A DNA stretch of 46,324 bases from an uncultured Bacillota bacterium (lineage in GTDB: Bacteria; Bacillota; Clostridia; Christensenellales; Borkfalkiaceae): assembly GCA_949290895.1 (NCBI GenBank), contig CASETU010000168.1, positions 1 to 46,324 of the forward strand, given 5' to 3'. The translations under genes were made by a program, and so were the position numbers. Each line of letters starts with the position of its first letter. The first letter of the stretch is position 1. Below are positions 1 to 46,324 of the stretch, piece by piece. Below the pieces are notes generated by a model. The model made no database searches. It was not told the origin of the DNA and was given only the letters and a program-made list of their open reading frames with translations.

Positions 1-1209
1 TATATCGACGGCGAACTGAAAAACAACGTTGCGCCGAAAGACAGGGATATCGCGATGGTGTTCCAGAACTACGCGCTTTATCCGCACATGACCGTTTACG
101 ACAACATGGCGTTCGGTCTGAAACTGAGAAAAGTTCCCAAAGCGGAAATCGACGAAAGGGTGAAGGAAGCCGCGAGAATCCTCGGTATCGAAATGTATCT
201 GAGCAGAAAGCCGAAGGCTCTTTCCGGCGGTCAGAGACAGCGTGTCGCGCTCGGCCGTGCTATCGTCCGCGAACCGAAAGTCTTCCTTTTGGACGAACCG
301 CTCTCCAACCTCGACGCGAAACTCCGTGCTCAGATGAGAACGGAAATCACCAAGATCCACAACAGACTTGCAACCACGTTCATTTACGTTACGCACGACC
401 AGGTCGAAGCGATGACCATGGGTACGCGTATCGTCGTCATGAAGGACGGCTTCATGCAGCAGGTGGACGCGCCGCAGGCTCTTTACGATTACCCCATCAA
501 CCAGTTCGTCGCGGGCTTTATCGGTACGCCGCAGATGAACTTCTTCAACGCCAAACTCACCGGCACGAAGAACAAGGTTTATGTTGAATTCGGTCTGGAA
601 AAGATCCAGCTCGGCAAAGACAAGGTCGACCTCATCTACAATCTCGATGGATATCTCAATACCGGTAAGGAAATCACCTTCGGCGTGCGTCCGGAAGATA
701 TGCACATCGAGGCGAACTTCATCGAAGAAAATCCCGGCTCCTGCATCGACGTGAACGTCGACGTCGTGGAAATGCTCGGTTCCGAAACGCTCCTTTACTG
801 CAAACTGAGAAAGGAAGAAAAGGACGAAAATCCCGACGAGATCAAGTCCATCGTAGACGATACGCACAACCTCGTTGCGAAAGTCGACTCCCGTTCGGAA
901 GTCAAGAGGGGCGATACCATCAAGATGGCTATCGATATGAAGCATTGCCACCTCTTCGATAAAGAGACGGAAATGACCATCGTCGCGCGCGATGCGGAAG
1001 CGAAGAAGACCTATCTTGCGAACAAAGCGGAAGAAGAAGCGAAAGCTGCCGCCGCTGCGGAAGCCGGCGAAGCGGCTACCGCGGAAGAACCCGCCGCTCC
1101 TGCCGAAGCAGAAGTGAAGGAAAAGAAGAACGTCTTCAAAAATCTCTTCAAGAAAAAGGAAAAGGCTGAAAAGACGGAAGAAAAAACCGAAGACAAGACG
1201 GAAGAATAA
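1..1209 (+). CDS. Sugar ABC importer ATP-binding protein, MsmK/UgpC type (5'-truncated by window edge)
   Basis: This is the cytoplasmic ATPase subunit of CUT1-type sugar importers, which hydrolyses ATP to drive uptake through two membrane permeases. The frame is open from base 1, so the true start and Walker A lie upstream of the window. Visible in order are the Q-loop (QNYALYP), the ABC signature LSGGQRQR, Walker B VFLLDEP, the D-loop SNLDAKLR and the H-loop THD. An MsmK/UgpC-like regulatory domain follows, with GVRPEDM as a typical TOBE motif. The last ~75 residues form an Ala/Glu/Lys-rich tail that is unusual for the family. A strong terminator follows directly, so this is the last gene of its unit. 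No permease gene is beside it in the window. By family precedent such ATPases can serve several importers, and both importers in this window lack their own ATPase. Family call is firm; the identity of its partners is inference. Confidence 0.93.
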
Positions 1210-1223
1210 TTTTTGAAATCTTC

Positions 1224-1255
1224 AAAAGACCGTAACGAAGTTGCGGTCTTTTTTT
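1224..1255 (+). terminator. Rho-independent terminator after the ATPase gene
   Basis: A 13-bp hairpin (arms 1224-1236 and 1240-1252, one T.G wobble, GAA loop) runs straight into a T tract. It lies 15 bp after the ATPase stop codon. Confidence 0.9.
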
Positions 1256-1422
1256 CTGCCGTTTTTCGGTTTATGGGTTTACGTCGGCAATAAGCGGGGT
1301 ATATTCGTTTGGTACGGATAAATTTACCGCGGTATGATTTACACGCGGCGGGATAGATTTTGCGGGCGTCGGTTTTGTTCTCGCAGGCGGCGGAACAGTT
1401 TTCGCGCGCGGCAAAAAAATCG

Positions 1423-1451
1423 TTGACAAAACCGCCGCCTTGTTGTACAGT
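1423..1451 (+). promoter_or_regulatory. Sigma-A promoter of the metal exporter gene
   Basis: TTGACA (1423-1428), a 17-bp spacer and TACAGT (1446-1451). Bases 1256-1422 upstream show no convincing gene. Transcription should begin near 1458, giving a leader of about 90 nt. Confidence 0.75.
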
Positions 1452-1463
1452 ATAAAAAATCAC

Positions 1464-1510
1464 GCGAACAAGGTGTTCGCAAGTAAATGCCGCGGCGAGC
1501 ATTTTGCCGC
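1464..1510 (+). promoter_or_regulatory. Structured 5' leader with alternative hairpins
   Basis: The leader of the exporter mRNA has a perfect hairpin GCGAAC/GTTCGC (1464-1469 with 1475-1480). A second stem is AAATGC/GCATTT (1485-1490 with 1499-1504). Competing with the second stem is GCGGC/GCCGC (1492-1496 with 1506-1510), so two folds are mutually exclusive just before the gene. I do not recognise a known riboswitch; in particular I do not see the yybP-ykoY manganese element core. A regulatory role is inference. Confidence 0.35.
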
Positions 1511-1545
1511 AGATTTTCGCAAAAAAGATTTTGGTGGGGAAAGCC

Positions 1546-2388
1546 ATGTGGGACGTATTGCTCGACGCACTGCTCGACAGCTTAAAAATATTTCCGTTTT
1601 TGTTTTTAATTTATATCGTTTTGGAAATCATAGAAAGCAGTAACTGTGCCGAAAAGCTGCAAAAATTCCTTTCGGGCAAAGCCGCGCCCGTCGTGGGGGC
1701 GGCGGCGGGCATCGTTCCCGAATGCGGATTTTCCGCGATGTACGCCAAGCTGTACGAAAACAGGCTCATCGCCACGGGCACCCTCATCGCCATTTTCATT
1801 TCGGCGTCGGACGAGGGGCTCATCGTGCTTTTGTCCAACGGCACGCCGATTTGGATAACGCTGCTCCTTATCGCCGTCAAGTTCGTTTACGGCGTCGCGG
1901 TCGGGTATCTCGTTAACCTGCTTTTCTTCAGAAGGGAAAAAATCGGCTACGACGGCCCGGATATCTGCATGGAGTGCGGCGAAAAGCCGGAAGGTTGGCA
2001 GAAAAAATATTTTCTGCACCCCCTCTTTCATTCTTTGAAGATACTGCTCTTTGTCTTTATCGTCAACGTCGCGTTCGGCGCGCTGATATTCTATATCGGT
2101 GAGGACAAGATCTCCGCCTTTTTGGCTGCGAATTTATATCTTCAGCCGCTTGCCGCCGTGCTCGTCGGGCTTATTCCCAACTGTTCGGCGTCGGTATTGC
2201 TCGCGCAAAGCTATTCGCTCGGCATGATATCCTTTGCCGCGCTCGCCGCGGGGCTTTCCGCAAACGCGGGCATCGGGCTGGCGCTCATCATGAAAAACCG
2301 CGCGCACTGGAAGAAAAATCTCTTCGTGCTCGGCGCGCTGCTTTTTTTCAGCGCGGCGTTAGGGTATTTGCTTTTGCTCTTCGTTTAG
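1546..2388 (+). CDS. Putative heavy-metal (manganese/arsenic-type) exporter, PF11449-like membrane protein
   Basis: A 280-residue polytopic membrane protein resembling the PF11449 group, annotated variously as 10-TM heavy-metal exporter, arsenic efflux or putative manganese transporter. Two inverted-repeat halves each carry a proline/cysteine signature: GIVPECGFSA in the first and GLIPNCSASV in the second. This points to an internally duplicated transporter with metal-coordinating Cys residues in the membrane. A hydrophilic loop between the halves carries CMECGE. I start at ATG 1546 because GGTGGGGA ends 5 nt before it; an in-frame TTG at 1504 lies inside a leader hairpin and lacks a ribosome site. 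The gene is monocistronic behind its own promoter. The substrate (Mn, As or other) cannot be read from sequence. Confidence 0.75.
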   Translation: MWDVLLDALLDSLKIFPFLFLIYIVLEIIESSNCAEKLQKFLSGKAAPVVGAAAGIVPECGFSAMYAKLYENRLIATGTLIAIFISASDEGLIVLLSNGTPIWITLLLIAVKFVYGVAVGYLVNLLFFRREKIGYDGPDICMECGEKPEGWQKKYFLHPLFHSLKILLFVFIVNVAFGALIFYIGEDKISAFLAANLYLQPLAAVLVGLIPNCSASVLLAQSYSLGMISFAALAAGLSANAGIGLALIMKNRAHWKKNLFVLGALLFFSAALGYLLLLFV

Positions 2389-2396
2389 AAAAAACC

Positions 2397-2425
2397 TTGT
2401 AAAATTTCACAAAATATTGTAAAAT
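2397..2425 (+). promoter_or_regulatory. Promoter of the CdaR/PucR-type regulator
   Basis: TTGTAA (2397-2402), 17-bp spacer, TAAAAT (2420-2425), starting 9 bp after the preceding stop codon. Leader of about 95 nt. Confidence 0.55.
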
Positions 2426-2524
2426 AGAAAAAGAGGAGCGGTATTTTTTACCATTTAAACGCGTATTATTTTAATTTGCGCGGAAAAACAGCCGTTTTTC
2501 TTTACGTTACAAAAGGGGAAGATC

Positions 2525-3577
2525 ATGGATTCCGAACTCAGCATTTTGCTCAACTCCGTCAAGGAAAAGACGGGCATCGACATCACTATATATGCCGAAA
2601 GCATGAAATATCTCGTCAGCACCGACCCGAAAGCGCAGGTCATCGTTCCGTCTTCGCGCGATTTCGATACGGTGTTTGCCGACGCCGCGTGCAACCGCAC
2701 GTTTTTCAAGGTGAAGTATAAAAACGCACGGCTCGTCGGCATGATAGACGGCGTGGGGGAAACGGAAAAAAACTACGCGTTCCTCATCATGAACCTCATC
2801 GAAAGCTCGTCCAACCGCGAGTTGCAGCTTTCCCAGAGCGAATATCTCAAGATGATATTGCTCGGGGAATGCAACCGTCCGCAGGTGCAAAAATACATGC
2901 GCAAGTTCAACGTGCCGCAGATGGAATGTTACGTGCTGGTGGTGGCCGACAAGGAATCCAAAAACGAGGAGATCATCAATATTTTAAGCAACTTTGCCAC
3001 CAACTCTTCGGATATCGCCGTTGCCATGGAGGAAGGGATCGCCGCGTTTTTGAAATTTATCGACGACGTAGGCGACAACGAATATCAATCCGCGGCGGAA
3101 TACGCGGGTTTTTTGCAGCAATCGATTTACGAGGAAACGGGCTCACGCGTCAGCATAGCGGTGGGAGGAAAGGTTTCCTCCGTAGCGGAAGCGAACACTT
3201 CTTTTCAGCAGGCGATGACCACGCTCCGCGTGAGCACGGCGATGAATTCCAAAGGAGAAGTGCATACGTTCAAGGAATTTTTGCTGGTGAAGATGCTGGA
3301 AGATATTCCGAAGTTCAAGCTCAACGAATACCTCGAAATATTACTCGACGGCGACGCGAAGAGCGTGTTTTCCGACCCCGAAATGATCAATACGGCGGAG
3401 GAATTTTTGGAAAATACCATGAACGCCAGCGAAACTTCCAAAAAATTATATCTGCACAGAAATACGCTCACATACAGGCTGGATAAGATAGAACGCTCCA
3501 CGGGTCTCAATATCCGCCGCTTTTCCGACGCGATGACTTTCCGCCTCGTTACGTACTTATATAAATTATTGAAATAA
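2525..3577 (+). CDS. CdaR/PucR-family transcriptional regulator
   Basis: A 350-residue cytoplasmic regulator. The C-terminal ~60 residues carry the PucR-type helix-turn-helix (TSKKLYLHRNTLTYRLDKIERSTGLNIR), the diagnostic RNTLxYRLxKIExxTG motif of this family. The middle section (about residues 110-250) looks like the CdaR GGDEF-like domain, and the N-terminus (about 1-100) is a possible ligand-sensing domain. Family members control sugar-acid, purine or amino-acid genes; the target here is unknown. AAGGGGAA precedes the ATG. The gene lies 11 bp ahead of the S41 protease and is probably co-transcribed with it, the HNH gene and perhaps the dehydrogenase. Family call is firm; the regulon is unknown. 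Confidence 0.85.
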   Translation: MDSELSILLNSVKEKTGIDITIYAESMKYLVSTDPKAQVIVPSSRDFDTVFADAACNRTFFKVKYKNARLVGMIDGVGETEKNYAFLIMNLIESSSNRELQLSQSEYLKMILLGECNRPQVQKYMRKFNVPQMECYVLVVADKESKNEEIINILSNFATNSSDIAVAMEEGIAAFLKFIDDVGDNEYQSAAEYAGFLQQSIYEETGSRVSIAVGGKVSSVAEANTSFQQAMTTLRVSTAMNSKGEVHTFKEFLLVKMLEDIPKFKLNEYLEILLDGDAKSVFSDPEMINTAEEFLENTMNASETSKKLYLHRNTLTYRLDKIERSTGLNIRRFSDAMTFRLVTYLYKLLK

Positions 3578-3588
3578 AGGTATTTATC

Positions 3589-4872
3589 ATGGCAGACAGA
3601 AAAAAGATAATCAAAAACATACTTGTCGCGCTGATTGCGGCATGTATCCTCACGCTCACGTTCTTCGCGGGGTATTACACCTATTATTTCTCGCGCAGCA
3701 GCGACGAAAAGCTCATGGAGTGGGCGCTCGGGCTCATCGGGGACAATTACATGGTCTACGATGAGGAGACGGGCGAACTCAAGGAGTATACGGCGGAAGA
3801 TTATCTCAAAGCCATCGCCTATCAGCTGCTCGATCCCTATTCCTATTATTATACGAAGGAGGAATATTCCGACCTCATCGCCACTTCGCAGGGCAATCAG
3901 TACGGCGTTGGCGTGACCTTTCTCAATGCGTCGGAAGAACCCGTCATATATTCCGTCATAGGCAATTCGCCCGCAGAGCGCGCGGGGATTACGGCGGGCG
4001 GGCTCGTCACGTCGGTGGAATACGGCGGGGACAAAACGTCCGTGTCGACTTATGCAGAATTTGCCGCCGCGCTTTCCGCGGTTCCCGCGAACACCGATTT
4101 CGTCCTTTACGTCGATTACGGCGAAGGGGAACGGCCGTTCACGCTGAAAAAGGAAAGTTTCAAGGAAAGTTACGTCTTTTATGCCGACAGTGAAACGGGA
4201 TATATGTTCTTGTCGGAAGACGGCAGCGCGCCCGTCGAAACGGAGCGCGCGGATAAAAAGATGGAAATTCTGCCCGACGATACCGCTTATATCCGTTACG
4301 ATTCCTTTATGTATACTTCTCCCGAACAGTTCGGAGAGGCATATCAATATATGTTTTCCCGCGGCAGGACGAACCTCATTTTAGACCTTCGCGGCAACGG
4401 TGGCGGCTATCTCGACGTCATGGAGGAAATCGGCTCGTATTTCCTCGGGGATAATCAGCTCATCGCCGTCGCCCATTCCAAACACGGAAAACAGCGCTTT
4501 TATGCGGGAAAGAGCCGTAAAAACGCGTCGCTCGGCAAGGTAGTCGTTTTGGGCAACGACGGAACGGCTTCGGCGAGCGAAGCGCTGATGGGTGCGCTCA
4601 TTCATTACGGCGTGACCGATTACGATCATATCGTCGTCACCAAAAACGAACAAACGGGGCGCGCGGCGACTTACGGCAAAGGCATCATGCAGACGACGTA
4701 TTCTTCCGGCGTGGGCGGCGCGCTCACGCTGACGACGGCATATATCTACTGGCCGGATAACGAAACGTGTATACACGGAAAGGGCATTGTCGCCAAAGAA
4801 GGCAACGGCATCGTTCCGGAAAGCGGCGCGGATAAGGAGCTGGAGCGCGCGGCGGAAATCCTGCGTTCGTAA
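3589..4872 (+). CDS. S41-family C-terminal processing peptidase, membrane-anchored
   Basis: A 427-residue CtpA/CtpB-type serine protease. It has one N-terminal membrane helix (residues ~9-31) that would place the catalytic part outside the cell. A PDZ-like domain follows at ~95-180 (GVGVTF, NSPAERAGI). The S41 core shows LDLRGNGGG, then GTASASE with catalytic Ser328, and YGKGIMQ with catalytic Lys364 and Gln368. The Ser-Lys distance is 36 residues, about 11 more than in classical CtpB proteins, so there is a small insertion. The family cleaves proteins near their C termini in signalling or cell-wall quality control. The substrate is unknown. The downstream HNH gene begins 1 bp after this stop codon. 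Confidence 0.92.
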   Translation: MADRKKIIKNILVALIAACILTLTFFAGYYTYYFSRSSDEKLMEWALGLIGDNYMVYDEETGELKEYTAEDYLKAIAYQLLDPYSYYYTKEEYSDLIATSQGNQYGVGVTFLNASEEPVIYSVIGNSPAERAGITAGGLVTSVEYGGDKTSVSTYAEFAAALSAVPANTDFVLYVDYGEGERPFTLKKESFKESYVFYADSETGYMFLSEDGSAPVETERADKKMEILPDDTAYIRYDSFMYTSPEQFGEAYQYMFSRGRTNLILDLRGNGGGYLDVMEEIGSYFLGDNQLIAVAHSKHGKQRFYAGKSRKNASLGKVVVLGNDGTASASEALMGALIHYGVTDYDHIVVTKNEQTGRAATYGKGIMQTTYSSGVGGALTLTTAYIYWPDNETCIHGKGIVAKEGNGIVPESGADKELERAAEILRS

Positions 4873-4873
4873 T

Positions 4874-5314
4874 ATGGAAAGAAAACTTAATTTCGAGCTC
4901 GTGCCCGACGGGTGCTGGCACGCAAATCTGCGCAGCGTGCTCAAACCCGTGGCATGGGATTACGTCCGGAAGGATGCGTATGCGCGGGCGGACGGAAAGT
5001 GCATGATATGCGGCTGCAAAACCGACAGGCTCGAAGCGCACGAGCGCTGGGAGTACGACGAAAAAAACGGCGTGCAAAAACTCGTCGACGTCGTGGCGGT
5101 CTGTAAAAGATGTCATACGGCAATCCATATCGGCAGGGCGCAGCTCGTCGGCAAGGGCGAGCAGGCGGAGGATTGGTATATGAAAGTCAACCGCTGCAGC
5201 TATGCCGAAATGCGCGCCGACCTCGGAAAGGCGAACGAACTGCAACGCAGAAGAAATCTAGTTTCCGAATGGAAACTAGACCTTACCTGGCTTAAAAGAT
5301 TTATCGAAGATTAG
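4874..5314 (+). CDS. HNH-endonuclease-like zinc protein
   Basis: A 146-residue protein with two CxxC pairs (C43/C46 and C77/C80) around LEAHERWEYDE (H56) and followed by CHTAIHIG (H81, H85). This is a zinc-bound beta-beta-alpha HNH-like arrangement. Small HNH proteins of this kind may be nucleases or only zinc-finger nucleic-acid-binding proteins; no partner gene here decides the point. I choose ATG 4874, right after the S41 stop, because the longer in-frame ORF would overlap the protease by 86 bp. No good ribosome site precedes it, so translation is probably coupled to the protease gene. The C-terminal half (QLVGKGEQAEDWYMKVN and beyond) is not recognised. Confidence 0.7.
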   Translation: MERKLNFELVPDGCWHANLRSVLKPVAWDYVRKDAYARADGKCMICGCKTDRLEAHERWEYDEKNGVQKLVDVVAVCKRCHTAIHIGRAQLVGKGEQAEDWYMKVNRCSYAEMRADLGKANELQRRRNLVSEWKLDLTWLKRFIED

Positions 5315-5328
5315 CGGGGAGCAACGCG

Positions 5329-6363
5329 ATGCTGGCATATACATATTTGGGAAAAGGCGATTTCCGCCTGACGGAAAAACCGAAACCGAAAATTGAAAAC
5401 GAGCGCGACGCCGTCGTGAAGATCGCAATGGCGAGTATATGTACTAGCGATCTGCACATCAAAGGCGGGTTCGTTCCGCGTGCAGTGAAGGGCATTACCG
5501 TCGGGCACGAAGCCGTTGGCGTCGTGGAAGAAGTCGGAACGGCGGTGAAAAACTTAAAAAAGGGGGACCGTGTGGCGATCAACGTGGAAACGTTCTGCGG
5601 ACATTGCTTTTTCTGTGAACACGGTTTTGTCAATAATTGCACCGATCAAAACGGAGGCTGGGCGTTGGGGTGCCGTATCGACGGCGTGCAGGCGGAATAC
5701 GTCCGCGTGCCCTTTGCCGATACGGGGCTGAGTAAAATTCCCGACGGCGTTACCTTTGAACAAGCGCTCTTTGTCGGCGACATTCTCGCTACGGGATACT
5801 GGGCGGCAAAAATCGGCGAGATATCGGCCGGCGATACGGTGCTCGTCATCGGCGCAGGTCCTACTGGGATATGCACCATGCTTTGCGCGCTTTTGAAAAA
5901 GCCCGCGCATGTCGTCGTCTGTGAAAAAGACGCGTATAGACGAGCTTTCGTCGAGGAAAATTACCCGCAGGTCATCGTCGTTTCTCCCGACGAAGCGCAA
6001 AAAACCGTGCGTGCGCTGAGCGGGCGCGGCGGCGCGGACGCGGTGTTCGAGGTTGCGGGAACAAAAGAAACATTTCGCATGGCGTGGGAATGTGCGCGTC
6101 CCAACGCGACGGTGGTGATCGTCGCCATGTATGAAGAGCCTCAAATCTTGCCTCTGCCCGATATGTACGGCAAAAATCTTACTTTTAAGACTGGCGGCGT
6201 GGACGGCTGCGACTGCGGCGAAATTTTGCGTCTGATAAAGGAGGGCGCGCTTGATACCACGGCGCTCGTTACGCACAAATTTGCCTTAAAAGACGCGGAA
6301 AAAGCGTATCACGTCTTTGAAAACAAGCTTGACGGCGCAATCAAGATCGCGCTGACATTTTAA
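5329..6363 (+). CDS. Zinc-dependent alcohol dehydrogenase (MDR family)
   Basis: A 344-residue medium-chain dehydrogenase/reductase, a cytoplasmic NAD(P)-dependent oxidoreductase acting on an alcohol or aldehyde. The catalytic zinc ligands appear as C38 (SICTSD) and H60-E61 (GHEAVG). The structural zinc site is the four-Cys lobe C90, C93, C96 and C104. The nucleotide-binding fold has GAGPTG. Length is normal for the family. GGGGAG precedes the ATG, only 14 bp after the HNH stop, so it may ride on that transcript. A terminator follows. Alcohol dehydrogenase, threonine/sorbitol-type dehydrogenase and alcohol-forming reductase roles are all possible. Confidence 0.9.
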   Translation: MLAYTYLGKGDFRLTEKPKPKIENERDAVVKIAMASICTSDLHIKGGFVPRAVKGITVGHEAVGVVEEVGTAVKNLKKGDRVAINVETFCGHCFFCEHGFVNNCTDQNGGWALGCRIDGVQAEYVRVPFADTGLSKIPDGVTFEQALFVGDILATGYWAAKIGEISAGDTVLVIGAGPTGICTMLCALLKKPAHVVVCEKDAYRRAFVEENYPQVIVVSPDEAQKTVRALSGRGGADAVFEVAGTKETFRMAWECARPNATVVIVAMYEEPQILPLPDMYGKNLTFKTGGVDGCDCGEILRLIKEGALDTTALVTHKFALKDAEKAYHVFENKLDGAIKIALTF

Positions 6364-6378
6364 TACATTTGCTTTTTT

Positions 6379-6425
6379 AACGCCGACATCATAATTTTTT
6401 GAAAATTTGCTGTCGGTTGTTTTTT
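6379..6425 (+). terminator. Terminator after the alcohol dehydrogenase gene
   Basis: CCGACA (6383-6388) pairs with TGTCGG (6411-6416), extended by outer pairs with one bulge. The long A/T loop can itself fold. A T tract follows at 6417-6425. Bases 6426-6612 are strongly A/T-rich and show no supported gene. Confidence 0.7.
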
Positions 6426-6612
6426 GCATAAAGTTATTTCTCTGAATAACCAAAAATTAAACTATTATATTTTTAATCATTTTCGTCGATCGGTGAGCGG
6501 CGAATTTTTTATTTTAAATGGTAAAAAATTACCGGAAAACATTTTTATAAAAGCTAAAAGAAAAAAAACTGCAATAAAATTACAAAAAAATAAAAATATT
6601 TTCAAAAAGATA

Positions 6613-6641
6613 TTGACAACATAATAATAATGGTATATACT
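6613..6641 (+). promoter_or_regulatory. Strong promoter of the nanE-DUF4127 operon
   Basis: TTGACA (6613-6618), 17-bp spacer, TATACT (6636-6641). An A/T-rich inverted repeat TGAAAATAATTTTTACA (6647-6663) lies at the predicted transcription start. A similar element sits at the same distance from the rpiR promoter. Confidence 0.85.
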
Positions 6642-6712
6642 AAGGCTGAAAATAATTTTTACATAAAAATATATGTTTGAAATTTTTTTTCATACAGAAA
6701 GGAAGGTCGTTC

Positions 6713-7387
6713 ATGAAAAACCGTATACCCAGAGGATTAATCGTTTCTTGCCAGGCAGCTAAAGGAGAGCCGCTTTACGGTTGTGACGTCATGCATTATT
6801 TTGCGCGGTGCGCGGTCGCGGGGGGCGCGGTTGCGATTCGCGCGCTGGCGGACGAAATACCCAGCATAAAAAAGGAAGTTTCCGTGCCAGTGATCGGACT
6901 TATTAAAAAGGATTATGCCGACAGCGAGGTGTATATCACGCCGACAAAGGATGAAATCGACCGTCTTTTGGAAACGGGATGCGAAGTCATCGCGATGGAC
7001 GCCACGGCGCGCCCCCGTCCTTTCGGCGAAACATTAAAAGAACTGGTTTCTTACGTTCGTTCCTTGAGTGAAAACGTGCAGCTGATGGCGGATATCGATA
7101 ATTATGAAAACGCCTTAACGGCGGAAGCGCTGGGCTTTGACTACATTTCCACAACGCTTCGCGGATTCACGAAGGAAACCAAGGGAATTCAAATACCCGA
7201 TTTTGATTTTATTGAAAAGCTGATAAAAGATTGTAAGGCGAACGTCATCGTGGAAGGCGGTATTTGGGAAAGAGGACAGTTGGAACGGATTTCTTCGTTC
7301 AACCCGTACGGAGTGGTCATCGGAACTTCTATCACGCGGCCGAGAGACATTACGCGGCGCTTTTCCGAAGTATTGCAACTAAAATAA
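6713..7387 (+). CDS. nanE: N-acetylmannosamine-6-phosphate 2-epimerase
   Basis: A 224-residue cytoplasmic TIM-barrel enzyme that converts ManNAc-6-phosphate to GlcNAc-6-phosphate. NanE hallmarks are present: SCQA (Q14), R43, GLIKKDY with the catalytic Lys66, MADIDNYENA, FDYISTTLRGFT, VEGGI with Glu181, and the phosphate-binding VIGTSITRP. Together these match the known active-site set of characterised NanE enzymes. Start 6713 is chosen for AAAGGAAGG spaced well ahead of the ATG; the upstream in-frame ATG 6677 has no ribosome site. It is the first gene of the long operon reaching 20129, with a ROK kinase downstream that could supply its substrate. Function is confident; the glycan feeding it is unknown. 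Confidence 0.95.
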   Translation: MKNRIPRGLIVSCQAAKGEPLYGCDVMHYFARCAVAGGAVAIRALADEIPSIKKEVSVPVIGLIKKDYADSEVYITPTKDEIDRLLETGCEVIAMDATARPRPFGETLKELVSYVRSLSENVQLMADIDNYENALTAEALGFDYISTTLRGFTKETKGIQIPDFDFIEKLIKDCKANVIVEGGIWERGQLERISSFNPYGVVIGTSITRPRDITRRFSEVLQLK

Positions 7388-7454
7388 AGGTTTGTTTTCG
7401 TATGTTTTTCGGTAAGGTTGAAAAACGCGCGGGAGCAGAAATGAAAACATAAAG

Positions 7455-7503
7455 TGCGGCACGGAAAATGTGCCGCAATCAAAAAGAAAGCGGCGGGTGC
7501 CGC
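7455..7503 (+). promoter_or_regulatory. Tandem intercistronic hairpins before the DUF4127 gene
   Basis: A perfect 8-bp hairpin, TGCGGCAC/GTGCCGCA (7455-7462 with 7470-7477), is followed by GCGGC/GCCGC (7490-7494 with 7499-7503). The second hairpin abuts the AGGAGA ribosome site at 7504-7509. The four arms can also pair crosswise. No T tract follows, so it is not a standard terminator. The gap also encodes a 16-codon reading frame (7401-7451), which I do not claim as a gene. Effects on mRNA stability or translation are inference. Confidence 0.5.
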
Positions 7504-7514
7504 AGGAGAAAAGA

Positions 7515-9023
7515 ATGCGTAAGATCGTATATTTGCCTTTGGACGAAAGGCCGTGCAACGCGAAGTTTCCGGAAAAATTACTGCGGGGGAACGAGGAGTT
7601 CAAACTCGTGACCGCGCCGCGGGAAATACTCGGGGATAAAAAGACGCCGGCATCCTATGAAAAAATCGAGGAGTTTCTGATAAAAGAAACGAAAGACGCC
7701 GACTGCCTGGTGCTTTCCGTGGATACGCTCTTATACGGCGGCATCGTGCCGAGCAGACTACATTTTTACAGCGTTGAAGAATTGAAAGAGCGGCTGAATT
7801 TAATCAAAAAACTGCGCGCGTGTAACGAAAAAATGGTCGTTTACGCGTTTCATCTGCTAATGCGTTGCCCGCAATATTCCAGCGACGACGAAGAGCCCGA
7901 TTATTACGGCATTTGCGGCAGAGAAATATTTTTGGTAGGCGAAGCGCGCGACAGGCGCGAGCTTGCCCTTCCTTACGATGCGGAAAAGCTTGCGGAAAAC
8001 GAAAGGAAAGTCGCACCGTATCTAAGCGATTATCTCGCCCGCCGTGCCGTCAATTTACAGTTGGATTTTGCCAGTGTGGATATGGCGGGAAAGGAAATCG
8101 ATTATCTCGTGCTCCCGCAGGACGATTCCAGCGTATACGGGTTCATCGCGCAGGATCAGCGCAAGATACGCGCTTACGTGAAGGAAACGCATAAGCAAAA
8201 CGTTACGGCGATTTATCCCGGTTGCGACGAAACGGGCATGACGCTCGTTGCAAGATATATTAACTCCGTCAAAGGCACGCCGCGCGTGCGGCTGCGTTGG
8301 GCAAGCGCGTTCGGTCCGGCGGTAATTCCTCTTTACGAAGACAGACCAGTAGGGGAAACGGTAAAATACCAGCTTACAGCGGCGGGGTGTGTGCTGGACG
8401 ACGACGCGGATTTTACGCTTTTTATCAATGTGCCGTCGAAAGATATGGTCAGCGCCAACACGTCGGGGACGTTCCGTTCTTATGAAGTGGAGCGCTGCCT
8501 CATCGAATTTACGCAGAATATCGAATATCGCATGAACAAAGGCGAAAGAGTCGCCGTAGCGGACATCGCGTACGTCAACGGCGGAGATACGGAACTCGTC
8601 GGCATGCTGGAAGAAAAAGACTGTCTCATGCGGCTTGCGGCTTACGCGGGCTGGAATACCAGTTCCAACACGTTGGGTACGGCGATCTTTCAGGCGTCGA
8701 TGTTCACGCATTTCGGCAAAACGGAAGCTCACGAGCAGTTTCTCGCACTGAGATATTATGAAGACGTAGGGTATTGTTCCCGCGTACGCAAACAGCTTTG
8801 CGAAGAATTTCTCCCCGGTATCGGGCTCAATTATTTTAACGCGGGAGGAAAAGACGGCGTCGTGGCAGATAAAGTAAAAGAGGAATTAAACGGTTATATA
8901 GGTTCGTTGCTCCCGAGCGTGGCGTGCCGCTACAAAGTGGAAAAAGCGGTGCAGCCGTGGGCGAGAATGTTTGAAACGGACCTCGATATTATCAAGATAA
9001 GGAGTGAAACATGCAAACGGTAA
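7515..9023 (+). CDS. DUF4127 family protein
   Basis: A 502-residue protein of normal length for DUF4127 (PF13552), a family without an established activity. It begins with the conserved N-terminal block YLPLDERPCN and continues with LSVDTLLYGGIVPSR and LPQDDSSVYG, where conserved Asp and Arg residues could form an active site. PGCDETG and AYVNGGD follow. There is no signal peptide or membrane helix, so it should be cytoplasmic. AGGAGA precedes ATG 7515. Its end overlaps the next gene by 13 bp, which suggests coupled translation. Its position between nanE and a secreted glycosidase-like protein suggests a role in processing an imported amino-sugar glycan, but no reaction can be assigned from sequence. 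Confidence 0.88.
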   Translation: MRKIVYLPLDERPCNAKFPEKLLRGNEEFKLVTAPREILGDKKTPASYEKIEEFLIKETKDADCLVLSVDTLLYGGIVPSRLHFYSVEELKERLNLIKKLRACNEKMVVYAFHLLMRCPQYSSDDEEPDYYGICGREIFLVGEARDRRELALPYDAEKLAENERKVAPYLSDYLARRAVNLQLDFASVDMAGKEIDYLVLPQDDSSVYGFIAQDQRKIRAYVKETHKQNVTAIYPGCDETGMTLVARYINSVKGTPRVRLRWASAFGPAVIPLYEDRPVGETVKYQLTAAGCVLDDDADFTLFINVPSKDMVSANTSGTFRSYEVERCLIEFTQNIEYRMNKGERVAVADIAYVNGGDTELVGMLEEKDCLMRLAAYAGWNTSSNTLGTAIFQASMFTHFGKTEAHEQFLALRYYEDVGYCSRVRKQLCEEFLPGIGLNYFNAGGKDGVVADKVKEELNGYIGSLLPSVACRYKVEKAVQPWARMFETDLDIIKIRSETCKR

Positions 9024-12000
9024 AAAGAAAGGTGATATTGTTGCTGCTTTCCGTCGTGCTTGCCGCGACCTGCGCGAGCGTGCTTGCGACCTTCCGTCCG
9101 ACGGAAGCGCTTGCGGCGGACGCGACGTTTACCCTGAACGGTTCTTCGCACGTGATCAATACCACTGACCCGTGGGAAATCAGCGAAGGCGAAGCCTCTT
9201 GGGGCGTGTTGAAGATCAATTCTTTCCGCGCCGATGCGGAAGGATATTCTGGCGGCATCGTGTACACCACGAAATGGCTTTACTCGCATACGCCCGTAAG
9301 GGAAAACGCTTACGAATATGCGTTCGAGTATTCCGGCAGCAAATACGTGCTCAGCGAGAAGAACCGCGGCGGCAATACTTATATTCCCGTCAACGGGCTT
9401 GTCATTTCGCTGACGGAAAACGACGAAAAGTGGGAATCCGCGGCGATCGGCACGGCATTGCAGAAAAACGTATATTTCCCCGATTACGCGGGCGCGATAG
9501 AAATTTACGGTACGGGTACCAGCGATAAGGTGACCGATAAGACCGTACGTATCGGTATCGACAAGATAAACGGCAGAAGAGATGAAGGCGAAGCCGTGTA
9601 TTATAACAGCGAATGGGGCACGCAGACGCAGCAGAACGAGTTCGGCGCGGAAATTTTGTGCTCTTTGCAGGAAGACGGCAGCTTTAAGATCATGGAAGTG
9701 CGCAACGTCCGCGATACGAATATGTCGGATATCGGTTCGCGCGATTTCGTTTTGAGCATTCACGGTTCCCGCCGCGTTCTGCTCGGTAACGACCTTGTTT
9801 CCCGCGTAGGGGATAAAGTGGAACTCGTCGGCATGAAATTCGTCGATTTGAACAAATCCGCGTCTCTCAAACTTACGGCAAAGAATCCGACTGCGCCCGT
9901 CAAAGACACCGACCTCGACGATTTGAACGGAAATTTGCCCTTCCCCGGGTATCGCGCGGAAAACTATTTCATGTATTACGATAAAAATTACGATAAATCG
10001 AACAACCCCGCCAGCGCGAAATTTTCAAACTTTACAGGGTGCAACGAATGGGGTTACGAAATTCTCGTTCGCAAGACGAGCAGCGGCGATGCTTATCCCA
10101 TTGAAGGCGTCATCGAATCGCATGCAAAGCAGGTGGATAATCTTTTGAGCGACGGCGAGTCCTTCATTTTGTCGGGCAACGGCTCAGCGGAAACCTTCCT
10201 TACGGCAAACGCCCTTAACGGTGCGCGCGTCACAGTGGCGGAAGACGGTACGGTCACCATCACCACTACGCCCGATTCTTACGTAACGACTGCCGTCAAC
10301 CGTTATGCAACGGTCAATTCCAAACTGCAATCGGCTATCGACGCGAAATATAAGCTCAACGAAAACGTGGAAGAACTGTGGGCGGGCTATAAGGATTCCG
10401 CCGATGCGCTCATCGGTGAAAGCGCGGACGGCGAAGCGGTGGAAACGCTTTACGGTTATGCGAAAAAAATCGCCCGTCAGGAAGAAGAGGGCATTATCGA
10501 CAACGTGACGCTCGCCGATTTTTACGGCAGTTACCTCGAAGTGCTCAACCTTTGCTACCGCATCGAAAGTCTTTCCTATCAGGCGCCTGCGGTCATGAGC
10601 ATTGCGGCATGGCACCGCCCCGTCATCGGCAAGGAAACGAGCGCGGCGGATATCCGCGAAACGCTGGAGCTTTTCAAAAAAGTCAATTTCAACACCGTAT
10701 ATTTGGAAACGTTCTGGAACGGTTATTCGATGTCGTCGGACTCCGAATATGTCGACTATCATATTGAATTCAAAAACTGCGATTACAGCCCGTATAAAGA
10801 TTATTTGAGCGCATTTATCGGTGAAGCGCACAAGCTCGGCATCGAAGTGCACGCCTGGGTGGAAGATTTCTTTGTCGGGTATGAAGGTTATGAAGAATCT
10901 AACATTTTGACGGGGCAGCTTCCCAACAGCGACGAGCTCGCGCCCGACGCGGCAGAGCGGAGCGGCTGGGTTATAACCGATTATCAAGGCAATCAGTACA
11001 CGCAGTTCGAGGGCGGTAAATATAAGTTCATCGACCCGTCCAATCCCGATGTCAGGGCGTTCCTGCTCGGATATTATAAAGAATTGCTGACGGAATACGA
11101 TCTTGACGGAATCAACCTCGACTATATCCGTTATCCCGTGCAAAACGGTTACGGTTACAGCGCGGACAACAAAAACGTGCCGTACGATCACGGTTATTCG
11201 GAATACGCCGCCAAAAAGTTCCTCGCGGAACAAGGCTATGCCGAAAATCAGCAGACGCTTGCAAAACTCAAACGCGATTTGAACAAGGGAACGAGTTTCG
11301 TTTGGGAAAAACTGTATAGCGCATGGATGGATTTCAAAGTCCGTCAGATCAACGAGTTCGTAAAGGAAATTTACGACATGGTGCGGGAAGTAGAGACGAT
11401 GCGTGGCGGTTCGGCGGAAACGTATTCCAATACCGACGTCATCATGTCCACCTCGGTTTTCGCCGATAGCGACGTAGTTACGAAAAAATGTCAGGATTGG
11501 GAATACTGGTTCAAACAAGGCTGGATAGAAGTCGCCACGCCGATGGCGTATTACCAGAATGCGAACACCGTTACGCAGAAAATCGCGGCGATGATCGCAA
11601 AGCTCGACAATATCAGCTATAACTACGGCGGCATTGCCCCGTACTTCATGGGTATGAACCCTTATGAAGAAGTCGTACAGGCGGTCGCCGCGCTGAGCGG
11701 CGGTTCCTTCGGGACGGTCATATTCGATTCGAAGACTATCATGAACAGTCCCGAGGCGGTGGAGTATCTTTCCAACGGTATTTACGGTAACGCGGCAATC
11801 CTTCCGCATAAGAGCATCGATAAACTGCTTGCGGCGTTCGCGGAGGAGATGAAGTCGAGAAAGGAACTTTACGCTATCGAAGGCGATAAGGCTGTGGCAT
11901 GGGATGCGGCGCTCGACGCGCTGAAAGAAATGCCTTTCGGCACTGCGGAAGAGATCATGGCAATCCGTGCGGAAGTTTACCGTATACAGACCAACGCGCG

Positions 12001-12331
12001 CGATTATGCTTCGGGGTACGCCATTACGCGTATCGCGGAGGAAATGGAAAATCTCAATAACGTTTTGGATGTCAAACTCTCGCGTTATTATATCGACAGC
12101 GGGGAATGGGTTCCCGCGGACGGATTGCGTCCCGATCAGGTCGCGCCGGGGCCCGACCCCACGCCCGATCCCGATCCGGAGCCCACGCCCGAACCCGAAA
12201 AGGGCGGCTGCAAGGGCTGCAATTCTTCGGCGGAATTCGCTTCGGCGACGCTGGCGGTAATCTTGAGCGGAATCGCTCTCGTGCTCTTCGGTAAGCGCGC
12301 GAAAAGAGCGGATAAGGCAAATAAAAATTAA
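9011..12331 (+). CDS. Large secreted, surface-anchored GHL10/DUF187 glycosidase-like protein
   Basis: An 1106-residue exported protein. The N-terminus is a signal peptide (basic MQTVKRK, a hydrophobic run, cleavage probably near ALA-ADA). Residues ~40-420 are beta-rich and unrecognised; ~430-520 look helical. From ~525 a GHL10 (DUF187) TIM barrel follows with AAWHRP, HAWVEDFF, GINLDYIRYP (about 699-708) and ATPMAYY, as in YngK-type proteins. The C-terminus has a Pro/Asp/Glu-rich spacer (~1045-1065), GGCKGC, one membrane helix (~1077-1095) and a basic tail, so the protein is probably held on the cell surface. It likely cleaves or binds a glycan outside the cell before import. Catalysis is not proven for all GHL10 members. 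It overlaps the DUF4127 gene by 13 bp. Confidence 0.85.
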   Translation: MQTVKRKVILLLLSVVLAATCASVLATFRPTEALAADATFTLNGSSHVINTTDPWEISEGEASWGVLKINSFRADAEGYSGGIVYTTKWLYSHTPVRENAYEYAFEYSGSKYVLSEKNRGGNTYIPVNGLVISLTENDEKWESAAIGTALQKNVYFPDYAGAIEIYGTGTSDKVTDKTVRIGIDKINGRRDEGEAVYYNSEWGTQTQQNEFGAEILCSLQEDGSFKIMEVRNVRDTNMSDIGSRDFVLSIHGSRRVLLGNDLVSRVGDKVELVGMKFVDLNKSASLKLTAKNPTAPVKDTDLDDLNGNLPFPGYRAENYFMYYDKNYDKSNNPASAKFSNFTGCNEWGYEILVRKTSSGDAYPIEGVIESHAKQVDNLLSDGESFILSGNGSAETFLTANALNGARVTVAEDGTVTITTTPDSYVTTAVNRYATVNSKLQSAIDAKYKLNENVEELWAGYKDSADALIGESADGEAVETLYGYAKKIARQEEEGIIDNVTLADFYGSYLEVLNLCYRIESLSYQAPAVMSIAAWHRPVIGKETSAADIRETLELFKKVNFNTVYLETFWNGYSMSSDSEYVDYHIEFKNCDYSPYKDYLSAFIGEAHKLGIEVHAWVEDFFVGYEGYEESNILTGQLPNSDELAPDAAERSGWVITDYQGNQYTQFEGGKYKFIDPSNPDVRAFLLGYYKELLTEYDLDGINLDYIRYPVQNGYGYSADNKNVPYDHGYSEYAAKKFLAEQGYAENQQTLAKLKRDLNKGTSFVWEKLYSAWMDFKVRQINEFVKEIYDMVREVETMRGGSAETYSNTDVIMSTSVFADSDVVTKKCQDWEYWFKQGWIEVATPMAYYQNANTVTQKIAAMIAKLDNISYNYGGIAPYFMGMNPYEEVVQAVAALSGGSFGTVIFDSKTIMNSPEAVEYLSNGIYGNAAILPHKSIDKLLAAFAEEMKSRKELYAIEGDKAVAWDAALDALKEMPFGTAEEIMAIRAEVYRIQTNARDYASGYAITRIAEEMENLNNVLDVKLSRYYIDSGEWVPADGLRPDQVAPGPDPTPDPDPEPTPEPEKGGCKGCNSSAEFASATLAVILSGIALVLFGKRAKRADKANKN

Positions 12332-12355
12332 AAATCAAAACAGGGGAGGCAAAAT

Positions 12356-14323
12356 ATGAGCAAACAAAAAAAGATGAAATTTTGGGCAGTTCTATGTCTG
12401 GGCGTGATTCTCGCCTTCAGCAGTGTGATGCTCGTCGCATGCAAGAAGGAAGAGGAAAAACCCCAAACTGTCACTTATGAAGTGACTTTCGATTCGCAGG
12501 GCGGTTCCGCCGTTGCGAAACAGACGGTGGAAAAGGGCGGCAAAGTGCAAAAACCCGCCGATCCCACGTATGCAAAGCACGAGTTTGTCGCATGGTATAA
12601 GGAAAGCGCGTGCACGAACGAATGGAAATTCGATACCGATACGGTGAATGCCGATACGACGCTCTATGCGAAATGGCAGGAAGTCGCGGGCGAGATCGCC
12701 TGGGAAGTCGGAGAAATGCCCGTTATTTACTCCGACGCGGCTCTTTATAACAAGACTCGCGCGGGCGAAGATGTGTTTACAAACCTTTTGAGCGACGTCG
12801 TCGTGGCAACCGAAGACGGCGAACCTTTGCAGACTATCGTTTACGATATCGGCGGTCTGGCGAGAAATGAGGAAACGGGACTGATAGAAGCAAAGGATTA
12901 TACCATAACCTATCAGGCACAGAACAGCATGGGCGACGTTTTGGAAAAGGAAGTCACGTTGACGGTGGTTGACGCTTCCGAAACCAATTACTATGTGGAA
13001 TTCAAGTCTGCGCGCGGCGGCAAGGGTATGGAAGACGTGGTCGGAACGCGTATCCGTGTTGCGGAAAATATGTATTTTGAATCGACTGCGGACGGCGAAC
13101 TGCCCGAAGCGCTCAAGAACCCCAATGCGGAAGGAAAAATTCGCGATTACGACGACCCGTTTATTTTGAAAAACGTTTCGGAAAATCCGATGACCGTCAA
13201 CCTGCAGGATACGGCGGCGACCTACCTCGTCTTTGAAAAAGGCGGCAAGGTGGTCTGGGGATATGAAGGCGTCATGGCATATACCGTGGACGAAAACAAT
13301 ATGTTCCCGACTCGTTTGGAAGTTCCCACGACGTTTGAAATCCCCGTCGGAGGATACGCGCTGGTGGTGGGTTATACGCAAAACGGCAACTGGTATGCTT
13401 ACTCTGCGGACGGCAAAGCCGTGGCGGCGGGCGATTACTGGGGCGATAAAGACATGGGTAACATGTGGGATATCGACGGCCGTCAGATGACGTATATGGA
13501 CGGAATGTACCGTTACGGCAACATGGTCCGCATCACGAAGGGCGGCGAAACCGTTACCGACGCTTATGTGAATCAGCTTCCGTATATCATGAAGGGCACG
13601 GCAGCTTACGAAGTCGTACAGAACACGTCTCTCACCAAAGAAGACCTTTTGAGCGACGTAGAATTTTACGACGATAACGGTACGTTCGCTCCCGACGTTA
13701 AGGTCGGTGCGGATAAGATAGCCGTGGACGATACGTCTTTCAATGCCGTCAATACCGCGCAGATAGGGGAATATACCGTGAAGTATATCGTCACCGATGC
13801 GACGGACGGCGCGCTGAAAGCGGAATTCGAAAGAACGGTGAAGGTCATTTTCCCCGAACATTACGTGCAGTTTGCCGATCAGCTCTATAACGAACCTAAA
13901 TTTATGTACAATCAGCAAAGCGAATCTTCCACCGGTTCTATCCGCGTGTACGATACGAGTTTCGAAGGCTCTGTACCGACCGGACTCGGCTGGATTTACA
14001 ACGCCGTCATCGACAAGACGACGGGCGCTTTGATTAAGTTTGCGGATTGGAGCTATATTTATACAGTCGTGGACGGAACGGTGGTAAAAACCGACGTAAC
14101 CGATGCGGGCACGGGTAAAACCGTTGCTGGAGAATTTTTTGCGGCGCTTGAAGATAATCAAATGCTGGTGATGTTCGAACAGGGTACGGGATTCCGTACA
14201 TGGTTCAGCGCTCTCGGCGGCACAGCCCCCGAAAAGGCATTCCTGACCGACGCGGCGAAATTTGCGGAAGTTAAAATCGTCATCAAGGACATGTCGGGCG
14301 TCAACGTTCCCGCCAACGCTTAA
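12356..14323 (+). CDS. Surface lipoprotein with an InlB-type (Listeria-Bacteroides) repeat and Ig-like domains
   Basis: A 655-residue lipoprotein. The signal peptide ends in the lipobox LVAC (Cys29), followed by a charged linker. Residues ~40-105 form one InlB B-repeat (VTFDSQGGS ... FVAWYKE ... TTLYAKW). The remainder is beta-rich, with two segments that resemble bacterial Ig-like domains (EYTVKYIVTDATDG near 470). No catalytic motif was seen. It probably binds the glycan or presents it to the nearby binding protein; that role is inferred from position. GGGGAGG precedes the ATG. It lies 24 bp after the GHL10 gene and is separated from the next gene by a GC-rich hairpin. Confidence 0.8.
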   Translation: MSKQKKMKFWAVLCLGVILAFSSVMLVACKKEEEKPQTVTYEVTFDSQGGSAVAKQTVEKGGKVQKPADPTYAKHEFVAWYKESACTNEWKFDTDTVNADTTLYAKWQEVAGEIAWEVGEMPVIYSDAALYNKTRAGEDVFTNLLSDVVVATEDGEPLQTIVYDIGGLARNEETGLIEAKDYTITYQAQNSMGDVLEKEVTLTVVDASETNYYVEFKSARGGKGMEDVVGTRIRVAENMYFESTADGELPEALKNPNAEGKIRDYDDPFILKNVSENPMTVNLQDTAATYLVFEKGGKVVWGYEGVMAYTVDENNMFPTRLEVPTTFEIPVGGYALVVGYTQNGNWYAYSADGKAVAAGDYWGDKDMGNMWDIDGRQMTYMDGMYRYGNMVRITKGGETVTDAYVNQLPYIMKGTAAYEVVQNTSLTKEDLLSDVEFYDDNGTFAPDVKVGADKIAVDDTSFNAVNTAQIGEYTVKYIVTDATDGALKAEFERTVKVIFPEHYVQFADQLYNEPKFMYNQQSESSTGSIRVYDTSFEGSVPTGLGWIYNAVIDKTTGALIKFADWSYIYTVVDGTVVKTDVTDAGTGKTVAGEFFAALEDNQMLVMFEQGTGFRTWFSALGGTAPEKAFLTDAAKFAEVKIVIKDMSGVNVPANA

Positions 14324-14337
14324 AAAAGTAAATCGGT

Positions 14338-14362
14338 AAGGGCGCGGCTCAGCCGCGCTCTT
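14338..14362 (+). promoter_or_regulatory. Intercistronic stem-loop before the substrate-binding protein gene
   Basis: An 11-bp GC-rich hairpin (14338-14348 with 14352-14362, one G.T wobble, 3-nt loop) is followed by A residues, not T, so it should not terminate on this strand. Such hairpins often protect mRNA ends and raise the level of a binding-protein transcript; that function is inference. Confidence 0.6.
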
Positions 14363-14381
14363 AAAAAACCGGAGGTGCATC

Positions 14382-15938
14382 ATGAAAAAAATTCTGATAT
14401 TTTTAATGTGCGCGCTGTTTGCAATCGGAACATTTTCCGGCTGTAATTTTAAAAAGACGGAGCGCGCGAAAGTCGACCCCGATGCGGACGTGTCGCAGAA
14501 AATCGACCTTAAAATCCTTCTGCCGTACGTTTCGGACAGCATGCAGTCCAACAAAGCCATTCCCCTGATCAACGAAATCACGGGATATAACACCACCTAC
14601 GATCAGCTGCCCACAGGCTCGGCTGCGGAAACCAACATCAACAACCTTTTTGTCGATAAGGATAAGACCTATAACGCGCTGAAACTCACCAAGAACCAGT
14701 TCAACCGCTATGCGGTCAAGGCGGCGGCGTTTGCGGACCTTAGCGACGTGCTGGCGTCTCCGAAATTTTCCGTGATGAAAAACGCCATCAGTCCCGAAGC
14801 GTGGGCAGCCGTTTCTTTTGACGGAAAGATCCTCGGCATACCCGACAGCGCGTCCAACAACAACATCGATAAGTCCATCATCATCCGAAAGGATTTGATG
14901 TATAAATTAGTCAACGAGCGCACGGGAAAACCCTTTACCGAAGTGCCCGATACGCTGGAAGATTTCGTGGAACTTTTGAAGGCTTTCAAAAAGTCCACCG
15001 GTTCGAACACGGCATTCAGCCTGCCGAGCAACATTTACGTGGTCGGTCCCATCGCCGCGGCGCTGGGAATCGAGCAGGAATGGTCGGAAGTGAACGGTCA
15101 GCTCACCTATCTCGCCGAGCATCCCGAATTGCAAGATTATGTCGATTTTATGAAACAGCTCCGTTCGGAAGGGCTTTTGGATATGGCTATGCAGTCCAAC
15201 TCCTTCCAGACCTGTGCGCAGAACTTTGCGCAGGGCAAGTCCATCGCCACGCTGTCGAATTTCTGGGAAATGGCCACGGTGGACGCGCAGCTCGAAGCGT
15301 ATTCTAAAGTAACCGCCGACTGCGTGGATTTCGCCTATGCGTTTGAAAACGAAGACGGAGAAAAGCTCACTTGGCAGTCGAGCGGTGTAAGCTACGTTAC
15401 CGTCATACCCAACTGGATGGCTGATACCGGCACACACGTCATGTATTATATCCAGGAAAAGCTCCGCGACGAAAACTTCGTGCGCATCGTGGCGGGGGAT
15501 TTGGGTACGCATTACAAATACAACAGCCTGACAAAGGAATACGAACCGCTGCCCGCTTTTGCGGAAGATAAAACCAGTGCGGATCATTTCCTTACGGGTA
15601 CCAACGACAATATTTACAACACCTATTGGACGCAGATCGTCATCAAGGGCAACGACAATTATTATATGCAGTGGAAAGCCACCAACACCGACGCTTTTGC
15701 CGACGGGCTGAAGGGTGTGCTCAATCCCGTAGCCTTCGCGCCTGCTTTGGAAACGTATTCCTCGCATGCTGCGGGCATGGAAGATTATTTCAACGCGGAA
15801 ATCACGAAAATGATTTACGGTTCGGACGCGTCCGTCACGGTGGACAGCATCAAGGCGGGGTGGATTGCCGCCGGCACGCAGGAGTCTGTCGACGAGATCC
15901 GCGCCTGGTACAATAACGCAAAGGAAGTCAACGGATAA
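14382..15938 (+). CDS. Extracellular sugar-binding lipoprotein of ABC importer (first system)
   Basis: A 518-residue substrate-binding protein of the LplA-like CUT1 group. The signal peptide has the lipobox FSGC (Cys21), so the mature protein is tethered outside the membrane. The body follows the two-lobe family pattern: NEITGYN near the start, SFDGKILGIPD, IIIRKDLM, DTLEDFVELLKAFK, and a C-terminal helical region. GGAGGTG stands 6 nt before the ATG. Two permease genes follow without a gap, so this is the ligand-capturing part of one importer. No ATPase gene accompanies it. The ligand is probably an oligosaccharide released by the surface proteins upstream; its identity is unknown. Confidence 0.9.
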   Translation: MKKILIFLMCALFAIGTFSGCNFKKTERAKVDPDADVSQKIDLKILLPYVSDSMQSNKAIPLINEITGYNTTYDQLPTGSAAETNINNLFVDKDKTYNALKLTKNQFNRYAVKAAAFADLSDVLASPKFSVMKNAISPEAWAAVSFDGKILGIPDSASNNNIDKSIIIRKDLMYKLVNERTGKPFTEVPDTLEDFVELLKAFKKSTGSNTAFSLPSNIYVVGPIAAALGIEQEWSEVNGQLTYLAEHPELQDYVDFMKQLRSEGLLDMAMQSNSFQTCAQNFAQGKSIATLSNFWEMATVDAQLEAYSKVTADCVDFAYAFENEDGEKLTWQSSGVSYVTVIPNWMADTGTHVMYYIQEKLRDENFVRIVAGDLGTHYKYNSLTKEYEPLPAFAEDKTSADHFLTGTNDNIYNTYWTQIVIKGNDNYYMQWKATNTDAFADGLKGVLNPVAFAPALETYSSHAAGMEDYFNAEITKMIYGSDASVTVDSIKAGWIAAGTQESVDEIRAWYNNAKEVNG

Positions 15939-15940
15939 AA

Positions 15941-16882
15941 ATGACGACGAAAGGTAAAACGCAAAACGGCAGTTTCAAAAGGTACGGGAATCTTTTGCTT
16001 TTGACGTTGCCTGCGGTCATACTCGCTTTTGTGTTCTGTTATGTCCCCATGTCGGGCCTTATCATGGCGTTCAAGGAAGAGATAGACCTTACGGAATACG
16101 ATACGGCGGTGCAGTCCATCATCATGACGCCGTGGAGCGGTTTCGCGCAGTTTGAAAAACTCTTTGCCGCGAACTCCGACTTCATGCGCATTTTAGGCAA
16201 CACGCTCTATATCAGCGTTTTGAAAATCCTGCTCGTCTTTCCCATACCCATTTTGCTCGCCATCATGATCACCGAGGTGCAGAGCCGCCCCGCGTCCAAG
16301 GCGATACAGTCCATCATCTATCTGCCGCACTTTCTGTCCTGGGCGATCGTAGCAAGCGTGTTTGAAACCTTCATGCACCCGAACGTCGGTGCGCTCAATA
16401 CCCTGCTCCATGCGATGGGGCTGGGCACGGTGAATCTCTCCGACGCGCAGCAGTTTCCCTGGCTTATGGTGCTCACTACGGCGTGGAAGGACATCGGCTG
16501 GTCTGCGGTCGCGTACATCAGCGCGGTGCTGGCGATAGACCAGGAACAGTTCGAGGCGGCGCGCATCGACGGCGCGGGCAAGGTCAAGCAGATATTTTAC
16601 ATCACCCTGCCCGGTATCGCCGGCACGATCGCGGTGCTCTTCATCATGCGTATCGGTTATCTGATGGACGCGGGTTTTGAACAGATATACGCCATGCTCA
16701 CGCCTACGGCGGAATCGACGGGCGAAATCATCGGTACGTATATTTATAAACTCGCTATCAAGAACGGCGGCAGTTATGCGCTGACGACGGCGGCGGGGTT
16801 GTTCAACTCCGTAGTCGGACTTATTTTGGTCGTCGGCGGAAATCTGTTCTGTAAAAAAGTTTTCAAAAGGAGTATATGGTAA
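15941..16882 (+). CDS. Sugar ABC importer permease, LplB type (first system)
   Basis: A 313-residue polytopic inner-membrane permease. The cytoplasmic EAA loop that contacts the ATPase reads EQFEAARIDGAGKVKQIFYITLP. Six membrane segments are expected: the first is at ~17-38, and the rest are spread through the BPD_transp_1 domain. Length is normal for the LplB subgroup. The start codon is 2 bp after the binding-protein stop and lacks a strong ribosome site, so it is probably translationally coupled. It pairs with the next permease to form the channel. Confidence 0.93.
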   Translation: MTTKGKTQNGSFKRYGNLLLLTLPAVILAFVFCYVPMSGLIMAFKEEIDLTEYDTAVQSIIMTPWSGFAQFEKLFAANSDFMRILGNTLYISVLKILLVFPIPILLAIMITEVQSRPASKAIQSIIYLPHFLSWAIVASVFETFMHPNVGALNTLLHAMGLGTVNLSDAQQFPWLMVLTTAWKDIGWSAVAYISAVLAIDQEQFEAARIDGAGKVKQIFYITLPGIAGTIAVLFIMRIGYLMDAGFEQIYAMLTPTAESTGEIIGTYIYKLAIKNGGSYALTTAAGLFNSVVGLILVVGGNLFCKKVFKRSIW

Positions 16883-16883
16883 A

Positions 16884-17762
16884 ATGGCAACCGCAAGAAG
16901 CTGTACCAAAAGCAGAGGGGACGTAGCCTTCGGCATAGTAAACGGATTTCTGCTGTTCTTGTTCGCGCTGTTTACCCTTATGCCCATAGTCAATATCCTC
17001 GCAACAAGCCTTTCCACCCATTCGCTGCCCGTCGTGTTCTGGCCGGCGAAGTGGGACGGGTTCGCTCTTTTAAGCGTACTCACCGAGCCGAAGTTTTATC
17101 AGGCGTTTTTGGTCAGTATCGTCGTCACGGTCTGCGGAACGATCGTCAGCGTGCTCTGCATGATGCTAGCCGCCTATCCGCTGTCGAAACGGGAATTGCC
17201 CCTCCGCCGTACCATCATGATATACTTTTTCATTTCGATGTTGTTTTCCGGCGGCATGGTGCCCAATTACATTCTCGTTTCCTCGCTCGGCCTGACCAAC
17301 ACGCTGTTCGCCATGATTTTGCCGAATGCCGTCATGGTGTTCCACCTCATCTTGATGAAGGCGTTTTTTGAAGGTATTCCTCCCGCGCTGGAGGAGTCCG
17401 CCCGCATCGACGGCGCGGGCAATTTGCGCATTCTTTTCAGTATCATCATGCCGATATCCATGTCGATGATCGTCACCGTATGTTTGTTTACTGCCGTGGT
17501 GTATTGGAACAACTACTTCAATGCGCTGATGTATATTTCGGCGTCGCATTCCGAACTGTATCCCTTGCCTTTTTATATCATCAACCTTTCGGATCAGTTC
17601 CGCGACCCCAACGCGCCTATCGTTATGGGCGATAAGTTCAAATACGAACAAAATATCATCGCCGCCACAATCATCTTGTCCATGCTCCCCATCTGCCTGA
17701 CTTATCCGTTCTTTTTGAAATACTTTACCAAAGGCGTGGTCGTCGGGGCGGTGAAGGGATGA
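16884..17762 (+). CDS. Sugar ABC importer permease, LplC/YtcP type (first system)
   Basis: A 292-residue second permease of the importer, with the EAA loop PALEESARIDGAGNLRILFSIIMP and the family-typical C-terminus YFTKGVVVGAVKG. The first membrane helix lies at ~17-38. AAAAGGAG precedes the ATG by about 11 nt, within the end of the preceding gene. Its last codons overlap the ROK kinase start by 4 bp (ATGA), a direct link between uptake and phosphorylation of the sugar. Confidence 0.93.
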   Translation: MATARSCTKSRGDVAFGIVNGFLLFLFALFTLMPIVNILATSLSTHSLPVVFWPAKWDGFALLSVLTEPKFYQAFLVSIVVTVCGTIVSVLCMMLAAYPLSKRELPLRRTIMIYFFISMLFSGGMVPNYILVSSLGLTNTLFAMILPNAVMVFHLILMKAFFEGIPPALEESARIDGAGNLRILFSIIMPISMSMIVTVCLFTAVVYWNNYFNALMYISASHSELYPLPFYIINLSDQFRDPNAPIVMGDKFKYEQNIIAATIILSMLPICLTYPFFLKYFTKGVVVGAVKG

Positions 17763-18607
17763 CGGAGCGCGTCATAGCCCTCGATATCGGGGGTACGTTC
17801 ATCAAAAGAGGCGTATTTATCGGAGGAAACCTCGTCGAAACGGCGAAATTTCCTACGCGGGCACAAAGTCTGCAAACGATTCAAAGCGCCGTCGCGCAGT
17901 CGGTGGAATGCTGGAAATACGGAAATATCGACGGGATCGCCGTTTCCAGCGCGGGGGATATTGACCCTTATCGCGGGCGTTGCGTTTACGCGACGGACAA
18001 TCTGAGAGGTTATTCGGGTTTCGATATCAAAAATTGGCTGGAAGAAAGATACGGCGTACGCGCTTCCGCTCTCAACGACGGGCATGCCGCCCTTCTGGGC
18101 GAGGCGTACCGCCGCAAACTCGATGTGCCCGCCGTCATGCTCACCCTCGGAACGGGGGTGGGCGGCGCGTATTTCGACGGTAAAGAAGTCGTGTTCGGCG
18201 AAGATTTTCGTTACGGGCGGTTCGGTCATCTCGTAATGCGTCCGAACGGCAAAACGTGTAACTGCGGACAGCGCGGCTGTATCGAGCAGTACGTCAGCGC
18301 GAGCGCGCTGAAAGAAAAGTGCGCCGCGGCGGGGACCGTTCCCGAAAAGGTGTTTTTCGGCGAAGACGCGCGTTCTCGCGCCGTTGCCGACGAATGGTTA
18401 AACGATTTGTGCGAGGCGATGGAAACCGTTTACCGCGCACAGAAATACGAACTCATGATTTTCGGCGGCGGCGTGTGCGGTTCCGCGCAGCGTTGGCTGC
18501 CGTTGTTAAGGCAAAAAACTTCCCGCCGCGCGGAAATAAGCGTACTGCTGAACACTGCGGGCATGGAAGGCGCTTATCGCTGGTGGTGCAAAAATGGAAA
18601 AAATTAA
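17759..18607 (+). CDS. ROK-family sugar kinase, probable N-acetylmannosamine kinase
   Basis: A 282-residue cytoplasmic ATP-dependent sugar kinase. Visible are the phosphate-binding DIGGTFIK (residues 9-16), LNDGHAALLGE with catalytic Asp107, LTLGTGVGG, and the ROK zinc signature with H157, C167, C169 and C174 (GHLVM then CNCGQRGC). The Glu that usually precedes the zinc His in ExGH is Arg154 (GRFGH); in ROK kinases that position contacts the sugar, so specificity may differ from glucokinase. ManNAc is favoured because nanE is in the same operon; glucose, mannose, fructose or GlcNAc kinase remain possible. It overlaps the permease by 4 bp and the flavoprotein gene by 14 bp. Confidence 0.85.
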   Translation: MTERVIALDIGGTFIKRGVFIGGNLVETAKFPTRAQSLQTIQSAVAQSVECWKYGNIDGIAVSSAGDIDPYRGRCVYATDNLRGYSGFDIKNWLEERYGVRASALNDGHAALLGEAYRRKLDVPAVMLTLGTGVGGAYFDGKEVVFGEDFRYGRFGHLVMRPNGKTCNCGQRGCIEQYVSASALKEKCAAAGTVPEKVFFGEDARSRAVADEWLNDLCEAMETVYRAQKYELMIFGGGVCGSAQRWLPLLRQKTSRRAEISVLLNTAGMEGAYRWWCKNGKN

Positions 18608-20129
18608 AGCTGACGTTATCGTGATCGGCGCCTCGCTCGGCGGAACGCTGGCGGCGTACGCCGCATGTACGGAGGGCATGCGTTGTGTCCTCACGGAAGA
18701 GACCGACTGGATCGGCGGACAGCTGACTTCGCAGGCGGTCCCTCCCGACGAACATAAATATATCGAAACGACGGGTTGCAGCGCTACGTATCACGCTTAC
18801 CGCGAAAAGGTGCGGGCGTGGTACAGAAATCACCCGTTTATCGCGGACGAGCTTAAGGAAAAAAAGTTTTTCTGCCCCGGCGGCTCCTCGGTGTCTCGTT
18901 TGGCGCACCCGCCGAAACTCGCGCTTTCCTTTCTGGAGGAAATGCTCAAGCCTTTTACAGACGCGGGATTGTTAAATATTTTGTATAACGTCAAAGCCGT
19001 TTCCTGCCACACCGACGGTGATTTTATCCGCAGTGTGACGGTGAAAGGAGAAAAGGGCGAATTTTTGCTGGAGGGGAAATACTTTCTCGACGGTACCGAC
19101 ACGGGCGAGCTCCTGCCGCTTTCCGGGACGGAATATGTCACTGGCGCGGAATCGCGCGGGGAAACGGGGGAGGCGCTCGCTCCCGAAAAGGGCGATCCCC
19201 TCGATATGCAGCCCGTTACGTACGTCGCTGCGTGCGATTGGGAAGACGGGACAGAGCGCGTTATCGAAAAGCCCTATGCGTATGAGTATTTCCGCAAAAT
19301 GCGTATGCCGTACGACGATTATCCCGTGCTCAGCATGTATGGGCCCGATTCTTCTACGGGGCGGGCAAAACGATTCGGTTTTTTCAACGGGGAAAAGGAC
19401 GAAAAGGGAAATCCGCTCTTCGGATTGTTCACCTATCGCAGGATTGTGTCGTCTCATCATTTCAAAGCGGGGTTTGCGCCGAAAGACGTTACGCTCATCA
19501 ACTGGCCGCAAAACGATTATTTTATGGATAACGTATTTGAATCGGCAAACGACGCGGAAAATCTCGAAATGTCCCGTCAGCTAACACTTAGCCTGATTTA
19601 CTGGTTGCAGACGGAAGGCGGTTATCGCGGGCTGGGGCTCAACAAGGAAGTACTGGGAACGGCGGACGGGCTGGCAAAACAGCCTTATATCCGTGAATCG
19701 CGGCGTATCCGTGCAAAGTATACCGTTACGGCGGAAAATATCATCGATAAGGGAGACCCTTCTCCCGCCGTATTGCCGCAAAGCGTGGGCGTGGGATTAT
19801 ATCATATCGATCTGCACATCACCACGCGGACGCATTCTTTCTTTTTCCGTCCCGCGCGTCCCTTTACCATACCGCTGGGCGCATTGATTCCCGTCCGCAT
19901 GAAAAATCTCCTTCCCGCTTGCAAGAACATCGGCACGACGCACCTCACCAACGGCTGTTTCCGCTTGCACCCCGTCGAATGGAACGTCGGCGAATCCGCA
20001 GGATATCTGGCGGCGTTTTGCGCACGGGAAAACTTGCTTCCTTTTGAGGTCTCGGAACGGAAAGAGAGCTTTTCACGTTACGAAGAACTGTTGCACGAAC
20101 GGGGTATTCAGACGCGTTGGGAGCTCTAA
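18594..20129 (+). CDS. FAD-dependent oxidoreductase (PF12831-like)
   Basis: A 511-residue flavoprotein. The N-terminal FAD-binding Rossmann fold reads VIVIGASLGG (G12, G16, G17) with acidic E35 after the second strand and IGGQLTSQ, the family's conserved GGQLT-type turn. A second block LDGTDTGELLPLSG is typical of PF12831, and the C-terminal NVGESAGYLAAF closes the FAD fold. No signal peptide, so cytoplasmic. The family has few characterised members; the substrate could be the imported sugar or a sugar acid. It is the last gene of the long operon, overlapping the ROK kinase by 14 bp. No clear terminator follows, but a new promoter starts 26 bp downstream. Confidence 0.85.
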   Translation: MEKIKADVIVIGASLGGTLAAYAACTEGMRCVLTEETDWIGGQLTSQAVPPDEHKYIETTGCSATYHAYREKVRAWYRNHPFIADELKEKKFFCPGGSSVSRLAHPPKLALSFLEEMLKPFTDAGLLNILYNVKAVSCHTDGDFIRSVTVKGEKGEFLLEGKYFLDGTDTGELLPLSGTEYVTGAESRGETGEALAPEKGDPLDMQPVTYVAACDWEDGTERVIEKPYAYEYFRKMRMPYDDYPVLSMYGPDSSTGRAKRFGFFNGEKDEKGNPLFGLFTYRRIVSSHHFKAGFAPKDVTLINWPQNDYFMDNVFESANDAENLEMSRQLTLSLIYWLQTEGGYRGLGLNKEVLGTADGLAKQPYIRESRRIRAKYTVTAENIIDKGDPSPAVLPQSVGVGLYHIDLHITTRTHSFFFRPARPFTIPLGALIPVRMKNLLPACKNIGTTHLTNGCFRLHPVEWNVGESAGYLAAFCARENLLPFEVSERKESFSRYEELLHERGIQTRWEL

Positions 20130-20155
20130 AATGAAAAAAATTTTCACCGATTCTT

Positions 20156-20184
20156 TTGATTTTCGTAAAGAAGTATGTTATAAT
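20156..20184 (+). promoter_or_regulatory. Promoter of the rpiR-like/mannosidase unit
   Basis: TTGATT (20156-20161), 17-bp spacer, TATAAT (20179-20184) with an upstream TG making an extended -10. An imperfect inverted repeat TTGAAAAAT-TACGG-ATTTTTACAA (20189-20212) covers the start of the transcript and is a candidate operator. Confidence 0.8.
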
Positions 20185-20222
20185 GCAGTTGAAAAATTAC
20201 GGATTTTTACAAAGGAGACGGT

Positions 20223-21041
20223 ATGATAGGAAAAGTATTTGACCGCATCCAGTCGGTGCGGCCCGTCGCTACCAAAACGGAAAAAAAACTCATAGATCAT
20301 ATTTGCAGGATCGATAAAAAGGATTTGATTTACCTCTCCATCACCGACCTTGCGGATATGCTCGGCGTGGCGGAGGCCACGATACTGCGGTTCTGCCGAA
20401 AGCTGGAATTCAAAGGTTTTCAGGACTTTAAGCTGCACCTCAGCCAGGATATCGTATCGGAAAACGAAGATGTTCAAGGTATTCCGCAAAGCATTGCCGA
20501 ACAGATGATCGGCGCCATCAAGGAAACTTGCGAGCAGATCGATTATCAGAAATGTCTGGAAGTCGCCGATCTCATCATCGGCGCGCGGAAGGCGTGCGTC
20601 TTTGCGGTGGGCAATTCCACCATCGCCACGCACGAGGCAAAAAACCGATTGATGAAAGCGGGCATCAATTTGGAAGATTCCTGCGACGTGCACAATCAGG
20701 CGATCATTACTGCAAATTTAGGCAAAGAGGATCTGCTCATTTTAGTCAGCGTGAGCGGGAGCACGAAGGATATCATACATCTTGCCGAGATCGGCAAGGA
20801 AAACGGCACGCCTATCGTGGTCATCACGAACTATTCCAAATCGCCTCTCGCAAAATTTGCCGATTACGTTTTGCTTTCCTGTCGAAAGGAGGCGGCGTAC
20901 GAAGGCGGTTCGCTGGCGACGGTAGTCGCGCAGTCTTATATCATCGACGTGCTTTGCACCGCGGTGTTCGAGCGGATCGGCAGCGAGGCAAAGCGCAAAT
21001 CCATCAAGGCGAGCAACGCCGTTTCGGATAAATCTGTATAG
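20223..21041 (+). CDS. MurR/RpiR-family transcriptional regulator
   Basis: A 272-residue regulator. The N-terminal ~80 residues form the RpiR helix-turn-helix (ITDLADMLGVAEATILRFCRKLEFKGFQDFK). The C-terminal SIS domain (about 110-245) carries VFAVGNSTIATHEAKNRL and LVSVSGSTKDI, the phosphosugar-binding loops. Such proteins sense sugar phosphates, so ManNAc-6-P or a mannose phosphate made by this locus is a sensible ligand. AAAGGAGA precedes the ATG. It is co-transcribed with the alpha-mannosidase 12 bp downstream and probably controls that gene, itself and perhaps the nanE operon. Family is firm; ligand and targets are inference. Confidence 0.92.
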   Translation: MIGKVFDRIQSVRPVATKTEKKLIDHICRIDKKDLIYLSITDLADMLGVAEATILRFCRKLEFKGFQDFKLHLSQDIVSENEDVQGIPQSIAEQMIGAIKETCEQIDYQKCLEVADLIIGARKACVFAVGNSTIATHEAKNRLMKAGINLEDSCDVHNQAIITANLGKEDLLILVSVSGSTKDIIHLAEIGKENGTPIVVITNYSKSPLAKFADYVLLSCRKEAAYEGGSLATVVAQSYIIDVLCTAVFERIGSEAKRKSIKASNAVSDKSV

Positions 21042-21053
21042 GATAATTTTATT

Positions 21054-23984
21054 ATGTATAATTTAAAACAATTGGAACGACTGGCTTCCAAGATAGAACG
21101 GCTGGCGGACGTTTACGAGCCTTTCGTCGTTTTATCGCGCACTCCGCTTTCCGTGAAACTTCTTTCCGACGGCGAAGAAATTCCCGTTTCGGAAGGCTTT
21201 ACATGGGGCGGAGATTTTGTTTACGCGAATTTTCTCTGCAAACTTCCCGATTTGCCCCGCCCGCTGTGGCTGGAATGCGATACCGACGGAGTGGAGCACC
21301 TTATTTTTGCTGACGGCAAACCCCTTGACATGACCGACTGGGCGCGGAATATCGGCACGCCCTCGGAAAGATTGCACCGCTTCGTGGACCTTTGCGATGT
21401 GCCCGACGGCGCCGCGCTTTGTATCGAGGCGTATGCGGGACACACGATGTACGGCACCATGCCGTACGACGGTAAAACGACTTTCGGTTGGTCGGGGTAT
21501 CGCGAAAAATGCGTGTTTCACGGCATTTACGCCGTGGAACCGGATATCGACTTGCATGAATTTCTCTTAAAACTGCGCTTGCTGCTCTCTTATTATCGCA
21601 GCGGGGAAAGTCCGTGGCGCAAGGGCGAGGAATTCCGCGCATTTGAAGAACTGTTCCGCGTTTTGTCGCTTTTGCCGCAGCGTCCGCAAAGGGAATCCGT
21701 CGTTAAAGCTGCGGCGCTGCTCGATCGGTTTTTCGCCGCGAAAGCGCCCCGTCCGCAAAGTCCGTACGTGGGACTCATAGGGCACAGTCATCTCGATACG
21801 GCGTGGCTTTGGCCGGTGGAAGAAACGAAACACAAGGCTGTGCGCACTGCGGTCAACGCGGTGCGATTGTTAGAAAAATATCCGCGTTATACCTTTATCA
21901 TGTCCAGCGTGCTCTATATGGATTGGATACGCAAGGGGTATCCCGACCTTTTTGACCGTATCAAGGCTTGCGTGAAGGCGGGCAAGTTTGAACCGAACGG
22001 CGCTGCGTGGGTGGAGTGCGATTGCAACCTTACGGGCGGCGAGGCGCTTATCCGCCAGTTTACGCGCGGGCAGAAATTCCTCAAAGAGCATTTCGATTAC
22101 ACCGCGGACACTTTTTGGCTGCCCGATACGTTCGGTTACAGCGGTGCTCTGCCGCAGATCATGCGCGGGTGCGGCGTGAAGTATTTTTTAACGACCAAGC
22201 TCAGCTGGAACGATACCAACCGCTTTCCCTATGATTCTTTTCGTTGGAGAGGGATAGACAGAACGGAAGTTACCGCGCATTTCAACACGACGCATACGCC
22301 CGCGGACCCGCGCACGGTGTACTCGCGGTTGGATAACGCGATGAACAAACACCTTTGCGACTGTGCGCTCATAGCGTACGGTTACGGCGACGGGGGCGGG
22401 GGGCCCGACGAAAACATGGTGCGCACCGCGCTTGACACGGAAGATACTTTCCGCGACGCGCGGGTAGAGCACACCACCGTCAGCGCGTTCATGAAAAAAC
22501 TCGCGTCGCGCGATTTGCCGGTATATGCGGGGGAATTGTATCTCGAATTGCACCGCGGCACGCTTACCATGCACCACGATATCAAGCGAAATAACCGCAA
22601 ACTGGAAATTGCGCTGCACGACGCGGAATTTATCTCCGCCGTTTCCGACGGCGGGCCGTCGGGTGAAAAAATGCAAAAGTGGTGGGACGTACTGCTCCTC
22701 AATCAGTTTCACGACATTTTGCCCGGCACGTGCATTGCAAAGGTCAACGACATTGCGAAAAGCGAAGTTTCCCAAGCGCTCAAAGAATGCGAATCGTACG
22801 TTCGTCCCGCCGCACAGCCGTACGTCAACACCCTTTCCTTTTTCAGGGAAGAAACGCTGGAAACGGAAGACGGCGAGCAGGAATATACCGACTTTGACGG
22901 AAAACCGCACCGCGTCGGCAGGTTTGCTTTCGCCGCTTTTGCGGAGGGAAAGCGGACGGCGGGATATGCGAAGAGCCCTTTTTCCTATAAGAACGGCGTG
23001 TTGAAAACGCCTTTCGGCAAGGCGAAGATACAAGACGGACGCATCGTTTCCTATGTTTGCGGCGGCAGGGAAGTTGCGGGAGGCTTGCTCAACGATTTGC
23101 GTATCTGCGAAGACGTCCCGCGTCTTTGGGACAACTGGGACGTGGACGCCGACCTTCCCATGATCGAAAAGAAAGTGCGTTGCGTATCGCAAGAAGTCGT
23201 TTCCGACGGACCGCACGCTTTCCGTATCCGTTGCGAATATCGTTTCGGGGAATCGTCGAGTATGGTCACGGACATCGTGTTCGACGCGTACTCTTCTCTC
23301 GTTACCTTTGAAAACAAGCTGGATTGGCAGGAAGATCATGCTCTTTTGCGGACGTATTTTGAAACCGACGTGTTTTCCCCGACGGTGAAAAACGAAATTC
23401 AGTTCGGCTGGCTGGAGCGTCCCACCACGCGCAACACGGGGGAGGAGCAGGCGAAATTTGAAGTCTGCAATCATAAGTGGAGCGATCTTTCCGAAACGAA
23501 TTTCGGTGTGGCTTTATTAAACGACTGTAAATACGGTTGCGGTTGCAAGGATAAAACGATGCACTTAACGCTTTGTAAAGGCGGCACGCATCCCGATGAA
23601 CGGGGCGATCATGGTGTAAAATATTTTTCCTACGGCATTTTGCCGCACGAAGGCGGTTTCGGCGCAAAAGCCGTGGTTCAGCCCGCTTATCGTTTTAATT
23701 ATGTGCCCGCGCGGCGGACGGGGTGTCATTCTCCCGTCGCAGCAGTCGATCGGGACGGCATCGTTATAGAAACGATGACGAAAACAGAAAGCGGGATTGT
23801 TTTGCGCCTTTACGAGTGCGAGCGTTCCGCCGCGGCATGTGAAATTTCGCTTGCCGAAAATTACGGCGTTTATGAATGCGATATGATGGAAAACATCGTA
23901 AAAAAGTACGGAAAAAAGAACGCCGTAAAACTAACGTTTCGTCCTTTCGAGATAAAAACTCTGCTTTTACGCAAGGAAAATTGA
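21054..23984 (+). CDS. GH38 alpha-mannosidase
   Basis: A 976-residue glycoside hydrolase family 38 enzyme that releases alpha-linked mannose. The N-terminal ~230 residues are the family's beta-rich leading domain. The catalytic barrel shows HSHLDTAW with zinc ligands H246 (or H244) and D248, LPDTFGYS with nucleophile D358, and NQFHDILPGT with H553. The C-terminal half is the usual large beta-sandwich. No signal peptide is present, so it should act on oligosaccharides already imported. Only a weak AGGATAA precedes the ATG, so coupling to the regulator gene is likely. Length is typical for bacterial GH38. A terminator follows. High- or complex-type N-glycan fragments or other alpha-mannosides are possible substrates. 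Confidence 0.95.
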   Translation: MYNLKQLERLASKIERLADVYEPFVVLSRTPLSVKLLSDGEEIPVSEGFTWGGDFVYANFLCKLPDLPRPLWLECDTDGVEHLIFADGKPLDMTDWARNIGTPSERLHRFVDLCDVPDGAALCIEAYAGHTMYGTMPYDGKTTFGWSGYREKCVFHGIYAVEPDIDLHEFLLKLRLLLSYYRSGESPWRKGEEFRAFEELFRVLSLLPQRPQRESVVKAAALLDRFFAAKAPRPQSPYVGLIGHSHLDTAWLWPVEETKHKAVRTAVNAVRLLEKYPRYTFIMSSVLYMDWIRKGYPDLFDRIKACVKAGKFEPNGAAWVECDCNLTGGEALIRQFTRGQKFLKEHFDYTADTFWLPDTFGYSGALPQIMRGCGVKYFLTTKLSWNDTNRFPYDSFRWRGIDRTEVTAHFNTTHTPADPRTVYSRLDNAMNKHLCDCALIAYGYGDGGGGPDENMVRTALDTEDTFRDARVEHTTVSAFMKKLASRDLPVYAGELYLELHRGTLTMHHDIKRNNRKLEIALHDAEFISAVSDGGPSGEKMQKWWDVLLLNQFHDILPGTCIAKVNDIAKSEVSQALKECESYVRPAAQPYVNTLSFFREETLETEDGEQEYTDFDGKPHRVGRFAFAAFAEGKRTAGYAKSPFSYKNGVLKTPFGKAKIQDGRIVSYVCGGREVAGGLLNDLRICEDVPRLWDNWDVDADLPMIEKKVRCVSQEVVSDGPHAFRIRCEYRFGESSSMVTDIVFDAYSSLVTFENKLDWQEDHALLRTYFETDVFSPTVKNEIQFGWLERPTTRNTGEEQAKFEVCNHKWSDLSETNFGVALLNDCKYGCGCKDKTMHLTLCKGGTHPDERGDHGVKYFSYGILPHEGGFGAKAVVQPAYRFNYVPARRTGCHSPVAAVDRDGIVIETMTKTESGIVLRLYECERSAAACEISLAENYGVYECDMMENIVKKYGKKNAVKLTFRPFEIKTLLLRKEN

Positions 23985-24023
23985 AAAAGCAATTTTAAAG
24001 ATTTTAAAATATGATTTTTTGAT

Positions 24024-24062
24024 AAACCCGGGCACGGCCGAAAACCGTCGTCCGGGTTTTTT
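24024..24062 (+). terminator. Terminator after the alpha-mannosidase gene
   Basis: AAACCCGG (24024-24031) pairs with CCGGGTTT (24052-24059), with an inner ACGG/CCGT stem, followed by T residues. Bases 24063-24221 are A/T-rich and show no supported gene. Confidence 0.85.
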
Positions 24063-24221
24063 GTAAATCAAAATTTGTGGGGGAGCTTTGCGTTTTCAAT
24101 GAATATGTTTTTGAAAAACACAATCGTAAAATATACCGCGGAATAGTTGGTATAAAAGATTGCTTGAGTGTTCGATAAAATGTTTTTTTACGGATTTTAA
24201 ATTTGCATGAAGCAATATTTG

Positions 24222-24250
24222 TTGACAAAGCATAAAGAAAAACATATAAT
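24222..24250 (+). promoter_or_regulatory. Consensus promoter of the marR gene
   Basis: Exact TTGACA (24222-24227), 17-bp spacer, exact TATAAT (24245-24250). The operator below overlaps the -10 box. Confidence 0.92.
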
Positions 24251-24268
24251 AGGTAATAAGTTACTTGT
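24249..24268 (+). promoter_or_regulatory. MarR operator, copy 1 (before marR)
   Basis: ATAGGTAATAAGTTACTTGT, centred on the imperfect palindrome GTAATAAGTTAC (24253-24264). It matches the site before the MATE gene at 18 of 20 positions when that site is read on the opposite strand. Its place over the -10 and start point suggests autorepression. Confidence 0.75.
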
Positions 24269-24290
24269 TTGTGTGTTAAGGAGATATTAG

Positions 24291-24731
24291 ATGTCGGAAA
24301 AAATGCCGTTCGGGTTAAAAATAGCAATCATTAACCGTGCTTTTCGTAAAAGGTTGGATGAAAAAGCCGCGTCGATGGGGTTGACTTCGGTTCAGCTTCG
24401 CGTACTCGGATCCGTTAGCCGACTCGAGGAGGCGGGGCAAGCGGAAATTCATCAGAACGATTTGGAAAAAATAGAGCGCGTCACGCATCCCGCGATGACG
24501 ATGCTTATTCAAAAATTAGAGCGAAAGGGGTTTATAAAATGTCTTCCCGGAACGACGGACCGCCGATATAAAAAAATCGTCAGCACGGAAAAATCGCATG
24601 GGATCCATAAAATGATAATAGAGCAGGACAGGGAGGTTTTTTCGGAAGTGTGCGCTTTGCTAACCGACGAAGAAAAAAGAGAACTGCTTCGCCTGACGGA
24701 ATTGATTTTAAAAAATGTCGACGCGGACTAA
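24291..24731 (+). CDS. MarR-family transcriptional regulator
   Basis: A 146-residue winged-helix repressor-type protein. The N-terminal helix is followed by the winged helix at ~30-100 (LTSVQLRVLGSV, VTHPAMTMLIQKLERKGFI, and the wing GTTDRRYKKIVST). Such dimers bind short palindromes and release DNA when they bind small aromatic or drug-like molecules. AAGGAGAT precedes the ATG. The same 20-bp operator is present before this gene and before the MATE exporter downstream, so it very likely controls both. Inducer unknown. Confidence 0.92.
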   Translation: MSEKMPFGLKIAIINRAFRKRLDEKAASMGLTSVQLRVLGSVSRLEEAGQAEIHQNDLEKIERVTHPAMTMLIQKLERKGFIKCLPGTTDRRYKKIVSTEKSHGIHKMIIEQDREVFSEVCALLTDEEKRELLRLTELILKNVDAD

Positions 24732-24758
24732 TTTTTCACGTTTAAATACATATATCGT

Positions 24759-24791
24759 GGCGGAAGGCGCTCTTCTTCTGCCTTCTTTTTT
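24759..24791 (+). terminator. Terminator between marR and the MATE operon
   Basis: GGCGGAAG (24759-24766) pairs with CTTCTGCC (24775-24782, one G.T), 8-nt loop, followed by TTCTTTTTTT. An alternative GAAGGC/GCCTTC pairing also exists. It implies that the MATE operon has its own promoter. Confidence 0.7.
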
Positions 24792-24797
24792 GCATAA

Positions 24798-24817
24798 ATA
24801 AGTAACATATTACCTAT
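24798..24817 (+). promoter_or_regulatory. MarR operator, copy 2 (before the MATE gene)
   Basis: ATAAGTAACATATTACCTAT; its reverse complement matches copy 1 at 18 of 20 bases, around GTAACATATTAC (24802-24813). It lies 15 bp before the MATE start codon, over the likely promoter. The promoter boxes themselves are not clear. Confidence 0.75.
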
Positions 24818-24832
24818 AAAGGAGTTAAGAGA

Positions 24833-26251
24833 ATGACAGAAAATTCAAAGGAAAAGCCATATTTTTTTGCGACGGAACCAATCGGAAAGCTGATTGTGAA
24901 GTTCGCTGTGCCGTGCGTCATATCGTTGGTCGTAAACGCACTTTATAACATTGTCGATCAGATTTTTATCGGGTGGGGAGTAGGATATCTCGGTAACGGC
25001 GCTACGAATATCGTCTTTCCCATCACGATTATCGCTTTGGCGCTTTCGGTGCTCATCGGCGACGGCGGTGCTGCGTTTCTCAGTTTGAAACTCGGCAAAG
25101 GGGACGAGGAGAGCGTCAAAAAAGGTTTGGGTAATTCCATCGTGATGGTAGTGGCGGCAGGCATCATCGTCGCAGCGGTCTTTTTGGCGTTCATCAACCC
25201 CATTCTCACGTTGTTCGGCGCGACGGATGCCTTGAGAGAGTATGCTTTGGATTACGGCTATATCATCGGCATCGGATTGTCGTTTACCATGATATCCATG
25301 GCGCTTAACGCTATGATACGCGTAGACGGCAGTCCGAAGTTCGCAATGTTTTCCATGCTGCTCGGTGCGATTATCAATACCGTTTTCGACCCCATATTCA
25401 TCTTCGTTTTTCATATGGGCGTGCAGGGCGCGGCGATCGCCACGGTCATGGGGCAGGTCGCGTCTTTTATCGTTTCTATCGCTTACATCCCGCGTTTTAA
25501 GACCTTGCATCTGGATAAATCGGCATTCCGTTTAAACGGGCGGATATGCGGTAGCATATTGAGTTTAGGCGTAAGCAGTTTCATCACGCAAATCGCTATT
25601 ACCATCGTCATGGTGCTTTTCAACAATCTGTTGAAAACTTATGGAGCGAATTCTGTTTACGGTTCTGAAATTCCGTTGACGGCTATGGGTATTGTCATGA
25701 AAGTCAATCAAATCATGCTGTCCATACTCGTAGGTATTGCAATAGGTGCGCAGCCGGTAATCGGGTTTAATTACGGAAGTAAAGATTTTGCCCGTGTGCG
25801 AAAGGCGTTTTTGATTGCGATTGCTGCCGCGGAAACGATTGCCGTCGTATGTTTTTTCATCTTTCAATTCGCGCCTATGTCAATCGTTTATCTGTTCGGA
25901 TCCGAAGAGGGGCTGTATAACGAATTTGCCGTAAAGTGCTTCCGTATCTTTTTAATGTTGTGTCCGCTTAACGGATTTCAGACGGTCGCGGCGATATATT
26001 TGCAGGCGGTCGGCAAACCGATAAAATCTGCCGTCGTCACGCTTTCTCGGCAAATCGTATTTCTTATTCCCGTGGCGATCGTAATGCCTATCTACATCGG
26101 TGTAAGCGGCGTACTATGGTCCGGGCCTGTTGCGGATACGTTAGCTTTTATACTTTCGCTTTCACTGATAATATATGAAATGAAACAACTTAAACGGCCC
26201 GTAGAACAAACGGATAAAAGTGAAATTATTGAGGAGGAAGAAGTAAGATGA
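24833..26251 (+). CDS. MATE-family efflux transporter (MepA-like)
   Basis: A 472-residue, 12-helix membrane exporter. It matches the MepA-type MATE pattern: FATEPIGKLIVKFAVPCVISLVVNALYNIVDQIFIGWGVG at the start, GDGGAAFLSLKLGKG, and GAQPVIGFNYGSKDFARVRK in the second half. Members use an ion gradient to expel drugs and cationic compounds. The end is rich in Glu (SEIIEEEEVR). GGAG lies 8 nt before the ATG. It is probably repressed by the MarR protein through the operator just upstream. It shares an ATGA overlap with the next gene. Confidence 0.94.
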   Translation: MTENSKEKPYFFATEPIGKLIVKFAVPCVISLVVNALYNIVDQIFIGWGVGYLGNGATNIVFPITIIALALSVLIGDGGAAFLSLKLGKGDEESVKKGLGNSIVMVVAAGIIVAAVFLAFINPILTLFGATDALREYALDYGYIIGIGLSFTMISMALNAMIRVDGSPKFAMFSMLLGAIINTVFDPIFIFVFHMGVQGAAIATVMGQVASFIVSIAYIPRFKTLHLDKSAFRLNGRICGSILSLGVSSFITQIAITIVMVLFNNLLKTYGANSVYGSEIPLTAMGIVMKVNQIMLSILVGIAIGAQPVIGFNYGSKDFARVRKAFLIAIAAAETIAVVCFFIFQFAPMSIVYLFGSEEGLYNEFAVKCFRIFLMLCPLNGFQTVAAIYLQAVGKPIKSAVVTLSRQIVFLIPVAIVMPIYIGVSGVLWSGPVADTLAFILSLSLIIYEMKQLKRPVEQTDKSEIIEEEEVR

Positions 26252-26823
26252 AAAATCGAATCATAACCATCAGCCGCGAATTCGGCAGCGGAGGGAGAAC
26301 GATAGGAAAAAAGGTGGCTACGGAACTAAATATACCTTGTTATGATAGCGAGCTAATTGATAAAATTGCAAAGGAAAGCGGGTTTACCGCCGAATACGTC
26401 CAGGAAAACGAAGAAAATAACGCGGGCGGATACTTGTCTTTTCTTTGTAACCGCGCATTCAGCTTGAATAACGAAGACTATCTTTGGAAAGTTCAGTGTC
26501 GCGTTATTTGGGAGATTGCCGAAAAAGAATCTTGCGTGATAGTGGGCAGATGCGCGGACTATATTTTGCGCGATATTGCGGACTGTTTGAGGGTGTTTAT
26601 CTACGCAGACGAGGTTTTCCGTGCTAAACGTATTGTAAAAATTTACGGTGAGCGTGCAGAGTCTCCTGCGCAACGAATAAAGGATAAGGATAAACGCCGC
26701 GCAGCGTATCACCGATTTTATACGGACATGAAATGGGGATATGCGCAGAATTACGATATTAATCTGAACAGCGGCACGCTGGGTATAGAAAAGTGCGTCA
26801 AAATCATTAAGGAACTGTACTGA
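26248..26823 (+). CDS. Cytidylate-kinase-like family protein (PF13189)
   Basis: A 191-residue P-loop nucleotide kinase-like protein. The family signature ITISREFGSGGRTIGKKVA carries the phosphate-binding loop, followed by YDSELIDKIAKESG and later CVIVGRCADYIL and the lid-like SPAQRIKDKDKRRAAYHRFYTDMKWG. It is distinct from canonical Cmk, and the substrate of this family is uncertain. It is translationally coupled to the MATE exporter by an ATGA overlap, so it belongs to the MarR-controlled response; the reason for this pairing is not known. A long hairpin follows downstream. Confidence 0.88.
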   Translation: MKNRIITISREFGSGGRTIGKKVATELNIPCYDSELIDKIAKESGFTAEYVQENEENNAGGYLSFLCNRAFSLNNEDYLWKVQCRVIWEIAEKESCVIVGRCADYILRDIADCLRVFIYADEVFRAKRIVKIYGERAESPAQRIKDKDKRRAAYHRFYTDMKWGYAQNYDINLNSGTLGIEKCVKIIKELY

Positions 26824-26878
26824 ACAAATGCTTTTGGGAACGGAAAAAAGATTTTTCGGAAAGATAAATGAAATATAA

Positions 26879-26921
26879 AAAACATACGGCGGACTGCAAA
26901 ATGCAGTCCGCCGTATGTTTT
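26879..26921. terminator. Perfect 20-bp hairpin, probable bidirectional terminator
   Basis: Arms 26879-26898 and 26902-26921 are exact inverse complements of 20 bp, with a 3-nt loop. The outer bases are A on the left and T on the right, giving a short U tract on either strand. It separates the MarR/MATE operon from the two-component system. A 66-codon frame runs through it but is not a convincing gene. Confidence 0.7.
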
Positions 26922-27011
26922 ACAAAAATGAAAAATATAATTTTAAAGGAGAAAAAATACACAATGTATTCCTTTATAAGAATAATACATAAAAAAACTA
27001 ACAAAGATACA

Positions 27012-27040
27012 TTCAAGGCGGACGGTGCATGTGGTAAAAT
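27012..27040 (+). promoter_or_regulatory. Probable promoter of the sensor kinase gene
   Basis: TTCAAG (27012-27017), 17-bp spacer, TAAAAT (27035-27040) with an extended -10 TG. The weak -35 lowers confidence. Bases 26922-27011 hold no supported gene. Confidence 0.5.
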
Positions 27041-27092
27041 ATATAGCGAAAAGCAACGATTTCCGTGATTTTTCGGAAAAGGAAGTGGAGTT

Positions 27093-28859
27093 TTGTATAA
27101 GAAAAAAAGCAGAATCGTATTGAACGGGGTAATCCTGCTCATCGTAATGTTGTTATTCAGCGCGGCGGTGCTTGCCCTTATGTTCGGCGAACAGCGGAAG
27201 AGCACGAAAAGCCTCATTGAAAACGTAGCGAAAAGCGTGGCGGAAGATTTGAACAGTCAGCTCAATTTGATAAATCAACTCAACAAAGCGGTTTTTCTTT
27301 CTTACGAAATGCAGGATATTTTCGAGGAATATCGAGACGCATTGTATGCCGACAGCGACGCGGATGCTTCCGACATCGCGCTTCGCGCGACGAATTTCAT
27401 CGACAACTATGTCCAGCTCGATCAGTCGCTTATCAAGGAGGTGGCTTATATTCCCAAGACGGAAAGCGGCGCTTACGATATATATCATACGCTTTATTAC
27501 GGGCTGAACGTCGATACGGTTTCGCAAAATCTCGCACTTGTGGTAAATACGGCGCAAAAGGAAGAATATGCGCGTGGCGGTTTGTTTGTCGTGGACTTTT
27601 TATATCAGGATTTGACCAGCAGTAATTTTTACGCGTTCGGGCGGAACGTTTTGGAACTCCGTCCCTATTCTTCAGAGTATATGCAGAACACAGGGATAGG
27701 GGTTGTGGCGATCAATAAAAGCAGTCTTTTAAATACGCTCAACAGGAAAGACGCATTAAAAGGTCTTGAGGTATGCGTGCTTTACAAGGATAAGGTTTTC
27801 CTGGAAACGGAAAACGGATTTTCCGCAGAAAAACTACAAGAAAAAAATTATTTCGTTTCCGAAAAATATTTGACCGGATTTGACGCGAGCGTCATTGCTT
27901 ATTACGGTTACGACGCGTATTTTGCCGGGATTTTACGTTCGACTGCGGGTACGGCTCTCATCGTACTTACCGTATGCGTAGCGATTATGCTGTTTTTTAT
28001 TTTTGCCAACCGCAGGACCAGCAAGGCGTTACGTTTTTTGTTCGACGAGTTTTCGGAAATCAAAACCAAAAACAAGGTTCGGCATATCGAGTATACCAAA
28101 AACCGCGAAGTGGATAACGTCATAGAAAATTTCAATTTGATGGCGGACTCGCTTACGGAACTCAACACCGAAGTCCTCGAAGAAAAGAACAAGTCGCTGC
28201 AGTTGCAGGTGGAAAACATTGAATTTGAGCTGTCCAGCCTGTACGCGCAGATCAACAAACATTTTCTCATCAACGTGCTGAGCGCGGTGCGCGCGCTGGT
28301 CAACGCGGGCGAAGCGGAAAAGGCGAAAAGCTGTTTGGAAAACCTCAGTGAGTTTTTGCGGTATTCCCTTTCGGAAGACAAATCGTCCACGGTAGCAAGG
28401 GAAATGGAAAGTTTGGCATGCTATATGAATATACAAAAAATCCGTTTTCCCAAAATCGAGTACGAGGCGGTTTGCGAAGCAGGTGCGGGAGATTTTCCGT
28501 TACAGAAGATGATTTTACAGCCCGTCATAGAAAATTGTTTCGTACATTCCATAAAGAACAAACGCGGCAAGATAAGGGTCGTGTGCCGCATGCGTCCCGA
28601 CGGCGTGGGCATTTTCGTCATCGACAACGGGGAGGGTATGACGAAGGAGCGCGAACACCGCGTGAACGAGGATTTACGCGGTAATTTTGAAAAGGCGAAG
28701 AAAAAAGAAAAAGGTAACCGCATCGCACTTGTCAATATACAAAAGAGAATAAAACTGACTGCAGGCGAAAAGTCGTTTGTGCGGCTGAAAGCGTTGAACG
28801 GCGGGGCGATGACGTATATCCGTTTGGTATGGAGAAAAGGAGAGGATAAAGATGTTTAA
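27093..28859 (+). CDS. YesM-type sensor histidine kinase
   Basis: A 588-residue membrane sensor kinase. One helix at ~9-31, an extracytoplasmic sensing region to ~282, a second helix at ~284-305, a linker/HAMP-like stretch, then the His_kinase domain with QINKHFLINVL (phospho-acceptor H390) and an HATPase domain (LQPVIENCFVHS N-box, VIDNGEGM G-box). The family usually has QINPHFLYNTL; here Pro is Lys, and Tyr-Asn-Thr is Ile-Asn-Val. The start is a TTG with AAGGAAG 7 nt upstream; no closer ATG fits. It overlaps the response regulator by 8 bp. In this family the kinase senses a glycan or its breakdown product and switches on the adjacent importer genes. Confidence 0.92.
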   Translation: MYKKKSRIVLNGVILLIVMLLFSAAVLALMFGEQRKSTKSLIENVAKSVAEDLNSQLNLINQLNKAVFLSYEMQDIFEEYRDALYADSDADASDIALRATNFIDNYVQLDQSLIKEVAYIPKTESGAYDIYHTLYYGLNVDTVSQNLALVVNTAQKEEYARGGLFVVDFLYQDLTSSNFYAFGRNVLELRPYSSEYMQNTGIGVVAINKSSLLNTLNRKDALKGLEVCVLYKDKVFLETENGFSAEKLQEKNYFVSEKYLTGFDASVIAYYGYDAYFAGILRSTAGTALIVLTVCVAIMLFFIFANRRTSKALRFLFDEFSEIKTKNKVRHIEYTKNREVDNVIENFNLMADSLTELNTEVLEEKNKSLQLQVENIEFELSSLYAQINKHFLINVLSAVRALVNAGEAEKAKSCLENLSEFLRYSLSEDKSSTVAREMESLACYMNIQKIRFPKIEYEAVCEAGAGDFPLQKMILQPVIENCFVHSIKNKRGKIRVVCRMRPDGVGIFVIDNGEGMTKEREHRVNEDLRGNFEKAKKKEKGNRIALVNIQKRIKLTAGEKSFVRLKALNGGAMTYIRLVWRKGEDKDV

Positions 28860-29604
28860 GGTTTATTTTACGGACGACGAAGAATGGATCGTGCGAGAAC
28901 TTACGGGGATTGTCGACTGGGAGTCTTACGGCTTTTCCGTTTGCGGTTATAATACCGACCCGAAAGCTGCCATAAAAGAGATCGACAAGCTTAATCCCGA
29001 CCTCGTCATTGCGGATATACACATGGACGGGCTTTCCGGGCTGGAGCTGGCGCGTGCCGTCAATGCTCTTGGCAAAAACATCTCAGTATGTTTTTTGAGC
29101 GCGTACGACGTCTTTGAATATGCCGTGGAAGCGATACGACTGCAGGTCGTGGGGTATCTGACAAAACCCGTCAAAGCTGCAGAACTCGCGGAGGTTTTGG
29201 AAAAAGTCAAGCGCAATGCATACGAAAATTTCGGCAAATACGTAACGGATAAGTTTTCACCTGCAGACAACGAAGGCAACGATACCATTGCCGCCATCGT
29301 AGAGGAGATCAGGTTCCACCCCGAGCAGAAACATTCTTTGGGGGAATATGCGAAAAAATACAGCTTCAATCCGTCGTATCTCAGCCAGCTTTTCAAAAAG
29401 AACGTCGGCAGAAGCTTTATGGAATTTTTAATGGAAACGAGGCTTGAAAAAGCGAAGGATATGATCGCATATTCCGCAAAGACCATCAGGGATATTTCCT
29501 TTTTGGTGGGGTTCGAAGATTATTATCACTTCAGTAAGATTTTTAAAAAGCACGTGGGCATGTCCCCGCAGAATTTCAGAAAAAATCATTTAACTCATAA
29601 ATAA
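28852..29604 (+). CDS. YesN-type response regulator with AraC DNA-binding domain
   Basis: A 250-residue response regulator. The receiver domain (1-120) has the acidic pocket D8/D9, phospho-acceptor D55 (VIADIHMDG), the switch Ser in FLSAYDVFEYA and the Lys in YLTKPV. Residues ~145-248 carry two AraC helix-turn-helix motifs (SLGEYAKKYSFNPSYLSQLFKKNVGRSF and IRDISFLVGFEDYYHFSKIFKKHVGMSPQNFRK). GGAGAGGA lies 6 nt before the ATG, inside the kinase gene. It should be phosphorylated by the neighbouring kinase and activate the importer operon beginning 85 bp downstream. Confidence 0.95.
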   Translation: MFKVYFTDDEEWIVRELTGIVDWESYGFSVCGYNTDPKAAIKEIDKLNPDLVIADIHMDGLSGLELARAVNALGKNISVCFLSAYDVFEYAVEAIRLQVVGYLTKPVKAAELAEVLEKVKRNAYENFGKYVTDKFSPADNEGNDTIAAIVEEIRFHPEQKHSLGEYAKKYSFNPSYLSQLFKKNVGRSFMEFLMETRLEKAKDMIAYSAKTIRDISFLVGFEDYYHFSKIFKKHVGMSPQNFRKNHLTHK

Positions 29605-29618
29605 AACACATTAAACAG
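29587..29618 (+). promoter_or_regulatory. Candidate AraC-type direct repeat before the second importer operon
   Basis: CATTTAACTC (29587) and CATTAAACAG (29609) agree at 7 of 10 positions and are 22 bp apart, about two helical turns, the layout expected for an AraC-type protein. No convincing sigma-A promoter is visible in 29605-29689, which fits activator dependence. The motif is short and A/T-rich and may be chance. Confidence 0.25.
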
Positions 29619-29689
29619 CTAAAAAGGCACCATTTTTCTTTGCCGTAAAGTATGGGAAAATAAAGGTGAAAAGAAAGGAGCGTGCCGTA

Positions 29690-30643
29690 ATGAATCAATC
29701 CGAAACAACCGTTGCCTCTTCGGCAAGCGCAAAGTCAAAGACAAAAAAACTATTAAAAAGAATTTACGAACATAAAATGTTTTATGCGATGCTGCTTCCG
29801 TCCGTCGTGCTTTTGGGGATATTTGCTTACTGGCCGATGTACGGGATCATCATCGCTTTTAAAGATTTTTCTTATCGGCAGGGCATTCTGGGCAGTGACT
29901 GGTGCGGATTTGAAAATTTTCAGGCGCTGTTTGAAATAGATATGTTCTGGACGGCGTTCAGAAACACCATCGTCATCAACCTTTTAAAACTTCTTTTCGG
30001 CTTTGTAACGCCTATCATTATGGCGATCATGCTCAATGCCGTAGCTAAAAAACATCTTAAAAACGCTATTCAGACCATCGTTTATCTGCCTCATTTCGTT
30101 TCATGGGTCGTCATTTCAGGTCTTATTTTTTCGCTTTTCGATACCAACTCGGGCGCTATTTACAATTTTTTCAAGCTTCTTGGCATAGAACTCAACGTTT
30201 TCAGCAACAATGCCCAGTTTCTGGCGCTTATCGTCCTTTCGGATATTTGGAAGGAAGTCGGATGGGGGGCGATCATCTATCTCGCCGCGCTGACGAACAT
30301 TTCGCCCGAATACTATGAAGCGGCGCGTATCGACGGCGCGAACACAGTGCAGCAGTTTTTCCGCATCACCCTTCCCATGATCACCACCACCATCACCATC
30401 ATGTTCATATTGCGCATCGGCGGAATCGTCAGCGGCGGGTTCGACCAGATATATAATCTCTACAACACGCAGGTCTACGCCGTGGCGGATATTCTCGATA
30501 CGTTCTTGTATCGTTTCGGAATAGGGCAGGGGCAATATTCTCTCGGAACCGCGGTGGGACTCTTTACCAACATCATCAACGTGATATTGCTTCTTACGGC
30601 AAACTTTATCGTCAAACGCCTCGGCGGGGAGGGATTGTACTGA
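29690..30643 (+). CDS. Sugar ABC importer permease, LplB type (second system)
   Basis: A 317-residue polytopic permease. After a basic N-terminus (KSKTKKLLKRIYEHK) come membrane helices starting at ~33, and the EAA loop EYYEAARIDGANTVQQFFRITLP that docks with the ATPase. I start at ATG 29690, preceded by AAAGGAG; the earlier in-frame GTG at 29666 has no suitable ribosome site. It is the first gene of the importer operon behind the YesM/YesN pair. Its closest relative in this window is the permease at 15941. Confidence 0.93.
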   Translation: MNQSETTVASSASAKSKTKKLLKRIYEHKMFYAMLLPSVVLLGIFAYWPMYGIIIAFKDFSYRQGILGSDWCGFENFQALFEIDMFWTAFRNTIVINLLKLLFGFVTPIIMAIMLNAVAKKHLKNAIQTIVYLPHFVSWVVISGLIFSLFDTNSGAIYNFFKLLGIELNVFSNNAQFLALIVLSDIWKEVGWGAIIYLAALTNISPEYYEAARIDGANTVQQFFRITLPMITTTITIMFILRIGGIVSGGFDQIYNLYNTQVYAVADILDTFLYRFGIGQGQYSLGTAVGLFTNIINVILLLTANFIVKRLGGEGLY

Positions 30644-31539
30644 TGGCAAAAAATAAAAACCGCATCAGGCTCACGGGGCTGGAAGTTACGCTGAAAACCG
30701 TCAATTACGTATTGCTTTTTTTCGTGTCGCTCAGCATGCTGTATCCCTTTTGGGAAATACTCGTCAAATCCTTTATGACCGATGAAGACATCATTTCCAC
30801 GATCTTTGCCCTGTGGCCGAAAAACTGGCAGTTCAAAGGATATAATATCATCTTTACGGACGTTACTTATAACATCGGGCGTGCATTTTTGAATTCCGTA
30901 TTCGTGACGGTGACGGACACCGTTTATCAGCTGGCTGTTACCACCATGGCTGCGTATGCGCTGGCGAGAAAAACGTTGCCGGGGAAAAAACTGTTCTTCT
31001 TCTACTTTATGGTCACGATGTATTTCGGCGGCGGGCTGATACCGTATTACATCGTTATACGTTCGCTCAATCTGCTCAACAAGATATGGGTGCTTATCAT
31101 CCCGTCTTTTATCAGTGTCTTCAACGTGCTGGTCATGAAGGCGTTTTTCCAGGGACTTCCTTCGGAACTCGAAGAGGCGGCGAAAATCGACGGCGCGGGC
31201 GATTTCAGAGTGTTCACTACCATTGTTCTTCCGCTGAGCAAGGCGATTTTGGCGACCATTGCGTTGTTCATCGCGGTGGGTGTTTGGAACAACTGGTTCA
31301 CAACCATGCTCTTCATTCAGGAACCGAAAATACGTCCGTTGGCATATACTTTGCAGGTCATCATCGAAAAAAGCCGCGGTATCAATACCGATACCGGATC
31401 GGGCGTAGGTTCTACCATCATCGGGGAAAGCGTGCAGTATGCGGCGATCATCGTAACCATCGTTCCCATCATTATGGTCTATCCGTTTTTGCAGAAACAC
31501 TTTACCAAAGGCGTTTTGGTCGGTTCGGTAAAGGGATGA
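30643..31539 (+). CDS. Sugar ABC importer permease, LplC/YtcP type (second system)
   Basis: A 298-residue permease with the EAA loop SELEEAAKIDGAGDFRVFTTIVLP and the family C-terminus HFTKGVLVGSVKG. Six helices are expected, the first near residues 18-38. Its start overlaps the previous stop by one base (TGATG), so the two permeases are made in step. It forms the channel with its partner upstream. Confidence 0.94.
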   Translation: MAKNKNRIRLTGLEVTLKTVNYVLLFFVSLSMLYPFWEILVKSFMTDEDIISTIFALWPKNWQFKGYNIIFTDVTYNIGRAFLNSVFVTVTDTVYQLAVTTMAAYALARKTLPGKKLFFFYFMVTMYFGGGLIPYYIVIRSLNLLNKIWVLIIPSFISVFNVLVMKAFFQGLPSELEEAAKIDGAGDFRVFTTIVLPLSKAILATIALFIAVGVWNNWFTTMLFIQEPKIRPLAYTLQVIIEKSRGINTDTGSGVGSTIIGESVQYAAIIVTIVPIIMVYPFLQKHFTKGVLVGSVKG

Positions 31540-31563
31540 ATAGATATCGATTAAGGAGGAAAT

Positions 31564-33210
31564 ATGAAAAAATTTTTTGTAGCGGTTTTATCGGTAATTA
31601 TGTTGTTCGGTATGACCGCCTGCGGCGGCATGGGGCACGGCACGCAGGGGACGAAACCGGATAATTACACGGACGACGGCAGGTTGATCATTCAGATGTT
31701 CGGCATCGATCTCGACTCTTTGCAGTCCCAGACGGAAGACACCAAAAAAATCATGGCGGTCATCGAGGATAAGTTCAACGTCAAGTTCACGTTCCTTTCC
31801 GGTACGACCAGTTCGTGGGAAAATCTGCTCGGTCAGTATATCGGCGGCGGCGACGTGCCCGATGTATTTTTCCATACAAAACAGGAACCCGCGTATTCGA
31901 CTTGGCTCAAGGACGGGTATCTTTTCAATGATTCCGACTATCTCGACGATTATCCGAATCTGAAAAAAGCTTTTGAAAGATATGACGAAGCGTCTATCAA
32001 ATTAAGTCTGGGCGGCGATTATTACAGCTATCCCATCGTGATGGATTCGACGACTGACAAGGAAGTCATCAACGAACACGCGTTGTTTTACCGCCGCGAC
32101 TGGTACGAGGCGCTCAGAGCCAAAAATTGGACGCCGTCGAGCGGGCGTGCGCTCGTCGATCCGGAAGACGAAAACTTCAATTATCTCAATTTCTACGACT
32201 TATGCGAAGGATTCACTCTCGGCGATCCCGACGGCAACGGTAAAAACGATACTTACGGATATGCGCTCAATAAGGACGTTTATTGGATGTATCCGCTCTT
32301 TTCCCTTTTTGGCGTGAATTATAACGGCTGGTACAAAGACGGGGATAAATGGAAGCCCGAAGCGATTTCCGACAAGACAAAGGAAGCCGTCATGTTCGTG
32401 GCGGATATGTTTGACAAAGGTTTTATCAACAGCGATTACGCTTCCACCTCGCAACAGGCAATGAAAAACGATTTTTGCAATGCGCTGGCGGGCATGATGA
32501 CGTATAACGCTACCTATCCCATGGGGAAAGGCGTGCTCGATTTGATGGAAAAATACGTACCCGAAGGAAAGAAAATGAGCGACGTCGTGCGCGCCATGCC
32601 GGTAGTCACGGGAAAAGACGGCAGCAAATACATGGTAGGGTATAGTAATTTTTACGGCTATAACGCCATCAACAACGACTTGAGCGAAAACAAAAAGCGC
32701 ACGATCTTATCCATCATGGATTGGATGCTTACCGAAGAGGGTATGACGCTTCTCAACTACGGCATCGAAAACACGCATTATAAAGTGGTAAACGGCGAAA
32801 AGGAAAGCCTGCTCGGCATCGGAAGCGACGGGTTCCCGAAGACGCTTTACGACGACACCGTGGCGGCGGGCATTTACAGGATAAAGGGGCTGGTCTCTTG
32901 GTCTACGCTCATTCCCGACCACATCAATCATTATGAAGAACAGATGCAGCTTTTGCAAAGCTGGGGCGCTTCGCCTTATTTGGTACAAGACGAATTATCG
33001 TATATTTCCGTCAGTGCCGATTACGCTCTCACGATTTCTACGCTGACCGATACCGTGGAATTGACCTATCAGAATATCGTCAACAAGATAAACGGGGACG
33101 CGGCGGCGGAACGTGAAAAGTTGTGGAATAATTTCGTCAGAACCTACACCATGAAAGGAGATGCGTATATCACGGCGATGAACGATCAGGCAAAGGCGGT
33201 GAATAAATGA
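31564..33210 (+). CDS. Extracellular sugar-binding lipoprotein, LplA type (second system)
   Basis: A 548-residue substrate-binding lipoprotein. The signal peptide ends in the lipobox MTAC (Cys20). The mature protein has the LplA-type features: GGGDVPDVFF, NEHALFYRRDWYEAL, an EF-hand-like calcium loop GDPDGNGKNDTYGYA (residues ~220-233) and a C-terminal helical segment ending WNNFVRTYTMKGD. AAGGAGGA gives a very strong ribosome site. It lies after its permeases, the reverse of the first importer, and overlaps the next gene by ATGA. No ATPase is in the operon. Ligand unknown; the beta-helix proteins downstream point to an acidic or branched polysaccharide. Confidence 0.93.
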   Translation: MKKFFVAVLSVIMLFGMTACGGMGHGTQGTKPDNYTDDGRLIIQMFGIDLDSLQSQTEDTKKIMAVIEDKFNVKFTFLSGTTSSWENLLGQYIGGGDVPDVFFHTKQEPAYSTWLKDGYLFNDSDYLDDYPNLKKAFERYDEASIKLSLGGDYYSYPIVMDSTTDKEVINEHALFYRRDWYEALRAKNWTPSSGRALVDPEDENFNYLNFYDLCEGFTLGDPDGNGKNDTYGYALNKDVYWMYPLFSLFGVNYNGWYKDGDKWKPEAISDKTKEAVMFVADMFDKGFINSDYASTSQQAMKNDFCNALAGMMTYNATYPMGKGVLDLMEKYVPEGKKMSDVVRAMPVVTGKDGSKYMVGYSNFYGYNAINNDLSENKKRTILSIMDWMLTEEGMTLLNYGIENTHYKVVNGEKESLLGIGSDGFPKTLYDDTVAAGIYRIKGLVSWSTLIPDHINHYEEQMQLLQSWGASPYLVQDELSYISVSADYALTISTLTDTVELTYQNIVNKINGDAAAEREKLWNNFVRTYTMKGDAYITAMNDQAKAVNK

Positions 33211-35096
33211 AAAAGATTCTCGCTTGTCTGCTTGCCGTTGCGGCGCTCGGCGGCGCAACGGGGTGCAAGAAACAAACGGATTTCGGCAAATATGAAAGCG
33301 TTGCGGGAAAGGCGCCCGACGCGAATTTTTCCTTTGAAACTTCGCTCAAAGAATACGACGGAGAGTATCCGCAGAGCGACGGACGGACGTTTTACGTCGC
33401 CGCAGACGGCTCTTCGGAAAACGACGGATTGAGCGAAACCTCGCCTGTCGATATTGCCGCGGCGAACTCTAAGGAATTTCAATCGGCGTTGCAGGCCGGC
33501 GACAGCGTGTTGTTCCGCCGCGGGGATACGTTCGGGCAACTTTCCTTCGAGGGCGTGCGGGGAAAGGACGGCAATCCCGTTACGCTCGGCGCGTACGGTG
33601 AGGGTGAAAAGCCGTTTTTCCGCTATGAAGGCAACGTCGTGATGCTGAAATACTGCGACAACATCGTTTTGCGCGATTTTGCCGTGGAAGTGGTCGGCGT
33701 GGAGCGAAGTCCGCTCAATCCGTCGCAGCGCGCGGGGATAAGCTTGATATACGATCACACAAACGAAAAATTCAGGAACGTATATATTTTCGATAACGAA
33801 ATCTACTCGCAGGGTGTGGACAAAAATACCTTCGGCATAGAGGTTTCGGCGGCGGCGAAGAATTATGCGTCCGCTCCCGACGAAGTGCTTGTTAATCTGC
33901 ATATCAAGCGGAACGAAGTGCACGATGTGGGGCGTTCGGGTATACATACCATCGGTTGGCTTGTCGATGAGGGATACAACAACGTAAAATGGACGCTTTA
34001 TAAGGATATTTTCATTGACGAAAACGTCGTATATAATGTCGGGTGCATGGGTATTTACATTACTTGTTGCACGAACAGCACCATCAACCGCAATCTAGTT
34101 TACAACGCGGGCATGTACGATAAACCCGAGCTCATGGAGGGGGAATGCGGCATCATGGCGCTTTGCGCGGACAAAATGGATATCATGTACAACGTGATAT
34201 ACGGGTGCCGCGATCAGGCTTTGAATTTTGACGCTATGGGCATCGATATCGACTGGAACACGCGCAACGTCAACGTACAGTATAACTATTGTTACGAAAA
34301 CATGGGCAGCGGGATCGGCACCATGGCGAATCAAAGCTGTTTCATCAAAAACAACCGTTTGGAAAACAACTATGCCGCGACAGGAGGGCATTCCGGGCAG
34401 ATTTCGGTTACTGCGTTTACTTCCAGGGTATACGGTGTGCCGGAAAACTATCATAACGTATCGTCTCTGACCATTTCGGAAAACCTGCTCATCGGCACGC
34501 CGAAAGACAAGAATATGTTTTATACCACTCTTTCCAACGGCGATGCCGACTGGAAAAACAACGTCTTTACGGAAAACCGCGTGGTATATACGGGGGATGA
34601 TTTATCGTCCATGCGGTTCGTCTGCATAGACGGCGGCACCGTTTGGCAGAGCTTTTCCGATAACCGCTATTACAGTCAAAAAACGACGGTGTTCCGTTGT
34701 TACGACAACACGCCGCAGAGCGAGCTTACGGGCGACGCGCAGGCTTACGGCGGGCAGTCGATGCAGTTTGAAAAGTGGCAGAAACGCGATACGGGTTCGA
34801 CTTACGAACTGCTGAGCGACGACGCGCCGTCCGCACCGCAAGAACCGTCCGCGACCTTTGAGGGCGGCGAGATAGCGTTGCGGTGGAAGGAGTCGAAAGG
34901 CGACTTGTGGCATTATAACGTATACCTTGTTGAAGAAGGCGAGGATGTAAGTTATCTCAACATGTTGGGAGAGACCGAGGTCTGCGCGTATACCTTTACG
35001 GCGGAACATAAGGGCGAATATTATTTCGTCGTGCAGCCGGAAAGCAATCAGGGAGTATACGGAAAGGCTTTGAAGATTAAAGTAGAATTGAGGTGA
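33207..35096 (+). CDS. Right-handed beta-helix lipoprotein, paralog 1
   Basis: A 629-residue exported lipoprotein (lipobox ATGC, Cys20). It opens with the leader common to surface beta-helix glycan enzymes: GRTFYVAADGSSENDGLSE and LQAGDSVLFRRGDTF. Many PbH1-type coils follow (IVLRDFAV, VYIFDNEI, LHIKRNEVHDVGRSGIHT, VQYNYCYENMGSGIGT). The C-terminal ~90 residues form a fibronectin-III-like domain ending KGEYYFVVQPESNQGVYG. The fold is that of polysaccharide lyases and some hydrolases; I cannot identify a catalytic centre, so it may cleave or only bind glycan. ATGA overlap with the binding-protein gene places it in the importer operon. Confidence 0.85.
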   Translation: MKKILACLLAVAALGGATGCKKQTDFGKYESVAGKAPDANFSFETSLKEYDGEYPQSDGRTFYVAADGSSENDGLSETSPVDIAAANSKEFQSALQAGDSVLFRRGDTFGQLSFEGVRGKDGNPVTLGAYGEGEKPFFRYEGNVVMLKYCDNIVLRDFAVEVVGVERSPLNPSQRAGISLIYDHTNEKFRNVYIFDNEIYSQGVDKNTFGIEVSAAAKNYASAPDEVLVNLHIKRNEVHDVGRSGIHTIGWLVDEGYNNVKWTLYKDIFIDENVVYNVGCMGIYITCCTNSTINRNLVYNAGMYDKPELMEGECGIMALCADKMDIMYNVIYGCRDQALNFDAMGIDIDWNTRNVNVQYNYCYENMGSGIGTMANQSCFIKNNRLENNYAATGGHSGQISVTAFTSRVYGVPENYHNVSSLTISENLLIGTPKDKNMFYTTLSNGDADWKNNVFTENRVVYTGDDLSSMRFVCIDGGTVWQSFSDNRYYSQKTTVFRCYDNTPQSELTGDAQAYGGQSMQFEKWQKRDTGSTYELLSDDAPSAPQEPSATFEGGEIALRWKESKGDLWHYNVYLVEEGEDVSYLNMLGETEVCAYTFTAEHKGEYYFVVQPESNQGVYGKALKIKVELR

Positions 35097-35098
35097 AC

Positions 35099-36985
35099 AT
35101 GAAAAAGATCGTATTATTTTTCGCCGCGATTCTGGCGTTGACGGCATTCGGCGGCTGCAGCAGGAACGAAGAAGAGAAATTTGATAATTATGTGGACGTT
35201 GCGGGACAGCCCGCGGCAAGCACGTTTACTTTTGCAACGGAGCTCGGCGAAAAAAGTCCCGTATATCCTTTGAGCGAAGGCAGGACTTTTTACGTGTCTT
35301 CCGAAGGCAACGATTCCAACGACGGACTGAGCGAAAGTGCGCCGCTCAAAACCGTTGCCGCCGTGAATGCGCTCGCATTGCAGGCGGGCGACAGCGTCTG
35401 TTTTCGTCGCGGCGACGTGTTCGAGGGCAATCTTTACTTCAAAAACATCGCGGGCGAGGCGGATAATCCCATTACCTTCTGCGGTTACGGCGACGCGGAC
35501 GAGGCGCCGCACATCAAGGGCGGCAATAACGCCGTAAAATTCGAATTTGCCTCCAACGTCGTCGTGCGCGATCTCAAAATAGAAGGATACGGGGCCGACT
35601 ACGGCGAGAGCGGTTCCGTGGGCGGGGACGTGTTATTATTCACTTACGGCGCGACACAGGACAGATTTGAAAACATCTATATCTTCAATAACGAAGTATG
35701 CAGCAACTCTTACGAAAACCGTCTTTTCGGTATCACTATTTCGGCGTCGGCTCCGCTGGAGACCGATATTCCCGAAAAATTGCTTTCCCACGTCGTCATC
35801 AGCGGTAACGAGGTGCATACGACGGGCAGGACGGGCATTCATTCGGGCGGGTGGTTCGCCTCGGAAACGGGAAACCAGAACGCCTGCCGTCAGACGGATT
35901 TTTATGATATAACCGTGGACGGCAACCATGTTTATGACATGGGGCATATCGGCATTTATCTCGGCGGGGTCACCGAGAGTGCGATCACGCATAATCTCGT
36001 GCACGATACGGGTTTATATTCAACCGACGCTTTGCTCGAAGGGGAATGCGGCATCATGGCGATCAGCGCGGATACGATGGACATCATGTACAACGTGACG
36101 TATAACAATTTCGACGCCAGCTTGAATTTCGACTCGATGGGCATAGACATCGACTGGAACACGACGAACATCAATGTGCAGTACAATCACACTTACGATT
36201 GTCTCGGCAGCGGCATCGCCACGATGGCGAACCAGAATTCCTTTATACGCAATAACCGCATCGAAAACAATCGGTGCGCCACAAACAATAACAGCCAGGT
36301 GCAGATCGGCAATTTTACGGTGGAAAGTCAGTACATCGGTTCCGATATGCACGGGGTGACCAATCTCGCCGTGCAGGATAATCTCATTGTCGGAAAGGAT
36401 ACGCTCATGTTCCGTGCGAAAGCGGAAAACGGTTCGCTCAACTGGACGGGGAATAAGTTTACGGGAAACCGCGTAGTCAATAAATCGGAAACGGACGAAA
36501 AATACTGGATAACGGTGGACGATGACGTCTGTTGGAACGCCTTTGAAAATAACCGCTATTATACAGCCAACCTCGCTTATAAATTCCGCGTTTACGACGG
36601 CACGAGCGGTGCGCTTATCGAAAATGCAGGGCAACCTTATATTTTTGACGGGACATTCGACGCGTGGGCGAAACGGGACGTAAATTCCCTTTTGGCGGAG
36701 CTTTCCGATACTCCCGCAGGGGCGGTCACGGACTTAAAGGCGGAATATAAGGACGGAAAAGTTGTTTTGACATGGGATGCTGCAAAGGGGGACGTTTGGC
36801 ATTACAACGTGCATCAGCCTGCGTTCGAAGATTCTTTGTCTTACATCAACATGCTGGGCGAAACGTCGGAAACGTCGTACGTGTTTTCGCCGCAGGCAAA
36901 GGGAGAATATTATTTCGTGGTGCAAAGCGAAAGCAATCAGGGCGTTTACGGCAAAGCCATGAAAATCAAAGTCGTATTGAATTAG
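35099..36985 (+). CDS. Right-handed beta-helix lipoprotein, paralog 2
   Basis: A 628-residue paralog of the preceding protein with the same plan: lipobox FGGC (Cys20), GRTFYVSSEGNDSNDGLSE, FRRGDVF, beta-helix coils, and a fibronectin-III-like C-terminus ending YYFVVQSESNQGVYGK. The two copies are strikingly alike across the central coils (EGECGIMA, MDIMYNV, SMGIDIDWNT versus AMGIDIDWNT, GSGIATMANQ). Start ATG 35099 is chosen with GAGGTGA just before it; an in-frame GTG lies at 35093. It begins 2 bp after paralog 1 ends, a tandem duplication. Surface-exposed glycan lyase, hydrolase or binding role is inferred. Confidence 0.85.
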   Translation: MKKIVLFFAAILALTAFGGCSRNEEEKFDNYVDVAGQPAASTFTFATELGEKSPVYPLSEGRTFYVSSEGNDSNDGLSESAPLKTVAAVNALALQAGDSVCFRRGDVFEGNLYFKNIAGEADNPITFCGYGDADEAPHIKGGNNAVKFEFASNVVVRDLKIEGYGADYGESGSVGGDVLLFTYGATQDRFENIYIFNNEVCSNSYENRLFGITISASAPLETDIPEKLLSHVVISGNEVHTTGRTGIHSGGWFASETGNQNACRQTDFYDITVDGNHVYDMGHIGIYLGGVTESAITHNLVHDTGLYSTDALLEGECGIMAISADTMDIMYNVTYNNFDASLNFDSMGIDIDWNTTNINVQYNHTYDCLGSGIATMANQNSFIRNNRIENNRCATNNNSQVQIGNFTVESQYIGSDMHGVTNLAVQDNLIVGKDTLMFRAKAENGSLNWTGNKFTGNRVVNKSETDEKYWITVDDDVCWNAFENNRYYTANLAYKFRVYDGTSGALIENAGQPYIFDGTFDAWAKRDVNSLLAELSDTPAGAVTDLKAEYKDGKVVLTWDAAKGDVWHYNVHQPAFEDSLSYINMLGETSETSYVFSPQAKGEYYFVVQSESNQGVYGKAMKIKVVLN

Positions 36986-36991
36986 GTTTTG

Positions 36992-37007
36992 AACGCAAAA
37001 AAGCGTT
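36992..37007 (+). promoter_or_regulatory. Small intercistronic hairpin
   Basis: AACGC (36992-36996) pairs with GCGTT (37003-37007) across an all-A loop. It is short and lacks a T tract, so it is unlikely to terminate. Confidence 0.3.
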
Positions 37008-37030
37008 TCTGATAAAAAAGGAGGGAGAAA

Positions 37031-38779
37031 ATGAAAAAATTTTTAACGGCAACTTTATTATTTGCGTGTTTGCTGGCTTTGGTGTCGGCGGGTTGCGGGA
37101 AGAACGTAACGCTCGTGGATTTCGACGTACGCACGGACACCGCTTACGTGGAAATCGGTGAAGATTTTACCGTTCCCACGGGGTTGGCGGTTGACAGCGA
37201 GGGAAAGGAAATCGTCGGGTCGGTTCGTATTCTCGATAAGGACGGCAAGGCTCAGACGATCACGAACGGCGTTTTCGCCGCGACGAAGGTGGGCGTGTTT
37301 ACGGTGGAATATACTTTCTCGTACAACAAAAACGACAGCGAAAAGAAAAGTTTTTCGCTGGAAGTTTATGACCTGACGGGGCCTGAGGTGGCGTGCGATC
37401 TCGGCGAAAACAACTATGCGCCCGACGGCGACAGTTTCGATATTTCTTCTATTTCCGTTACGGACAACAGCGGGGAAACGATAACCCCCGCGATAAAGGT
37501 TTATTTCAACGAAGAGGAAGTCGAAATGTCCGGCACAACGCTGGAATTCAGCGAAAAGGGTACGTACCGCATCGAAGTCAAGGCGAGCGACTCTTCCGGG
37601 AACGAGACCACGGCAAATTACCGCGTATTTACCGCAATGGACGCGGAAAGCGGAACGAGCGTTTACAATCCGTATTACGAAACGAGCGTGAGCGACGAAT
37701 TCGTTCATTCGGGCAGTTATTCTTATAAAATAGGCGCGTTCATGAACAACTATAACTGGTTCGACGACAAAGCCATGTTAGGGGACGTGAAAATTCTTTC
37801 GGATAAAACGTTCACGAAACTGTCTTTCTGGATTTATTTCGGCGTAGGCGACGGATACAGCAGACTTTCTTTCTCGGTCAATAAACTTTATTACGATATG
37901 AAAGTTTACGACGTCTACGGCGAAGAAGTCAGCGTGAACTGGCAGGATAAATACGAATTTTTCAACGGGGAGTGGTATCGTTGGGAAATCGACATCACAA
38001 AGGCTTTGGTGGACGGATACGGCGCCATTACCGAAACTCTCAATGACTTCCAAATCTATCTCGGTGTGTGGGATCTCGTGGGAAATAACAACGCGATCAC
38101 CAGCGGCAGCTATGTTTATGTAGACGATTTAAAGCTTGTAAATGACGATTACGATTTTTCGGGCGAATATCAGGAAAAACCCGCCGTGGAGCCTACGGAG
38201 TATGAAAAAGGTGAAAAACTACTCGACGCGACCAGTTTCGACACCATGGTCAAGGATGTTTACGAAGCCGACTGCGGGTGGGTAGAAGTAAAAGGCACGG
38301 ACGCCGAAACGACGAAATACGGGGAATATACTTTGATGCACGGCAGTGCGGAAGAACCCGTGGCTTTTGTTAAAGAAGAATCTACGTGGCAATCGCTCGG
38401 ACATGCGGAAAATGCGGAAGACACCACTTTGACGCATACGTATACCAACAACTGGAAATTCTACTACGGCTACAACGACGCGTTTTTGTATGCGTTTAAG
38501 GCAAGTAACGCTGTTTATGCGGGGTTCGTCGTACCGGAAGGGCTTACCGGTTGGGTAACGGGAACTTTCAATATTTATATCGAAGACGCTGAAGGAACGC
38601 TTACGAAAGTTTTCACGAAGACGCTTGCGGACGAAAATTCGCTGGACGGATTGGACGATTTCCTGGTAGAGAGCGGCGAGACTATTTATTTTGAATTCTT
38701 GTTTAACGGAAGCGAAATGAGAAATATCGGTTATCCTCCGTATTTGGTATTCTATGAAGCGGTAAAAACCGCCGAATAA
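37031..38779 (+). CDS. Surface lipoprotein with Ig-like domains
   Basis: A 582-residue lipoprotein (lipobox VSAGC, Cys22). Residues ~25-125 and ~126-205 look like bacterial Ig-like domains (GEDFTVPTGLAVDSEGKEI, GVFTVEYTF, GTYRIEVKASDSSGNETTANY). A beta-rich segment at ~215-375 (FVHSGSYSYKIGA, KLSFWIYFG, GSYVYVDDLKLV) resembles a carbohydrate-binding jelly roll. The last ~200 residues are not recognised. No catalytic motif was seen, so a glycan-binding role is inferred. GGAGGGAG precedes the ATG. It is the last gene of the second importer operon, followed by a terminator. Confidence 0.8.
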   Translation: MKKFLTATLLFACLLALVSAGCGKNVTLVDFDVRTDTAYVEIGEDFTVPTGLAVDSEGKEIVGSVRILDKDGKAQTITNGVFAATKVGVFTVEYTFSYNKNDSEKKSFSLEVYDLTGPEVACDLGENNYAPDGDSFDISSISVTDNSGETITPAIKVYFNEEEVEMSGTTLEFSEKGTYRIEVKASDSSGNETTANYRVFTAMDAESGTSVYNPYYETSVSDEFVHSGSYSYKIGAFMNNYNWFDDKAMLGDVKILSDKTFTKLSFWIYFGVGDGYSRLSFSVNKLYYDMKVYDVYGEEVSVNWQDKYEFFNGEWYRWEIDITKALVDGYGAITETLNDFQIYLGVWDLVGNNNAITSGSYVYVDDLKLVNDDYDFSGEYQEKPAVEPTEYEKGEKLLDATSFDTMVKDVYEADCGWVEVKGTDAETTKYGEYTLMHGSAEEPVAFVKEESTWQSLGHAENAEDTTLTHTYTNNWKFYYGYNDAFLYAFKASNAVYAGFVVPEGLTGWVTGTFNIYIEDAEGTLTKVFTKTLADENSLDGLDDFLVESGETIYFEFLFNGSEMRNIGYPPYLVFYEAVKTAE

Positions 38780-38785
38780 AATTAT

Positions 38786-38811
38786 AAGCGCCCCGAAGTT
38801 TCGGGGCGCTT
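38786..38811 (+). terminator. Terminator of the second importer operon
   Basis: A perfect 12-bp GC-rich hairpin (38786-38797 with 38800-38811) 7 bp after the last stop codon. The following run AAATTTTAG is only partly T-rich, so efficiency may be moderate. Confidence 0.8.
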
Positions 38812-38862
38812 AAATTTTAGATAAACTTTTTTTATTCTGTCTTCGAAATTTTTTTATTTCGC

Positions 38863-39030
38863 TCATATTTTACCCGTAACGACCTTGCGGTAATTCGTAG
38901 GGGATACGCCGATGGTTTTCGTGAAAAGTTCCGTAAAATATACGGGGTTGTCTATGCCGACCTGAGAGGCTATCTGCGTAATGTATTCTTTGACGTCGTT
39001 TTGTTATGCAGAATCACTTTGCGCGCTAAC
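38863..39030 (-). pseudogene. Remnant of an AraC-family regulator (C-terminal helix-turn-helix)
   Basis: On the - strand, ending at a TGA at 38863-38865, about 45 codons encode DVKEYITQIASQVGIDNP followed by VYFTELFTKTIGVSPTNYRK. This is an unmistakable second AraC helix-turn-helix and C-terminus. Upstream the frame meets a TAA; the natural continuation (LARKVILHN) is in another frame, so a frameshift is present. Beyond that only a terminator is found. It is a decayed fragment with no start and cannot encode a regulator. Confidence 0.75.
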
Positions 39031-39032
39031 GT

Positions 39033-39058
39033 AAAAAAAAGCCGCCCGGCGGACGGCT
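39033..39058 (-). terminator. Terminator of the GntR/LacI-type regulator gene
   Basis: Read on the - strand, AGCCGTCC-GCC-GGGCGGCT forms an 8-bp stem (one T.G) followed by eight T residues. It starts 15 bp after the regulator's stop codon. Confidence 0.85.
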
Positions 39059-39072
39059 GGAGAAAGTTCGTT

Positions 39073-40155
39073 TCAGTTTTCCGATTTTTTTGTGGATTTG
39101 CGTTTAACGAGGTAGTTAAAAATATAAGAATTACTGTGCGTTTCTATCTTGCGCTCTGCGACGAGTTTATCTAAAAGAAGAATGGTTTTTTCCGACATTT
39201 CGCGGAAATTATAGGCGATGGTCGTGATCGTCGGGTCGTTTTCCGTGCAGACGGGCAAGTCGTCGTATCCCACGACGCCCACGCTTTCGGGAATGGCGAC
39301 GCCTTCCTTTTTCAGTTTCCGTATGAGTTTTGCGGCGATCAGGTCGTTGATGCAGAACACCGCCGTCGGGCGGGATACGGCGCTTTGCTTTACGGTATGC
39401 ACCACTGCCCTGAAATCGATTTCGCTCTTCAAATCGGCGTGCAGTATATTTTCGTTGGAAAAGTTGACGCCGTTCGATTGCAAAAACTCCCTGTAACCCA
39501 GCAACCGCTCGTTGCTGTTGTCGCTGAAATAAGGTATCCCGAGAAAATAAAAATTTTCATACCCTTCTTCCAGTAAGTATTGCGCCACCGTTTTGCCCGT
39601 TTCGAAATTGTTGGTGAGTATGGTCGGCAACGCGGCGTCGGGAATCTGCCTGCCCACGAATACCATCGGCAGGGGATAATTAGCATAAAATGCGGAAATC
39701 GATTTTGTGCTGGTCGGAAAGTTGATGACGCCGCATACGCCCAGGGAGATAAAGGACTTCAAAATTTCCTTTTCGCTTTCGGCGTCGTTTTCGCTGGTGG
39801 AAACGATGAGCCCGTAGCCCTTGCTTTGCAGAAAGGATTTTATATTCGATAAAAGTGAGGCGATATAGGCGTTGTTGATCTCTTTGACGTGCGCGGCAAA
39901 TATCTTGCGGTCGGTTACGCGGTAAAGCGGCGTATTTTTTTCGCACACGCCGTAAGTAACGTACCATGCGTTGCGCAAGCGGTATAATAAACAGCGCGAT
40001 TCCAGTTCGTGAAACAGTCTGTATGCCGTTACGTAAGCCACGTTTTCACGCTCGGAAAAGTCGCGTATCGATATAAATTTGGAGCCGCTCGGACCGTATT
40101 CGCCCGCTTTGATTTTCATTTCGGTAATTTCCGACAAGGCTTTTGTTTTGTTCAT
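39073..40155 (-). CDS. GntR/LacI hybrid transcriptional regulator (AraR-like architecture)
   Basis: A 360-residue regulator. The N-terminal ~70 residues form a GntR-type winged helix (GPSGSKFISIRDFSERENVAYVTAYRLFHELES). Residues ~80-350 form a LacI/ribose-binding-like sensor (GVCGVINFPTS, PMVFVGRQIPD, TAVFCINDLIAAKLIRKL, VGVVGYDDLPVCTENDPTITT). This pairing is known from AraR of Bacillus. It is divergent from the glycosidase operon and should control it by binding the inverted repeats between them, releasing DNA when a sugar binds. No ribosome site precedes ATG 40155; the promoter places the transcript start at or beside the ATG. The only alternative start is Met13. Confidence 0.88.
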   Translation of the reverse strand: MNKTKALSEITEMKIKAGEYGPSGSKFISIRDFSERENVAYVTAYRLFHELESRCLLYRLRNAWYVTYGVCEKNTPLYRVTDRKIFAAHVKEINNAYIASLLSNIKSFLQSKGYGLIVSTSENDAESEKEILKSFISLGVCGVINFPTSTKSISAFYANYPLPMVFVGRQIPDAALPTILTNNFETGKTVAQYLLEEGYENFYFLGIPYFSDNSNERLLGYREFLQSNGVNFSNENILHADLKSEIDFRAVVHTVKQSAVSRPTAVFCINDLIAAKLIRKLKKEGVAIPESVGVVGYDDLPVCTENDPTITTIAYNFREMSEKTILLLDKLVAERKIETHSNSYIFNYLVKRKSTKKSEN

Positions 40156-40161
40156 GCTTTT

Positions 40162-40190
40162 ATTATATTTTGGAAAGGAAGAAAAGTCAA
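40162..40190 (-). promoter_or_regulatory. Promoter of the GntR/LacI regulator (near-leaderless)
   Basis: On the - strand TTGACT (40185-40190), 17-bp spacer, TATAAT (40162-40167). The -10 box ends only 6 bp before the ATG, so the mRNA should begin at about the start codon. Confidence 0.85.
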
Positions 40191-40195
40191 GGCGT

Positions 40196-40221
40196 GTATA
40201 TCAAGTTTTTATTTGATATAC
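40196..40221. promoter_or_regulatory. Inverted repeat 1 in the divergent intergenic region
   Basis: GTATATCAA (40196-40204) and TTGATATAC (40213-40221), perfect 9-bp arms with an 8-bp spacer. It lies just upstream of the -35 boxes of both divergent promoters and is a candidate operator of the regulator. Confidence 0.65.
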
Positions 40222-40238
40222 GCGTTTTTTTCGTATGC

Positions 40239-40262
40239 TCTTGAAACGGAGAAGTTTCAAGA
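40239..40262. promoter_or_regulatory. Inverted repeat 2, overlapping the operon promoter
   Basis: TCTTGAAAC (40239-40247) and GTTTCAAGA (40254-40262), perfect 9-bp arms with a 6-bp spacer. It covers the -35 box and most of the spacer of the rightward promoter, an ideal position for a repressor. Confidence 0.7.
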
Positions 40263-40269
40263 TTATAAT
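40241..40269 (+). promoter_or_regulatory. Promoter of the cytosolic glycosidase operon
   Basis: TTGAAA (40241-40246), 17-bp spacer, exact TATAAT (40264-40269), 31 bp before the first gene. Confidence 0.9.
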
Positions 40270-40300
40270 GAAAAAAAGAACCCGATAAAGGAGAGGATTT

Positions 40301-41329
40301 ATGGCAAACCACACGATGGTAAGTTACTACGGAATGAATTACGTCGAGCATGCGGAAAAGGACTTTGCGGAGATGAAGGAGCACGGATGCGATACCGTGT
40401 TGCTTGCGCTTACGGAATTCGACCTCGACTTCTGGTTTCCGAATATCGATGCGATCGTAAAGACGGCGCACAAACTCGGGCTGCGGTGTATCGCGGATAC
40501 GTGGGGCATCGGGAAATATTTCGGCGGGGAAAACGTCAGCTTGTTTTTGCAAAACAACATACATCACCGCCAGGTCTCCGCGTATACGGGCGAGGTGCTG
40601 AACGCCGCCTGCTTTAACAGCAATTCTTTCCGCGATTATTTTACGAATCTTTGTCTTAAGCTGGCAAAGAATACCGAAATCGACGGATTTTTCTGGGACG
40701 AACCGCATTACGCGTATCCCAAAAGCTACGCATCCATCACGGGCGGAGCGGGAGACGACTGGTCCTGCCGCTGCCCCGAATGTATGAAGAAATTCGAAGA
40801 ATATTACGGCTACGAAATGCCGAAGTTCATGAACGACGACGTCAAGCAATTCCGCTGGCGCGAGGCGTTAAAGACGCTTTCCGATTGTTCGAAGGCGCTC
40901 AAAGAATATAATCCCAAACTGGAAATCACTTGTTGCGTGCACGCTACGCTCAATTCCTATTACGTAACGGAACAGCGCGGCTACGATAACTGGGACATGG
41001 TTGCGGCGTGCCCGTATTTCGACGTATTTTCCACGACCATCGTCAACTGGTCGCTGCCCGAAAGTTTCTTCAAAGAGATCGCGGAACGCACCGTCGCCGC
41101 GGCGAAGAAGTACGGCAAGGAAAGCGAGCGCTGGCTCATGGGGTACAACAAGCGCCCCGACGACTTCAAACAGATCGATAAAATCGTGGATATGTACGAA
41201 TCGCTGGGCGTGGACAGACTGGCGGTGTGGACGTATCGCGGCGGATACGGAACGGTGGTTGCCGCAAAGGACGCGCTGGAGCTTTGGGACAACATCGGCA
41301 GAAATTTTAAAAGAGTGTTGAAAAAATGA
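40301..41329 (+). CDS. Putative TIM-barrel glycosidase-like protein, family not recognised
   Basis: A 342-residue cytoplasmic protein that reads like a (beta/alpha)8 glycosidase. It has repeating strand-helix units (CDTVLLALTE, LGLRCIADTWG, LEITCCVHAT, VDRLAVWTYRGG). Near the barrel top IDGFFWDEPHYAYP carries D133 and E134, a typical place for acidic catalytic residues. C156, C158 and C161 (SCRCPEC) may bind a metal or be structural. I cannot name a GH family. No signal peptide is present, so the substrate would be imported. AAAGGAGAGG gives a strong ribosome site. It is the first gene of the operon and shares an ATGA overlap with the SIS gene. An isomerase or lyase with the same fold cannot be excluded. 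Confidence 0.65.
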   Translation: MANHTMVSYYGMNYVEHAEKDFAEMKEHGCDTVLLALTEFDLDFWFPNIDAIVKTAHKLGLRCIADTWGIGKYFGGENVSLFLQNNIHHRQVSAYTGEVLNAACFNSNSFRDYFTNLCLKLAKNTEIDGFFWDEPHYAYPKSYASITGGAGDDWSCRCPECMKKFEEYYGYEMPKFMNDDVKQFRWREALKTLSDCSKALKEYNPKLEITCCVHATLNSYYVTEQRGYDNWDMVAACPYFDVFSTTIVNWSLPESFFKEIAERTVAAAKKYGKESERWLMGYNKRPDDFKQIDKIVDMYESLGVDRLAVWTYRGGYGTVVAAKDALELWDNIGRNFKRVLKK

Positions 41330-42027
41330 GCGAATATCTCGACAGAATCGTTTCCGTGCTGCAAGAAATCGAAAAAACGCAGGCGGAAGCGCTTGAAAAG
41401 GCAAAAAAAGTCGTTGCCGATGTCATCGCGCGCGACGGACTGCTCCACGTTTTCGGGTGCGGTCATTCGCATATCCCTGCGCTCGATACCTTTTATCGTG
41501 CGGGCGGGCTGGCAAACGTTTCCGCCATGCTCGATACCGATTTAATGCTCCATAACGGGGCGGCGAAGTCGAGCAGAATGGAAAAGATGACGGGCATCGG
41601 CAAGGAAATATTCCGTCGCTACAAGGTGGAAAAAAAGGACGCGCTCTTCGTGTTTTCCGCATCGGGAAAGAACGAAGTGCCTTGCGAAGTGGCGGACAGC
41701 GCGCGTTCGGCGGGCGTATTCACCGTAGGCGTATCGTCTTCGGCGTATTTTGAAAAGGGCGGCAAGCTCCATAAGCACGTCGACTTGCATATCGATTGTC
41801 TCGTGCCGTACGGCGACGCCTGCATTTCGGTGGGCGATTCCAAAATGGGAGGTCTTTCCACGGCGGCGTTTTGTTTTATTTTGAACAGCATTTTTATCGG
41901 CGGAGCGGAACTCGCGGTAAAAAGGGGCGTATCTGTGCCCGTATATCTGAGCGGCAACGTGGAAGGCGGCAGAGAACATAATATCAGCCTCGAAGAAAAA
42001 TATTTAGGGAGAGTGAAACATCTATGA
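41326..42027 (+). CDS. SIS-domain phosphosugar isomerase-like protein
   Basis: A 233-residue cytoplasmic protein with one SIS domain of the SIS_2 type. VFGCGHSHIPALDTFYRAGG forms the first phosphosugar loop, FVFSASGKNEVPCEVADSARSAGVFTVGVSSS the second, and VGDSKMGGLSTAAFCFILNSIF the dimer helix. Relatives are annotated as sugar isomerase or UPF0309 proteins. It may interconvert a phosphosugar, or bind one. It is linked by ATGA overlaps to both neighbours, so glycosidase, isomerase and kinase are made together. Substrate unknown. Confidence 0.85.
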   Translation: MSEYLDRIVSVLQEIEKTQAEALEKAKKVVADVIARDGLLHVFGCGHSHIPALDTFYRAGGLANVSAMLDTDLMLHNGAAKSSRMEKMTGIGKEIFRRYKVEKKDALFVFSASGKNEVPCEVADSARSAGVFTVGVSSSAYFEKGGKLHKHVDLHIDCLVPYGDACISVGDSKMGGLSTAAFCFILNSIFIGGAELAVKRGVSVPVYLSGNVEGGREHNISLEEKYLGRVKHL

Positions 42028-42842
42028 ATAAAGTCGCCGTCATCGGCATCGTGGGCAATTCGGTGTTCCTTCCCGTTCAAAAGTTTCACGTCGGCGGCGA
42101 AACGGTAGAGGCGGAAAGCGTCCGTTTCGAGTTCGGCGGCAAGGGATTCAATCAGGCGGTCGCGGCGGCGAGAATGGGCGCGGAAGTTTCCTTTCTCGCA
42201 GCGATCGGAACGGAATACGGCGAGGACGTCGATAAGTTTTTGCGGCGCGAAAAGATCAAGGCGACGCTCGTGGCAAAGAACAGCCCTACGGCGTTTGCCG
42301 CCATCGTCACCGATAAAACGGGCGCGAACCGCGTAACGGTCTATCAGGGTCCGCAGCTTACTTCAAAGGACGTGGAGGCTTTTGCGGAAGAGATCAAAAA
42401 GGCGGACTATCTGCTTTTGACAAACGAAACGGCGGAAGAAGTCAATCTCCGCGCGGCGGAGATCGCCTTTGAAAACGGCGTTAAGATCATCTTGAATCCC
42501 GCGCCGCAAAGGAAAAGCGACGAGCGGCTTTTGGACAAAGTGTTTTTGTTTACGCCGAACGAGCACGAGGCGGAGGGGTTGGAAAATTATCTCAACGTCT
42601 TGCAGACGCTCGGCAAAAAAGGCTGCGTTTATCGCAGTACGGGGGAAATCTTTCCTCCTACCGACGATGCGGCGGTGGATACCACTGGTGCGGGCGACAC
42701 CTTCAACGGTGCGCTCGCGGCGTCGCTGGCGGCGGGCAAAGCGCTGCGCGAATCGGTTCTGACGGCGGTCAAGGCGTCGGGAAAAAGCGTGACGAAAAAG
42801 GGTGCGGTATCGTCCATACCCTATGAATACGAAATCAGGTAA
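42024..42842 (+). CDS. PfkB-family carbohydrate kinase (ribokinase-like)
   Basis: A 272-residue cytoplasmic ATP-dependent kinase. It has the N-terminal PfkB signature FGGKGFNQAVAAARMG, the substrate/ATP core LNPAPQRK and FTPNEHEAEGL, and the C-terminal DTTGAGDTFNGALAAS with the catalytic Asp and anion-hole GAGD. At 272 residues it is slightly shorter than ribokinase (~305); the region just after FTPNEHEAEGL looks compressed. It phosphorylates a sugar or nucleoside; ribose, fructose and others remain possible. The ATGA overlap with the SIS gene suggests consecutive steps. Confidence 0.9.
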   Translation: MNKVAVIGIVGNSVFLPVQKFHVGGETVEAESVRFEFGGKGFNQAVAAARMGAEVSFLAAIGTEYGEDVDKFLRREKIKATLVAKNSPTAFAAIVTDKTGANRVTVYQGPQLTSKDVEAFAEEIKKADYLLLTNETAEEVNLRAAEIAFENGVKIILNPAPQRKSDERLLDKVFLFTPNEHEAEGLENYLNVLQTLGKKGCVYRSTGEIFPPTDDAAVDTTGAGDTFNGALAASLAAGKALRESVLTAVKASGKSVTKKGAVSSIPYEYEIR

Positions 42843-42853
42843 GGAGAAGCACA

Positions 42854-43543
42854 ATGCAAAAAGGACTGGATTTGTTATTGAAAAAGTATTCGGTGAGTAC
42901 GGCGGGAAAGCTCGAAGGTTTTCGCGCCGTAAAAATCGACGGCAAAGAGTATCCTCTTTTGCCGTGGGAAAGCGAAAGAAAGTTCGTTGAACTGAAATAT
43001 CTTGCGAAAAGCCGTTTGGGCAATCCCTGCACGTATCGCGTGGGGCATACGGTCGCAAAGGGCAGAGACGTATTTGAAGTTCTGCGCAGGGAAGCGGGCG
43101 TTGTGGAATTCACGACGGGCTCGGCAGTGCAGGAAGTATTTGCCATCGGCGGCGAAAGCGTGCTCAACGCCGTGCTGGAAACGAAAAGCGGTTTTGTCTG
43201 CACGTTGGAGATCGCCGCGACTTTGCCTGCGGGCGAGCGGGAAATCGAAAAGCACGAAATCATCACCGATAACGGTGTAGCGTGCGATATGGTGGTCGAC
43301 ACGCAGGTGCCGCAGTCGTCGGTGTACGTGTTCGGCGGTGATAAAAAGCAGTTTACCGACGTGGACGCGGAGCTTTACGGTTATACGCAGGACGAGGCTG
43401 CCGCGATACGCAACGCCTTTGCGCTTTGCAAGGACGAAACGCAAAGAAAACACAACGAGGAGCAGGCGAAACATCTCGACGCGGTCGTCGCCGCGGCGAA
43501 AAAGTCCTTAAGGGATACGGAGAACATAAAGGTGGTCGGTTGA
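42854..43543 (+). CDS. Unrecognised protein resembling a stand-alone Gfo/Idh/MocA C-terminal domain
   Basis: A 229-residue cytoplasmic protein I cannot assign to a named family. There is no Rossmann motif at the N-terminus. Residues ~95-200 (SAVQEVFAIGGESVLNAVLE, FVCTLEIAATLP, KHEIITDNGVACDMVVDTQV, QSSVYVFGG and FTDVDAELYGYTQDEAAAIRNAF) follow the order seen in the C-terminal alpha/beta sheet domain of Gfo/Idh/MocA oxidoreductases. The C-terminus is a charged helix. It sits 1 bp before a Gfo/Idh gene whose own nucleotide motif is atypical, so the two may form a complex. AAGGAGAAG lies before the ATG. This resemblance is by eye only. Confidence 0.5.
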   Translation: MQKGLDLLLKKYSVSTAGKLEGFRAVKIDGKEYPLLPWESERKFVELKYLAKSRLGNPCTYRVGHTVAKGRDVFEVLRREAGVVEFTTGSAVQEVFAIGGESVLNAVLETKSGFVCTLEIAATLPAGEREIEKHEIITDNGVACDMVVDTQVPQSSVYVFGGDKKQFTDVDAELYGYTQDEAAAIRNAFALCKDETQRKHNEEQAKHLDAVVAAAKKSLRDTENIKVVG

Positions 43544-43544
43544 T

Positions 43545-44621
43545 ATGGAAAGATTGAAAATAGCCATGATGAGTATGACCCACGGCCATACGCGCAAATA
43601 TTACGATGTATTGAAAAACAATCCCAAACTCGAATGGATTGCGGTGTCCACCGCGAACGAGAGCGTGAAAAATATATTTCTCGACAGCGTGCAAGGGATT
43701 CCGTGCTACGACAGCGACGAAGCGATGCTCGACGCGCACCCCGAAATTCAGGCGGTCGTGCTCGCCAGCGAAAACAGCGAGCATTTAAGGCAGGTCAGAT
43801 TGTGCGCAGAAAGGAAAATCGACGTTCTGTCGATGAAAATCCCCACCTTCGACATGGAAGAATATGCAGAAATGCAGCGGCTTGTCGCGGAGAGTGGCAT
43901 TGTGTTCCAGGTAGAACTCGAATTGCATTATAATCCCGTGGTGATGCGCATGAAAGAGCTTATCGCTTCCCGTGCGGTGGGGGATATGCAGGCTTTCAAC
44001 GCGACCAACATCACGCTTTCCCCCGTCTGGGCGTTCCCGTGGCAGGGCGTTCCCGAACAAAGCTACGGTAAACGCGTGCGCATCAAGGCAGGCAGCGATA
44101 AATTCCGCGGCGGAGCGCTGTGCGACCACCCGCATATTTTCGACTTGATTAGAGAAGTGTCCAAGAGCGAATTCGACGTAGTGTTTGCGAAAGTCGCGCC
44201 GAATATGCGTCACGAGATCGAAGAAGAAGATATGCTCACCGTCGTCGGCAGAATGAAAAACGGCGTCGTCTTTTCCCTCGACCCCAGCTGGTCGCGCGCG
44301 GAAAACAAGATCGCCGTTCCGGGGCCGGGCTGGGAAGTCGCGCCCAAGCGCATGGAGGTGAATATCGTCGTTCACGGAGAAAACAGCTCGATGTTCACCG
44401 ATTGTTTCGGCCCGAACACCTATCACAACGGTTCGCCGGAAAACAAATACACCGTGCAGTATACTTATTTCGACGAATGGGTCGGGCTGATAGACGAATT
44501 TGTGGAAAATATCCGTCTGCGCCGCACGCCGAAGATCAATCTCGAATGGCATAAAAACACCATCGTCGTGATGAACGCGATCTACGAAAGTATCGAAACG
44601 GGAAAAGCCGTACGCTTGTAA
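43545..44621 (+). CDS. Gfo/Idh/MocA-family oxidoreductase
   Basis: A 358-residue cytoplasmic oxidoreductase. The N-terminal Rossmann half lacks the usual GxGxxG and has AMMSMTHGHTRKYY instead. It still shows the DxAVVLAS-like AVVLASENSEHL and the KxP motif as SMKIP. The C-terminal half has GGALCDHPHIFDLIR, where the Asp and His of the canonical GGALxDxGxHxxD motif are preserved. Members oxidise or reduce sugars with NAD(P), and some use a redox cycle to cleave glycosidic bonds. GWEVAPKRMEVNIVVHG and a C-terminal helix complete the fold. It is the last gene of the operon begun at 40301, separated by 1 bp from the preceding gene. Confidence 0.85.
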   Translation: MERLKIAMMSMTHGHTRKYYDVLKNNPKLEWIAVSTANESVKNIFLDSVQGIPCYDSDEAMLDAHPEIQAVVLASENSEHLRQVRLCAERKIDVLSMKIPTFDMEEYAEMQRLVAESGIVFQVELELHYNPVVMRMKELIASRAVGDMQAFNATNITLSPVWAFPWQGVPEQSYGKRVRIKAGSDKFRGGALCDHPHIFDLIREVSKSEFDVVFAKVAPNMRHEIEEEDMLTVVGRMKNGVVFSLDPSWSRAENKIAVPGPGWEVAPKRMEVNIVVHGENSSMFTDCFGPNTYHNGSPENKYTVQYTYFDEWVGLIDEFVENIRLRRTPKINLEWHKNTIVVMNAIYESIETGKAVRL

Positions 44622-44628
44622 AAAAGTA

Positions 44629-44657
44629 TTGAAATTCAACGGTTTTTCTGTTACAAT
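44629..44657 (+). promoter_or_regulatory. Promoter of the GH20-like gene
   Basis: TTGAAA (44629-44634), 17-bp spacer, TACAAT (44652-44657) with an extended -10 TG. The -35 box lies in a small palindrome TTGAAATTCAA (44629-44639). No terminator is seen before it. Confidence 0.8.
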
Positions 44658-44719
44658 AATAGGCGGATATCATCGGAAATGACCGATACGTACCCTCAAA
44701 AAAGACAGGAGAAGGGTTT

Positions 44720-46138
44720 ATGAACGATTTGCATATTTATCCGTTGCCCGAAAAAATCGTAAAAAAAAGCGGCGTATACCGCTTGCGCGAAAGGGAAGTT
44801 TTCCGCGTGCCTTCCTCCTTCGGGGAGCGCCGCTGCGCTTTTTACAAGGAACTTTACGAAAGTTTCACGTTGGGGCTCAGCCGCGCGGAATTCGTCTTTG
44901 ACGACAATCTTCTAAACGAAATGCTCGCGGGTGACTTTGCGGGCGGACAAACGGAAAGCGGATACGATTACACGGTAAAGGTGAGCGAAAACGGCGTCTA
45001 TCTCGGCGGAAAGGACGATAAAGGCGTCGCGCGGGCGTTCACGGCGTTTTTGCAGCTCGTTTCCCCGTGCGGAAGCCCGCGGGCGACGGGGGTGCAAGTG
45101 CCGCTCTGTGAGCTTTCCGACCGTCCCGAAGTGCAGTTCCGCGGCGTGCATTTCTGTGTTTTTCCGCAGGTGAAAAAGGAGTTTTTGCGGCAGTTCATAC
45201 GCCTTGCGGGCATGTACCGCATGTCGCACTTTGTCGTGGAATTTTGGGGGACGTATCGCTTTTCCTGCATGGAAGAGCTCGGCTGGAAGGACGCGTCCTT
45301 TACGAAAGAGGAAATCCGCCCAGTGCTGGAAGAAGCCGCATGGCTCGGCATGGAGGTCGTGCCTTTCTTCAACTGTTTGGGGCACGCTGCGCAAAGCCGC
45401 ATTGCCTGCGGCGATCACGTCGTGTTGCAGCAGCAGCCCCTTTATGCGCCTTTGTTCGAGCCCGACGGCTGGACGTGGCGGACGGATAACCCCGACGTGC
45501 TGGCGCTTTTAAGCAAAGTGCGCGAAGAACTTTGCGAGCTGGCGGGAGCGGGGGAATACTTCCATATCGGCTGTGACGAAGCGTTCAGTTTCGCCGCGTC
45601 GCGCGGCGTTGCCGCGGCGGAAAAAGGCAAACTGTTCGCGGAATATATCAACTCCATAGCGCGCGAAATGCGCGGAGCGGGGCGAAAGATCATCGTCTGG
45701 GGCGATCAGCTTCTCGACGCGAAAAAATTCCCGCCGCCGTATTGCGCAAACCAGGTGCCCGACGCCGACACGGCGGGCGCGCTCGATCTGCTCGATAAGG
45801 ATATCGTCATCGCGGATTGGCAGTACGACGTGAACGAAGGGGAAATAGAGACGAGCAAATATTTCAAAGAACGCGGGTTTACCGTGCTCGGCTCGCCCTG
45901 GCATTGCAGCGAAAACATCGCCGCGCACGCAAATACCGCTTTAAAATACGGGTACGGCGTTCTTTTAACGACGTGGAACGTCACGTTTCCTTTTATCGCG
46001 CAGCTTTTGCACGCGGCGGAGCTCATGTGGCAGGGCAAATCGCTTTTGAGTTATCCCGAGTGGATGTCAATTTCGGGCAATTTGTTGCGAAAACTCTCGC
46101 CCAAGCAACGCACTTTCGGTAAAGTATGGCTCGGATAG
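44720..46138 (+). CDS. GH20-like beta-N-acetylhexosaminidase
   Basis: A 472-residue hydrolase. The N-terminal ~130 residues form the GH20b-type domain (LHIYPLPEKIVKKSGVYRL, GYDYTVKVSENGVYLGGKDDKGVARAFTAFLQL). The catalytic barrel follows with FRGVHFCVF, FVVEFWGTYRF, FFNCLGHAAQ and the general acid pair D286-E287 in FHIGCDEA. GH20 enzymes remove terminal beta-GlcNAc or GalNAc with help from the substrate's N-acetyl group. No signal peptide, so it acts on imported oligosaccharides. AGGAGAAGG precedes the ATG. It has its own promoter after the Gfo/Idh operon. The released GlcNAc could join the pathway fed by NanE. The exact linkage is unknown. Confidence 0.88.
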   Translation: MNDLHIYPLPEKIVKKSGVYRLREREVFRVPSSFGERRCAFYKELYESFTLGLSRAEFVFDDNLLNEMLAGDFAGGQTESGYDYTVKVSENGVYLGGKDDKGVARAFTAFLQLVSPCGSPRATGVQVPLCELSDRPEVQFRGVHFCVFPQVKKEFLRQFIRLAGMYRMSHFVVEFWGTYRFSCMEELGWKDASFTKEEIRPVLEEAAWLGMEVVPFFNCLGHAAQSRIACGDHVVLQQQPLYAPLFEPDGWTWRTDNPDVLALLSKVREELCELAGAGEYFHIGCDEAFSFAASRGVAAAEKGKLFAEYINSIAREMRGAGRKIIVWGDQLLDAKKFPPPYCANQVPDADTAGALDLLDKDIVIADWQYDVNEGEIETSKYFKERGFTVLGSPWHCSENIAAHANTALKYGYGVLLTTWNVTFPFIAQLLHAAELMWQGKSLLSYPEWMSISGNLLRKLSPKQRTFGKVWLG

Positions 46139-46190
46139 TTAAAAGACGTTTGACCGATTGCCGCGTTTTTTCAAAAATTATCGAACGGAT

Positions 46191-46208
46191 ATTGCGTTAT
46201 CGCGCAAT
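46191..46208 (+). other. Small hairpin after the hexosaminidase gene
   Basis: ATTGCG (46191-46196) pairs with CGCAAT (46203-46208). It is followed by A residues, so it is not a convincing terminator on the + strand. Nothing else was found in 46139-46240. Confidence 0.3.
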
Positions 46209-46240
46209 GTAAAAAAATTAAAAGCCGGGCGTTCATGATG

Positions 46241-46324
46241 ATATGCACCCCAAAAGTTGGACACTTTTGGAGGTGCATATTTTATGTCAAGGAAGAAGAA
46301 ATTTAACACAAAGTATAGCGCAGA
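46241..46324 (+). mobile_element. 5' end of an IS3-like insertion sequence (runs off the window)
   Basis: The segment beginning near TGCACCCCAAAAGTTGGACA has the look of an IS3/IS150-group left end and is followed at once by a transposase-like start. The first ~40 bases form a long imperfect hairpin (ATATGCACC... with ...GGTGCATAT, one bulge) that also holds the ribosome site. The right end and any target duplication lie outside the window. Confidence 0.6.
46284..46324 (+). CDS. IS3-family transposase OrfA, first 13 codons only
   Basis: ATG 46284 begins MSRKKKFNTKYSA before the window ends. This basic start is typical of IS3-group OrfA, which supplies the helix-turn-helix DNA-binding part of the transposase. 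TTTGGAGG lies just upstream. Only the start can be judged. Confidence 0.6.
   Translation, partial: MSRKKKFNTKYSA

Follow-up and report, generated by a model that had tools for sequence, protein, structure and literature searches.

The operon that begins at position 6613 of the window (the whole stretch of 46,324 nucleotides analysed here) is confirmed as a real, conserved and uncharacterised amino-sugar operon, and it is larger than first described. It is tentatively proposed, with somewhat less than even confidence, that the whole is a catabolic unit for a ManNAc-containing amino-sugar glycan, in which the DUF4127 protein would most likely free ManNAc. The gene order is NanE–DUF4127–GHL10–lipoprotein–solute-binding protein (SBP)–two permeases–ROK–PF12831 flavoprotein, after which come RpiR and GH38; the features are:

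6613..6641, + strand: promoter-like site, sigma-70-type, TTGACA-17-TATACT (consensus scan)
6713..7387, + strand: nanE, ManNAc-6-P 2-epimerase by sequence (PF04131, 8.8e-48; PRK01130, 1.2e-74; alignment to S. aureus NanE)
7515..9023, + strand: DUF4127 protein with no evident signal peptide, proposed to release ManNAc (PF13552, 5e-137)
9011..12331, + strand: GHL10 glycosyl-hydrolase-like protein, secreted, with a hydrophobic C-terminus (PF02638, 8.8e-16)
12356..14323, + strand: surface lipoprotein with a List_Bact repeat and an Ig-like domain (PF09479, PF16403)
14382..15938, + strand: lipoprotein, presumed SBP of the importer (position before the permeases, homologues in the same place)
15941..16882, + strand: ABC importer permease A, CUT1/UgpA-like (PF00528, UgpA model)
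16884..17762, + strand: ABC importer permease B, UgpE/GlcU-like (PF00528)
17759..18607, + strand: ROK sugar kinase, putative ManNAc kinase by context (PF00480, 3e-30)
18594..20129, + strand: FAD-dependent oxidoreductase (PF12831, 2.6e-88)
20223..21041, + strand: RpiR-type regulator, HTH_6 and SIS domains (PF01418, PF01380; same place in the related genome G112)
21054..23984, + strand: GH38 alpha-mannosidase-family enzyme (PF01074, 2.4e-74; same place in G112)

An earlier note on this DNA had placed nine genes, from nanE to the flavoprotein gene, behind one promoter. Profile searches bore out their coordinates and families (the SBP by its position and its homologues), and the promoter box is the top-scoring match of the region (11/12), although this is a consensus match only. 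The tight packing that had been claimed holds for most of the genes, which overlap or lie no more than 60 bp apart, but not for nanE and the DUF4127 gene, which are separated by about 127 bp. The start of nanE, previously set at a TTG (6677), is most likely the ATG at 6713, which is preceded by AGAAAGGAAGG. The end at 20129 was rejected as too early, since RpiR and GH38 also belong to the conserved unit, which runs through 23984. These genes are assigned to it because G112, a genome of the same taxonomic order but another family, keeps the order ROK-FADox-RpiR-GH38 within the arrangement NanE-GH84-DUF4127-GHL10-lipoprotein-SBP-permA-permB-ROK-FADox-RpiR-GH38, which differs from the window in one inserted GH84; the core genes compared share 48-80% protein identity. 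In several gut Clostridia loci (L023, L024, L025, L026, L028, L036 and L069) RpiR-GH38 lies immediately 5' of NanE-DUF4127-GHL10, and GH38 is found upstream of NanE-DUF4127 in L021, L023-L026, L028, L036, L054 and L069.

NanE, the sole full NanE match in the genome, scores 162.5 bits against PF04131 (cut-off 27) and meets the curated NCBIfam cut-off (PRK01130, 250 bits against 189). In an alignment to the solved S. aureus enzyme all the active-site residues are present, Q14, R43, K65, D127 and E181 (counterparts Q11, R40, K63, D124 and E180), and the protein is predicted to be a ManNAc-6-P 2-epimerase. Three of the residues named before (Q14, R43 and E181) are the same, but the catalytic lysine is K65 and not K66, whose counterpart in the S. 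aureus structure is Arg64.

The DUF4127 protein matches PF13552 with 457.8 bits (cut-off 27), covering profile positions 1-488 of 489. An alignment of 63 homologues contains 48 invariant columns, rich in Asp, Glu and Arg, and such invariant acidic and arginine residues are as expected of an enzyme. A sequence search of the PDB gave no credible match, and a Foldseek search of the PDB with its AlphaFold model (pLDDT 95.4, pTM 0.95) gave a best TM of 0.2 and no clear match to a glycosidase fold. VIA aligned the model, over part of the chain only (halves 1-250 and 253-417), with SGNH hydrolases, periplasmic binding proteins and response regulators (Z up to 8.4); these matches were read as a common alpha/beta arrangement and rejected as a guide to function. 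Comparison with the flavoprotein profile detected no relationship, and a literature search on DUF4127, PF13552 and N-acetylmannosaminidase found no paper. Of 398 Bacillota genomes sampled, 69 have a DUF4127 protein that scores above the family's cut-off.

Among the surface proteins, GHL10 scores 58.3 bits against PF02638 (cut-off 27.9) and the presumed SBP has no match in Pfam or the PDB. The ROK kinase keeps the zinc-binding motif CxCGxxGCxE (as CNCGQRGCIE), while its ExGH motif reads RFGH in the window and in G112 and RWGH in related Clostridia, the glutamate being kept in most Bacilli-type loci. Its PDB matches include several N-acetylmannosamine kinases and glucokinases; it falls below the curated NCBIfam ManNAc-kinase cut-offs (92 bits against 283, and 74 against 450), so that it could phosphorylate another sugar, and it scores nearly equally on the glucokinase and beta-glucoside-kinase models. 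The flavoprotein matches PF12831 (FAD_oxidored) with 297.6 bits (cut-off 27) and is 46-51% identical to 26 operon-linked homologues; it has no PDB relative by sequence, its structural matches are generic flavoprotein folds only, and a literature search on PF12831 returned only unrelated work.

The linkage of DUF4127 to nanE in other genomes had been named beforehand as a test of the proposal. A species-genome collection contained 446 places encoding DUF4127 relatives, 80 of which were read with flanks of up to 10 kb; together with nine regions from the window's order they gave a non-redundant set of 61 DUF4127 loci. In 38 of the 61 a NanE gene is found no more than about 10 kb from DUF4127, and a rough ORF chain places it in the same directon in 34 of those 38. 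Other neighbours are ROK (30 loci), RpiR and permeases (29 each), the flavoprotein in the same directon and GHL10 (18 each), GH20C (12), and GH84, GH38 and the phosphodiester glycosidase NAGPA (9 each). All of these counts, that of NanE included, are lower bounds, since neighbours were recognised by their homology to operon genes and by a simple ORF chain, and many flanks are cut short. Across Bacillota and Mycoplasmatota, DUF4127, NanE, ROK and the importer, often with the flavoprotein, recur as a linked set, so that the linkage is confirmed. In an even draw of 397 other genomes from the phylum, with NanE counted by full-length matches, DUF4127 was found in 68, NanE in 46 and both in 27 (expected about 8), that is, NanE occurs in 27 of the 68 genomes with DUF4127 against 19 of the 329 without it (Fisher p=6e-12, uncorrected for ancestry). 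The nearest pair lies on one contig and within 8.5 kb in 12 of the 27 genomes that have both. The remaining 41 of the 68 have DUF4127 without NanE, indicating that DUF4127 is not tied to ManNAc-6-P alone. DUF4127 is rare within the order to which the window belongs (6 of 297 genomes, the window's included).

The pairing has arisen repeatedly. The most parsimonious reading of the NanE tree has about 7 switches of context (DUF4127-linked against NanA-linked or other), of which well-supported branches force at least 2, so that by this phylogeny NanE joined DUF4127 more than once, at least twice, which supports a functional tie more strongly than a single inherited operon would. At least 11 changes of the NanE-linked state are needed on the DUF4127 tree, a figure that truncated flanks make too high. 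At four loci (L042, L066, L086 and L087) a PF07221 GlcNAc 2-epimerase-family (AGE-type) gene replaces NanE; L042 and L066 form a clade nested inside NanE-linked Clostridia on the DUF4127 tree, and count as one event, L086 and L087 having been excluded from this tree as near-copies. AGE-family enzymes have several substrates, and at another locus (L051) the PF07221-family gene is on the opposite strand.

That DUF4127 or the flavoprotein carries out a new reaction, as the earlier note suggested, is plausible. The flavoprotein is often part of the linked set, but it is absent from many DUF4127-NanE loci, among them the smallest units (DUF4127-NanE-ROK in L032, L062 and L072), so that it is not obligatory and DUF4127 is the better candidate. 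These smallest units also suggest that DUF4127 should act one step from the kinase and the epimerase, and since the permeases are of the oligosaccharide type and there are several accessory hydrolases, ManNAc release is the simplest reading. In the proposed pathway, the surface GHL10 and lipoprotein would act outside the cell and the CUT1-type importer would take up oligosaccharides. Cytoplasmic hydrolases that vary by organism (GH38, GH84, GH20C, GH31, esterases, phosphodiester glycosidase) could then trim them, and GNAT acetyltransferases may also trim or modify them. The cytoplasmic DUF4127, acting just before ROK and NanE, would most likely free ManNAc from a glycosidic bond, after which ROK would convert ManNAc to ManNAc-6-P and NanE would convert this to GlcNAc-6-P, for deacetylation and then NagB. 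The flavoprotein may be an optional redox partner for substrates requiring an oxidised intermediate. If DUF4127 does cleave ManNAc glycosides, it would constitute a new enzyme family. The broader claim, that DUF4127 founds a fold-distinct family which cleaves glycosides of ManNAc (or of another HexNAc), by itself or oxidatively with the flavoprotein, and defines a pathway of ManNAc catabolism that is widespread in Bacillota and independent of sialate, is at present doubtful.

The sialate-free character of the operon had been claimed from the lack of a neuraminate lyase, a sialidase and NagA/NagB, and profile searches found no NanA or NagB within the window and no sialidase in the operon, but the genome as a whole has a NagB and, on another contig (C130), a NanA-like gene with a BNR (BNR_2) gene as its neighbour. 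Sialidases carry a RIP motif. An alternative, considered unlikely, is that the window's operon serves the use of sialic acid and complex N-glycans, the NanA-like lyase supplying ManNAc to ROK and NanE while GH38 trims mannose and DUF4127 is accessory. The NanA-like protein matches N-acetylneuraminate lyase better (233 bits) than DapA (129 bits) and has the NanA signatures KFTS (KxTS), GKDE (GxDE) and GTTFN, the same NanA-like/BNR pair is kept in a near relative (G694), the genome has one full NanE only, GH38 is within the operon, and the RpiR regulator NanR of Streptococcus pneumoniae is described in PMC12713135 as binding ManNAc-6-P. Against this, the 233 bits are below the curated cut-off of 281 and the BNR protein has WPSIAR in place of the RIP motif and no evident signal peptide. 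In five other genomes (G562, G316, G480, G691 and G686) a NanA gene adjoins NanE and reaches 219-254 bits against the NanA model, and G312 has a NanA of 368 bits on a contig other than that of its NanE. In the 12 genomes where DUF4127 and NanE are linked, no match reaches the NanA level (maximum 178 bits), so that this alternative cannot explain the conserved linkage. Lower-scoring DHDPS-family genes do exist beside NanE (G369, G669 and G685) and score alone therefore cannot exclude NanA, but adjacency is also lacking, no DHDPS-family gene being found near the NanE of the linked pair in those 12 genomes. The module would thus mostly work without sialate, and a sialate-independent source of ManNAc-6-P may reasonably be inferred in the linked-pair genomes. 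For the window's organism the claim is weakened by the NanA-like gene, since its NanE may serve sialate, which could there enter through the same kinase and epimerase.

The proposed ManNAc-releasing operon resembles nan operons (NanA-NanK-NanE, with an RpiR-type NanR) in its NanE active-site residues, ROK, RpiR and sugar importer, and differs from them in having no NanA or sialidase, as do the linked-pair genomes with respect to NanA-level matches, and in having DUF4127, GHL10, GH38 and the flavoprotein. NanE in gut and soil Firmicutes is commonly taken as a marker of sialic-acid use, and this operon suggests that such a reading can mislead: DUF4127, repeatedly paired with a ManNAc-6-P epimerase where no neuraminate lyase is recognisable, would have a testable function in the non-sialate entry of ManNAc from a glycan. 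The N-glycan locus of S. pneumoniae contains an ABC importer, GH38 and a ROK kinase. Compared by description, the two share the CUT1 importer, GH38 and ROK kinase, whereas the core here is DUF4127, NanE and the flavoprotein.

A sugar oxidoreductase beside the core also recalls 3-keto-sugar pathways, from which the pairing of a Gfo/Idh oxidoreductase with a xylose-isomerase-like TIM barrel is known. It is possible, though quite unlikely, that cleavage is oxidative, the flavoprotein oxidising a HexNAc glycoside (e.g., at C3) and DUF4127 acting as a lyase or hydratase; C2 could be re-protonated in either configuration, and NanE would therefore be required to return the ManNAc epimer to GlcNAc. 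This would suit the conservation of the flavoprotein in the same directon at 18 of the 61 loci and the identity among its operon homologues, and it is kept alive by one Paenibacillus clade (L070, L080, L081 and L098), in which this very pair, a Gfo/Idh/MocA enzyme and an AP_endonuc_2 TIM-barrel protein, stands near NanE-DUF4127 in the flavoprotein's stead. However, many DUF4127-NanE loci have neither redox gene in the stretch seen (some stretches being short), a redox gene is thus not obligatory, the PF12831 flavoprotein of the window has a generic fold, and a 3-keto step for this operon is inference only.

The accessory genes bear on a further alternative, judged more unlikely still, namely that the operon serves to break down the bacterial cell wall (peptidoglycan, secondary cell-wall polymer or teichoic-acid linkage unit), with DUF4127 acting on the fragments. 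Secondary cell-wall polymer and the teichoic-acid linkage unit contain ManNAc, Cwp19 is a peptidoglycan lytic enzyme, and the glucosamine/glucosaminide N-acetyltransferase of C. acetobutylicum has a double-domain make-up. Cwp19 of C. difficile is the only PDB relative of GHL10, but this match is weak (23.5 bits). NAGPA, present in 9 loci, O-acyl esterases, in several, and a double-domain GNAT that adjoins or is near DUF4127 in 4 (compare the C. acetobutylicum enzyme; Reith and Mayer 2011, as cited in PMC4680927) are consistent with such substrates, whereas GH38 and GH31 are better suited to mannose or glucose glycans. No WecG/TagA-type ManNAc transferase scores above cut-off in the window's genome (86% complete), so that under this alternative the target would be a foreign polymer.

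Returning to the favoured reading, ManNAc release, L029 and L065 have NagA and NagB genes adjoining or near DUF4127, and L031 has NagB there, which points to an exit via GlcNAc-6-P. The presence of both NagA and NagB in L029 and L065 also led to the rejection, as a first choice, of DUF4127 as a NagA replacement. As an observation that touches on this last idea, a profile search for NagA gave no match in the 86% complete genome of the window, and its one NagB adjoins a PIG-L deacetylase.

Beside the main operon, the window carries two other candidate sugar-use clusters:

28852-38779 (whole cluster): second importer, with two permeases and a presumed SBP
39073-46138: run of SIS_2, PfkB, Gfo/Idh and GH20 genes, with a LacI-type regulator in opposite orientation

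The first, in which a two-component system (HisK/AraC-type regulator) precedes the importer and two beta-helix proteins follow it, looks like another glycan-use cluster, and the second, lying nearby, is a candidate further amino-sugar cluster.

Elsewhere, the following arrangements were found:

C130, another contig of the same genome (L105:1148-3075): BNR_2 protein with a NanA-like protein immediately after it, then a lipoprotein
C6, a further contig (L102:1462-3036): PIG-L deacetylase and kinase-like gene upstream of nagB
Acholeplasmataceae MAG (L047:4773-9324): three DUF4127 genes in tandem, flanked by GHL10 genes

The BNR_2/NanA-like genes possibly form a separate operon for sialate or another sugar acid; the pair is kept in a near relative (G694, L130). 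NagA had no match in the window's genome, where the PIG-L deacetylase may act as its stand-in.

Within the main operon, the 127-bp nanE-DUF4127 gap contains the following feature:

7455-7477: inverted repeat TGCGGCAC...GTGCCGCA

This repeat, a possible processing or attenuation site, has no T run on the + strand. In the ROK kinase (17759-18607), Arg replaces Glu in the ExGH motif, which may be a sign of an unusual sugar; the change is common to related Clostridia loci.
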